Shown here piece after piece: positions 1 to 64,000 of a DNA stretch of 64,000 bases. The notes beneath the pieces are model-generated. The model did not search any database. It had not been told where the DNA came from and worked only from the letters and a program-made list of their open reading frames with translations. The stretch is from Malus domestica (lineage: Eukaryota > Streptophyta > Magnoliopsida > Rosales > Rosaceae). Location of the stretch: NCBI RefSeq assembly GCF_042453785.1, contig NC_091664.1, forward strand, positions 4,824,501 to 4,888,500, written 5' to 3'. The translations under genes and the position numbers were made by a program. Numbering within the stretch: position 1 is the stretch's first letter; the number at the start of each line of letters is the position of its first letter.

Positions 1-886
1 GAGATGATATGGGATACTTTTGCTTTTGAAGAAGTAACTTTCCACATGCTTATTCTTGAACTGGGCTGGAGGGTTTTCTGGTTTCCTCCAGAGTATAAGG
101 CCGACTGAAGAATTTGAGGGTCAAAACAAGTCCATCAAATCTAGAGTACGTTCCACCCTGCTGATATGGGATACTTTTGCTTTTGACAGAGTAGTGGATG
201 TATCGGCACGTGTGCTGTTACGCTTGTCTCCACATGCTTCCTTGTATCCTTCTCACTTGCCCTATCTGTTCCTCAAGCAGATGCGATATCTTCCCTGGAA
301 GCATAAGATGTTGAAGATGAGTACTCGAGAGCAATGCCAGGTAAGTAATCAGGTAAGGGGTTCCAGGCAGTCAGTTCCTGGCTGGAAGCTTGATTCCAAG
401 TGCTGACTGATTGCTCTCTTTCTCCTTGTCTTGCAGGTAAGAACAAGGCCAAAGGAAAAGACAGGGAAAAAGCATGATATGGGATACTCTTGCTTTTAAC
501 CCTGATGATATGAGATATTCTTGCTCTAGTATAACTTGTTTACAGAGGTATTATCGGGGGGAAAGAAAGCTGAATATTTCGAAAGGCTTCGTTGGGAGTG
601 CCCTCTCAGATAAGAGGAAGGGTTGAGCATTTTTGCAGGTCTGCCTGTCCGTTGGGGATGGAGGTCGACATATATAGGAGTCTCCCTAACATCAAGTAAT
701 AATGTTATTCCTTTACCCTGCTTGGTCATAGCACGGTAGTGGGAGCTGCCAGCTTCACAAGTTTTAACTCTGTCAGAGCACTTTGAAAAAGTGGTCTGTG
801 GTATCTGGAAAGCTGATGTTGCGTGTGAAGATTACAGACAAGCTTTATCCAAGGAGATCCGGCTCTTGAAGTTGGGAAAGTGGTGC

Positions 887-1050
887 CTCTTCGGTTTTTG
901 AACAAGCAATCCTGTCGGGGATCTGGCTCTCAAGATTCGGAGAACGATGCCTCTTCGATTTTTGAGAAAGCAATCCTGCTGGGGGTCTGGCTTTCGAGAT
1001 TCGGAGAGCGATGTCTTCGATTTTTGAGAAAGTAATCATGTTGGGAGTCT
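887..1050 (+). repeat. Degenerate ~60-bp tandem repeats
   Basis: About three imperfect copies of a unit of the form 'CTCTTCGATTTTTGAG - AAAGCAATC - GGGTCTGGCTCTC - AGATTCGGAG' begin near 888, 950 and 1015. The same unit reappears inside the 217-bp repeats that follow and, more diverged, in the 64-bp array at 2372-2580. The whole block therefore seems to derive from repeated amplification of one short motif. Confidence 0.6.
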
Positions 1051-1223
1051 CGAGATTCGGAGAGGTCGCACTTGGTGCGATGGCAAGTGCCTTCGCCCAT
1101 GAGCGGTAGGTCTCGGGTTCGAGACTTGGGAGCAGCCTCTCCATAAATGGGGGTAAGGCTAGCCGACATTCACCTCCCAGACCCTGCGTAAAGCGGGAGC
1201 CTTGTGCACTGGGTACGACCTTT
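1051..1223 (+). mobile_element. Au-type SINE, near full length
   Basis: A tRNA-derived SINE. A box-B-like GGGTTCGAGACTTGG lies near 1114, followed by a tRNA-unrelated body and the 3' end GCACTGGGTACGACCTTTT, which I recognise from the plant Au SINE family. An 18-bp direct repeat, 15 of 18 identical (1033-1050 and 1224-1241), flanks it and may be the target-site duplication. The same sequence also belongs to the local tandem repeats, so that reading is not certain. Three further copies in the window (17802, 30277, 39928) keep only the 3' tail. Confidence 0.8.
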
Positions 1224-1854
1224 TAATAATGTTAGAAGTCTGGCTCTCGAGATTCGGAGGGCGGTGCCTCTTCGATTTTGGAGCAAGCAATCTTGTTGGG
1301 AGTGTTTTCTCGAATATGAGTAAAGGTTGGGCATGTTTGCTAGTCTACCTTGCCACGAAGCACAGAGGTTGACACACAGGGACTTTCCAATTATCCAGCA
1401 GTGGTACTCTTCCTTTACCCTCTCTTCGATTTTTGAGAAAGTAATCATGTTAGGAGTCTGGCTCTCGAGATTCGGAGGGCGGTGCCTCTTCGATTTTGGA
1501 GCAAGCAATCTTATTGGGGGTGTTTTCTCGAATGTTGTAAAGGTTGAGCATGTTTGCTAGTCTACCTTGCCACGAAGCACAGAGGTTGACACACAAGGAC
1601 TTTCAAATTATCCAGCAGTGGTACTGTTCCTTTACCCTCTCTTCGATTTTTGAGAAAGTAATCATGTTGGGAGTCTGGCTCTCAAGATTCGGAGGGCGAT
1701 GCCTCTTTGATTTTGGGGCAAGCAATCTTGTTGGGAGTGTTTTCTCGAATGTGAGTAAAGGTTGTGCATGTTTGCTAGTCTACCTTGCCACGAAGCACAG
1801 AGGTTGACACACCGGGACTTTCCAATTATCCAGCAGTGGTACTGTTCCTTTACC
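1204..1854 (+). repeat. 217-218-bp tandem repeat, about 3 copies
   Basis: A long unit is repeated at about 1204-1420 (partly displaced by the SINE), 1421-1637 and 1638-1854. GCATGTTTGCTAGTCTACC recurs at 1330, 1548 and 1766, which gives the period. Copies differ by a few substitutions. The similar ORFs across this array are products of the repetition, not genes. Confidence 0.85.
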
Positions 1855-1981
1855 CTTGTGGGTAATAATATGGTAGCTAGGCCTTCAAAATTTATGTGTC
1901 TAAACTTTGTTAGTGTTGTTTCTTTGCTATTCTTTTACCCTTCTTGGTCAGAGCGATGTAGTGAGAGTTGCAAGCTTCACG

Positions 1982-2367
1982 TGTCTCAACTTTGTCAGAG
2001 AACTTTGGCAAAGTTATATGTGGTACCCATGAGCTACTGTTGCGTGTGGGAAGTGGGTGATTGAACAGTACGATTCATGTGCTTTCTACTTCGCCAGAAA
2101 TCTTCGACAGAATGCCCATAATTTCCGCAAAGCTGAGTGTGCGTGTGACAGGTGCTGACAAGGCTGGAAAAGTAGTCTCAACTTTGTCAGAGAACTTTGG
2201 CAAAGTTATATGTGGTACCCATGAGCTACTGTTGCGTGTGGGAAGTGGGTGATTGAACAGTACGATTCATGTGCTTTCTACATCGCCAGAAATCTTCGAC
2301 AGAATGCCCATAATTTCCGCAAAGCTGAGTGTGCGTGTGACAGGTGCTGACAAGGCTGGAAAAGTAG
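1982..2367 (+). repeat. 193-bp direct tandem duplication
   Basis: Two nearly identical adjacent copies, 1982-2174 and 2175-2367, each starting TCTCAACTTTGTCAGAG. This is a second, unrelated array within the same retroelement body. Confidence 0.85.
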
Positions 2368-2371
2368 GTGT

Positions 2372-2580
2372 CTCTTCGATTTCTGAGATCGGCCCTCGTG
2401 GTCTCTGAGCAGCCCAGCTTTTGAGAAAGCAAACCTCTTCGATTTCTAATATCGGCCTTCGTGGTCTTTGAGCAGCCCAGCTTTTGAGAAAGCAAACGCC
2501 TCTTCGATTTCTGAGATCGACCCTCGTGGTCTCTGAGCAGCCCAGCTTTTGAGAAAGCAAACGCCTCTTCGATTTCTGAA
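2372..2580 (+). repeat. 64-bp tandem array, 3.3 copies
   Basis: Units starting CTCTTCGATTTCTGA begin at 2372, 2435, 2500 and 2564 (spacings 63, 65 and 64). The three minus-strand ORFs over it share the same repeated peptide and are artefacts of the array. Confidence 0.85.
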
Positions 2581-2718
2581 GCTTCGTCGAGTGCAGATTT
2601 TTATAGAGGCTGACATTAAGTTCCAAAGCACACTTGAATATCCACTAGTAGAAGCTCCATTCTTGCACTTCTAAGATCTTGATTTGTCCGACCTTTTCTC
2701 TCTTCTACACCTTTGAAA

Positions 2719-3391
2719 ATGTCTGGCCCCTCCGACCATCGTTTTGACTTGAACCTTGTTGAAGAGGCAGCCCCGCCTTCTCCAGACAACATATGGCGCC
2801 CATCCTTCGTCTCCCCTACTGGTCCTCTTACCGTTGGGGATTCCGTGATGAAGAATGATATGACCGCTGCGGTAGTGGCCAGGAACCTTCTCAGTCCCAA
2901 AGATAACAGACTACTTTCCAAACGGTCTGATGAGTTGGCTGTTAAGGATTCTCTGGCTCTTAGTGTTCAGTGTGCAGGTTCTGTCTAATATGGCCCAACG
3001 CCTATTTGCTCGAACCCGCCAAGTTGAATCATTGGCGGCTGAAGTGATGAGTCTCAAACAGGAGATTAGAGGGCTCAAGCATGAGAATAAACAGTTGCAC
3101 CGGCTCGCACATGACTATGCTACAAACATGAAGAGGAAGCTTGACCAGATGAAGGAATCTGATGGTCAGGTTTTACTTGATCATCAGAGATTTGTGGGTT
3201 TGTTCCAAAGGCATTTATTGCCTTCGTCTTCTGGGGCTGTACCGCGTAATGAAGCTCCAAATGATCAACCTCTGATGCCTCATCCTTCTATGGTTCTGTC
3301 CAGTACTGAGGCTCCGAATGATCCCCCTCCGGTGCCTTCTCTTTCTGGGGCTCTACCGACTGCCGAGACTTCTCCTAAGCAACCTTTGTGA
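2719..3391 (+). pseudogene. Gag-like coiled-coil protein of a retroelement, frameshifted
   Basis: From the ATG at 2719 an ORF of about 90 residues runs to 2988. A second frame then continues to 3391, and the two overlap near 2970-2988, where the sense moves by one frame after 'LSVQCAGSV'. The downstream part has a clear coiled coil (heptad-like 'VESLAAEVMSLKQEIRGLKH', about residues 100-150) and a proline-rich C-terminus with two short repeats built on 'EAPND'. There is no zinc knuckle, protease or reverse transcriptase. I recognise the sequence as a high-copy Rosaceae repeat ORF, not a host gene. Its function is unknown; a structural or gag-like role is inferred from the coiled coil and from the surrounding element. 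The frame change could be a mutation, a short intron or programmed. Confidence 0.5.
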
Positions 3392-3648
3392 AGGCTCCCT
3401 CTTGTTTGTTTATTTTGACTCAAGTATATGTACATATTTGTAATTTATCGGGGATATCAATAAATAAGTTTTCCTTCATTTCAACGTATTGTGTTAAATC
3501 ACCAAAGCCTTCTTCGCTAAGTTCTTTGAATTTTCTTTTGTTGAAGCTTGTATGTTGGAGCTTTGTGAGTGGAGCATGTAGGTTGAGGTAGTGTTCCCTT
3601 AATTTCCCGAGCGAGGACAACTTCTCGGTTGGAGACTTGGAAAATCCA
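3392..3648. other. Spacer between gag-like ORF and RTE remnant
   Basis: No gene recognised. It is probably the tail of the retroelement carrying the coiled-coil ORF. The ORFs on both strands here show no family signature. Confidence 0.4.
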
Positions 3649-4806
3649 AGTCACTGAGTGGGATCGGCTATATGAATCTTAGAACGCCATTGTGTTCTGT
3701 CCTGTGTCATGTCATCCGTTAGATCCAAGTACTCTAAGTCTTTTCTTAGGGTCTCTCTCAAAGTTTTCCTGGGTCTTCCTCTACCCCTTCGGCCCTGAAC
3801 CTCTGTCCCATACTCGCATCTTCTAATCGGAGCGTCAGTAGGCCTTCTTTGCACATGTCCAAACCACCGTAACCGATTTTCTCTCATCTTTCCTTCAATT
3901 TCGGCTACTCCTACTTTACCCCGGATATCCTCATTCCTAATCTTATCCTTTCTCGTGTGCCCACACATCCAACGAAGCATCCTCATCTCCGCTACACCCA
4001 TTTTGTGTACGTGTTGATGCTTCACCGCCCAACATTCTGTGCCATACAGCATCGCCGGCCTTATTGCCGTCCTGTAAAATTTTCCCTTGAGCTTCAGTGG
4101 CATACGGCGGTCACACAACACGCCGGATGCACTCTTCCACTTCATCCATCCAGCTTGTATTCTATGGTTGAGATCTCCATCTAATTCTCCGTTCTTTTGC
4201 AAGATAGATCCTAGGTAACGAAAACGATCGTTCTTTGGTATTTCTTGATCTCCGATCCTCACCCCTAACTCGTTTTGGCCTCCATTTGCACTGAACTTGC
4301 ACTCCATATATTCTGTCTTTGATCGGCTTAGGCGAAGACCTTTAGATTCCAACACTTCTCTCCAAAGGTTAAGCTTTGCATTTACCCCTTCCTGAGTTTC
4401 ATCTATCAACACTATATCGTCTGCGAAAAACATACACCAAGGAATATCATCTTGAATATGTCCTATTAACTCATCCATTACCAACGCAAAAAGGTAAGGA
4501 CTTAAGGATGAGCCTTGATGTAATCCTACAGTTATGGGAAAACTTTCGGTTTGTCCTTCATGAGTTCTTACGGCAGTCTTTGCTCCTTCATACATATCCT
4601 GTATAGCTTGGATATATGCTACTCGTACTCATTTCTTCTCTAAAATCCTCCAAAGAACGTCTCTTGGGACCCTATCATACGCTTTTTCCAAATCTATAAA
4701 GACCATGTGTAAATCCTTTTTCCCATCTCTATATCTTTCCATCAATCTTCGTAAGAGATAGATTGCCTCCATGGTTGAGCGCCCTGGCATGCGCGATTTC
4801 GTTCTG
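3649..4806 (-). pseudogene. RTE-type LINE reverse transcriptase, 5'-truncated with a nonsense codon
   Basis: Read on the minus strand, the segment encodes the reverse transcriptase of a plant RTE-clade LINE. It has '[10 protein letters not shown]' (4806-4770 area), the motif '[11 protein letters not shown]', then 'GSSLSPYLFALVMDEL' and the catalytic 'FADD'. A C-terminal domain follows, ending 'TQWRSKIHIADPTQ'. A single in-frame TGA at 4629-4631 interrupts it eleven codons before the methionine at 4595; otherwise the frame is open from about 4806 to 3651. The endonuclease part is missing. Upstream of about 4806 the sequence switches abruptly to unrelated DNA. The usual TTG-repeat tail is absent, so both ends are lost. 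A second copy of the family lies at 35972-36588. Confidence 0.85.
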
Positions 4807-6217
4807 GATTCATTTTCATAAGGATTCGACGTGATCATGGAGTGCCGGCTGTCGACTACCTGACGCCCTCCCCCTCCTCCTTTATCCGGGCTTGGGACCG
4901 GCAATGTAAGATAAACTTACACGGCGGAGTTAAATATTCAAAACGACAACACACAAAAAATAGGTAGGACTACATCAATGTAATTACTGTTTAAAATTTT
5001 TATGTTAAGCTTAACCTATTTGCTGAAACCGATATGCCCTTGGAATTGAATGAATGTTCCTAATCTGTATCCAACTGATGTTTTGGGGTAGTTTGACTTT
5101 TGGATACCGTTAAGAACCCGTGTGTAGAACTTGGCCCTACAAAACTGGCTTGTAAGTTCTACCAATGCGGGATAACGGTCCTGACTCCTGACAGAAACGG
5201 CCCGAATATGCAAGTGTATTGAAAGTAATACTTGGCTAATCTGCAACTTTTAGAAAAGGAAAACCAGGTATGTGAGGGTACATTCTAAATATACTGAAAC
5301 TTTTTTCTTTTCCAAAACAAAGAACCAAAAAGGAACCTGAGTGTATTATAACATGCAAGGGCACTAAGAAACACAACAAAACATAAATAAAAAATGAAGA
5401 AATAATTCATACATATACATATATTTTATTATCGTATCCTTACCACCATATCCTAGTTTTTGGAGACTTGTCGTATATGTATAGCATATCTTGTATTCAT
5501 ACCCATGCAACATAGGGAACAACAAGGGCAGCCTCACGGGCCGGCCATTGATTGTCCTCGTTGAAGAAATTTGGGAACTAAAAAGAGACATGTTTTACAG
5601 CAGCATTCATATCAGGGGGAAATTGTACTTTTAATTTTTCAACTCAGAACCAATTCAAGATTAATCGGAACCAATCAACACTAATGAAACTTCATCAATC
5701 ATACATTCACCGAAGAGAGAAATCCAAGTTTTGAACACTGCAAGCTATGATACTTGAATTTAAGTTCAAGGGATTTAATCTTTTCCCCTAAATGTATTAA
5801 ACAGTGAGGAATTTTATTCAGCGCAGTTTCAGATCATCATTAGGGAAAAGAAAGCAAACACTACACCTTATGGAAGCAATGAAATATTCAAGTTGCAACA
5901 CTATTGATTTTTTTTTTTTTTAACAAACAATATTATCTACACTAAAGGAGATGGGGTACCTCACAATGGGCTAGCAATAATGTGGTTCAAATTCACCTTT
6001 GGCAAGAATCGAACCTAAGACCTCTCACTTACGAGTGAAGAGGAATACCTCTAGACCGTACTTGAATTATTAGCATTGGAAAACAGACATTACTAAACCT
6101 TAATTTCACTGCAGAAATGGTGTCCAACAATTCTAGCAACCTAATTGATAAAATCAGGAACAAATAGAAATAAACTACACCCTACATAATTTTGATATAC
6201 TCACTCTCAATTGAAGG
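4807..6217. other. Intergenic, includes a SINE
   Basis: 4807-4960 contains a GC-richer stretch (CTTTATCCGGGCTTGGGAC) that looks like part of another dispersed repeat, abruptly joined to the LINE. The rest is AT-rich and would include the 3' UTR of the FAR1-domain gene to its right. Apart from the SINE at 5908-6065 I see nothing. Confidence 0.5.
5908..6065 (-). mobile_element. tRNA-derived SINE (family A), minus orientation
   Basis: In reverse complement it starts with a tRNA-like head (box B region GGTTCGATTCTTGCC), passes through a conserved body (CCATTGTGAGGTACC, GTGTAGATAAT) and ends in a poly-A tail, seen as a T run at 5907-5920 on the plus strand. The same family recurs at 20661-20814, 20925-21015 and 29160-29316. 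Confidence 0.75.
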
Positions 6218-9160
6218 CTATCTATGCTGTGAAAGCTCCTGATCTATGGCCTCAAATTCTTTAATATTGCTCTTTACATTTTGAACTTTCTTGGATAGCT
6301 GTTCATTATACTCTTCAACGATCTCAGTAAATGCCGTTAGCTGTTCCTGATATGTAGTGCACAGCCGTTTCTTGTTCCGAAGCTCTGCAGTTAATTCTTG
6401 AATTTTCTTATCCTTCTCATCCTACAAACAAAACACAAGACACAAGAGACATGACTTAGATCATACTTGATGCACGAAAAACAAAATGTTGATTAAATAG
6501 GATCATACAGTATATTATATGCACAGAAAGATACATACATCTCCAAACATAGACATATATGCATGCAGTGCACACATTGTTGTTTTGTGTATATTTGCAT
6601 TAAACATTTCCCATGTTCAGTTCAACAATGGAAGAAGAGAATTTTTAAAGCAAATGGGACAACCGCACAAAGAGCTTGAAGGAAATTGAGTTTTGAAACT
6701 TATATCTTATCCAACTGCAATATCTCCAAAATCAGATCACCCAAAGGCTTAACCAGTTCACGTTGTTGACCCTGTGTTATATTCCAAAACAAAAGACAGC
6801 ACAAGAATTTTAGTTTCTTTGAGCCCTAATAAGATGACATCCTACCCTGTGTAGTGTGCACGGTTCTGTAGCACTTAGAATCAGTACACACTGTCATTAG
6901 CATGATTTCTAGCAGTATAACCATCTGCCATACTAATTGCAAAACAGGGATATCTGGATTTAAATCTGTTATTCCTACGAAGTTTGATTGGTGAAATTAT
7001 TTCAAATTACTTATTTTATGTATAAAAGAGACAAGAAATAGAAAGTGGGACAAATTCTTCATATAAAAAGTAACTGAATGAAAAGGAAAAGGCCAGACTA
7101 AATTATGTTCGTGACATAGCATGAAGAAAAGCAAAGTAAGACGTTAAACCAGAAGTTACTCTCACTAGACTACCACAAAAATGAGGCTCAAAATTCACCA
7201 TATTGAGTTTCTACCAGGTTGTAACTTTACAAGGTGAAGCTCATGCCAAGGATATAGAGATTCTAAATGATATCACATATGGTACAGAAATTGTCAATCT
7301 AATTTGGGAGTATTCAACATCAAAATGCAACATCCATAATTGTTTCCGAAGGTAATACACAAAGGACCTAGTCCTGAACTGTATCTATGACTTGCTTTTC
7401 TGTACACAGCCGGTAGAGCTGCCTGAATAAATTTTCACCTCCATCAAGATGGTCTTATAAAACATAAAATAAAATGAAATAAACCAATTCTGCTGATTAT
7501 GCAGAATCCTAGATTCACTTTCTCAATGTCAGTAAGGATCTTCATGTTTTAAAAAGAACTGTTCGTTTCTAATTACATATATGCTTTGAGCAAGGCATTA
7601 AAAAAAATTTACTAGAAATTCATGATACATAAAAACAATTTTTTGGTACTGCTACTAGTCTTCTTAAAAAGCAATACAAGTTAGACTTTAAGAACCAACA
7701 AAGCAGCACTAACCCCAAACAGGAGTACGTATATGGTTTTCCTTTTTTCTGAAAGTACACTATGGATATAATATACAAGAACTGTTTTTTAAAGGAGTAT
7801 AAAGTCTAAATCTTACATCTTAAAATATACATCACCTGGCAAATCAATGATTTGAAGACACTGAAAGTTCAACTATTTATACGAGAATGTCAACAAAATG
7901 AGAAAGATACTCACCAAGGTTTGACGAGCTTCACGTGGGGACACCACTAGTGGATGATTATGATCCTTTATGAATTTTGTAATCACCCATTTACTGGATT
8001 TATCATACTTTACGTGAATCATTGCCTTGCAACCTTCCCTTGTACTTGCTCGTGGTTTTCGAACCGGCCCAAATTTACCTCGAATACTAACACAGTGTCC
8101 CTCCTTATTACACCCAAGTCGACGAGCAAGAATCCTACCATCTCTTTCAGACCGACGACATGACATCACACGCATGACAAATCCAACATGCCGTGCATAC
8201 TCATCATAAAATATCTTGGCAGCATCTTCAGATTCGAATTCCATACCCTCATATGGTTCTACAATGGAATCGTCGTCATATGCAATCAGTTCCTGCGCGT
8301 CAGAACTCTCCAATGCTATATCCCCATCCGAATCCACTGCAATACATTGCCTGTTAAATATCTTCTCAGCTCTAACAAAATCATAACAATATTATCTTTT
8401 GGGCTGGTAGAACAGGCAATATAATGAAATGGGAAAAAATTTAGCTTTCCCATCTAAGGTTAATATGATTCTGCGAAAAAAAACCCAAAATATTACCCAA
8501 CTACGCGCAAAAAAGCATCTTCATTTTCTGGTATTCAATAATCATAGGCAAGTAAAATATACGTTTCTTATTTTATCAAACAGGTGGTGAGCAACATAAA
8601 AAAACACCCAAAATACAATTTACTGCATAATTTCACAACAAATCAAATTGACAAAGTCACTGTAAACTAAATAAATCCCACCACACCCTATAGAAAAGAG
8701 ATAACAGAGAACTACAGATTTTACCCATTTAACAGTGAACAACAGCAGGCAGCTAAGCTAACACTCTTCAATCCCAGTGCCAAAAAAAATGCAAAAAATA
8801 GTATCCGAATTACGAAGTACAGAGACACAGAAACCCAAACAATTTAAACCGATCAAATTTAAGCAAAGTTGCTCCAGATTCAGAGTCCTGGGGTATGAAC
8901 TTGCATGACTGAAATGGGAACAAAGTGGGGATAAGAGGCCAAAATAAATGGAGGGTTTCGACGAAGGGCGAGGCAGAAGAAATGGGTATTCGTTGAAATG
9001 TCGATAGGAACGGAGCACTTACTTGATTCGCGCAAGCTAAGTAGATCTTCGTTTTCCGGTCGGGAGTGAGAACTCCGTGGAGTCTTAAATGCTTCAAATC
9101 GTTTCTTTTCCTTTGAGGAAGATAGACCACGTCAGATGAAAACTCGAAGGCAGACACTTT
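6218..9160 (-). CDS. Short FAR1-domain protein (FRS/FRF-like), paralogue 1
   Basis: Exons (minus strand): 5'-UTR exon ending at 9023; 7915-8336; 6218-6421. The joined reading frame gives about 208 residues. An acidic N-terminus is followed by the FAR1 DNA-binding (WRKY-GCM1-type zinc) domain over roughly residues 30-140, with 'CNKEG', 'REGCKAMI' and 'DHNHPL'. The last exon is a coiled coil ('IQELTAELRNKKRLCTTYQE') ending 'LSQHR'. The MULE-transposase and SWIM domains of full FAR1/FRS proteins are absent, as in the short FAR1-related factors of Arabidopsis (At2g43280/At3g59470 type). Those are nuclear proteins thought to modulate FHY3/FAR1 output. The start codon appears to be split by intron 1: exon 1 ends ...AATCAA and exon 2 begins TGGATTCGG, with acceptor TATTGCAG. 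The upstream limit (about 9160) is an estimate. Confidence 0.85.
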
Positions 9161-9184
9161 AAAATAAAATGCACGTGGCGCTTT

Positions 9185-11635
9185 ACCGGCTGAAATCTCT
9201 GAATCCGGATCCCCGAAGATTCGTAAGGAATTATTTTAAATATTTTTATTTAAAATTAAACACAAATAGTATTGAATAAAAATTGATTATATAATGTATG
9301 ATAAATAGACACGATTCATAAATTTTTAAAATCTTCATCAAAAGAATCCTCTCCGAATCCTTTTGGGAAATCTTCACCCCTTTTCTTTCTAATAACAAAT
9401 TATTTAATTCAAGCTTTTTTATCCAAATTCTGACTTTGATTTGTGAGATTTCAAATTAATAAAAGTGAGTGGTGTATGAGATTGTTTATCGTCAATTATT
9501 ATGTGCGAAATTCATGTTAAATTGAGAATATTTGTTAAATCAACCCCTTCTTTTGAACTAGTAGTTTCTCTAATTTAAGGAAGATTTTTAACAGAATGAG
9601 CAAAATCCCCCTTAAACTGGTGTTTCTTCAATTTAACAGAGATTTTTCACAGAAAACCAAAACAATTGACAGTGGACAATCTCACATACCACTTATATCA
9701 ATTTTAAATTTGAATGACCAAAATATAAAGTTATGATAATCTCATAGATCATTTTAGCTAAAATAACATTTAATTTACTAATATTACTGCTCTACTAAAA
9801 AAATTGAAAACATGCAAAAATTATTTTTGCAATTTTTCTTTTTGTAATGTATAGTGGTTGAGCAAAAGAATCCAACCGCATTAATTACTTAATGGTTATG
9901 ACAATTGACAATTTGGCATAGTTTGTTGGTGTAATTTTAGAGAAATGACTTCCATGTCGATAACATAATAAAATAAAAATGTATAAATTTTTATCTATTT
10001 ATTTATATTTCATGGCACGACCGTCATGTGACATTCCATATCAATGTAAATAATTCTTGTAATCATATTTTTTGGGGTATAGTAATCACCCAAGTCACTT
10101 GGATTCTTACTTTAAAATGCAGAAAAGATAGAAAATATTGTAATTGTTACAAATAGACAAAAGAGAGAACTTCTGAAGCGGAACATGAGCAATGTATCAT
10201 ACTGTTTATTATCTTTATTAGTGTCAAATAAGTGAAATAGACGTAGAATATGAGATGTGAAATAAAGTAGTATTATCTTGATGCTTTTCTTCTTTTGTCC
10301 TGCAAGGGAAAGAGTAAGTTGGCACTAATTGTTTACTTGAGATGGATAGATGATCTTTACATTACAAAGTTCCATTTATATAGAGGAGCCTGACACCCGT
10401 AGAAAATAAATGGCCTGAATGAAGGTCTTCATCCATTTCACTATTTCATCTTTCTAAGACGCCGGCTTGGTATTACTGTGCTTTGAAAAAAAAACTGTTT
10501 TTGTTGTGATGTGAGAATAAGCTTATTTTTGCTGCTTTATGTTTTTAGCTTTTTTTTCACCCAATATTGTGAAAATAAGTTATTTTTAAGTATTTACCAA
10601 ACACCTTTTTGAGCTTAATTTTTTTTTATACCCACTTTTTATAAAAAAAAAACCCTAAACCCTTTTTATAAAAGCACTTCAGTACCAAAACCAGTACTTA
10701 CTCTACCCAAACGCTTTAATTGGTATAGCTAAAATTCACTTTAGCTGCATGTTGATTTGCTTCTTTATGCATTCATGTGTAGTATTCACATCATATTTCG
10801 CGACATATGTGTGACATTCACACCATATTTCACGAGAGTAATAAGAATTCAATCATGGCTTCCACCCTGTTGAGAGCACATGGACGATGCATGGTCCTCA
10901 TACAACTCTCTGACCAAAAAATTATGTACGCAACTAGTCATCCAAGTGAGTCGAAAATGGAAGCTGCCATCTAAAAAATACCGTTAGACCGTATTGCTAG
11001 TGACAAGGTTGGATCAAGAGTTCGATTCACTTCAATTGTAACGAACAACTCCTGATAAATAACTGAAACTTATAAGTGGTTTTATCGTACAGAGTTTTGG
11101 AAAATCCCCTCTCCAGCAAAAATTTTCAATATGCCGAAAACACAGTCTGGTACGTTAAGTGTCTTAATACAAGTATACGAAAACCACAACCATCAGCAAA
11201 GGGTAATTCTCAAGAGTTGTATTTAAAAGGAAGATTGGAAACAGTGTTCTGAAGCTATACAAAACAGACCTCATAGCAAATTTCACGTGTAAGCGATGGT
11301 CCGATTCCAACTTCCTTCGGACGTCCTATAATCTGCTTTATAAGCACAATTCACATGGATGGCTCAGGTAAAACTGTACATGGACTCAATCACATTTTCC
11401 CTACTGACTATTTGATGCAGACGAGAAATTTACGCAAGGCAGTCCAATGAATGCCAGTGACTAAAACATCACAAAGCTATAGAAGGTTAGAAACTAACTA
11501 GCTTCCTAAAATCCAGGCGAACCCCTAACACTAAAATCAAAACAATGACCGAATGATTCATCCTACAGAATTGTCCACGACATTGCTTGATTCTATGTTT
11601 TACCAAACGAGAAAGTGCTTAAGTTGCAGAAATCC
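9185..11635. other. AT-rich intergenic DNA between FAR1 paralogues
   Basis: It holds the promoter of paralogue 1 (right of 9160) and the 3' flank of paralogue 2. No coding signature was found. A possible MITE lies at 10468-10713. The rest is AT-rich without recognisable structure. Confidence 0.5.
10468..10713. mobile_element. Possible MITE
   Basis: Imperfect inverted ends: GGTATTACTGTGCTTTGAAAA on the left and, reversed, GGTACTGAAGTGCTTTTATAA on the right. The AT-rich interior has poly-A/T runs. The target-site duplication is unclear. The hAT-like guess rests only on the terminal pattern. Confidence 0.3.
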
Positions 11636-14600
11636 TTATCTGTGTCCTTGCAGTTCTTTGCCTTCAATCTCCTTCACACTGTCTACTATGTGTTGGATCT
11701 TTTTTGATAGGCTCTCGTTGTGTTCTTCAATGTGCTCAAAAATTAGTTCCAGATGTCTTTTATAGGTCACAGCACGCTTTTTCTCTATGGCCAACTGCTG
11801 AGATAATTCCCGAATCTTGTCATGCTCATTCTGAACGAGAAAACAAAAGGTAATTAAAATACACGTCAAGCTGTATTATTATGATTCACAAATTCAAACC
11901 CAATTAAAATTTTCCCAACAATAGCATCTCCATTTTCTCGTCATGATTTTCAGCATCAATCCATTTCAATGTCTGGATTAGTCGCAAGTAAGTCTGTGGA
12001 GAAAGAACATAACTCCCACATGTAATGTATTCGTTTGTGAAAAGCATACATAGTCCATTCTTCGCGTGCACAAAACCGCAAACTAGGAAATGTTTATGTT
12101 TCAACTACAATACTTTAATAGGCTAGAACCTTGTTTTAATGATCTAGCTGCTAACCATGGTAACTAAAAAAAACTGCATGGTTTTCACTTTTCACCATAC
12201 AACACAGGAGGAAACAGCGAAAACCAAAAGCCATAACCTACACATGCAAGCATGGCGGACAGAAACAACAATAATATAACATATTAAACATCCTAGAAAG
12301 CAAGTGCAAATCATCTCAAGTACTCATTGTGGAAATGGACAACTATGAGCTTAGGACTCGAATACAACACAGGAGACAACAATGAAAACCGAAAGCCATA
12401 ACCTACACATGAAAGCATGGCGGACAGAAGCAACAATGATATAGCATAATTACATTCTAGAAAGCAATTGCAAATCATCTCGAGTACTCATTGTGGAAAT
12501 GGACAACGATGAGCTTAGGACTCAAAGACATTTACACATTCAAGGATCGAATGGCATGTTGGAGAAACAAAATCACCACCATTGCGGAAATGGATGTCTA
12601 TCGTACACAGCCTTATCATTGCTTTTGAAAAGAGGTTGTTTCCACAACTCGAACTTTGACCTTTCCATCACAAAGGAGCAACCTTTCTGTTGTGCCAAGG
12701 CTCGCCCTCAAGGAAGTATTAAAGAACTACATTCCAAAAATTCTACAACCACGTCTGATTTTAGGCTACTGTAGTGTGTATAGACACTAGCTGCCGCATG
12801 TCAAAAAAAGCCCAAACAGCAAAAGAATTCAACAGTCACTTGCCTAACATTAAATACTATGTGAATAACATTTCATCAAAAAAGGAAGGGAGACTAAAAA
12901 CTGTTTCAGATGAACATCAAACCAAAAAGCCAGAGTTTTCAAGATTTGAGTCCGATCTATTACGAAACCACCTTTTTTTTTTTTTTTTTTTTTTAAATCC
13001 TGCCTTTGCTTTTGACATCTCCCACTCACATTACTTTTGGCCAACTTCTAGCCATTGTAGCCTCCATATTTGTAAAATTCAATCATTACTAACTTCATTA
13101 CCTAGCATCTGATATCATACAGTACAGAGTGAGTTGCTAAAATGTGCCTAACCGGATACTGAATATGATTACACTATTTACTCTACTTCAAATCCCAAAC
13201 ATAGTGATAGCCATTTACTCTACTCCCATGGTAATAGAAAAGAAGATATTCATGAATACAGATTGTAATATACCACCCCCCATTATTTGTAAAAGACCTA
13301 TTACTATTAACAAACTTCAGAACTTTGCAAGGGATAAGAAAATTTAACAATGGAAAAAGCCAAACACTAATGGTCAAAAAAGGAGAAAAACAACTAACCG
13401 GATATTGATCATAAATGCAATCCCTTCGACCTTTCCCAGGTGTCAAAGGATGAGTGTGCTCCTTTACAAATTTTGTGACAACCCATTTCCCAGAAGTTAC
13501 TTTCCTCACCAAAATCATTGCTCTGCAACCAACCCTGGTCTCGGCTCTTTGCCTTACAATTTTTTCACGTTTGTCAGGCATTCTATAACCCTCTTTGTTA
13601 CAAACAAGTGCACGACCAATGGCAGATCCATCGCGCCTTGATCGAGAGAGCTTGCTTACACGAATTATGAATCCCACATGTGTGGCATATGCATTATAAA
13701 ATGCATGAGCAGCTGCTTCAGTTTCAAACTCTTGACCAACATATGGCTCATCTGCGGAAACCACCGATACTACAGGAACTGCTTCTGGAATTATATCCCC
13801 TCCGGGAGAATCTACATTTATTTTATCATCCAGGCCCAACTGGAATGCCCCTTCAACAGAACTACCGCCGGTTTCATTTTCATCAGCTGCTCTACTAAGT
13901 TCCATCTCAGCAGAACTCCCCACCACCTCGCCATCAACATCACCATCAAGTGCAAATTCCACTGCAATAAGAAGAATTTTTTCCAATAAGTTTCGCCACA
14001 CAATTGATGGTCAGCATAAAAAATGACTGTCAGCAGACAAATATTTGGAAAGACTTATTGATTCCAAAATATAACAAAAAAAGTCTGAAGACAGTTCAGA
14101 ATCTTCTGTTCAGATAACAACAATAACTTCAGAAAACAACACGATAATAACTGTTTGAGACTTGGGCGGTTTAAATTTGTGGAACAATCAGAGTGCAGTT
14201 TCAAATCTGAGGAAGGTTCATTCTTACCATGAGGGATTCCGCAAGTACAAACTAAAAGTAGAGATCCGGTTTGAGCTAACACATGACTGTTGATTATTTC
14301 CCAAGAGTGAGTATGAGGACATGAAAATAACTCCTAAAGTTACGAGTTCCTCATTACCAATACTATTAAGCTAAATTTCCTCCACTTGTGTTTTTGAACT
14401 CTTGTCAAACTTACCCTATACCGAAAACTCATCCAAGATAAACCCCAATTCTTTGGTTGATTTCTAAAACAAAAAAAGAGAAAAATAAAGTATTATCCCC
14501 AATCTTCTTTTCTATGCCAATTTGGCCACCTAAAAGCAAAAAACACAAAATTAACCGAACCAATTAGCAACCGAACAAAGTTCTTTGAACAAGATTAAGT

Positions 14601-15060
14601 TAATCAATATGGTCCAAACCATTGATTAGTGGCATTTGAATATTAAACTTCTTCTCCTCTCTTCCCACAAAGTCAGTGCTCTAATTTTCCCCAAAACGCA
14701 TATTTACTTTCACATACAAATATTCAAACACTAATTAATTCCATAGCTAATTAAAACAACGCAAAACAATCCAGAATCTAAAATCTTTTCTCACTACCAT
14801 TCATATTCTCGACATTTTCTCAGCAACCAAACGGAAAACTAATCAAAAATTAAAAACCCTAAAATAAATTAAACAAAAAGGAAGAAACTTTTACAATTTT
14901 TAGATCAAATTAAATTAAAAAAATAAGAGACTTACTGTAAATTCGCGGAACCCTTCCGTTAGTTGATCGTGAAGGACATGGAAACGCCTGGTTTCTGAGT
15001 CTCGACGCCACAGAGAGAGAGAGAGAGAGAGAGAGAGCGAGGAAGGCGAGAGGGTTCAGG
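11636..15060 (-). CDS. Short FAR1-domain protein (FRS/FRF-like), paralogue 2
   Basis: Exons (minus strand): 5'-UTR exon about 15060-14936; 13399-13961; 11636-11830. The joined frame gives about 252 residues. The N-terminal 75 residues are acidic. The FAR1 zinc domain follows ('PYVGQEFETEAAAHAFYNAY', 'CNKEGYRM', 'RVGCRAMI', 'KEHTHPL'), then a C-terminal coiled coil ('LSQQLAIEKKRAVTYKRHLE') ending 'LQGHR'. The domain layout and intron positions and phases match the paralogue at 6218-9160, so the two are an old tandem pair. As there, the ATG is assembled across intron 1: exon 1 ends ...TTACA before GTAAGT, and exon 2 starts TGGAATTTG after TTATTGCAG. The 5' UTR contains a GA tract at 15011-15039. 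Expected to be a nuclear modulator of FHY3/FAR1-type transcription; the specific role is inferred from the family only. Confidence 0.85.
12199..12522. repeat. 165-bp tandem duplication inside an intron
   Basis: Two adjacent copies beginning ACAACACAGGAG at 12199 and 12364, about 90% alike, within the second intron of the downstream FAR1 paralogue. No coding content. Confidence 0.8.
15011..15039. repeat. GA microsatellite in FAR1-2 5' leader
   Basis: An (AG)n run in the first exon or promoter of the minus-strand FAR1 gene, read as CT on its own strand. Confidence 0.85.
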
Positions 15061-15310
15061 TTGTAAATATGGGGCTCAATTCAATATGACGTGTCAAAAT
15101 CGGATTGGATAGAGAAAGATATAAAAGTCAACATTCAACTTTAAACTCCTGTGGTTTCGACACGTGGTTCTCTGGGTGGACCTTTGGCCTGCAGAATCGC
15201 AGCTCGTATGGTAAGCCGTCCGGTCCAAAGCGGTTTGAACCCGGTTCGGTTGCAGACCGTGCAACCTTAATCTTCTGCACTCCCACTCTCACTGGCAATT
15301 TGTCAGTAAA
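15061..15310. promoter_or_regulatory. Shared head-to-head promoter, FAR1-2 / CRM gene
   Basis: Only about 250 bp separates the presumed FAR1-2 leader (minus) from the CRM-gene ATG (plus). TATAAAAG at 15120-15127 faces the CRM gene. TGACGTGTC (about 15088) is an ACGT-core bZIP-type site, and GATTGG (about 15103) is an inverted CCAAT box. Both genes probably share this interval; function is inferred. Confidence 0.5.
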
Positions 15311-15390
15311 ATGGCAAGAGCTGTGTTTTCGGCTGCTGTTCGCAGAGCTTCTTCGGTTCTCAAATCGCCTTCCAAACCCCACTCTCTAAG

Positions 15391-15441
<51 letters not shown>

Positions 15442-18400
15442 CATTTTATATGGTTGTTTGGTTGTTGCCGCTATCCTTAACATCAATTTTCTCTGCATCC
15501 AAACACAACCCGTTAAACCGTTTAATTGAATTATGAGAAAATGTTAATGGGTTTTCAAGAATTTCAATTCTGTCCTGCCAATAGTATAATCCCACTGAAC
15601 TCTTAAATTTGTTATTCAATATAATGATGATTCTGGATTGTGGAATATTGATGTGGGTTCACCATTTTCCTGCCACATTTTCTGTCATTCAGGTCAGGTT
15701 TTCCAACCCAAGAACCAATTTTCATTGCAACCAAACACTTGCCTCTGCCAAATCCTCTAAACCCATCATGGGTTTTCAGAAACTTGAGCCATGGGTCGGT
15801 GAATTTGGTGATATCACAGGGGAAACCCAAGTTCGAGATGCACGAAATCGATCCACCAAAAAAGGAGAAGTGGTTGACCAAGAAGAGGTTGAAGCAACAG
15901 AGAATGAGAGAAAAGCAGGAGAGAAGAGCCGCCAATAGGAAGGATCCACGTCGGCTCGGCATTCAGAGGAAAAAGAAAGGGCAGAAGTTTGCTAATGCTG
16001 AGGGGAGAATCAAGTACAAGCTTGAAAAGGTGAGCTGAATTGGACTATTCTGGTTGTGATGTCTTTACTATGGATTTTACCACTTCCTTGGCTTTGTGAT
16101 CATGATTCAGAGAGACATTGTACGGATAATAACTACAGCTTTATGCTTAAGCAGCGATTATTATCTTAAGGCTTGCCAACATGTAGAAAGTCGTAATCCT
16201 AAGTGCGGTTCCACTTCCTCTCTATCCCAGCAAGTATAAATCATATTTGTTCCAATGGAAGTTTTTAAAAGAGGTATGAATTAGAGTGATAGTACTTGTT
16301 TTATTTAGAGTCTATTCGGGTTCCTACCAACCACCTGTGACCCTGCGAATAATTATTTACTAGATGAGGTTCATGACTTGATTCCCAAAAGGTGAGTTAC
16401 CATCCATGGGACATGTTCATCATGCCATTAGTTTTGTCCCTAGATCTTATCATAATTTCCTCATCTTTCACATTATAAGTGAACCCTAAGGATCATTGCA
16501 AGTTGAATTGGCAAGTAGAAGGTCTTTTTCCAATTGGTCATAGTTGTGGTCCTTCTGCAATTTCTGCTCTGAAAACTTTTGAAGGACTTTGCGGAAAATC
16601 TGTGTTAATTAAATAGATAAAAGTCAACTATAGGTTTCCAATTCGGCCATTCATAGGCTTGAGAACATCAGATAGAGTGGTTAGTTCTAGTTTGTTCTCC
16701 AAGGTGGATTTTCACCAAGTAGAGATTTGACTTGGAAATGAGTTGAAATTTTGTTTTCTGGTATTCCTAGTTCTTTATGCGCTTATAGTATGTCTTATGT
16801 CCTTTAAAAGCCAGATAAGCTTGTGGCACTTTATATTATATCTGAACTAATATTAGTCTAAACTATATAATTTTTTCTCTTCAATAAAAGGGTAAATGCA
16901 TACTGCGGCTTTTCTTGATTCTTAGAGTTAAGCAATGCTCTTCCTTGCAGACCAAGTACTTTGCTTAAGAAATATTGTCTCAGGACAAAGTCTTGCAACA
17001 AACTCTGATTAAAGTCAAAGCTATTAAGGTTCCAAAAAAAATTATAAAAAAAACTGGAAAAGAAAAAGAGTTTCAATTGACTGTTGCATGCCTTAGTTTC
17101 TTAAATTGAAATTTATGCTTTTGCATATTTGAAAATTTTGCTGGAACTGGAAAAAGAAAAAGGAAAATAAGAGTGCTGTGTTCGGAACCAAGCTATTTGT
17201 CAAGTATAATTTTTTTAGAAGGAAACACATTTGTTGAAAATATATTTCTTAGGGGTTGGGATGCCGTTAAATTTTTTAACATCTAAAGGTGTTTATAACT
17301 CCAAATTAGGCCACACCCTTGGGAAAAGTCTGACTTTTTACCCTCCCCTGAATCTATTTTTGTATTTAAACAAAGGTTTAATTTTTAAATTTAAACCAAT
17401 TGTGTCAGGGAAGGTGTTAGTTTACAGTAATTCTCTCATTTCTGCAGTTATGTGCCTCTTTTCATTCAAAAGCTATTTCCTTTAGACTGAAATATTTAGG
17501 AACTTGCACAATTATGATGACCTATGATCGTTTTTTATTTATTTTAATGTTCGATTCGCTTTCCCTTTTTTCCCTCCCAATATGAGGAGGCCTCATATAG
17601 TTTCCACCTTTTTCTGTGCACTAGTCAAGAATTTGTAATTGGTTTCCAATATTTGGTGAGGCTTAGGTCATTTTAGTACTTTTAAAACAAAATTGAAATA
17701 CTTTCAAACACTACTGCCCCTCATGACCAGTTTGTCTTTTCATTTGTTTTAAAAAATCTTTTGATAGCGCAAGTCTTTTAAAGATAGGAATTTTTTTTTA
17801 TCACTCTCCCAGACCCTGCGTAAAGCGGGAGCCTTGTGCACTGGGTACAACGATCGTAGTCTTTAATTTTCGTGACTTTTTTTCTTTCTATTCAGGCTAG
17901 AATAAAGGAAGCTTTGCTGATTGAAAGACTTAAGAGGTATGAAATTCCAAAAGTCCAGGGTCCTGAGGTACAACCAGATGACCTGACAGGTGAGGAGCGG
18001 TTTTATATGAAGAAAATGGCTCAAAAGAAGTCTAATTATGCACCAATTGGAAAACGAGGAATTTTCGGGGGCGTTATTCTTAACATGCATATGCATTGGA
18101 AAAAACATGAAACCGTCAAGGTGATTTGCAAGCCATGTAAACCTGGCCAAGTACATGAATATGCCCAGGAAATTGCTAGACTGAGTGGCGGGATCCCAAT
18201 TCAAATAGTTGGAGATGACACCATAGTATTCTATCGAGGAAAGAACTACGTCATGCCAAAAGTTATGTCACCCACAAATACTTTGTCCAAGAAAAAGGTG
18301 ATTTTTCAAGCTTCATCTATTCAGTTTCTTCTCTCTCTGGTGTAACTGTTTATTATTTTAAACTCAACTTTATAGCATTTTCCGTATTAGTTTGAAATGT

Positions 18401-19376
18401 GAGGTGTGGTCTGTTTTTGCTAGGTATTGCACTTTCACATCTTCCATTTCCGTAATTGTTTTGTTGTCAATCAAGTACCTTTGGAAAGAGTATCTAGTCG
18501 ACAGACAAGTGCCTATGGCAGTCATTTCCGCATCTATTTCTCTCTTTCTTTCTTTTTTATCCGCTCATTGGGGTCAAGTTTCAATTAACTTAATTCTGGT
18601 CATTTCAGCATATCCTTCATTAATTTTTGTTCTTAATAATTTATGGAAATGAACATAACTTAACTCCAGCTAGAGGCTTGTCGGCTCACGGCCTGCAGGT
18701 ATGGCTGTGGCCTTGCCTGGCCTGTTTATTGGTCCCATGGCTGGGCCTGTTGATTACCTTGTCCAGATCAACTCTCTGATCTAGCATGAACCAAGTTCAC
18801 GGAAACTTTATAGTTCAACCATAAAACATTTCACTGGAAAACTTGATTTAAGGTACTTTAACAAAAAGTTATCCTCGAGTAAGGAAAATAATTATTTTGT
18901 TCAGCAGTTTTGACAAGCAGAGGGTAGTTCAATTTTATATTCTTGTTGCTTTACGAACGTCTCATCTTGTAATGGAGCTTGAAACTTGAGTGATGAACTC
19001 TCAATATTGAGTCTGTTTTCCCTGTTTACAGGCACTGGAAAAGTTTAAGTACGAGCAATCCCTCGAGACTGTGCGGCACTTCATTGCTGTTGCTGAGAAG
19101 GAACTGGAGCTGTATTACAGACATATTGCGCTTTATGGTGACCCAAATGACAGAAATCCCATTTCAATCTTGGATAGTCCAACAAAAGAGACCAAGGAAT
19201 CAGGGGAACTTGAAAAGCAAAAGGTAGATTCCACAAGTGATTTCTTTTCCGCGAGTCTTTCAGAGATAGACACAGGTTCCTCAATCTCAGAGCTATCAGA
19301 ATGTGAGGATTCTGAAGATGACAACCTATCAATAAACGAATCAGATTCTGAAGATCACAACGTTATCAATAAATGA
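15311..19376 (+). CDS. CRM-domain (CRS1/YhbY) RNA-binding protein, organelle targeted
   Basis: Exons 15311-15390, 15693-16029, 17896-18297 and 19032-19376, all with GT-AG boundaries, give 387 residues. The N-terminus (MARAVFSAAVRRASS...) is Arg/Ser/Ala-rich with no acidic residues for about 27 positions, typical of an organelle presequence. A very basic segment encoded by exon 2 ('KKRLKQQRMREKQERRAANR') precedes one CRM domain in exon 3 with the GxxG loop 'GKRG' near residues 191-194. The layout matches single-CRM plant proteins such as At3g25440/At2g28480. CRM proteins bind rRNA or group II introns in chloroplasts and mitochondria; the target here is unknown. A CT tract starts at the intron-1 donor. 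The acidic C-terminal tail is altered by a 37-bp duplication (19327-19400) that shifts frame and ends the protein at 19376. The older frame stays open to a stop near 19474. Confidence 0.88.
15391..15436 (+). repeat. CT microsatellite at the intron-1 donor of the CRM gene
   Basis: A (TC)n run begins 4 bp after the GT of intron 1 and reaches the end of the first fifty intron bases. Confidence 0.9.
17802..17849 (+). mobile_element. Au SINE 3'-tail fragment
   Basis: 48 bp matching the terminal part of the Au SINE at 1051 (CACTCTCCCAGACC through GGGTAC). It lies in CRM-gene intron 2, only 46 bp upstream of the exon-3 acceptor. No target-site duplication is visible. Confidence 0.8.
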
Positions 19377-19400
19377 ATCAGATTCTGAAGATGGCAGTAT
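19327..19400 (+). repeat. 37-bp tandem duplication in the CRM gene tail
   Basis: TATCAATAAACGAATCAG (19327) and TATCAATAAATGAATCAG (19364) head two adjacent 37-bp copies. 37 is not a multiple of three, so the second copy is read in another frame and gives a stop at 19374-19376. Confidence 0.85.
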
Positions 19401-20660
19401 ATATGAAACAAGCTCTTCGGAGAAGAAAAACAGCACGTCACCGTTGGATGTTAGGTACGAGAGAACGGAACCTTAATTCCATTTCAAAATGTTTTCTTTT
19501 CTCCTCATTTTTTAAGCACTTAGGAAGGCAAGGTACATGGTACTCTTTGACTCATTGTGCATTTTGGTTGGTGAGGTGTGGAGTATGTATTTCACTTTTG
19601 TATATAATGGATTCCCTCTTTGGTGTATGTTTATATAAATATATATATATATATATATTTGAAAGATAAGGTGGCATATTTGAAAGGTTGTTTTTTGAAT
19701 TCGTTGTAATCAAAGTCTTTTTGAAAGATAAAAGATGGAATTATTGGTAGTGGCATGATTTTTAAGCATCAGAGATATCTTTCAGTTCAACCAGGTATTA
19801 TTCTTGGTGGTGGCACTCTCTGTTTTATTATTATTTTATTTTAGAGCGACAATAACACCTCAGAAACGATAAAGAAACAGATTCGGGAACAATATTTCAG
19901 TTCTTTTGCAGCCAAGCAGATTCCGGACCACTTCTTTCCCAGCTTATTTTGGGGCCGGGTCGAGGAGTGCAACATTTCGATCTAGTTGAGTTGGTCTTGA
20001 ATAACCTTTGAGATGTTTGTTATTAAGTATAGAATCATGAATTTTAGTGATTTTTTCTTTTTGTATTAAGCAATATTTTACTTGGAGGAGGTTGCGCTAT
20101 GCCACACAATGAGACGATTGTATATGACATTCTATTTTGGGGCTCAGGTGGGTTGTACTAGGAGTGGAGCTAGAAAGTTAGTTCACTTGGAGCATAACTA
20201 ATTATGTAGTGGCGGAAATGTAAAAAAAAAAAATTAAAATTTTCCAACGTTTTCGATGAGGCATTTCGGCAACCACTTGGGTGACCCATACCATTGTGTG
20301 TTTAGTGTACATCCCTGCCCTTTAGTGCCATTTTAATTTTGTCGATAGGTCAATACATGTACACATGGGCAGAGAGGTAAAATCTAGAAGATGATTGGGA
20401 GGAGGGAGGGTTAATGGGCTTTTCTTATTTTGAGAAAACATGACTAGCTTTAAACTTTACTAAAATCAGTGTCGTTTCGCTAAAAACAGACATATTTTTT
20501 GTTGATGGTGTTGGATATGGATTGAGTGATAGAGTTGCACTGCAGAGATGTCGATGTTGTCTAGTTTTTGTTGAACTCGCCTATTTCACGATAAAAGAAT
20601 TGAAAAGGAGAGATTTTGAAGATAGTTTTAACAAATTGCTTAAAACTAAATGTATATTTT

Positions 20661-20814
20661 AAAAACATACAATATTATCTACACTAAGGGGAGAGAGAGT
20701 GAGCTAAGCCTTACCATGGGCTAGCCATAATAATTAGGTTCGAATTCTCATTTGGCTAAAATCAAACCTAAGATCTCCCTCTTACAAGTGAAGAGGAATA
20801 CACTAGACCGTAAT
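20661..20814 (-). mobile_element. tRNA-derived SINE (family A) with target-site duplication
   Basis: Same family as 5908-6065, in reverse orientation (AGGTTTGATTTTAGCC box-B region in reverse complement). It is flanked by a 16-bp direct repeat ACTAARTGTATATTTT at 20645-20660 and 20815-20830, 15 of 16 identical, which is a clean retroposition signature. Confidence 0.85.
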
Positions 20815-20924
20815 ACTAAGTGTATATTTTTTTAACAAAAAAATGAGAAGGGGCATGTGCCCCGTAGCCCTTCATCAACTTTACCCCCGCTCTCCCCTCA
20901 ATGGTCCCGTGCAACTCTAGTACT

Positions 20925-21015
20925 ACGATCTAGTGGTATTCTTCTAAATTTGCAAGTAAGATATCTTAGGTTCGAATCTTGATAATGATGAGTTCGCAAT
21001 CAATTTATTCTTCCA
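20925..21015 (+). mobile_element. tRNA-derived SINE (family A), head only, plus strand
   Basis: Contains ATCTAGTGGTATTCTTC (box A region) and TTAGGTTCGAATCTTG (box B), about 60 bp apart, then diverges. It is the plus-oriented counterpart of the copy 110 bp upstream. Confidence 0.65.
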
Positions 21016-21336
21016 CTCCATTAGTATTGATACATCCAACAATAACAACAAAGTATTATCTCACTAAATAAAATCAGCTATATAGTATTGATGCATGGTT
21101 GTATAAAAATAAGGGCGTGCATGAATTTATAAATTGTCAAGAAAACCGAGATCAAACTCCAACCAACCACATTACTTAAAGTCTTAAAAGGGAGTTTTTT
21201 AATTGCTTCACTTTCAAGCGGCATTGACTAATCCATGTCCAGCACATGCGGACGTGTTGTACACCATGCCTAACCATGTCCATGCCACTAATATATTGAA
21301 ATTTTAATTTATTTACGAATATATATTTATTTAGGA

Positions 21337-21474
21337 TAGCGTTATTCACACTCAATTTTACTTTCAGTATATTCTTGTTAATTTTTTAACATTAATCTTC
21401 TTTAATTTGTTTGATTAAACAGCTGAAAATTAAAAAGAGTGTGAAAAGTAAAAATGAATGTGTGGATAACACTA
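21337..21474. mobile_element. MITE, 'TTATTCACAC' family
   Basis: Inverted ends TAGCGTTATTCACACTC and, reversed, TAGTGTTATCCACACATTC surround a short AT-rich interior containing 'CAGCTGAAAATTAAAA'. A second copy is at 25765-25913 and a diverged one at 60423-60568. Confidence 0.6.
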
Positions 21475-21591
21475 CCTTTATTTAACTGGAAATAGAGTTT
21501 GATGGTTCGGACTTTGTAATGAGAATAAAAGGTTGTGTATGTTTAACTTCAAATGAAATGATACAACTTTCGTCTTTATGATTCATATGTT

Positions 21592-21841
21592 TAGGGCTAG
21601 TTTAGTAGACTGGTTGAGATAAGTTGTGACTAATTAAAATGAACGTGAGTTTAACTTATTGTTTGTTGTGTCAAAATGTAAGTTGGACTGGATGAGTTAG
21701 GAATTCACAATGGAGTGACTTATATAACGTATCTTTATACATGAGTTACAAGTCACGTCTTACAAAGTCTAACCAATCCTTGCTAATCCAATTTTATTTC
21801 CTAAGATTCAATCTCATATAGCTCACCAAACAAGCCTTTAA
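21592..21841. mobile_element. Possible MITE
   Basis: The ends GGGCTAGTTTAGTAGACTGG and, reversed, AAGGCTTGTTTGGTGAGC are imperfect inverted repeats around about 210 bp. No clear target-site duplication. Confidence 0.4.
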
Positions 21842-22942
21842 AGTCACACAATGAGGAGTTCAAATCTCCTGCGCTCAAATTTTTTTTGTTGCCTCTCTAT
21901 AACTTGTTTACTTGAGTGACACATGTCGTTTTGACTTAATATCTTTAATTTTTAATGAATAATTAGGTGTCAACAAATGAGATAAGTCACAGAGAGGCCA
22001 TTAGTGCAGAAGTTTTGAACTCTACAATGAGTTGGTAATAATGTCTTATAGAACTTGTCATTAACGAAAATAGAAATTAACACATTTTACTTAAAAGTGA
22101 AAAAAAAATACATGTAAATTGTAATACAGTGGTATTGGTGACACTTTTGTCTTTAGTATAAAGAGATACATACGTCCACTTTTCAAGTAAATACACAACT
22201 TTTATAAATAATCACTTCTACATTTATACAAAGGGTACATCTCATTTTGTCATTCATCCAATTAATTCAATGTTTTGTGAGACTCCTAAATTCTAGAGAG
22301 TTGAGTGAGTCTTCTGGCTTATTGTAGCAATGATCGTTGAATTTTACTTTAAGATTGATTTAGTTTATGAATTCTCATATTATTATTTTTTCTTTCTCAT
22401 ACTTAACAATGTATTGTACCATTGGTTATTTTCACTAACATTGTCTATTTTTCGGTTAAATTTAGGACTATATTTGAAACTTAATCCCACAACATTAAAA
22501 TTCAATTTAAAATTGTGAAATGAGAAAAAGAAAAAAGACCTAAAAACCAGATTTTTCTGTGTGTAAGGAAATTTAATACATAGGATTTTTTTTGTAGTTC
22601 AATATGTGATTTTTTTTTATGTTAAAAAAATGTGTGATTTATTAGCTGTTTAGGTCTAGCCATAGTTGATCTCATACCTACTTTGAAATCACATTACCTA
22701 ATATTTACAAGTTACTAAAGTCCAACCATTTTCACTTTATATTAATCTCTTAATTTTTTTTTGTAATTACATATAAAATTAGACCCTGGACTTTTGTAAA
22801 AATATTATATGAATTAATCTGCTTTAATTTGTTGCTTAATTAAAGAAAAAATTATTCTCCTTTTATTGTTTATTATATAACGAGGGCAACGCGATGTGAT
22901 TTTGTTCATAAAATAGTTGTAGTAGATGGTAGTGGCATGTGA

Positions 22943-23161
22943 ATAGCAAGTGGCTCAGTGGTAAGAACACGGATTTTAGCTCTTAAAATACCAAAAAAAA
23001 AAAAAAAAAAAAAAACAAGGAGGTTTCGGGTTCGAGGTTCCAAGCTAGTGAGTCTACTTGATTGTGGACAAGGAGAGGCTGAAATGCCTTGTAAGTCTTC
23101 TTCTGAAAGAGATAGATAACTGTGGCTTGACACCAGTTGTCTATTATTTTATTTTTTTAAA
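22943..23161 (+). mobile_element. tRNA-derived SINE (family B)
   Basis: Box A TGGCTCAGTGGTAAG and box B GGGTTCGAGGTTCC show a polymerase III promoter. An internal A run (22993-23014) and a T/A-rich tail complete it. An imperfect duplication of GATRGTAGTGGCATGTRA flanks it (about 22926 and 23162). A related SINE is at 23821-24034. Confidence 0.75.
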
Positions 23162-23164
23162 GAT

Positions 23165-23400
23165 AGTAGTGGCATGTAACACTAGTACGTACTTTCCTCA
23201 TTAAATCCAGCCAACCACAGTAAAACAACAAAATCATCAAACTCTCAAACGTCTTCGAAAGAGATGGATAATTGTAATTTGCCACCCGTTGTCTATTTAA
23301 AAAAAAAAAAATAGTAGTGGCATGTGACACTAGTACGTACTTTCCTAATTAAATCCAGCCAACCACAATAAAACTACAAAACCATCAAACTCTCAAACCT
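23165..23400. repeat. Direct duplication with a SINE-tail fragment
   Basis: About 88 bp starting AGTAGTGGCATG is present at 23165 and again near 23312. Between the copies lies a 58-bp fragment matching the 3' end of the adjacent family B SINE (GAAAGAGATGGATAATTG...), ending in an A run. Confidence 0.7.
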
Positions 23401-23820
23401 CTTTGGATAAACCATTTTTGTTCAAACTGCTTTGTCCTCTTTTCGTGTGAAGTGTACAGTGAAACCATGAACTCACTTATTACGGAAGCAGAAACCATTG
23501 GCCGATGAGTGTTTCCACTCTCTGCATAAATTATCTATGTGCCCCAGATTATATACAGAAATTTTTTCGGGAAATATATTAAATTTCTTTTATTACATTT
23601 AGTATTCTAGACCGTGCTCTTGACATTCTAAAATTTCTCTTATTTGTATAATCCATTCTTCCTTTCATTTTGGTCGGTCTTCATTCCTTTATTCATATAT
23701 TTTTTTTAAATCCATTTCAATAATCGGTCAATGGAAACAAAAAAGGGTTACTATTACATGACACTTCTTCTGGATTGTCTATACTTTTTTATCCTTTTAC
23801 GTTAACACAGACTTATAATC

Positions 23821-24034
23821 ACAACACGTGGTCTAGTAGTAAGGGCGCGAACTACGGCTCTCCAATAAACAAAAAAAAGTGAGAGGTACCGGGTTTGATG
23901 TTCCGAGCTGGTGCGTCGGCTTGAATGTGATCACCGGCAAGGTGAAATTCCCCATAGCCTCTCCGGGCCCTAAAGTAGTGGATAACCGTGATTTGCCACT
24001 AGTTATCCCCTTTAATAAAAAAAATAAAAAAAAC
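23821..24034 (+). mobile_element. tRNA-derived SINE (family B/C) with perfect TSD
   Basis: Box A TGGTCTAGTAGTAAG, box B GGGTTTGATGTTCC and an A-rich tail. It is flanked by a perfect 9-bp repeat CTTATAATC at 23812-23820 and 24035-24043. Confidence 0.8.
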
Positions 24035-24969
24035 CTTATAATCCGTTCAAGTTAATATGATACTTACTATATAATATTTTTCTCTAATTAAACTTGAGCA
24101 TTTTCAAATTATTCCCGCATAGGTTCCACTCAAATAAAAAAAAATCATCTAACGGTAATTAAACAAATGATTACTGGAATAAATCATATGAAAATAATCA
24201 AATTGGTGTAACAATTTTGGTCATAAGTGAATGTTGGTAAGGATGGTCTATCGGGACACGAAAAATGATAGTTTGGATCATGTAATTAAATTGTGAAGTG
24301 TGCCCTAAATCAATGGTTAATATCATATTATTTTATTAAGAGAGAAAATTTGATATGAACCCAAATAGTTGTAACTCTATGTTGCTCTTGGATTTTTTTT
24401 TTTTTTTTTTTTTTTTTTGGTTAGGTAACAATTCTTCCTTGTTAAAGTAAACCAAATATCATCATCTATGAATATACGAACTAGGTATAATCTCATGATG
24501 CCAATTTTGAATGGCACCCCATTGATTCCAGCAATCTTTTTGTATTTTGTATTTTTTTTCCTCTTTCCTATAATGGATGTTAAATAGTCAATTTCTCCAT
24601 TGATGTTAGATTTTAAAATTTTCATCTAATTTCTTATCTATTTTGGTTGCGAAGACAACACTTAACAACTGTGGGAAGGCAAAAAAGTAATTTTGTTTTG
24701 GTAAATTGGGCATAAAGTCAATACTTTGCAGTTGCAAATTGGACTCTTATACCTAATTCAAATATAAAGTGTACGTAGTCAAGAGGAAAAGAAGACGACG
24801 AAAAAAAAATATGTTGTCCACATTAGAGATAAAATTACTTGATTATCCTCAAACATTTGCCATTTAACCAAAATAGGTAGAAAATTGGATGAAAAACTCC
24901 AAAATCCAACGTCAGGGGGAAAGAATTGGCTAATTATAAAAGTTCAGGAGGGTAATCAGCTAAAACTAA

Positions 24970-25332
24970 CACTATGTTTGGATGAAGAAATTTAAGATTA
25001 CTAAGGAATTTTAAAATGACGGAAATTGAAATTACAAGATTTTATTTTCAAGAATTTGTAAATTTTCTTGTTTGGTTAATCTAAAAGAATAATGGAATTG
25101 AATACTGAATTTGTTATTTTTAAACTCTAAATCATAGAAATTGGGAAATGACACATATTTACATGGAATTTGAACTTGTGAATTGGAGGTCCCAAATTCC
25201 AAGTTTTTTTTCCACGTGGAAATTCTAAATTTCTATGTTTATGAATCCAAACAAAGGAATTGGTGCATGTTAATTTATAAATTCAGACTTTTACCAAAAT
25301 TCCAAGTTTATTTCCTTCATCCAAACATAGTG
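24970..25332. mobile_element. PIF/Harbinger-like MITE
   Basis: Perfect 18-bp terminal inverted repeats CACTATGTTTGGATGAAG, bounded by the trinucleotide TAA at 24967-24969 and 25333-25335. A 3-bp TAA/TTA duplication is the hallmark of PIF/Harbinger elements. 363 bp, AT-rich, non-coding. Confidence 0.8.
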
Positions 25333-25764
25333 TAAAGTTCAGACGAGAAATTAACAAATCTTTATAAGTTCTGAGGAAAATCAACAAATATCTTTTATCT
25401 ATTTATGATGTAGGCACTAAGATACATATCCTACAATTTGAAAGTTGATAATTCTATTTAGTTTTGTTGCAGATGCATCGTGGAAAATGATTCAAAATTA
25501 AATGCATAAATTAAGGTTTTCAATTAATTTTGAACTTTTCAAATATAATATTTATTTAATTTTTTTGTTGGAATATCAAATATAATCAGACATGAACTCA
25601 ACATCAGCAAAAAGAAAGGTTAACCAAATATGTCCCAACTCTGATTAATCCATTTGGGATTATTACAAGAGACCAAATATGGGTGGAAAGTACCCATATT
25701 TCACCACCCAAATGCGACCATGACACCACACTCCCCGGTCCCCTACAATTGCAATAATACTATG

Positions 25765-25913
25765 TTGGGTATTATTATTCACACTCTTTTTAACTTTTCA
25801 CACAACTCCGTATTCATTTTTATTATTTGATCATTTTCAATTCATTCGATCTGACAGCTGAAAATTAAAAATAGTGTGTAGAAGGTAAATATGAGTGTGT
25901 GAATAACACAATC
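25765..25913. mobile_element. MITE, 'TTATTCACAC' family
   Basis: Second copy of the element at 21337-21474, with ends ATTATTCACACTC and, reversed, TGTTATTCACACACTC, and the same internal CAGCTGAAAATTAAAA. Confidence 0.6.
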
Positions 25914-26603
25914 TTATGACTTACTTCTCAACCTTGGATCTTAGAGTGACAATTGTTGTTCAACGCTAAGGGGTGATTTTATGATCTGTGCGCTTGGTAT
26001 GTATTATGTGGAGGAAGCTCAACTTTGTTGGAAGTGACCCATACCAGGGTTTTTTTTTGCCTACAATTGCATGATCATCAAAGGGTGGTGCTTTCTTTCC
26101 ATTGTGGGAAGAAGATGCAGTGGTTTGAGGGGATTCACAAACATGTTCTACTGTCAGTGTAAGTCTATAGGTGATGATACTGTGATCACCTTGGGTGTCT
26201 TGACGGTGTTGGGTTTGGCTCATACGATTTGGGTCTTATGAGTTTAAACTTCACGTTGGTTAGATATGAGTCTTTTGTGGCCAAGGAATTGTACCTTTGA
26301 AGAATTTATTTTGTGTTCTGTCGTTGTTTTGTTTTGTTGTAGTTGTGGTTTTGTTGTCTGTTTGCCTGAAAAATGAAGTACTTCTTTGTCGAAGGAGCGT
26401 CGTCTTTTGCAAGTTCATCAATAAGTCGTGCAAATGTTTTTTCCTTGTGCGCGTACATTTCCGCTTGGTTTGATGTGATTATGTGGAGTATATTTTGTAT
26501 TGCTTCTCTATTGTGTTTGTAATCATAAAATTGTATTCACGATCAATGATGTTTCTCGTTTTATTTAATAAATGGAAATGAAAGTTTGTGTAACAATGAA
26601 AGA

Positions 26604-26968
26604 GGGTGTATTCAATTGAGAATTTGAGAGATTTTAATGGATTTTTATGGAGTTTAATTGATTTGTAGAGATTTCATATAAAATTTTGATTCAATTCCCT
26701 TGAAATTTCATGGGGAGATGTGAGATTTGTGGATGCTTAAAATACACTATGAAATCTCTTCAATTCCCTTTGATTCTTTAACTTTCTCAAATTCTTTAAA
26801 ATCAATTTCTAATTGAATACACTTGGATTTCTAAGGATTTTAATAAACTATCTTAAAATTCTAATTGAATACACCTTGAATTTCAGAGAATCACTTAAAA
26901 TCCTAATTGAATACCTTTAAATTCATTAAAAAATTAAAATCTCTCATAATCCTAATGGGATACATCCT
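26604..26968. mobile_element. MITE, 'GTGTATTCAATT' family
   Basis: Long imperfect inverted ends (GGGTGTATTCAATTGAG ... and, reversed, GGATGTATCCCATTAGG), with the motif TCTAATTGAATACAC repeated inside. A second copy lies at 40094-40515. Confidence 0.65.
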
Positions 26969-27667
26969 ATCCAAAAATTTTCATTTTTTTAATTATGATT
27001 TAAATATATTTTTGTAAAAGATTAATTAATATATAAACTGTTTAGTCATCAATTAAGATCAATTTAGATCATCATGATGTACCATCCAATTTTTACTAAA
27101 ATGATCTTTACGTAACAAAAAGGTGCACATGTGCATCTAATTATTGTTTCACTATTTAATAAAGTAATCATTTTTAACTATTTGTTATTATTTTTTTTCT
27201 GGCTTCACCATGTCCATATATTTTTAATGTTTCTGAAATACGATAGGATATATAATGTATTATTATAAAAATAACGAAATTCTTGTGTTTGAAAATTGAC
27301 AACTCAAAAATAAAACATCCGTAAACTTATATAATAACACGTGATGTACACTTGTGTTCCCATCAAAATAAAATTTCTCCTCCATATCAAGTGGACCCTA
27401 GAATGGGAGAATAAATTATTCATTATTCTCCAAATTTGGACAATCATAAAAAAAAAAGGGCAGTTGGATTAATTTGACTCAAGAAATAAAACAAAGACAT
27501 AAATAATCCATTAGTGAAATTATTTTAATTAACTAGAATTATTAATAATATCATAATCCGTTTTCTCCACCGATTCCTCCTTAATCCTTTCTTTGCAAGG
27601 CTTCCTCACATAAAGTATAATTTCGGATTCCTCATAATCCTCCCCTTCCTCGGTTTCTCCCTCTCCC

Positions 27668-27740
27668 TATAAATACTCCCACCTCCGATCACTTCCTCCT
27701 CTCTCATTATTTCCCTCACCATCCCACCAAAACTCTGTTC

Positions 27741-27771
<31 letters not shown>

Positions 27772-27778
27772 TTCAGTT
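27668..27778 (+). promoter_or_regulatory. Fructokinase core promoter and CT-rich leader
   Basis: TATAAATA at 27668-27675 lies 104 bp upstream of the ATG. The leader between is pyrimidine rich with (CT)n at 27740-27770, just upstream of the start codon. Confidence 0.8.
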
Positions 27779-30700
27779 ATGGCTAACAATGGCGTACCGC
27801 AGACCGGAAAGGGTATGATCGTGAGTTTCGGCGAGATGCTGATCGACTTCGTCCCCACCGAATCGGGCGTTTCTCTTGCCGAAGCTCCTGGCTTCCTCAA
27901 AGCCCCAGGCGGGGCCCCCGCCAACGTGGCGATCGCCGTGGCTCGCCTCGGCGGAAAGGCCGCGTTCGTCGGAAAACTCGGCGACGACGAGTTCGGCCAC
28001 ATGCTCGCCGGCATCCTGAAGAAATACGGCGTCGCTGGAGAAGGCATCTCGTTCGATCAGGGCGCCCGCACCGCCTTGGCCTTCGTGACCCTACGCGCCG
28101 ACGGTGAACGTGAGTTCATGTTCTACCGGAACCCTAGCGCCGATATGCTGCTGAAGCCCGACGAGCTCAACATCGAGCTCATCAAATCCGTACGTTTCTC
28201 TCCTCTCTTTTCTCTCCTTACGTTTTGTGTTTCTTTTCTCGGAAAATTTGGAGGGAGGGTTGAAGGTTGAAGGTTGAAGGTTGAAGGTTGGGTGTGATAA
28301 ACTTACCTGCCGTTGATTTTCTGATGTGGGATGCACTTGGATCTCACTTTATTTCTTGGCCCTTAATTTTCTGATGTGGATCCCGCTTATCACGGATCTC
28401 TCGTATCAGACAGACACACCGGTCCCGATATATTCCCCACAAAAATAATTAATTAATTTTAAAGAAATAAATAAATAAATAAAATTTCATGACAAAAATA
28501 ATAATTAATTTAGGTTTTTTATTTGTATAGATTTATTAGATAAGGAGTCGACGGAGTTCTAATTCATTTCACGTTTCACGTCGTAGGATAAGAGCAACAT
28601 ATTTTTTCATCATTGTAGTAGAGGCCACTTGCATAATTAATTTAGAATTGAATAGGTAAAGTTTGGCAGCGCGATTTGGTTTTGGGTGTTCGTATTTTTT
28701 TTCCCCACGCGCACACGTAAGCGAGTGGTTGTTGTACATTTTGTGGTCGGTTCGGTAATATTGCATGTTGATCCAATCAATTGAAAATACATGTTGAAAT
28801 TTTTGGCTCTATTTTATTTTAAGTTGGCTTTTTTGGTTTTAATTAAATTATTTTCTCTCCTTTTTTTTTTCTTAATCCAATTATTTTTCACTTTTTGTCA
28901 TCTTAGAAGTTGATGGGGAGGCATTTATCATAAAGTAATTTTAGGCTGAAAGTTCTTTTAAAATGGTCAAAAGTTGGTTAATTAATTTTGGATTAAAAAT
29001 GTCCTTGGTTTTTTTTTTTAAGAAGAAGCATAGACCCACTTGACTTTTACTAAATATTAGTTTTAAAAATATTTTAACAAAACAACAATTTTACTCATTT
29101 TAAAAATATTTTCACGAGCTCTTAATTTTCTCACTTTTTATAACATACTTATGATTTTTTTTTTTTAACAAACGATATTTTTTATACCAAGTGAATAAAG
29201 TGAGATGAGTTTCACAATGATTAGCAATAATGTGGTTCAAATTCATTTTTGGCGAAAATCGAACCAAAGACCTATCACTAATAAGAAGAGAAATACTACT
29301 AGTATTACTAAGTGACAATATACCCATAATTTTTAAATTGACATTTTAGTCATGGGCTCATGGGAGATACGGTTTTTCACTCTTTGCACGTGTACATTAT
29401 CGATAGTGTGACAAACTGAGAAAGCACACAATATTTTCCTTAAAATGTATCTTGGAGGCTTACCATTTTTTGTATTACACCATATAGATAATGAAATGAT
29501 TGATGTAGTTTTGCTCACCGAGTCTGGTTTTGATTTTGTATTTATAGGCCAAAGTGTTCCACTATGGATCCATTAGCTTGATCGTGGAGCCGTGCAGATC
29601 GGCACATCTGAAGGCAATGGAGGTGGCTAAAGAAGCAGGTGCATTGCTCTCCTACGACCCGAACCTCCGGGAGCCGCTGTGGCCGTCGCGGGAAGAGGCA
29701 AAGAAGCAGATAATGAGCATATGGGATAAGGCCGATGTGATCAAGGTGAGTGATGTGGAGCTGGAGTTCCTTACAGGGAGCCCCAAGATTGATGATGCCA
29801 ATGCCATGACACTGTGGAGAGATAGCTTGAAGCTCCTCCTTGTCACTCTTGGTGAGAAGGGTTGCAGATACTACACCAAGGTCAGTTCCTTATGCGATCC
29901 AATCCAATTCTTTACTATTTTGTTGCACCTGCATATGCATTGCTTAATTAGTTCTGAGTTTTTGACTTTTAGTCACGTTGGGCCTGGGGTAGGTGGGGGT
30001 GGGGTCTATGTCCATGATTTTGGTTGTGGACAAAGTAAGTTTGATTATATTTCTTGATATTAATGGAATCTTTATCTTATTCATTTGATGTTTTTGTTTT
30101 GCATATTAAAAAAACGAGTTGCTATTGACACTCTACAAATGCCGTGGCCGTGCACCATTTATGTAACAAAGTAGAAATATTTCAAGTATTATTATGTGGC
30201 AAAGCAGACATTTTTGAAGGAGTTAATATGTGTTCAAAACTAATAGAAAATTGGAGAGTTTCGAACCGGTGACGACGGGTCGTACCCAGTGCACAAGGCT
30301 CCCGCTTTACGCAGGGTCTGGGAGAGGTGAATGTCGGTGACGACACATGGATAAAATTCAACACTCTATCCACATGAATATTTAGTTTTGAGTTTAGAGG
30401 GGATTGGGTTTTGAAGCATGGGTAGACATCCAACTCCCTATCCATCAGGATATTGAGTTTTGTTTACTTTTTTTTTGGAAACTTTAGGCATTTGGTTTGG
30501 TAATTGGGTTAAAAACTTAACTTGTGTACATTACTTGTAAAACAACAAATACAGAATTTCCGTGGAGTGGTGGAATCCTTCGAGGTCAAAGCCGTTGACA
30601 CTACCGGCGCCGGTGATTCGTTTGTCGGTGCTCTCCTTGCGAAGATTGTCGATGACCACTCTATTCTTGAAGTAAGCTATACAGTTGACGATGATTTTAT

Positions 30701-30903
30701 GCATCTTATATGCTATATATATTTGAATTATATTAATTTGGAAAGCTGATGAACGAATTTGGTTGGATTTGCAGGACGAGAAGAGGTTGAGGGAGGTACT
30801 GAAATTTGCAAATGCATGCGGAGCGATTACAACAACCAAGAAGGGAGCGATCCCCGCACTTCCCAACGAGTCTGAAGCCCTCACCCTCTACAAAGCAAAT
30901 TAG
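27779..30903 (+). CDS. FRK: Fructokinase (PfkB family)
   Basis: Exons 27779-28189, 29548-29880, 30555-30671 and 30775-30903, all in phase 0, give 329 residues, the usual size for plant cytosolic fructokinase. The enzyme phosphorylates fructose to fructose-6-phosphate with ATP, feeding sucrose and sorbitol carbon into glycolysis and starch. PfkB signature 1 is at residues about 44-68 ('[16 protein letters not shown]'); signature 2 '[14 protein letters not shown]' starts at 263 with the catalytic Asp269 in 'GAGD'. There is no transit peptide, so the product is probably cytosolic. The stop at 30901 follows '...LTLYKAN'. Exon 1 is GC-rich compared with the AT-rich surroundings. Intron 1 contains a family A SINE and intron 2 an Au SINE fragment. 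The FRK1/FRK2 subtype is not resolved; the call itself is firm. Confidence 0.96.
28258..28289 (+). repeat. GGTTGAA heptamer repeat in fructokinase intron 1
   Basis: Four to five copies of (GGTTGAA)n about 70 bp after the donor site. Confidence 0.85.
29160..29316 (-). mobile_element. tRNA-derived SINE (family A) in fructokinase intron 1
   Basis: Third reverse-oriented copy of the family at 5908, with the T run (its poly-A tail) at 29156-29166. Shared blocks include TTAGCAATAATGTGGTTC and AAAATCGAACC. Confidence 0.75.
30277..30334 (-). mobile_element. Au SINE 3'-tail insertion with TSD, fructokinase intron 2
   Basis: 58 bp of Au SINE 3' end in reverse orientation (GGTCGTACCCAGTGCAC ... GAGGTGAATGT). 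A perfect 10-bp repeat CGGTGACGAC flanks it at 30267-30276 and 30335-30344, so the truncated piece itself seems to have been inserted. Confidence 0.8.
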
Positions 30904-33900
30904 AACAAGGTGATGGATCTCAACAGCAACAAGAAGAAGAGGGGAATATCTGCCTCTTTTTATTTTTCTTTTTATTTCTCCTCTTTTTATTACTTTTTTT
31001 TTTATTTGTCAAGTTTGTAGGAGCTTTTGTTTCGAATTTTGTGTTTTATTGGAGAGGGATTTTCCAGCATTGGTTTGGCTGCGTGTAATGATGGAAGTTG
31101 GAGGCTTAAGCATTGCCTAATAAGTAATATGATTTCTGATATTTCATCTTGTTCTTCTCATCAAATGAGAACCCAAATTCGATTGTTGGATAATAATCAA
31201 CGATGAAAGATAAATATATATAGAAATAAATTTGAATTATGCTAATAATTAAATAAATAACAACACTGTATATTGAATAAACAAAATTGATATTTAAACA
31301 AACGAAGCGAAGATCGAGGTTTGCGTATTGCAATGTCTTTGAAATAATTTTGTAGGCGCTTGCTTCTCTAGAAATGAACAATCTAAACTAGGATTCCAAC
31401 ACCAAAAAACTTAGTTTCTAGCAAATTAATTACTAGGTCTCTCAGTATGCTTGCTATTGAAGAAAAAATGATTTTCAGTGGTTTGATTGATATGCAAATG
31501 CATGTAATTATAATAATTATATATCTGTTCACAACATGTATGAGTTTAGGAGACGACTTGAATTGTACGAGTTTAAGAGCGACTGCTTAACAGAAAAGAT
31601 GTGTCGGTTTAGATATAAATGGAACATAAGGCATATATTGTTGTTTGTTTAGCGTCGATTTAGCATCCGACGATAAAAGTATTGCTTTAGTCAAAAAGTT
31701 GTATTTGTTTTTTTTTTTTTTTGGAAAATAAAAGTTGTATTTGTTTTGCTTGCACATCCTTTCCCCTTTTCAAGCACATCTATTTGGGGCATTTGGAGCG
31801 AATAAAAACAAAAGATAATTAAGAAACGTGATGTGTATGGAAAAAAGGAGTGTACAAATCATTTTTTTTTAAAGTTAAGCAATTTTAATTTGGATACTAT
31901 TGGCGGAAGAGGATCTTTGCTGGCATCTTTTCTTGGGGATCCAGAAGATCCTGTAATCATGACCATTCGTTGTACATTGTGACGTCAGAAATCATTTAAA
32001 TTTTAAAATTAAATATAAATGATACCTAACGAAAACTGACCACATGATATATGATGAACGATCATGATCACATGATCTACCGGATTCTCAGAAAAAGGAT
32101 CCGACGAGGAACCTTTTTCACTATTGGCACTCACATATTAAGTTTTTTTCAACCACTTTATATTTATTTATGATATATATTATATTAAATAAGAGTGAAA
32201 AATACGCCAGGTGGAAGTGCAAAACAGCAAAACAACAATTTTGGCCCCAACATGTAAAATGTGGACCGTTGGAAATCATGCCATATGATAACTTGGTTTT
32301 GTCCATATATAAAACAACTCGTGTCGTATAGGCAAACTAGCCAACTACTTGTGGAGAGATTTATAGTATGTCGGAAATAGATAGTACATCACGTGTCATT
32401 ATACAATTGAGTTGATATGCCTAATATTTTACAAAAAAAAATTCAAAGGTTCAATATCTACAATAAGTTCTAACAATTTTTTTTGTTTGTAGTGAATCGG
32501 TAAATATCATTAACATTCATTGATTTTTCTATCTCTCGCCGATATATGGTGAAGTTTACATTTCCACCCTCATTTTCCATATCGATCATTGACTTTTCGG
32601 ATATTTTGACGAAAATATCGACAATTTTGTGAATATTTTAGTCATTGCTAATTAGTGATTAAGCATGAATTTTCTTTTGGTGATTTCCTTAATTAGAGAG
32701 ATACGCTCATGAAGAACCATAAAAAATAAATAAAAACTTTTATAGGTTATCTTCAAATTTTTATGCCAAATTGTAAATTAATGAATGTACATCAAGTCAA
32801 GCTTGGTGAGTTTGATTATCTATGGTAATTCTTTTTCCTCCAACATAAAAAAAAAATTAAGACAAAATAAAATGTTTCTAACCAAAGAGCCAAGTGCTCT
32901 GTCCAACTCTAAATAAATCAAAGATCCTTTCCTTTATCCAACAAGTACAACCCAAGACCCTTGTCAAATGCCAAAGCAATCTGAACATATCAATGGTGAA
33001 AAACTCGTATTTGGAAAAAGAAAGTGTCAGGTCAACTTATATAGACTTTCTTAAATTGTGTGACGACTCACATGCAGAAATGGACGATTTCACTAGCCAT
33101 AACGCATAAGATATTTTAAACGTGAAATGCAATTCATGAAAAAACTTGACTTGAGATGAAGCAAAACCATTTGCAATTTAATCTTCAATGACCCAGACTT
33201 TAATACCAAGCATTCTAAAGTCTAATCTCTAATGAAAATTGATCTAAAGAACATGTGTGATAAATGATTACAGGTTTGACAAAGAAAGTCAAAAAACTAC
33301 TAAGTTTGAACTTCACAACAACAACAAAATAAATTATTAAACCACATGATGTGGTTTAAAAAGATAAAGGGAACTTTAATGAAAAGTTTTTGGTACTGTT
33401 CATTTTAACGAAAAATCATATTTTTACACTAAAAAGTCAATCATGGTACTATTCACTTTACCATTTATTTTGTCATTTTCGTTAAAACTCAAAGTTGTTA
33501 AGCCTTTCTCATTAGTTTTCCTAAAGATAAAAGCAATAAAATGAGACTCCATGATTTAAACCACATTTTGTAAATCAAATGATGTGACAATAAAATAAGA
33601 CTCCTTAATTTAAAGAATTTAAAAAAGAAGACCAACCATCAACAACCGCATCATGTGGCCAAATATAAAAGCCTGCATATAGAATCTTGTTCTCTTGGTC
33701 GCCAAGTGACCAAAGATTCATGCTCGCTCACCCTTTAATTTAATATCAAGGGTTGAGATTAAAACATTGAAAGAACATTCATTTATTCTCTATCCCTGAT
33801 ATCAAATTCAAGGGTGAGTCACAAACATTCCTCCGTCACGGGATGACCAAGAGAACATTTTTGCTACATATAAAAGAGCAATAAACTGTAAATGCAAGAC

Positions 33901-34035
33901 AAAATATATGTAAATTCCTTGTGACAAAATATATTCTTACTTAAACTCCTTTACAAGTATCTTTAGTATCGCTCATAACAAGGATTCTTGGACGATGTTT
34001 GAGCATGGTGAGAGAAAGTAGTAAAACAGGTTATT
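30904..34035. other. Intergenic
   Basis: The first 200 bp would be the fructokinase 3' UTR. The remainder is AT-rich with no gene recognised; it contains the MITE at 33369-33522. A 71-codon ORF at 32894-33109 has no family signature. Confidence 0.5.
33369..33522. mobile_element. MULE-type MITE with 9-bp TSD
   Basis: 154 bp. Ends GGGAACTTTAATG and, reversed, AGGAAAACTAATG, flanked by the perfect 9-bp repeat AAAGATAAA (33360-33368 and 33523-33531), as for Mutator-like elements. The interior has two copies of GGTACTRTTCA. Other copies: 58032-58174 and 60029-60172. Confidence 0.8.
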
Positions 34036-37000
34036 TTAGAACGCAATAGTTTGCGGTTTTAGTTCGCTAACCTCCATCTGCAAAGGCCTCCAAGCACGCT
34101 CGCACCTTTCCCATCTCCCCTGCATATGAGCCAAAAATGCCTCTGCCCATTTTTCCTTGCTCCCTCTCATGCTAAGATCGTAGGGCACCGAGAAACTGTT
34201 CAACCAATCAACAAAAATCAAATCTCAGTGATAACGGATACTAAAGCGTGTCTCTGTGTCCGGTGCAGGTAAAGACTACCGAGAGTTATATTCTGGGTAG
34301 ATAATATATTATGTGTCAATGACAATTTATAAAGGCACAGGAATGATAAACACAATGGTGAACCCGACCCCCATCCATCTACCGATAATATAACTCTCTC
34401 CACAAATGTAACACTATCCATTCTCCACAACAAGAAAAAAATGCGGATAGAGAGTATCTATTCTCTGTTAAGTGCATCTCCAAGGACTTATAAATGAACC
34501 TTCAACTATGCCCTTACTACATAACTTCTCAAAAGCCTTAACTCAATTAACTTTGGGACTTCCCAACAGTTCGGAAAGAAGGCTAAAAATATAGGGTGGG
34601 GTTCAAAATATCACAAAATTCATCCTCGTTACGCATAACATCAATATCATCTCCAGTACCGATGTGCTCTTCCCATAACAGTCAAAAGAACTTGCACTCT
34701 AAAAAAAATAAAAAAATTCTTTGTGTTGCCTCATCAAGTATTCTTTTCAACTTACAGAAGATATCCATCAATTATAACACTAATAAAAATAAAATAAAAA
34801 ATTCACGGAGAGTTACCTCAAGAGTTCGTCTGGTTGATATACTTCATCAGGGGATCCATTCCTGCAAGAATTACAAACTTTTATCTCAACAAGCGACATT
34901 GCGTCCGTGAGCAATGTATTTTGAAGACTGACCTTTTGGCTAGTACTGTTAAGTATGCAATTAAATTGCTCAAATATGAGAAGTTTTCTGTAGTTTTTGT
35001 TATTTAACTTAGAGCACAACAAGAGACTAGTATTCTCAGCACTTTTTAAGAATTTATCTAAAACAAGCCACAAAAACCAAATGTAAAACATACGAACACA
35101 TTTTTACTTTTATTGGTTACTGGACTTCTTGCAAATCCAAGACACTATACGTGTACGATGCCATGTTAGTACTTTAGAGAATGAAAATATGTATGTGTGA
35201 CCCAAGTGGGACATCGAATATCGTGATAAAATATAAATCTAATAATTCAAATTCTGATATAACTACTGAACGCCTCATAAAACAAGACCAGAAAAACTAA
35301 CCTGCATATTGATATTTTATAGATATGAAGACACTTGGAAGAAAGATTACAAACAGCAGCAACATTATGCTCCTCTCTGAACAAGTACACAACTGGATAC
35401 CCAAGAAGCCATCTGAAGTATTGAACACAAATTTTTAGTGTATGACACTAAGATTCTAATCCCAACATCTAATACAAGAAGAAATTTAAAACTATTAATT
35501 TTCGAATGGGATTTACATGCAACTTCTAACAAGTTCATTCCTTAAAACTTTCTGAAATAGTATAAGAATTACTTCAGAATATCAATTCAGCTTCCAATTT
35601 GAGTGACTTTCTAGCAAACTATTAGACTTACGACTCAAATGTTTAGGAGTTGACGGACAAAACAGGCAGTGGCAAAACAACTCTTTATTTATTTCCCCCC
35701 TCCAGTCCCACTTTATGTTTTATTTCCAGCCTAATTACTGGCATCAGTCAAACTACAAGTTATCGATTTGTCTAGTGAGTTTCCACTTCATGTACTCCAA
35801 ATACTTTGTAGCCAGGTTGTAGACTGGAAGTTCAATACCAAATAAAATAAGATTTTTTTTTCCCATTAATGGGAAAACGGAATCAGATTTCAATTTCTAA
35901 ATATTTTATGCAAGCGTAGGGGACCATCCGACCATAAAAATTTTCATTGTAACTTTTAGTCATTCGGTTATTCCTTGGTGTATGCTTTTCGCAGACGATA
36001 TAGGGTTGATAGATGAAACTCAGGAAGGGGTAAATGCGAAGCTTAACCTTTGGAGAGAAGTGTTGGAATCTAAAGGTCTTCGCCTAAGCCGATCAAAGAC
36101 AGAATATATGGAATACAAGCGGGATGCATGAAGTGGAAGAGTGCATCCGGCGTGTTGTGTGACCGTCGTATGCCACTGAAGCTCAAGGGAAAATTTTATA
36201 GGACGGCAATAAGGGCGGCGATGCTGTATGGCACAGAATGTTGGGCGGTGAAGCATCAACACGTACACAAAATGGGTGTAGCGAAGATGAGGATGCTTCG
36301 TTGGAGGTGTGGGCTCACGAGAAAGGATAAGATTAGGAATGAGTGGGTTGGACATGTGCAAAGAAGGCCTACTGACGCTCCAGTTCGAAGATGTGACTAC
36401 GGGACAGAGGTTCAGGGCCAAAGGGGTAGAGGAAGACCTAGGAAAACTTTGGAAGAGACCCTAAGAAAAGACTTAGAGTACTTGGATCTAACGGAGGACA
36501 TGATACAAAACCGAGCGCAATGGCGTTCTATGATTCACATAGCCGACCCCACTTAGTGGGAAAAGGCTTTGTTGTTGTTGTTGATGTTGGTTATCCAAGC
36601 CAACTTAGTAATGTGCCTGTAAAAGGGACCACCTAACTCCTAAGCAATTATCTGACCATACCAGTTAAAAGTCCATCTGAGTCATTCAGGCTACTTTACA
36701 TATCCAAGTGGTGCTGAAATTGTTCACAAACATATTCAGCATCACAGAAACCTGAAGCAGGGAAATGCTACATCCCAAGGGTAGTAAAGGTGTATCCAAA
36801 CGTAAGCTTAGACAGTTACCCATTTAGCGTTGGCAGTAAGACCTCAGTATTTTGCATGCAGCTACTCAGATCGATAAATTCAGATGACTGAGAAGGGATG
36901 AGTTCATTTATGGGCGGTTCAGCATCAGCTGTTATACTGTGAGATGGCGAAGCCTCATCTTTCCTTCCACCAACAGGAAATACCAGAGAGAACAACTTCT

Positions 37001-39058
37001 GAATAGATATAAGCTGCATCCCCAATGGGTTTTTTTCTGCTTCTGTTATCATCTGCAACACAAATGAAAGAAAGGCAATCACCAAATGGGAGAAAGAAAA
37101 ATGTTCAAGTTCAAGGTAAAGATTACAGGGGGCGGAAAAGAATATAGCAGAGAGTAACCTTTGGAGGATCTCGTTCAACATCCACAAAGAGCAACTCTTG
37201 TTCTGAGTTCAAGCTTGACCTAACATGATCAGCAAGCCCTCTAACGTGTATCAAATATATCATTTCTTCTATAACCATTACTCTCAAATGCTCAAAAATG
37301 GGTGACTCCTGCACAAAAGTCTTAAAGGTTATTTGATTTTCAGAAAACCAATAACTCTAAAAGTAAAAGGAAAAAGGACAGAATAATAATATGACATGAT
37401 ATGCAACGTCAATAGATCATGTAATGCAGATTATCAGCTAATGCTCGGCCCGCATCCTAGTGGAAATGTAATGGGAAAGAGAGCTGAGAGAGATAAGAAA
37501 TGATTAAATCATAAAACCCGGATCATCTTTGCCAAAAAACCAACTAAAGACATACCAACACATATCAGTACATGTGTTTACAGAAGTACGAATAAGCAAA
37601 TGCAGGTAATATTATATAAAATGAATTGCAATCTTTCTTACCAAAGAACAAACATTTGACTTATGAATTTTAAACATTAGACTCCGAATCCTTAAACCCT
37701 AAACAAAAACTTATTCAGTGTGGGGGGGGGGGGGGGAGAGAGAGAAAGCACCACGTCTCGCGGGTTATACCATCGATGTGCGTGTCACGTTTACATGTGT
37801 GTGTGCGCGCACCACCATGATTCCTAATTGAACTTCTATGAAATGGTTTCACCGGATTCAGCTAATTGTCTTGACTAATTGTTAATAACTTAATATAGAC
37901 ATTTGACTATAGCTATAAGTTAAACCTATTGGTAAATGGTATTATTAGAATGATTTAGAAAACTTGGATAAAATGTCAGTATGAACTGTGACAGAATCAG
38001 CAGCAAAACTAATTTAAAACCAGTCAACTAGTTTAATAAAGTTTTAAGGACAAACCTTTTGACAAAGTTTCAAAATAGCGCAGAGTCTCTCTTGCAGTTC
38101 AGGCATCTTTCCGCCATAGTCTACCAGTATCACTGGCCTCATTCCAGTGCACAAAGCTAGAATATCTGCCTCCACAAAACCACAAGTCGTTAAACATAAC
38201 AGTAAAATATACAAACTTTGGTTGAAATGTTTACAGATATATTCCTAGTAAGCCAGAGGAATTCATAGTGGCAAGGAGAAAGATTCTTGAAGGCTTGGAT
38301 GCGCTTCTCATTTACCGTACACGGTAAATTCAGGATCTTGTTTCAATTTTTAAAGGGTGATCACCAAAAGTATCACCACATAGAAGTGGACATATAGTTA
38401 TCGTTATAAATCAAAATACTACAAAAGCGCAGGGTTGAACACAATTGTTTTACTTCCATTTCCATGTACATTTTACGGGGAAAAAGAATATTAAATCAAG
38501 ATTATATGTACTCTTTCCTCTACAGCCTCTTTTCATTTCGTGATCACCAAAGAAAGTTTCTTTCCCTTCTTTGCTTTCTATTCAAATAACAAAGATCATC
38601 ATCAATCAAATGTATGTTTTTTGGGTTACAATCAATCAAATGTATCTTCATAATCACATGATTTCTCCATTTTTGCTCTGGATGAAACGAAAAGAAAACA
38701 AAAAAGGAAAGATTTTTCAGGAAACCCAACCCAATCCCACTGACAAGTATAAAAGAAAGATCATTTGCTGGCCCTCTAAATTACAACACAAAAAGGTGGA
38801 GTTGCAAAATTGAAACCAAAGGAGCCACAAGAGCAGCATCTCAACTTTTAAAGATAAATATTATCGACAAACATATTCAGCTGAGAGCTTATACAGGCAC
38901 CAATGAAGAATTATCTACTCCAACGTTTGAAGGAGACCAAATTTACCAAAACTCATATGCAAAATTGAGCTTGTGAATTGAAACACAACAAAATATTGAA
39001 AACCCAGAAGCCAAAATGGAGTGTTCATTCGGGAAATCAGAACAACATAAACTGTTAC

Positions 39059-39105
<47 letters not shown>

Positions 39106-39240
39106 GTCAAGTCGACGTCGAGAGTATTTGAGACGCCATTTGATTTGAGAGAGAGAGGAGTTCAACACTCTCAATGCTTCATCTAACTCTGCAGCTTCGG
39201 TTAAGAATTCCTTGTCTTCTTTTTCTCGAGGATCCTCCAT
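34036..39240 (-). CDS. Conserved protein of unknown function, possibly DUF4504/C1orf74-like
   Basis: A complete seven-exon model can be read on the minus strand: 39102-39240, 38056-38165, 37159-37308, 36820-37052, 35302-35412, 34817-34861, 34036-34195. All introns are GT-AG and phases agree throughout, giving 315 residues from the ATG at 39240. The N-terminus is charged and probably helical. Landmarks are '[21 protein letters not shown]' (exon 2), '[10 protein letters not shown]' (exon 5) and '[20 protein letters not shown]' (exon 7). No signal peptide or membrane segment is evident. The spacing of 'DYG' and 'GYPV.Y' reminds me of the eukaryotic UPF0739/DUF4504 family, but this is from memory and weak. 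The gene model is more certain than the name. A GA tract adjoins the exon-1 donor, and an RTE fragment sits antisense in intron 4. Confidence 0.75.
35972..36588 (+). pseudogene. RTE LINE 3' fragment with internal deletions
   Basis: It starts in the reverse transcriptase active site ('PWCMLFADD') and runs to the family 3' end, CCACTTAGTGGGAAAAGG plus a (TTG)n tail at 36569-36588. Relative to the copy at 3649-4806 it lacks about 130 bp after 'EYME' and about 66 bp after 'IRNE'. A near-duplicated GGTTAT(T)CC at 35966-35975 and 36589-36596 is a candidate target-site duplication. It lies in intron 4 of the unknown-function gene, antisense to it. The 142-codon ORF at 36128-36556 is part of this fragment. 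Confidence 0.85.
37719..37748. repeat. Poly-G and GA microsatellite in an intron
   Basis: A run of about 15 G followed by (AG)n within intron 3 of the unknown-function gene. Confidence 0.85.
39063..39100. repeat. GA microsatellite at an intron-1 donor
   Basis: A (GA)n run of nearly 40 bp, read as CT on the gene strand, starts immediately after the 5' splice site of exon 1 of the unknown-function gene. Confidence 0.9.
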
Positions 39241-39927
39241 CGACACACAGAGAAGACAGACTTCCTGAAAGTGCCGCTGCTTGTTATGTCAAGCGGTTTT
39301 TACCAGTAGAGAAGAGTGGAGTGTGGCCATTTGGCATATGAATTCCCGTTTCTGTTTTTTTTTTTTCGTATATTTTCTTCGAAATGAATTTCACATACGG
39401 GACTAATTAAAATTAAATATAAAAAATATATTGTACAATATCGAAGACATAACAATAAAAGATTCACAACATAACGATTAAATATTGATGACAGATTAAA
39501 ATATTGATCATTTCGCTAATTGAGATTTAGCTTCAATATATCATTTTGACCAATTTCCTTTACTTATGTTCTATCAAAAATCATATGACCGTTTGAATAA
39601 GAGTTCAAGATTTTTTTGTAAAACCGTATTCGTTCATTTTCTTCATTACAAATGAATGTTTTAATAGTTTTGAATTTGTATATTTTTTGTGAGAATGAGC
39701 TGTAAATGATATTCTAAATGATAAACGATTTGGATCGTTAAATTATATTACAGAGTGGGTCCCATAAAAACGTGTGTAACAAATGTTATGTAAAAAAGTG
39801 GCCGCCCATTTATTTTATGCTAAATCTACAATCCACTTGGTGTTAGATCTTAAGTTTGTAATTTTAAATAAAGATCCAACGATTAAAATATCTGTAGTAC
39901 CTCTAGAGCATAAAAAAACATAATAAA

Positions 39928-39990
39928 GGTCGTACCCAGTGCATAAGGCTCCCGTTTTACGCAGGGTCTGAGAGAGGTGAATGTCGGCTA
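39928..39990 (-). mobile_element. Au SINE 3'-tail insertion
   Basis: 63 bp of Au SINE 3' end in reverse orientation. Flanked by ACATAATAAA (39918-39927) and ACATAAAAAA (39991-40000), 9 of 10 identical, a probable target-site duplication. Confidence 0.75.
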
Positions 39991-40093
39991 ACATAAAAAA
40001 AAATCCCTTTACGAAACACCTTGTTTCGTAAACTCTGGGAGTTTGAGTGGCTCAAAATCAATATACCAAATATTTCTCTCATCTAACTTAGGC

Positions 40094-40515
40094 GATGTAT
40101 TCAATTGGAATTTTGAGGGATTTTAATTCTTTTAATGAATCTAGGGGTATTCAATCAAGATTTTAAGTGATTATCTGAAATTCAATTTATAATCAATCAA
40201 GATTTTAAAATAGTTTATTAAAATCCTTAGAAATCTAGATGTATTCAATTAAAATTTTAAAGAAGTTTATAACATTACAAGTGTATTCAATTAGAATTAG
40301 AATTTAAAGAATTTGGAAAAGTTGAGGAATTAGAGAGAATTTGAGAGATTTTATAGTGTATTTTAAGCAACCACAAATCTCACTTCTCCCTATGAGATTT
40401 CAAGGGAATTGAATCAAAATTTTACATAAAATATGTACAAATAAGTTAAACTTCATAAAAATCCATAGATTTATAAATCCATTAAAATTTCTCAAATTCC
40501 CAATTGAATACACCC
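40094..40515. mobile_element. MITE, 'GTGTATTCAATT' family
   Basis: Second copy of the element at 26604-26968, inverted, with ends GATGTATTCAATTGG and, reversed, GGGTGTATTCAATTGGG, and internal AGATGTATTCAATTA repeats. Confidence 0.65.
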
Positions 40516-42801
40516 TTAGACCATCATGAAAGAAATGTCAAATTATAATAGTATAGAACATTGTAAGGTTTAAAAACTTGTTAAAACTTTGAAGGGTCTT
40601 ATTGTATGGTTTAAAATTTGAGGGGGCTATGTGATAAAAACAACAAACTTGTGAGGTTTCAAGTTTCAAACCTGATCAAATTCCGCTCTGGACAAATTTG
40701 ACCATTCTTTCTTTCACTACAGTCCAATTTCTGGCGACGGAGCTTTGGTGGGGAGCAAAGACGACGATTACAGCACCGGATGGAGTCGGAACTAAGAACC
40801 TCCGGCTACCACTCTCCTGACAGATCCGTGCTGCGCAACCGTTGCTGCAATCGTCGTCTTGGCTGTCCACCAAGCTCCGTCCGTCACCATACATGTCAAT
40901 TGGATATCGAGTTATCGAATATTTTTAAGGTAGCAAGCAAGCAACAAATAGCATTTGTCGATAGAACTCCATGAATCAATGTGCTTCTTTTTTGTTCAAA
41001 TTTATATGCTTTTTGTTATTCATATGATATACACTTGACATTTGGTTGTATCCAATCCATTGTTTGATACATACTTGATAAAGGGTTGAGATTGTGGTTG
41101 TTCAATTTTGTGTTCTTTGTTTATCTTCCAATGCTGTAAATTATATTGGTTTATTGTATTGTAAATGTCGGCCTGACGTGCAATTTGGAGGTTTTTATGG
41201 AGGTGCTGCTAAATCCAACTCAATCCTGTAGAAATTACGGTTTGCAATGATCTCTAACTGACATGGAGTGTATTCCACTAGTTTTAAACATCGTAATGGC
41301 CTTGCGTGAATGTCTTCGAATGACTAGATTAGCGTTCTAATTTCTGTTACTTCTTAGAGGTTAGAAGTTGGTCCATTGAGTTTGTGCTTGTTTTTAGGTA
41401 ATTGCGCTTTATTTTGGTGCTTTGTATTGAAATGAGCAGATCCGTTGGTAATATTCTGATCGTCAATGCTAGTGCTTCCGAGTGAAGTGAATGACCAGTA
41501 TGTGAGGAACAAATTGAAGGGTGTTCTATTTCCATTTCTGTACAAGGTAGGCATGAATCTTTGGATTTTTCCTTGTCGGATCAGATTATCCTGACATAGA
41601 ACTTACACATTCTAACCCACCGTTTCTATTTTCAGTGAGCCAGTAGGAGGCAGGCTTTCCTATATATACCATAATCGATGACATCAATGCGGTGGACCTA
41701 TACATTTCATATGCAGAAATTGGTACCTATACCTTTTAGTTTCTTAAGGCTCAAGAGCAACAGAAGTGTTTTCAAAATGTCATCTAAGATGCTGTTAAAA
41801 AATAACACTCCTTTACCACATTTAGCGTGCGACATAAACTGTAAGTAGGAGTATCACCTGTTACCAAGTGCTTTTTGTTAACTGATGTATGTTGCAAACG
41901 GGACCAAAGACTAGCATTTGGCCAAAAACTAAATTCTTTTAGCAGGCCGTAACGTTGTTTTACTGGTTACCGTGAGGGAAAATATAGCTGTTCTTGTTGA
42001 TGCACTAGTTCCTTTTCCTTTTCTTATTATTTGGAAGGAGTATGTTAGGTATTTTGACTCTTAAAGAGAAACTTTCACTAGGGCATCAATCTGAGACAAT
42101 CAGCTATTGGCTATTTTCTCAACGGCACATGAATGTTTTGACTGTAGATCGGCTGGTCCTCAGCTTCTCGAACTGCATCATGGTTGCAATTGGGATTTTC
42201 TTTTAGTGTCTTCGTATTTTGTGTTTATTTATGGTTTTGGTATTTCAATCTTTCAATGGTTGAAGATCTTATCTCTCTTAGTACTCAATGATCTCTTAAA
42301 CCCTTTTTTTTCTTTGGTCATTGCCAGGTTTAGCCCTGAAGCACTAAACTGGTTGTTAATCAGGGGATTGCTTGGCTGGTTTGCAATCTGCAATGCTGAA
42401 AGTGACATAGCTAGCTCTGGATACCATTGCTGGACGTTGTGGCGTATGCAGGGTATAATTCCGCAGGGTTGTGCTTGCCCGTATTTGGACAGGTTCTGTT
42501 GAGTTGCTCATATTATTTTGTATGCCTTGGACCTGTTTATTTATGTGTGGAAAGTCTTCTTGGAGAAGACTATAAAGGGAGAACTCTATCAAGAGAGTCC
42601 ACTTTAGAGAGGTGAGGGGTTATGATTCATGCAAGTATACATTATCTGTTGCTCTTTATTGCTTTGTCTCAGTAACCACTTTTTACATGGCTTGACAATC
42701 CTAATATGAATTGGATTATGTAACATTGTTTCTATTTGTATACAATTTTCTTTTTATTCATTTCCTGAGAAAAAAAGTAAATCTTTTTTATTGGAAAAAT
42801 C

Positions 42802-44035
42802 TTACCCACTGGTATCATTCTGTCCACCGCATTCTGAAAATTTCCTTTGCCCCCCAAAGCATATTGGAAGGTTTTCTGGACACTTCAGGCAGTTATTTGA
42901 AAGACTACCCCTTATTGTCTTTGGGCCAAGAATGAACTCCTGCGGAAGCTTTCCTTGCAGAAAGTTGTGATCTAAGTAGAGGGTTCTCCATGCTTCTACT
43001 TTTGCTCTGAATTCCCCCGGTATAACACCAAAGAACTGATTCTATGACATGTTGATTGACTTTAAATTTGGAAGAGTGACCAAATTGAGAGGCAAATGTC
43101 CACGCTACTGATTTCCTTCGGCTTCAAGCACTTGAAGCTGTGTTTCGGGTCCAAGAAATCTTACAACTTCTAAGGTGGTGAAGGTGTTGATTGAAACATT
43201 GAGTTCGGTCAATTTGGGCAAGGTAAAAATATCTCTTGTAATCGTACCTGAAAGCCTGTTGTCACTCACATCTAGCAACTGCAGACGTTTGCGTTTGTTT
43301 AATGCCGGAAGGTGCCCGGAAAGCAGGTTATGGCTGAGCATCAATTTTCTCAAGCCTAATGGAACATTTGGCATACGCCCATAGAGATTGTTTCTGCTGA
43401 GATCTAATGTCCTCAGCTGCCACAACCCTTAGACTTCAGGGATTCTCCAGTGAATCCATTGTTGGACATGCTAAAGTAGGTCAAACTCCTTAATCCACTA
43501 ATGCTTGGAGGAATGGTGCCGGAAAGCTGGTTATATGAAACGTCTAGAGATTGAAGCATTTTGAGCGCAGTCAATCCTTTGGGAAGGTTGCCTGTGAGGA
43601 AATTGCCGGACAATGAAAGTCTGGTGAGCTTGTTTAGTTCAGAAATGGTATCCGGGATTGGTCCTCGAAAGTGGTTTTTGCTTAGATTGATGATAGTGAG
43701 CTCTGTTTAGATTCCAGATTGACGGTGTGATGAACCCCTCATAGCCACTACCGTCAAGCTCAATCGTTATTCTGCTAGGGGAGTTGTCAAGCGCAAGATT
43801 CCCAGAAACTCCCCCACCCCCCGGTACTCTCACATGGATCCAATGCAAACTCCCAAGTACTCAGATAAGAAGAGACGGGAACAGAGTTGGGATCAATGGC
43901 ACGCTTTATAAGACGAAGAACTTGAGTATCGGAATCGAGAGTGAGCGAATTAACTAGCATCGAAACTGAAAATGTGGTGATGAAAATAAGATAAAGTAGA
44001 TAGAAGGAGCAGAGGGGAGGCATAAGCTTGCCCAT
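42802..44035 (-). pseudogene. LRR receptor-like protein pseudogene
   Basis: Begins at the ATG at 44035 with a hydrophobic signal segment ('LCSFYLLYLIFITTFSVSMLV'), then an N-terminal cap around 'FALDPCES'. A run of plant extracellular leucine-rich repeats of the LxxLxLSxNxLxGxIP type follows, then a C-terminal Cys cap ('NCLKCPENLPIC') ending at 42802. No transmembrane or kinase segment follows, so it resembles a receptor-like protein or secreted LRR protein. The frame is broken at least six times. Frameshifts lie in a G/C run at about 43811-43822, near 43703-43710 (one extra base) and near 43440-43446 (one missing base). Stops lie at 43429-43431, 43105-43107 and 43042-43044. No introns are evident. 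The parent would be a cell-surface protein; a precise orthologue is not claimed. Confidence 0.85.
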
Positions 44036-45891
44036 TGGTAAGGGGGAGCTCAAAGCTTATTTCAGTTGTTGGTTTGCTTGCTTTGTGTGGGTGTGTTGTA
44101 TGCTATAAAGTGAGGGATGCAAAAAGACCCCTTGAATAGGGAAAGATTTTGTTGTTAAATCTCATGCCAAGAACTTGGGGGCAAATTATATCCATTTCTT
44201 TTAAAGGTTGTCTGCATTTGGGGATTTTGCTCTCTTTTGCTCATCCAACCTAATCTTTCTTTATCCAAACCATCTTTTTGTATACTCATTGTTTTTGCCA
44301 AATAGTTGACAAAAACGATCTGTTGCATGCTTAAATGGAAACAACAAAAACGATCTTTTTGTATACTCATTGTTTTTATTTGACTCTCTCTCTCCCGTTT
44401 CTCTGCTTTCTCTTCTTCCATTTGACTCTCTCTCTCTCTCTCCCGCATGCTCAGATACAAACCCATACTTTCTCTTCATTTCATTATCTTTCTCTTCAAT
44501 TTCGGTAAATCAAACTATTTTTCCCCAATTTAAAACCAACGATATGAAAAGGCTAAGGGAGGCGAGTGTGGACTGAACTGCATCAAACTATGATTTCCCT
44601 GCACTTCGCAAACATCGCGTCGTTCCGGCCAGCGCAAACGCCGAATTTTTCCCTAGAAGGAAGTGCGTTTCGGTCTGTTTCGCCGGTATTTCGGCAGATT
44701 CGTCTCCAACTCAGCCCGGAAAGCCCGAAATCGAGCTCGAATTCATCTGGGTTGTTGGGTAACGAAGCTACGTTTGGGTAACGAAGCATTTGGGTTGCTG
44801 GGTTTGTGGTGGAGGAGGAGGCTACAGGAGAGAGGGAGGGTAACGAAGCTACGGGAGAGGGAGGCTGCGGGAGAGAGAAGGAGGGTAGACAATGGAATTT
44901 TTGTGTTCAACATACGTGGAACAACCCGTTCCAGGGGGGAGGCGGGACGCAAAAACACCCAATTTCTGTCCCGTGGAACAGCGCGTTCCACTCATTTTTG
45001 GCGTACCAAACGCGGGACGGAACGCCTCGTCCCATTCTGTCCCGTCCCGTTCCACGTACCAAACGCACCCTTAGTGAGTACCAAACAACATACATAAATC
45101 TAATCAAGTCCCATCCCATCCAGTCTAATACTACAAGTTATATCCATGTCAGCCCATCAAACGTGCCCCAAGAGCATGAGGAAGGTTATGAGGAGATGAG
45201 GGAGGTTGAGAAAGAGAGGATTTTGATATTAAATCCATAAGAAAAAAAGTCTGTCACGTCCTTGTTTGATTCGGTTTAGCTTTTAAACTGAAAACCCTAT
45301 AACATAACCGGTTCAAGCTAGAACTTGTACATTTCCTAAAAGTCTCAAAAAAATTATTTTATGGAGTCCCATGTCGAATAATTTATCACTAAGATGGGTT
45401 GCAATATAATATATATATATATAGCTACTTATTGAAAATAACGATGAGGGCAATTATACCATGGACAATGATGATCATAATTGAATGAGCTGTTAATTGA
45501 ATTATTGGAAATTTGATGTGGAGGATAACCAGGATTAAATATGTTATGAAACCAACTGTTATAAACAAATAGAAATAATTGAAAAAATGATTGATCTGTG
45601 TTTACCTTGAATTTGAGATATTCGATGAATTGACTGTGAGTAAGGATTTTATGCTATTCAAAATCAGTTGTTATGAAAATATTCTTCATAATGAAAATAA
45701 TGAATTCAAAATAATGATGCAAATATAATTTGAAAATAAGTTTTATTGCAAAACACTGGAACTTACAATTGATTTACTGACGATTGAGTCAGCAAATAAG
45801 AAAATGATTGATGAAAAGGATATTGGTGCACGCAAGCATCCTTGACATTTGAAAGTTAAAAGTGTTTACAATTTTGATTTCTTTGGGTACA
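44036..45891. other. Intergenic, transposon-like GC-rich block
   Basis: 44370-44450 has CT microsatellite runs. 44560-45075 is an unusually GC-rich block with internal repeats (GGGTAACGAAGC near 44757 and 44777; GTTCCA/CCCGT motifs) ending CGTACCAAACGCACCC. The end resembles the terminus of a high-copy Rosaceae DNA element, but I cannot find its other end. ORFs of up to 144 codons here have no signature. 45240-45891 is AT-rich with nothing recognised. Confidence 0.4.
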
Positions 45892-46182
45892 GTGTGAACT
45901 CAAAGAAAGTTTTTACTGAGAAATTGTGAAAATTCCAAACTTGAAATCTTCCTCATCCGGAGTCTACTTTTTATAGACTTGGAAAAAGGTATTGGGTGAC
46001 TTGCTTTTACTATTGATGAATGATGACTTGCTTTCACTATTGATGAACAGTGAAATTTGTTGGAATAATTGCTGCTTTCATTGTAGAATATGGATGATTG
46101 AATGACTCCAAACTTTGTCAGAATCATTGGTGGGAATGTGCTGGCTGACTGAATAATTCCATGCTTTGTCAAAATTATTGGT
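45892..46182 (-). repeat. Pararetrovirus terminal direct repeat, left copy
   Basis: Begins GTGTGAACTCAAAGAAAG and ends TTATTGGT. About 90% identical to 55066-55356 in the same orientation. In viral orientation it is the downstream copy, preceded by viral sequence and followed by unrelated DNA. Confidence 0.9.
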
Positions 46183-46301
46183 GCGAATATTGTCTGAACG
46201 CTTCACATGGTGACTTTGGAAAGATGACTGAATTTTCACATGGTAATTGTCCTAATGTTCACATGGTGACTTGACATGATGACTGAAGTTTTCACATGAC
46301 T

Positions 46302-47991
46302 TTATGCAAATGGGTCATGGGAATCCTGGTAGTCGACCCACTTAGCTGACTGTGTTTTTTGACTTGTTGACTTGGCTGGTTGCTGTGAGGACGCATCTGA
46401 AGATTCGGAGTCTGAAACTTCTTCTTCTTTAGTGTGGAGCATCGCTGCTTCTGCAAGTAATTGTTGTGCTAAATATTTGAGCTGAGTGACTTTATTCTTC
46501 TTTGAGCCTGATGATTTGGAAGACTTGATTGTTCTTTTGAAGGATGAGGATGGACTAATGTCCAATAATAACTGTTCCGGGATGACTGGTAGTGATAGCT
46601 GTGCTGGTTGTGCCAGAATGATTGGAGGTGGAGTAATGGGAAATTCAATGAGGACCTAATTGATGGTTGAATTTATCCCACCGCTTGATTGATCTGTCCT
46701 GGTAGTCGACCCACTTAGCTGACTGTGTTTTTTGACTTGTTGACTTGGCTGGTTGCTGTGAGGACGCATCTGAAGATTCGGAGTCTGAAACTTCTTCTTC
46801 TTTAGTGTGGAGCATCGCTGCTTCTGCAAGTAATTGTTGTGCTAAATATTTGAGCTGAGTGACTTTATTCTTCTTTGAGCCTGATGATTTGGAAGACTTG
46901 ATTGTTCTTTTGAAGGATGAGGATGGACTAATGTCCAATAATAACTGTTCCGGGATGACTGGTAGTGATAGCTGTGCTGGTTGTGCCAGAATGATTGGAG
47001 GTGGAGTAATGGGAAATTCAATGAGGACCTAATTGATGGTTGAATTTATCCCACCGCTTGATTGATCTGATTCTGTAGACTTCACGTGTTTCGACTTCAT
47101 AATTCCACTTCATAATCCATGAGACTTTGTACTTTGGCCATGAATATTGGGAGAAGTGTAATTCTGTAGTTGAATCGGCTTTTGTCAAATTTCTGCTGGA
47201 AATTGGCGGATAGGACCTGCATAAACTCTTTTGGTAGGAGACTGGCTATTAGGCTGTGAATTGACCACCATTTTGGGAACCATGCAGGAAAATTCAATAT
47301 GAAACTCTTGTCAAAATTAATGAACCATGAATGACTAAAATCTTCTGTTTGATGGAGGAAGATGTTAATCCATGCATCAAAGTAATTGTAATGGTTATTG
47401 GGAATATGGACATATTGAGTATGAAGAGATTTGGTTTTATAAAAGGGGATTCTCCAATCTGATTAGGTTAAAAAACCTTCCAATGTAAAGAGAATAGTAG
47501 AGGATTTTGTTTTCATGGGTTTTGCTGTAGAGAGGTTTGATTGAAATTGACTCAGTTTCACTGAGGATAGCTTGATATTATTTCAGTGTTTTATGTGATG
47601 TTATAAGATGATAATGGAAATTAGGTGGAAAAACTGTTTTGGCTAATTTTTCTGGTGCTTGTTCTTGATTAAGATTGAAAAGGATACTGAAAATATATTC
47701 ATTGGGGTTTTTCTTGACGTATGGTGATGTTTTGGTATAACTGACTGGTTGGGATGATGATGATTGGTATGTTGGGGTTGAATAAAGGTCATATTGACTG
47801 ACTAATGCCGTTTGGTAATTGGGACGTGGTGTTTGGTAATTTGGCCTAAAGTTTCCTATTGTGGAATATAAGGGAGTGAAACGGTTGGTAATGGCTAAGG
47901 CCGATGAAGAATATGAGCTTGATTCTTGTTTTACTGGTGGTGGTGGTAAAGTGGCTGGAAGCCTCCTTTGATCAGGTCTTCTTGCTGTCAT
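46302..47991 (-). pseudogene. 3'-proximal ORF remnants of the pararetrovirus
   Basis: Three fragments downstream of RNase H. 47578-47991 has a Pro/Ser/Tyr-rich region starting after 'TARRPDQRR'. 47097-47297 contains 'WFPKWW', a tryptophan-rich motif of a kind I associate with plant pararetrovirus ORFs. The Ser/Lys-rich ORF occurs twice because of the 373-bp duplication. Functions are not assigned; a transactivator or accessory role is only a guess from position. Confidence 0.5.
46325..47070 (-). repeat. 373-bp near-perfect tandem duplication
   Basis: Copies 46325-46697 and 46698-47070 look identical by eye, in contrast to the decayed surroundings. Each contains the same Ser-rich ORF fragment ('DISPSSSFKRTIKSSKSSGS'). 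Confidence 0.92.
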
Positions 47992-49753
47992 TTTTCTCCT
48001 GCAAAAATTCTTTGGTTAGGAAATCAGGGATGCAATTTTGACTACCTTTGATGTATTCGATTTCAAAATAAAAATACTTAATATTGCTTGCCATCATGCA
48101 AAAATCTGTTTTGATGCAATGTTTTGAACATTTTTTTGTAAAACATGTTTTATAGATTTGCAATCGACTCTGACTAAAAACTTTTGATTTAATAAATCAT
48201 TTTGAAATTTGCTAATGCATAATACTATAGATAATATTTCTTTCTTAATATTACTATAATTACTTTGTGTTGGATTCCATACTCCTGAATGGAAACGAAC
48301 AATTTGTTCAGGAGATCCGGAAGAGATTGACTACTTGAGAATACCTCCGTAACCAATTTCAGAAGCATCAGTTTCAACAATTTTGAATGAATTGGGAGTT
48401 GGAATGCCAAGATAGGGCAAAGTCTTAATATGTAATTTAATTTGTTTGACAATGGAAGTATGAGTATTGAACCAAGGTGAAGGATTTTCTTTTGGACGAT
48501 CAAACAAGGGTTTGCATTGTTGTTTAGGATGTGGATAAAATTCTGCAACATAATTTAAGGATCCTAAAAATTTTTGTAACTGGGTTTTATCAGTGATTTC
48601 ATCTGGGAACTTATCTGCAAACTGAATTACTCTATCTATTGGCTAAATGGTTGACTAATGGATATTGTATTCTAAAAACCTAATTTTGGTCTGAAATAAC
48701 TTAATTTTGATTGATGAGACAACTAGTCTATTTGACTTAATTATCCTAGCAAACATATTTAAGTGTTTCTAATGCTCATCTATCGATTTGGAATAAATGA
48801 GAACATCGTCAATATAAACAATTGAGAAATGACTGTATTGATTAAATATTTCATTCATGATATTTTGAAATTCTCTGGATGCATTCTTAAGATCGAATGA
48901 CATTACATTTCATTCATAATGGTCGAAAGAAGTGACAAATGTAGTTTTGTATTTGTCATCATCATGAATTTGAATCTGCCAAAATCCAGACTTCATGTCG
49001 AATTTTGAGAATATTACAGCTTGACTAAGTCTCTTAATTAAATCTCTTTTGTTAGGAATTAGATACCGTATCCATTCCAGGACTTCATTAAGAGGTTTGT
49101 AATTAATGACTAACTTAGGAGTTTCTCTTTCTAAATCAGCGTTTTTTCTGGACATAGAAAGTAGGACAAGACCAGGGTGATTTACTTTTCCTAATGATTC
49201 CTTTATTGAGAAGTTCTTGGATTTCTATTTTGCATTATTCCATAACTTCTTGACTCATTTGGATTGGTCTGGCTTTTGTTGGTATTTTCTTTTCATTAAA
49301 TTGCTTATTGTAAGGAAGTTTAACAATGAGTTGTTTTCTGTGCCAAAAACCGTTGGGAATATCCGAACAAATTTCATGAACAAGTTTATTTTGAAAGTTG
49401 TCAATGTTTTGTAACAAAGATTTATTTGTTAATTGTTCTTCAATTCCTTTGTAATTAATTTCTTCTTTTAAGAAATTAATTTGTTGTGATTTTTTGGTGA
49501 CTAGATTTATGGTTTTTGAGATACTATCTTTTTGTAATTGTCTTAATTTTTTGAGATCTGTTTCCGTGCAAAACTTAAATGTGATTTTTTGTCCTAACAT
49601 TCTAGTGGTTATACGGTCCTGGTGCACCTTAAAAGGATATATGAGAGTTATGAAAGGGGGACCTAAAATGATTGGGTCTGAAATGGTTTTAATCAAAACA
49701 AATGGGGTTTTAAAACAAACATGGGTTTTTGGGATTTCATATTTTAACTGCAT
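47992..49753 (-). pseudogene. Pararetroviral protease-reverse transcriptase-RNase H region
   Basis: In viral orientation the upstream part (49753-49240) is protease-linker-like, followed by the reverse transcriptase. Conserved segments include 'LVINYKPLNEVLEWIRYLIP' and 'SKFDMKSGFWQIQIH' (49155-48910), and the catalytic YIDD at 48805-48816. An RNase H-like part with the 'TDAS' motif lies near 48350-48375. In-frame stops include TGA at 48910-48912 and TAG at 48769-48771. The polymerase cannot be made from this copy. Confidence 0.88.
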
Positions 49754-50074
49754 TGGTGACTAGTTTGCTGCACTAAGAATTTATGTTGATTTATGAAAAT
49801 ACATAGTGGGAATTAAACCTTCTTGAATACAATTCAAATCCGCACATGAGTCAATTAAGGCAATTGTTTCTAACCGGAAATCTTCAATTATTATTTTTAT
49901 TTTAGAATACCATTTTTGGATCCTAATTTTTTGTAGTAATCCTAAAACTAGGTTTTTGGTTGGATTTTCTGTGAACTTGAATTCTGATTCTTGGTCTGAG
50001 GAATAACTATTGTGTTCTTCATCGTTATTGCTAAGGAGTGCTTGTGTTTGGATACTACTGAGATGTGAGCGAAT

Positions 50075-51620
50075 TTATATGTTTTCTGATTTTAAGGACT
50101 TAATTTCTTCCTTAATTTTGTTGACTTCTCTTTGTAGATCTTTGACCGTAATTTCTTTCTTAGCCTTATTAAACATTTCCAAGGTTGTGCTAAGACAGAT
50201 TTTTGGGGTTGCTTGTGGTTGACTAGTACTGGTTTCTTCTTGGGAGACTAACTTCTTAAGCTTGTTTAAGTAAAATGATTTTAACTCAGGGTCATCTACT
50301 TTACTAATTAACTCGATAAGAAGATTTTCTTGTTCTTCTTGTTTATTGAGGGCTGGAATTCTCTTACAACAAGTATATGTGCATCTTATCTTTATGTCAG
50401 GGGATGAAAGGCTACTTGAGGAGTGATTGAGAGAAGATGAATTAGATTCTAAATCGTCTTTGGATTGACTATGGTCTGTGTCTCTTAATTCCAAGACCTG
50501 GATTAACTCGGTTTTCTCTTCCTCATAGATTTTCAACTGGTTGATTGTTTTCTTAACTCTACATTTGTTTTCATAATGACCAAATTTGCCACACTTGTAG
50601 CAATTTCCTTTTTGTTCTTGGTTTTTGTGAGTGGAATTTTCTTGAGGGTTTCCTCTTCCACTTGCTAGACTTGGGTTTCTCGTAAAATTTATTTGTTTCA
50701 AAACCCTTATTTTTGAATTTGTTATATTTAGGGTGTCTCCTACTGGAGTATCTATTTGGGTACCTATTGTAGGCTTTTGATCTTTTCTTTTTGTTAGATG
50801 GTGCAATAGGAGGTAATTCATATTGTTCACGAAATGTTCCTAATTCGTATTTGGCTATTGACTTGTCTTTGTTGACTTGTTTTGTAATTTTCATATCAAT
50901 TCACATTTTCAATCATTCTTTCTGGATAATATTAATAATATTTCCATAAGTAAGGGTATGATATAGTATGATACCTTCTTCATTAACTAAAACGTTTCTG
51001 ATTTTATGGGCAAATAGATTTGGTAATCCATTAATGAATTTTTCTTTCCAAAATAGTTGATTACTATTTTCTCTAAGCATGACTCTGGACATGAAAACAT
51101 CTTTGTACCAGCTAAAATCACTTAAGGTTGGACATCTTAAGTTACTGAGTTGGTCATGAATCCTGAATGTGACATTACTAGGTGTCCCTATGAAATGTTC
51201 CATGATAGTGAAAAGTAATGTGTTGACTGAATCCGGGACCCCTCTTCTAATATGTTCATCGAAAACATGTGTTCCTTCTTCATTTCTTTTTACTGCATTT
51301 TTTTATTTCATTTATGGATTGTTCAATAAGATGTTTTTCCCACCAGGAATGGAGTATTCATGTAAATCTAGTGACCAAAAGGTCCACAACTTGGGTTTGA
51401 CTAAGTTATGATTGGTAATATAACTATTAGCAACCATGGAGATGTGTTGTAATTTGTTCAAAAGTTCTTGTTCTGATAATCCATCTATATTTCATTCATA
51501 GAGTTTATCAGCCGAGATTGAGAATTGGTTTTGAATGTTTCTTTCTTTAAATTGAATATCCAGAGGTGTTGGCCTTGGATACCAATTTTTGGTAAAAGTT
51601 GTCGGGTTGACTCTTTTGTT
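50075..51620 (-). pseudogene. Pararetroviral coat-like region with zinc knuckle
   Basis: Contains the CX2CX4HX4C nucleic-acid-binding knuckle at 50561-50602 (14 codons), preceded by a Lys/Arg-rich basic stretch (50600-50890) and followed by an acidic segment with Ser runs. Upstream, 'FWKEKFINGLPNLFAHKIR' matches the core of caulimovirid coat proteins. An in-frame TGA at 51492-51494 falls where a Trp is expected in the family; further stops and shifts occur up to about 52600. Confidence 0.8.
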
Positions 51621-52629
51621 TGTGATTCGTTTTAGTTCAAAATTTTGAAAAGCTTCTTCTACTTTTCTGATGGAATTTGTTTCACTCTCGCCTTCTGAAT
51701 CTCATATTGCAGAAGTTGTTTCTGGTTGAGATTCATTTGGGTATTGTAAAACATTGATTGTTTTTCTTGTTTTAACTCTTGTAACATTTAATCTATTTTT
51801 TGACTTGTGGAGATTGTTTTCAAAGCTGTTGTGCTAGATGAGGCTTCTAGGAAGTTGACTAAGGATTTTTCCTTAATTGTTGGTTTGGAATGTGAAAGTC
51901 TATCTATTTTGCTTTCTATTTTATCTAGTTGTTTTCCTATGGTGTGTAGACTCTAGTTTGTGAAATTGTTTTGTTCAATGACTGGCCTGACTCCTACATC
52001 TTTTTTGGGAAGTTTGAAAGGAGTGGCTGGTACATGTGTGTTTGCGGTTGTGATTAAAATTGTTTATTGTGGAGGGTGACTAGAGGAGACTATGATTTTG
52101 TCTTCTTTGACCCAATTTTCTTTGGTGATGACTTCTAACTTCTTTTCAAACTCGTAATATTTTTCAACGAAATCGAAGAAAAATACTTCAAATCTGTGTT
52201 TTTTTCATGAAATTGGTCCATTTATTGTAAATGTCCAATTTTTGTTCTTTTCTATTTTCCCTAAAGATGTTTCTTCTAGGAATGTTTTCTATTGCTTCGA
52301 TGTCAGCATTGAGTTTCTTCCATTGAATTTTGAATGGTTTGTTTAGGACTAGTAGTTGGTGGTTGACTTGATTTGCTTCGAAATCATATTCTGTTTGAGA
52401 GGTTTGTTCTCCTTGATTTTGGGTGTTAGGTTGGTATCCTGGATGAGTAACCTGAGAGGTTGTTTATACTGATTTTAACTTCATATTGATCAAATCATTA
52501 ATTAATTATTGTTGGGTAAATACTAAGCTATTATCTATTGATTTTAATTTTCTATTGACTAAAGAATTAATTAAATCTTGATCCCGACCCACCATATCGG
52601 CTGATGTGGATCTAGAAAAAGAATTCCTA

Positions 52630-52951
52630 GTGGGTTCTAAAGATTTGTGTAACACTAGATTTCCTAGCTGGAGGGTTGAAATTGATTTTAACTATTCTGT
52701 CAAAATATTGTTCTATGTTGTCTAGGTTGACTAAGCTATTTTGTATGCTTACTGGTTTGCTTTCATTGATCAAGCACCAATATGAAGGTAGACTGATATT
52801 TGACCATTTGATAGTTTTGGGTATTTTAATGTTGACATTTTCTTGATTGGTTTGTATTAAGAGTGTGTGGTCTCGAGGACTTTTAACTAAGGCTTGGAAA
52901 TTCATGTTTATTCTTGTGACTTTGTAATAAACTTTAAAAATTAAGGCTAAT
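52630..52951 (-). pseudogene. Movement protein, downstream part (after insertion)
   Basis: The frame continues the movement protein from the other side of the 1.64-kb insertion. The 160-codon ORF at 52627-53109 is chimeric: its first ~50 codons come from the inserted LTR-like element. Confidence 0.7.
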
Positions 52952-52956
52952 GGTTG

Positions 52957-54600
52957 TGTTCGTGGCAGGAATTCCTGTCGGGGATATTTCCTGGCCGGCG
53001 AGCACACAGCTCCCTTGGAGGTTGGCGCCGGTTGAGGGCTGCTGTCGGGCTTCTGCTTTCCTGTCGGGCTTTGTCGGGCAAGTCTCGTCGGGCAAGACTC
53101 TTCGGGCAAGGCTTAAAGAGAAGGACAGCGTTAACTTTGAGAGGTGCCTTTGTGGGGCCTTAGGTGTAGGCCTTGAGGCTCTCAATCAAGGTTAACATTT
53201 TGGTGCTCAGGCGTGCCACTGCCATCTTCATTATGGCAGATGTCGAATAGATGTCAAGTTTTAGTTGTGAATATGCATACGCCCGAGAAACTGTGTTGGA
53301 TATAACAGGTGCCTTTGTGGGGCCTTAGGTATAGGCCTTGAGGCTTCCTGTCAAACTAAACCAGTGCTTGAGCATATTATATCTGGTCTTTATGGTTGTC
53401 GGGGTCTTATCACTATTATATTTCTGATTATCCGAGTCTGAGAGGTAGAGCGAACCCAAATAGGTGCCTTTGTGAGGCCTTAGGTGTAGGCCTTGAGGCT
53501 TCCCATTAGAGTCTGTTCTTATACTCAAACCATCTAGACCGCAGAATAGAATAAATCCAAATAAGTGCCTTTGTGGGGCCTTAGGTGTAGGCCTTGAGGC
53601 TTCCTATCAGAATCCATTCTATACTTAAGCGTTCTATAATAATCATGATATAATAGAAAGAAAACTAGAAGGTAGGTCGATTACTTGCGCCCTAAGTAAC
53701 TTCAGACTTCTCGTTTATCAAGGATTGTCGTGGATGGGTTAAGTCCACATAAAGTTCTTTTTTATGCCTTGAGGCCAAGGACTTTTAAACTAATCAGATT
53801 TACATGCCTGCGGGCTTAGGACTTGGATCTGATTTAAGCATTGAAGATATATTTAAATCGGATCCAAGTATTGAGAAAGCTTTGTCATCGTGATTTTGCT
53901 AGAAACAACTTGCATATAACTAAAAATATACAACATATTGCTAGACTTTAAAGAAAGAGAAGACAAAGACAGAGCAAAGCAGGTCGGGCAAGATTAAACC
54001 TTATCAATTAAGGCTGATCGTCTTGCAGGTCCCTATCTTTGTAGTTCTGTCAAAGGTCTGAAAGCTTAGAGGTGGAGAGGGGAAAGGAGAATACAAAAGG
54101 TGAATCGATACTACAACAAGTTTGAACAAGGTAGCAGAGCTATTACAGAGTTTAGGAGAAAAGATTATCCCGAGGGGGATGAAAGCTTGGGCTGACTACA
54201 GCTTCGTTTTGAAAGGCAAATCTGGCTTTTTGAGCAGAGTTTGTGCTTTTGTTTGTTTGTTTGAGTGTCTTTATTCCTGTCTTCTCTTCCTCCTTTTATA
54301 GACGACTCGGTTTGGCTCCTGTAGCGACAGCTTTGTCCGAATGCGGTCTGAGGGTGATGACTCATCAGCTTTATTACATGTAATGCCACCATAAAGTACT
54401 TTATGGGCTGTGCAGTCTGATCAGTCTACACCACTTGGTCCTTGGGTAGGTAGACAAGTGGCCTTTGTGAATTGTATCAAGTCAGAAAGGGCCCTTTCCT
54501 GCTTTCCCAAGTTTCGGCCGGGCTTTGATCTTCTATTCCTCCAGGCCTCCTTTTGGGCCTACTCCATCCTTGGGCCAAAAATCAAGTTTTAATCCAAACA
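52957..54600. mobile_element. Solo-LTR-like insertion in the movement-protein gene
   Basis: 1,644 bp beginning TGTTCG and ending CCAAACA, i.e. TG...CA termini, flanked by the perfect 5-bp duplication GGTTG at 52952-52956 and 54601-54605. No internal retrotransposon coding region, primer-binding site or second LTR is visible, so a solo LTR formed by recombination is the simplest reading. It contains four dispersed copies of a 38-bp motif (separate entry). Orientation and lineage not determined. Confidence 0.85.
53142..53605 (+). repeat. Four spaced copies of a 38-bp motif
   Basis: GTGCCTTTGTGGGGCCTTAG and the following TAGGCCTTGAGGCTT occur near 53143, 53311, 53463 and 53567, at unequal spacing (168, 152 and 104 bp), with unrelated sequence between. 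They lie inside the solo-LTR-like element. Confidence 0.85.
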
Positions 54601-54605
54601 GGTTG

Positions 54606-55065
54606 GACTCTTTCAAGAACTTGGTACAATGAGGTTTTGATGTTTAATGTGAGTGCTTTCAGTATGTGAGGATCTGAAAGACTTATCGTGAGATCTGAGA
54701 AACAATCAAAATGAATTGGTCCGTTGTAAAGGCTTGACTCAATCATTCCAAGAATGCTATCATTGAAGTCAATGAATCTTGCATCTCGGAGACATAACAA
54801 AATAGAGGTATTGAGGCTTCTTCTTGTTAAGGGCTTGACTGCTATTTGGACTAGACCTATGTGAATGTAATTGTAACCATCTTTTCTATGAGTTTTAATT
54901 TGTTCTTGTGTGAATAACTGACAAGTCTCATGTTCTTTACAAAGAGCATAAGCTTTTTCAACTGTTTTGACGTGATGTTCACTTCTAAAAGAGGCTTTTG
55001 ACCATTTCTTTTTGTAAATGTTTTTACTAGAAACCTTGGGGATATTCCAATCTCCAAAGTCGACC
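54606..55065 (-). pseudogene. Movement protein (30K superfamily), upstream part
   Basis: In one open frame the segment carries the conserved core of caulimovirid movement proteins: 'YIHIGLVQIAVKP', 'LCLRDARFIDFNDS' and 'LSDPHILKALTLNIKT'. These proteins enlarge plasmodesmata for cell-to-cell spread. The frame is cut at 54605 by the LTR-like insertion, and the rest lies at 52630-52951. Confidence 0.88.
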
Positions 55066-55356
55066 GTGTGAACTCAAAGAAAGTTTTTATTGGGAAATTA
55101 TGGAAATTCCAAACTTGAAACCTTCCTCCTGCGGAGTCCACTTCTTATAGAATTGGAAAAAGATCTTGGGTGATTTGCTTTTACTATTGATGAATGATGA
55201 CTTGCTTTCACTATTGCTGAACAGTGAAATTTGTTGGAATAATTGATGCTTTCATTGTAGAATATGGATGATTGAATGACTCTAAACTTTGTCAGAATCA
55301 TTGGCAGGAACGTGCTGGCTCATTGAATAATTCCATGCTTTGTAGGAATTATTGGT
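55066..55356 (-). repeat. Pararetrovirus terminal direct repeat, right copy
   Basis: The counterpart of 45892-46182, equal in length (291 bp). It leads directly into the movement-protein region. Immediately outside, at 55357-55385, is a TG/TA microsatellite. Confidence 0.9.
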
Positions 55357-55864
55357 ATGTGTGTGTATATATATATATAAATAAATATAAAAGATAATTC
55401 CAAATTGAATATCTCTTGATCCCATATGAGATCCAGTTCTACACCCTAGCACTGAACAAACGAATAGAAATTGAACTTCACTTCGCGGGAATGGCATCAT
55501 TTATTAAGAAGTGCTAGCGTTGACGAGATGAGCTTGGTTCTTTTTAACGCGCAATCGCTTGACAATACATGCTTCAAGACACTCTTTTTTCTCATAAACA
55601 CCAATTACCACTGTCGCTTGGTATTATAACAGCAGGCACATAATCTGTGCCGTATGATCATATTGCTGACTAGGCAAAATTACATATCGACGGATCAAAT
55701 AAAAGGGGCAGGAATCCCACAAAATGCATTATAAATTCTTAAATACGTACTGGTATGCACTTAGTATGAACATATATAATAAATACATAAATACGTACGT
55801 GCGTGTACTTAGTATGAACGTATATAATTCAACCTATCAACTAATCCATCAAGTTGATACATGT
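55357..55864. other. 3' flank of the BBX gene
   Basis: A (TG)n(TA)n run at 55357-55380, then AT-rich DNA expected to include the BBX 3' UTR. Nothing else recognised. Confidence 0.5.
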
Positions 55865-58603
55865 CTAAAATCTGCCGAGGTCAGGAACAGTGAAATACTC
55901 ATCATCGTCATCTGGGATTTCAATCCTAGGCTTCTTCTGCGGACTGCTCGATTTAGGGGGTCTGTAGGAGGTAAAATTGCTAGACTCCGGTGCTGGGAGC
56001 TGCGGAACTTCAGCTGCTGCCGGTGCCTCCTGAGGATACTGATCACCGAAAATACCCATGTCTGCTATCCATTCGAGCTCTCCAAACTCAAGCGAATCCT
56101 TCTGAAGAAAGCACAGTCCAGAGTTTCTCAAGGTTAGGGATAGATGAAAGAAAAGGCAAACAACTTATCAACAATGTTGGCATCAATTTTATATAAATGT
56201 TTTTTCTATACTGACTTCACCCGAACAACTGCCTGAACTCCATCCCAACTAAGCAATGACCTATTTAGAGCTATCAACTTATTGAAGTCATATAATCTCG
56301 TATAATCGTGCATATATGCTCTATGAATGATCAAACTAAAATAGCGATGAGAAAAAGAAAAGTGAACTCAATTAAAATTATCCTCTACTTCTATCTTGGA
56401 AGTCCAAAAAACTCATGAAGTTTCTGTACTCTCCCTGGTTTATATACAGTAGATAAATAATTAATTTCAAACCCTGACTTCCACGGATATTATGATAACG
56501 CCCATTTCTCTGGTCTTTCAACAGAAAAAGGGTAAGTTCTGGTGCATCTTTCAATGCTGTTTCTACGTGTTCAATTGAAACCATGCTATTCTGTGAGAAG
56601 ACAATTGTGTAATTATAATCATTATGAGTAAAGCATAACATCCAAATGTGTAGGGATCTTTCTAACCTTGTCAGAAGATTCAAAATCTGATAATTGCAGT
56701 AAGTCATCAACACCCCAAGGTGATGAGATGCCTGAAGCCTGTGGTGCTGAGACTTTTGTTGAAATCTTCTGTGCACCTTGATTGGATGGCTCCAAGCTAC
56801 TCGTTTCAGCTTCCTTAGTACTACTGGAGGCCAATGGCACTCGGATTCCTGTGGCAAGGAACCTCTGGTGGTTTGCAGAGAGGCTATTGGCTGAATGAAT
56901 TGGTTCATCACAATCCTGACAAAAGAGGGCTCTGTCTTCTACGCAGAATATAAAAGCTATCTTATCCTGCAAATCAGAATATATGTGTGAGAGGGGGAGA
57001 TTGAAATTTGAGCAATTACTTCAAGAGAATTTAACAAACTCATCAGAATCCAGTGATGCTAAGACAGATTTAAAACGAAACCTTATTTATCTTTCAAGAA
57101 CTCTTACGTGAGTTTCTTGTTGTTCATTAGTAATTGAGATGAAGACGGTTGATTTCAAGAAAGCAGAAATAAACCAAGAGGAAAGCTCAAATGTGGCTTA
57201 AGAAATTCAAGCTGATCATCTTGCATAGTCTGCTACTACAGTAATTATAAGAACCCGTCAGCCTTTGATTCCCTGATTCTGCTCATCTTACGGAGCTGTC
57301 GAAACATCTCTGTCTACCCCCCACTATGTTTAACTCGGAAGAAAGAGTAAAACGCCCTGGAATATAGTTATAAATGATGTACCATAAATTATAAATCCTT
57401 CCTGAATTACAGCAAAACCTAAGACTACTCGAGTAATTTCAGAATAACACTTTCTCTAATTGCCTTACCTTTCCCTACTCTCCAACGCATCAATGAATTT
57501 TTTTCTCATCTTCTCCATGACTCAAACCATGGTCCACAACAAGGACTAAATTGTACCCTTTGTGCTTAAGAATTAAAAGGCACCTTTTACTTTCCAATTC
57601 AATAAAAAAATTCCTGATTATGGATCAATCATTATTAAATTTGACGAATCGACATTCTCAGAATCCACAAGGCTGGACATCTACTCAGCCATTAGCTGAC
57701 TTGCATTGCAAGTAGCGAACAAACTCTCAAAATCCCCATGACTCAACCATTCACTGACTTACATTGCAAGTAGTGAACAAACACTTCATTCACTAGCAAC
57801 ATACACTTCACAAATTAGAAATGACTACTTTCATATGCACAAAAATTAATCATCAGTTGAGTTGCGCTCATCTGTATGGCGTCCGCATCACTCCATATAA
57901 CTAATCAACCTGCTTAGCCCAAAAGCCGGTCACACCTAAGCGGACTATGTTGAGAACATAAAGTTTCAAACCGGGCCAATCATATCGTACTTATAATTTT
58001 ACTCGAAAGAAAATTATACTACTAAGTTATTGGGAGTTTTAACAAAACTCTCTTGTACTGTTCACTTTTAACGAAAACCCATATTTTTACCTTTCTTGGT
58101 ACTATTCACTTACCCTTTTATTTGTCATTTTTCATTAAAACTAACGTTTTTGAGTCATTTTCGTTAATTTTCCTTATTAGATATTGGAAACCTCTACCCA
58201 TTGTCACTTGGTTTCGGGTTTAGTTAAGAATTGGATGCTCCAACTCCAACACTCTTAGCACCCTTAGACCTATCTCAATCCGGCTCACCCTTTACATTCA
58301 TCAAATCTAAATACATAATTAACTAATATCAGGAACTAAAACCCCAAACAAAAACATAAAAATTGGAAATTGGGAAATTAATCAACACATAGAAAGAAAA
58401 TGGGAAGTGAAAATAATTACTTGGCAAATGTCGCATTTAGGAAGCTTGTTGGAGAGGCTCTGAAGGAGCAGCCTCTGGTGTTTGCTTGCAAGCTTATTCG
58501 CTGCGTGTACTTCAACGTCGCATTTGGCGCACAGAGCCGCCTCGTCGGCGCAACAAATCACCGTCGCCGGCGCCTTCTCGCACACATCACACTGAATCTT
58601 CAT
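55865..58603 (-). CDS. BBX24: Double B-box zinc-finger protein, BBX24/BBX25 (STO/STH) type
   Basis: Exons (minus): 58421-58603, 56667-56966, 55865-56101; introns GT-AG and phase 0, giving 239 residues. B-box 1 starts at Cys5 ('CDVCEKAPATVICC...CDVEVHAANKL'). B-box 2 starts at 'CDICQ' (residues 57-61) and continues in exon 2 ('FCQDCDEPIHSANSL'), so intron 1 cuts B-box 2. There is no CCT domain. The C-terminus has 'LEFGELEWIADMGIFG', a basic patch and a terminal 'VPDLG', the VP motif by which this clade binds COP1. Family members act in the nucleus downstream of phytochrome and UVR8, modulating HY5 output. The true start is the ATG at 58603. BBX24 and BBX25 are hard to separate by eye, so the symbol is provisional. 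Intron 1 carries a MULE-type MITE. Confidence 0.93.
58032..58174. mobile_element. MULE-type MITE in BBX intron 1
   Basis: Second copy of the family at 33369, with ends GGGAGTTTTAACAAAAC and TTAATTTTCCT and internal TTGGTACTATTCACTT. The 9-bp duplication is not preserved. Confidence 0.7.
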
Positions 58604-58860
58604 CTTCAACGATTCAATCCTGTAGATTTATCAGATTTCTTCCACCTACCCACAACTCTGTTTCCAGAAAAAAAAAAAAAAATCCCAGAAGCAAGTGAGA
58701 AAGTTGTAAAACTGCCAGACAATTCAAGGGAGTGTGATCAAAATTCCAAAGATCAAAGCTTTCCCAGAAAGTCCAAACAGATTATCTATGGAAAATCCTC
58801 CTGAAGAGAGAGAGAGAGAGAGGAGAGAGGAGAGAGAGAGGATTGTGTTGTTGGTAAGAA
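58604..58860 (-). promoter_or_regulatory. BBX 5' leader with GA tract
   Basis: A (GA)n/GGAGA run at 58806-58842 lies about 200 bp upstream of the ATG, read as CT on the gene strand. An A run at 58668-58681 falls between. Transcription start not determined. Confidence 0.5.
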
Positions 58861-59119
58861 GATAGAGGATTTGTTAGGCAAGTCAAGTAATTGGCGGAGG
58901 AGATTTCTGGAGAAAGGTGTGAGATTTGGAGAGGTTTTTGTGGTGATTGTGTTGGCGGCAGGGATAAGGATCTGGGATCTTCTTTTGTGTTTCAAATTCA
59001 AGACAATTGGGAGATATCACAGCACTTGTGGGGCCCGCCGGCTTCTGTCTTGTGGCTGTAGAGCCATTGACACCTGACGGTGGTTAGTACCACATCTCTT
59101 TCTCAAGACCAAATCTTCT

Positions 59120-60026
59120 AGAGCAACTTCACTATTGGAGCTCTCGTTCAGACAATCCACTATTAAATCTACTATATAAAGAGTAACTACCTTAATAAAT
59201 AGTAATTGTATTTTGCATCTCTACCGTTGCATTTGAATAGCCTTGGCAATAGGCAATAAAATCTTATTAATTTTTTTTATAAAATAATACTAAATAAATT
59301 TATTTGTAATTTCGGATATGATATTTTAAATCGTTCTTGTTGCGTCACGTGTCATTTACCCAAAACGACTATTATTGGTCATAGATTTCGATAAGATATT
59401 TTCAGATATTTGTTTCGGATATTTTTTTCGGATTTTTTAAAATTTCAGATTTTTTTTTCAGATTTTTTTACAATTTTTTAATTTTTTTTATTCAAATAAT
59501 TAATCTCTGCCTTTGGATTTAAAAAAATTGAATTCTAACACTCTAGATTGTGCCACGTGTCACAACGGTAACTTTTCTTAATTTTAAAACTATATTTTTT
59601 TAATTTATAATGCAGATTAATATAAACTGTTGATCTCAGATCGAACGCTTTATATTAAATCAGCTTTTTTTTATTATCGTTGGAAATCAGACGGCCCGTA
59701 TTAAAGAGATGTTGGGATCGAACGGATCGTGGGAAGCCACGTGGCTTCCCAACGGTCACTGCACACGGGTCATTCACTCTAAAAACGTGTTGGCTGACGC
59801 ACCCCCATGCGCACGTGAGGGGCACGCGCCTGACACAAAAAAAATAAAGAAAAGGACTGATGCCAGACATGGCGTCAGCTTGACGTCACACCCCTCGGGC
59901 TGAAGGGCTGGCAATCCCTCACGGGCCTGGCCCTCGGGCTGCCCAACGCTGGAGCCGAACCCACCGGCCCTCGAGCCCTTTCCTCTCGCCTGTTCCCCGA
60001 GCAAAGTCCAACGGTGGACTTGCTCT
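59120..60026. mobile_element. Non-autonomous DNA transposon-like element
   Basis: Imperfect inverted ends: AGAGCAACTTCACTATTGGA on the left and, reversed, AGAGCAAGTCCACCGTTGGA on the right (16 of 20). The interior changes from AT-rich (59160-59640) to GC-rich (59690-60020). No transposase. A long G-box palindrome lies inside (59730-59751). TSD not clear. Confidence 0.6.
59730..59751. promoter_or_regulatory. 22-bp perfect palindrome centred on a G-box
   Basis: GGGAAGCCACGTGGCTTCCC plus one T/A pair on the outside is its own reverse complement. The core CACGTG is the G-box bound by bZIP (HY5) and bHLH (PIF) factors. It is about 1.1 kb upstream of the BBX start codon, inside a mobile element. 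Confidence 0.7.
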
Positions 60027-60028
60027 TA

Positions 60029-60172
60029 AGGAGTTTTAACAAAACACTCCCGGTATTGTTTACTTTTAATAAAAACCATAATTATACATTTCCCTGGTAA
60101 TATTCACTATATCTTTAATAAAGACTTTTCATTAAAAATGAAGTTTTTTTGGACTTTTCGTTAGTTTCTTTA
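60029..60172. mobile_element. MULE-type MITE, third copy
   Basis: Begins AGGAGTTTTAACAAAACAC directly next to the preceding element, with internal TGGTAATATTCACTAT and the end TTCGTTAGTTTCTTTA. More diverged than the copies at 33369 and 58032. Confidence 0.6.
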
Positions 60173-60422
60173 ATCTTTTATGCCTAACACGTATTGGTCT
60201 TTCTGTACATCGAATTATAAACTGATTCACATTTATAAACATAACTTTTTTTTTAAATTTTGTTGTCATAAATTTAATGCGCTAATTGAGGTCATAGAAA
60301 GTCATTTGTATGGTTTTACTGGCTAACCATGTTTCTAATTTTTTAGAAAGATGACTGCTACTGTGCATTTCATTTGTATGGTTTCCTACAATATTGTGTT
60401 CATGTTATCTCTTAAAGTAGGG

Positions 60423-60568
60423 GGTGTAATATCAACACACCCCTTTTTACTTATCTTACACCTTTTTGGTTTTCGACCGTCGAATTGGATGAATTGAAGA
60501 AGATCAACATACAGAAATTAACAAGGGACGTGTGAGAAGTAAAAAGAGGTGTGTGGATAATATGTTTG
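60423..60568. mobile_element. Diverged MITE, 'TTATTCACAC'-like family
   Basis: Ends GTGTAATATCAACACACC and, reversed, CATATTATCCACACACC, with TTTTTACTT just inside both ends. The relationship to 21337 and 25765 is suggested, not certain. Confidence 0.4.
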
Positions 60569-61934
60569 ATTTCCTCGACTAATCTCAATCTCGAATGTTT
60601 GATTGTTCCTTTCATGTTTTCAAAGATGAAACGACATGCTTGTGTATTCAGTGACGGATTTAATAAAAATTCTTAAAGGAGTTGGTGAGAAAATAGTTTG
60701 CATAGTTAAGAAAATAGTGTGCGTAGTTGATGAAAACAATAATATTTTTGTAGTTAAAATTTATGATTGGACTACGAAAGTGTGTGTGTGTGTGTATATT
60801 CTGATCGCCTTATTACAACTAATGAAAATTTATGATCCCACAAATGTCATAAACGATGTTTAGAAATGACGATCTTATTGACGATGTATAGCTCTCTAAG
60901 GACTATATCTTTCCGAGTAAGTCATAATAATATACTGTAAATAGTTCTTTATGCTGGGAAATACGGTTCCATAACTTGTCTAGCATATGAATCATTGATA
61001 ATTCACGCGCAACACACTGAAAATCATGTGCTTATGACATAATGGTGAGCTGCATGAAGCTCGAAAGAGTATTGTTAGTATAAAAATTGGCAATTTCTAA
61101 CAAAATGTATAGATCTGTATTCTTCTTAGATTAGTAATGATTTTCATATGTAATTGTTGTTTCTAAGTAGCTCATGCCTATCCTCTCAAGAACGTCAAAC
61201 AAAATCAAAGACATTGGTTCAAATGCGTTCGTCGTATCATTCGTGTAGACTAGAGCTTTTGGCTAAATGTGCTAACAATTTTGTTTTAATTGATTTTTTT
61301 GCTCAAGCAAAGTTTATAAAACTCTTTTTTTTTTAATTAATATGAACAGTTTTTTTTTTTCCGTGAAATTTTATAAAACAGCAATGAACTGGTTTAACAC
61401 TTATTGCGCATTTACGTAACAGTAATGAAAATAGGATGAATTGAAATGAAAATAGGATGAATTGAATTCACGAGGAGTTGAAATGAGAAGAAGTCAGAAT
61501 CAGATTCATGTTGAAGTTGTTTATTTAAATGTTCTGGAATCGGAATAGAAATGACGTTAATTCCATAAAGTTATTTACTAATTCAGCAGAATCGGAATAT
61601 AAACCAATATGATTACTAAAATACCATTGTCCCAAATCAAATATTTTATATACTTTTTTAATAAAATTTGATATAATATATAATAGTAAGAAAAAAAGTA
61701 AATTGCTTTTATATTTCATAAACACAGTAAAATGCTTTTGTTTATTTTATTTTTTATAAATTTAAGTATTTACTTTAATATATAAATTTTCTCGCTCAAG
61801 TTGTAGTTTCTTCTATTCGACGTATAAGTGGATTTGTTCGACGTATAAGTGGATTTGTGCATAATGTGAATAAGAAAACCCAGCCATATACCAATAAGAC
61901 CTCCCAAATAATAATTAAAAAAATAATAATTTAC

Positions 61935-62021
61935 CCAGCCAGCGGCAGGTGTGAAAGTACTCTCCTCCTCCCCCTCCTCCTCCTCCACTTTCAGACTTTG
62001 GGTGGCCATTATCTCCCCCAT
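61935..62021 (-). CDS. Possible first exon of a minus-strand gene
   Basis: From the ATG at 62021 (or the second at 62009) there is an open frame with a strongly acidic segment ('VEEEEGEEESTF') up to a possible donor CTGG|GTAAATT at 61934/61935. I found no matching second exon in the AT-rich DNA to the left, so this may be a shadow of a trinucleotide-rich leader (CCT repeats on the plus strand). Confidence 0.2.
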
Positions 62022-62592
62022 TTACAGGTCAGGCTTCTTCTTCCTTCTTCCTCCTTTTATTTTTCTGTTTTTTCTACCCTTATTTTCCTTTTAATTTAGT
62101 TTGGAAAATATTGATTTAGGGATTCAATCCTACTAGTACTAGGGTAAACCTCAATCCCAACTGATCAGAGTAATTAGGCTTAAGAACCGTGGATTCTCTC
62201 ACGGTTTTCTTTTCAACCGCCGTGTGTGAGTAAATCATTTATCAAAGAATTATACTGTGCTTGAGAATGCAGTCGAAATGTAGAAATAATGTGTTTAACA
62301 GGTTCTGTATAATATCGAAATGTCATATAAACAAAGGAAACTCCGCCGAAATTTTGTGAGGAAGAATGGCTTCAAGTTCAGCCCACCTGCGTTCCTTGTT
62401 TCCGTCCCTCCCGCAGCCCTTTTCTGTCAGCCCCTCGTTCCATCTTCTGCTCCACCCCTGCCACACCCATAGCACTGTATATCTTTGTTATCGACATTTT
62501 ATAATATATAGATTGCATGCCAATATTATTAAAAAAATCTTACCAAAGCACAAGCTTCTTGGGTTTCTTGGGTTGAATTTTCAATGGAAGCA

Positions 62593-62643
62593 GTCCCTTT
62601 TGATTTTGAATTGTTAAGCCCTTTTGATTTTGAATTGTTAAGC
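62593..62643. repeat. 24-bp tandem duplication
   Basis: CCCTTTTGATTTTGAATTG followed by TTAAG is present twice in a row upstream of the GTPase gene. Confidence 0.85.
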
Positions 62644-62738
62644 TGAACTCCTTTCTGTTTTATGACTGAAGAATGAAATTGGGAAAATCTTCTCACATCT
62701 TCATCTTCTGAGAAGGAAGGGGAAGAGGAAGTTTGTTG

Positions 62739-63703
62739 GGTATGTCTCATTCGTGCATTCGTTCTCTTCCAGCGCTGAAGAAGAAGTTTGGTTTTGGTCT
62801 CCTTCATAATCCGCTTCAGAGTTCTACCAACACAATCCCCAACTTGTACATAGAGAGACAAAAGCACTCAAATAATTTTGGTAAGAATTTGATTTTCCTG
62901 CTATCAACTTCTATCTTTTAATTTCCAAGATTAGATGCAACTATATGTGCTTGATGATTGTTTTCTTTCAGGATCATTATTCACCGCGGCCTTTTTAAGT
63001 CCCTTTGGAAATCCAACTTTAAGGTTTAGGGCTCAGTGCAGGTCAATATCAATCTTGCATCCTTTTATCCTTCAGGCCACAGGGGAGCTTTGCACGCTAC
63101 CCACTTATCAACTGCCGGCTTCTGATACTTGCAAGGGTACAGCTGTTCATTTAGAGGAACCCCATGTCGATTCTGATTGCAAAGTTACTGCCGAGAAAAC
63201 TAGGGGATTGTACAAAAAACCAGTGGATTTCACCAAAGTGAACAAGAATCTGCTTCCTACTGTAGTTCTTGTTGGGCGCCCGAATGTGGGCAAGTCAGCT
63301 TTGTTTAATCGGTCAGTAATTCATTTGCCTTTTTTCCCTTAAACTTTGTTTACTATGTATGTGTATTTGGCATAATTTTCATTTTACTTGTCAAAAAGAG
63401 AAAACGAATGCAGATATTGTAACTTGCAGCGCTCTTGGCCTTGCCTTCTAAATTTTTTATTTTGTGGGTTTCTTTTAGTTTAATCCGGAGGCGGGAGGCT
63501 CTTGTCTACAATACACCAGATGATCATGTTACTCGTGATATAAGAGAAGGCATTGCCAAATTGGGTGATCTACGATTTAGAGTACTGGACTCAGCTGGTT
63601 TAGAAACGGCTGCATCTTCAGGCTCTATTCTTGATAGAACATCAGGAATGACTGCAAGTGTTCTCGCAAGGTCTCAGTTTGCGGTTTTCCTGTTAGATGT
63701 AAG
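62739..63703 (+). CDS. Der/EngA-type GTPase, organellar (partial, 5' part)
   Basis: Exons 62739-62880, 62972-63311 and 63479-63703 with GT-AG borders. The coding phase stays open and the gene continues past the window edge. The first ~140 residues have the look of an organelle presequence plus linker. The first G domain follows, with P-loop 'GRPNVGKS' at residues about 149-156, switch region 'VTRDIREG' and the G3 motif 'DSAGLE'. Bacterial Der has two tandem G domains and a KH-like domain and matures the 50S ribosomal subunit; plant homologues act in chloroplasts or mitochondria. Only the start of G domain 1 is visible. An upstream ORF at 62366 (MASSSAHLRSLFPSL...) could be an alternative first exon; I prefer the ATG at 62739 because its frame splices cleanly. 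Confidence 0.85.
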
Positions 63704-64000
63704 GTTAGTTATATGGAGGCTGGCATATCTTTGTTTATGTAAAAAGAAAATGTTCTTAATGTGGTTCAATTTGGTTTGTTACACGATGAGTATGTTTTTG
63801 GGCTATTCTGGGTATACATGCACGCTTATGCATGCATAAAAATACATCCAAATACGTGTGTATGTGGGATTATTAACTGTGAATGAGAAACTGTATATTA
63901 TATGATCTAGTACTAGTACATAAGCCACATCTGGTTGACCAGGGAGTTATATTTTAGGGCCTTTCTCTTGAAATTTGTAGTTTTCTTTTCCACTGTTATA
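63704..64000 (+). other. Intron 3 of the GTPase gene
   Basis: Starts with the donor GTTAGT at 63704. AT-rich, no exon recognised before the window ends. Confidence 0.7.

What the first reader, a model, noticed from the sequence alone, without database searches (positions are those of the whole stretch)
45892..55356. Near unit-length endogenous pararetrovirus with terminal redundancy
Seen: two 291-bp direct repeats, about 90% alike, bracket a block with movement protein, coat/zinc-knuckle, reverse transcriptase and RNase H homology in one orientation. The left copy ends a few codons into the first viral ORF and the right copy leads straight into it. So the integrated DNA runs slightly more than once around the circular genome. 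Known: caulimovirids have no integrase and no LTRs, but integrated petuviruses can carry 'quasi' terminal repeats. Inference: integration of a circularly permuted or concatemeric molecule, leaving a potentially self-excisable structure before decay.
Basis: partly seen in the sequence, partly recalled or inferred. Interest (0 to 1): 0.8.

Follow-up and report, generated by a model that had tools for sequence, protein, structure and literature searches.

The report
Decayed plant virus insert in apple
This is an old, broken copy of a plant DNA virus stuck in an apple chromosome; it is of a known kind, but its ends and those of its sister copies show well how such virus DNA gets captured.

Summary
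The finding is real, but its structure was misread. The host is apple: a fructokinase ORF is 99% identical to Malus domestica over 66% of its length. The minus strand carries a decayed, two-ORF, florendovirus-like caulimovirid with movement, coat, zinc-knuckle, protease, RT and RNase H pieces. The repeats are 45889-46182 and 55063-55356, 294 bp, 91.5% alike.

They are the viral promoter, not the viral ends. The 464 bp left of 45889 is viral leader, found beside the promoter in all 6 other apple loci first compared. Viral homology stops 17 nt before the expected tRNA-Met primer site, next to a (TA)n tract; the other end abuts (TG/TA)n. In the right copy the promoter is fused to movement-protein codon ~40. 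Next to a sister copy, 847 bp is missing: leader, primer site and start codon. Among 40 scored matches only this locus has the junction, which lies at microhomology. Self-excision of an intact viral circle is therefore not supported.

Of 39 copies traced from the promoter, 20 end within -30..+18 of the primer site, as proposed for rice and tobacco. Greater-than-unit apple loci were already published. New member of a known kind.

The parts
45409..45423 (.). (TA)n tract at the left host junction
   Evidence: One of only 3 (TA)>=5 tracts in the 64-kb window; sequence read
45425..45888 (-). Viral leader after the promoter; homology ends at 45430, 17 nt before the position of the tRNA-Met primer site; AATAAA at 45747
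   Evidence: 82-93% identical to sequence directly beside the promoter repeat in 6 other apple loci; end mapped; AATAAA
45889..46182 (-). 3' copy of the 294-bp viral promoter repeat (TATA at 45975)
   Evidence: at least 44 places in the genome
46183..46301 (-). Rest of intergenic region upstream of the promoter
   Evidence: 84-95% matched, mostly in pieces, beside the promoter in the 6 loci compared
46302..48015 (-). ORF2 remains, broken into at least 4 stop-to-stop pieces; no Pfam family above cutoff in the 3 pieces scanned
   Evidence: one piece has 2 relatives, 76% and 41% identical
46324..47069 (-). Perfect 373-bp tandem duplication inside ORF2
48094..48642 (-). RNase H region, interrupted by a stop
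   Evidence: Pfam RT_RNaseH 2.2e-13 for 48094-48330; RT_RNaseH_2 9.5e-6, below cutoff, for 48331-48642
48643..49759 (-). Reverse transcriptase region, broken; YIDD motif readable
   Evidence: RVT_1 2.6e-6, just below cutoff, for the 48910-49224 piece; no Pfam match for the 49235-49759 piece; YIDD
49781..50074 (-). Aspartic protease piece; D-S-C where the motif recalled for this family is D-[ST]-G
   Evidence: RVP E 0.017, below cutoff
50075..51302 (-). Coat domain and zinc knuckle, frameshifted
   Evidence: Caulimovir_coat_dom 1.2e-6; zf-CCHC 0.0076, below cutoff
52627..52951 (-). MP C-terminal part, beyond the inserted LTR
   Evidence: continues the MP of relatives by reading together
52952..52956 (.). 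Target-site duplication GGTTG (left)
52957..54600 (.). 1,644-bp TG...CA insert, read as a solo LTR of an unrelated retrotransposon inside the MP gene
   Evidence: TG/CA ends and 5-bp TSD; family not confirmed, search unanswered
54601..54605 (.). Target-site duplication GGTTG (right)
54606..55062 (-). MP core, from about codon 40 on
   Evidence: Pfam MP 3.9e-13; 80% identity to an apple MP; missing N terminus
55062..55063 (-). Junction: promoter fused to MP, 847 bp absent relative to L009, at TGT / ACAnTGT microhomology
55063..55356 (-). 5' copy of the promoter repeat (TATA-like at 55149)
55357..55379 (.). (TG)n(TA)n tract at the right host junction

Best explanation
A florendovirus-like caulimovirid infected an ancestor of apple. 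A near-unit linear viral DNA, opened at or near the minus-strand discontinuity (the tRNA-Met primer site), was captured as filler at a (TG/TA)n microsatellite, about 0.5 kb downstream of a B-box gene. The molecule ran from the promoter around the genome and again through promoter and leader, stopping 17 nt short of the primer site; or else a separate promoter fragment was joined on. Shown here: the ends, the flanking repeats, the leader identity, the junction with microhomology. Inferred: that the missing 847 bp (leader, primer site, MP start) was lost by microhomology-mediated joining, during or after integration. Later a solo LTR, a 373-bp duplication and many stops and frameshifts accumulated. 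It is an inert fossil.
For: Domains. MP relatives in Malus (80%) and Prunus (68%). Leader found beside the promoter elsewhere. The two sides abut two of the three (TA)>=5 tracts in the window. 20 of 39 promoter-side copies end within -30..+18 of the primer site; among the 31 ends lying between leader start and +18, about 3 would be expected in that interval (P ~1e-13; 18 of 29, P ~6e-12 without the window and one tandem duplicate). 16 of those 20 run into TA/TG/CA repeats within 30 nt, control 4.2% of random window 30-mers. Only the window spans the junction among 40 scored matches (164 candidates). Microhomology TGT within ACAnTGT. The two repeats group together in a tree of 16 promoter copies, ultrafast bootstrap 81. 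Literature: ends at discontinuities and AT-repeat flanks in rice (PMC526188, passages); (TA)n flanks for florendoviruses (PMC4241990, passages).
Against: The 5' viral end (55356) is in the promoter, not at the primer site. The window's 3' repeat is slightly closer to three other copies (7.7-7.8%) than to its partner (8.5%), so common origin in one molecule is only weakly supported. 19 of 39 copies do not end near the primer site (11 earlier, 3 at +51, 5 run on). 5' ends upstream of MP cluster less: 12 of 30 within -30..+40, four of them sharing one junction. The leader's predicted fold is not unusual (z -1.58). No empty site was seen (right flank only tested).
Confidence: 0.75

Rival explanations
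1. Composite insertion: two viral fragments of the same infection (a 294-bp promoter piece and a near-unit piece from MP codon ~40 round to the leader end) were ligated in one repair event, so there never was a greater-than-unit molecule.
For: Microhomology at the junction is also expected for fragment joining. The near-unit piece runs from primer site +395 (L009 numbering) to -17, that is, a genome opened near the discontinuity. Other apple loci show viral fragments joined near the primer site (L006 to ORF1, L010 twice to ORF2).
Against: Head-to-tail orientation and the right order need a coincidence that a greater-than-unit molecule explains for free. Greater-than-unit loci are reported in apple (PMC4241990, passage).
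Confidence: 0.35
2. An LTR retrotransposon with 294-bp LTRs that captured a movement protein.
For: Two direct terminal repeats with a promoter-like TATA, RT and RNase H between them.
Against: By reading, the repeats lack TG...CA ends and a target duplication. Viral leader continues beyond one repeat. Sister copy L009 carries the repeat directly upstream of leader, tRNA-Met site and MP. No integrase domain in the 15 viral pieces scanned.
Confidence: 0.02
3. True terminal redundancy ending within ORF1 and a self-excisable provirus.
For: Two copies of the promoter bracket a near-unit genome.
Against: The left viral end is about 460 bp further out; the right junction lacks the leader, primer site and first ~40 MP codons; the genes are broken in many places.
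Confidence: 0.03

Closest known systems
Endogenous florendoviruses (Geering et al. 2014, PMC4241990)
   Same: Two-ORF layout, domain order MP-CP-ZF-AP-RT-RH, approximate ORF sizes, genome about 8.0 kb by length arithmetic (reported 7.2-8.5 kb), (TA)n flanks, presence in Malus, greater-than-unit loci reported in Malus x domestica, Prunus persica and Glycine max (section 6 and passages).
   Different: This locus is broken, and its 5' copy lacks leader, primer site and MP start.
Endogenous RTBV-like sequences of rice (Kunii et al. 2004, PMC526188)
   Same: Viral ends at the intergenic region and the discontinuities, AT-repeat flanks; integration of open viral DNA was proposed there (passages).
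   Different: Another virus group. In apple the end cluster is resolved to within a few tens of bases of the primer site.
Endogenous petunia vein clearing virus (petuvirus) with quasi-terminal repeats
   Same: Repeated viral regulatory region at both sides of integrated viral DNA; quasi-terminal repeats and tandem copies are mentioned in PMC8256270 and PMC10377300 (passages).
   Different: Petunia copies are described as tandem arrays that can be activated; this one is a single decayed copy. Sequence relation to petuviruses was not tested.

Membership tests
Caulimoviridae | Movement protein, coat domain with zinc knuckle, RT and RNase H in one orientation | tested here: met
   zinc knuckle, RVT_1 and protease matches lie below Pfam cutoffs
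Caulimoviridae | tRNA-Met primer binding site at genome start | tested here: met
   Met in sister copies only: exact in L009 at 7791 (same place as L007 2247), one mismatch in L008. In the window element itself no viral-strand 12-mer match with <=2 mismatches (one opposite-strand match lies in the inserted LTR), because it stops 17 nt short
Caulimoviridae | No integrase | tested here: inconclusive
   No integrase domain in the 15 viral pieces scanned; not every short piece was scanned
Florendovirus | ORF1 polyprotein of 205-216 kDa and ORF2 of 45-58 kDa without known homologues | tested here: met
   Length arithmetic coordinates less LTR and duplication: about 1,850 codons (roughly 213 kDa) and about 440 codons (roughly 49 kDa); no Pfam family above cutoff in 3 ORF2 pieces. 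Criteria from PMC4241990 section 6, which notes that a petuvirus-like citrus virus looks superficially similar, so this alone does not decide
Florendovirus | Genome of 7.2-8.5 kb | tested here: met
   About 8.0 kb, from window distances plus the 847 bp seen in L009
Florendovirus | (TA)n flanks (frequent, not obligatory) | tested here: met
Florendovirus | Clade in AP-RT-RH phylogeny | not testable with these tools
   No named caulimovirid reference RT was reachable; viral-contig scans with MP and RT pieces confirmed no relative
Petuvirus | RT affinity to petunia vein clearing virus; tandem arrays with quasi-terminal repeats | not tested
   No reference sequence reachable; no second viral copy in the window by self-comparison
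Ty3/gypsy LTR retrotransposon | TG...CA LTRs with target-site duplication and integrase | tested here: not met
   Repeat ends and flanks read; no integrase domain in 15 pieces

The most novel reading that the evidence does not exclude
In apple, florendovirus capture is end-specific: the preferred substrate is a linear reverse-transcription product with one defined end at the tRNA-Met primer site, joined to (TG)n/(TA)n microsatellites, perhaps helped by microhomology between the TTTGGTAT end and the TG/TA tract. Promoter repeats like this one are by-products of that process, not LTR relics.
Probability: 0.5. Interest if true: 0.5.

Novelty: new member of a known kind. Interest (0 to 1): 0.35.

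Why it matters
How integrase-less plant viruses enter chromosomes is called speculative in a 2023 review (PMC10377300, section 3.1 read). The apple copies give near base-level data on it: ends pile up at the primer site and mostly run into TG/TA repeats. The single locus is ordinary and inert. It also shows how a local deletion can make a promoter repeat look like an LTR or a clean terminal redundancy.

Tried and rejected
Relatives in viral contigs: three scans (MP piece, RT piece, MP alignment A1), none confirmed. Primer site in the window: weak 3-mismatch candidates at 45554 and 45461 were at first taken as possible sites and then dropped, since sister copies place the true site just outside the insert. 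Leader folding: z = -1.58, 7 of 100 shuffles as stable, no support for a viral leader from structure alone. Sequence skews: the candidate leader shares C>G on the sense strand with the element but not its A>T bias; mixed. Solved structures: no meaningful match for MP (best E 0.79). Rfam: 0 matches in the window at gathering thresholds. Homeologous empty site: the right flank is essentially single-copy, the 5 other matches being short (each about 80-150 of 476 bases); the left flank search did not complete. Solo-LTR family search did not complete. Genome-wide MP protein search did not complete.

Dating: 25 of 294 differences, K2P 0.091, gives 3.5, 6.5 and 11.4 My for assumed rates of 1.3e-8, 7e-9 and 4e-9 per site per year (the rates are my own assumption from recall). 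This is an upper-bound kind of estimate, because the repeats may not have been identical at integration.
Full report
WHERE IT IS. The window lies at G000:C4:4824501-4888500 of a 651-Mb, 19-contig genome. A fructokinase ORF in the window is 99% identical, over 66% of the query, to Malus domestica EV2_032794; the longest contig listed for that protein has 31,738,030 bases, the same length as contig C4. I take the host to be apple. The element is on the minus strand. It starts about 0.5 kb beyond a reading frame at 55865-56164 (no Pfam match) that I take, by recall and position, to be the last exon of the B-box gene whose B-box is detected, just under cutoff, at 56622-57020.

WHAT WAS REPORTED. 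The two direct repeats exist: 45889-46182 and 55063-55356, 294 bp without gaps, 269/294 identical, E = 3e-120. They hold a TATA-like box at 45975 and 55149 on the viral strand. Between them lie pieces of a caulimovirid polyprotein. Pfam gives MP 3.9e-13, coat domain 1.2e-6, RT 2.6e-6 (just under its cutoff), RNase H 2.2e-13, zinc knuckle 0.0076 (under cutoff), and a weak protease match (0.017, under cutoff) with a changed active-site triad, D-S-C (the usual D-[ST]-G is recalled). The MP piece has 251 relatives at E <= 0.001, of which 120 were listed, among them Malus domestica 80%, Prunus brigantina 68%, Lithocarpus 52% and Pistacia 44% identity.

WHAT WAS MISREAD. First, MP relatives start about 40 residues before the window's MP reading frame. 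Second, the 464 bp to the left of 45889, taken as outside the virus, lie directly beside the same repeat in all 6 other apple loci first compared, at 82-93% identity, and the leader is present in 36 of 37 loci re-examined. In sister copy L009 the order is promoter repeat (7045-7338), leader (7339-7771), an exact tRNA-Met primer site at 7791, then MP. Against that copy the window's right side lacks 847 bp: the leader, the primer site and about the first 40 MP codons. A 200-bp query across the window's promoter-MP junction (junction at query 100/101) matches in full only at the window. Of the 39 other matches scored, 38 lie on the MP side, ending at query 98-107, and 1 on the promoter side, starting at 105 (40 of 164 candidates were scored). 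At the junction the two natural sequences share TGT within ACAnTGT, a microhomology. So the apparent ORF start at the repeat edge is a scar, seen at this locus only.

THE TRUE ENDS. On the left the viral homology stops at 45430, 17 nt before the position of the primer site, and a (TA)n tract follows a few bases on (45409-45423). On the right it stops at 55356, and (TG)n(TA)n follows (55366-55379 for the TA part). The whole window holds only three (TA)>=5 tracts, two of which bracket this element. This agrees with the TA flanks reported for florendoviruses (PMC4241990, passages read) and with the AT-repeat flanks of rice elements (PMC526188, passages read).

THE SISTER COPIES. One search found 44 places for the promoter repeat (40 of 76 candidates scored, so a lower bound); the loci fetched cover all of them, some places being second fragments of one copy. 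One search lists 43 leader traces, the window's left one included. Three begin at -71, -44 and -43 of the primer site and run on into the region before MP; they were left out. Of the remaining 40, one was cut by the fetch. Of the 39 left, 20 end within -30..+18 of the first base of the primer site (window included), 11 end earlier (-354 to -42), 3 at +51 and 5 run on. For one of the three at +51, L042, the plain sequence suggests a break or change already after the first dozen primer-site bases; I kept the value. Among the 31 ends that fall between leader start and +18, 3.0 would be expected in that 49-nt interval by uniform breaks; P is about 1e-13, or 6e-12 for 18 of 29 after dropping the window and one tandem duplicate. 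The interval was chosen after seeing the data, and segmental duplicates beyond that pair were not collapsed. 16 of the 20 run into TA/TG/CA repeats within 30 nt, against 4.2% of random window 30-mers. Of the other four, a tandem pair (L010) is joined to ORF2 sequence, one (L006) to ORF1 sequence, and one (L005) runs into sequence with no match to the viral pieces. On the other side, of 34 loci fetched upstream of MP, 30 gave a 5' end: 10 lie at -478 to -79, 12 within -30..+40, 8 at +57 to +244. Four of the 12 share one junction and are probably one event. The enrichment there is weaker.

MECHANISM. The simplest account is capture of open viral DNA, one end of which is the minus-strand discontinuity at the tRNA-Met primer site, during repair of breaks at TG/TA microsatellites. 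Rice and tobacco work proposed this (PMC526188, passages; the tobacco paper itself was not seen). In this locus the captured DNA went round past the promoter a second time, or a promoter fragment was joined on; the 847-bp gap at microhomology fits either. A tree of 16 promoter copies puts the two window repeats together with ultrafast bootstrap 81, but the 3' repeat is marginally nearer to three other copies (7.7-7.8%) than to its partner (8.5%), so this is weak.

AFTERWARDS. A 1,644-bp TG...CA insert with GGTTG on both sides sits in the MP gene; I read it as a solo LTR. A perfect 373-bp tandem duplication lies in ORF2; its identity says that it is recent or an assembly error. ORF1 and ORF2 are cut into many stop-to-stop pieces. 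Length arithmetic without those inserts gives a genome near 8.0 kb, ORF1 near 213 kDa and ORF2 near 49 kDa, within the ranges given for florendoviruses (PMC4241990 section 6 read). Genus placement by RT phylogeny could not be done.

NOVELTY. PMC4241990 (passage) already reports greater-than-unit florendovirus loci in Malus x domestica and suggests release by recombination or transcription. A search for Malus, Pyrus, Rosaceae and endogenous pararetroviruses (6 papers) and one for apple genome and Caulimoviridae (5 papers) listed no paper whose title or abstract start concerned this locus or end-mapping in apple; a search joining florendovirus, primer binding site, junction and microhomology listed none on the topic among its best 8 of 77. 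The locus is a new member of a known kind. The end clustering is the more useful result and supports an existing proposal.

CHECK. Corrected then: the left end (45425-45430), the intergenic match range, the coverage of the 44 places, and the primer-motif statement for the window.

Noticed in passing
C3:10560900-10588500 (L009-L011): A cluster of florendovirus-like pieces with the promoter repeat at roughly 1-kb and 9-10-kb spacings; two tandem leader copies are joined to the same internal ORF2 region just before the primer site.
   Followed up: partly
C10:11039740-11085120 and C10:19473990-19504050 (L070, L073, L074, L078): Four MP-bearing copies share one 5' junction beside a (TA)n tract, suggesting copying of an integrated locus by host duplication.
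   Followed up: no
C9:20518849-20527880 (L029, L035): Two copies about 6 kb apart in opposite orientation share the same end at +51 of the primer site and the same few bases before (TA)n, apparently a duplicated insertion.
   Followed up: no
window 3651-4628 (-) and 35969-36558: A reverse transcriptase fragment (RVT_1 5.9e-16; non-LTR type by my reading) with a 90-97% similar, inverted copy 32 kb away.
   Followed up: no
window 853-2579: A nest of local tandem repeats of several periods, up to 99% alike.
   Followed up: no
L051 (C11:9346260-9347620): Two promoter-leader pieces in inverted orientation facing each other.
   Followed up: no
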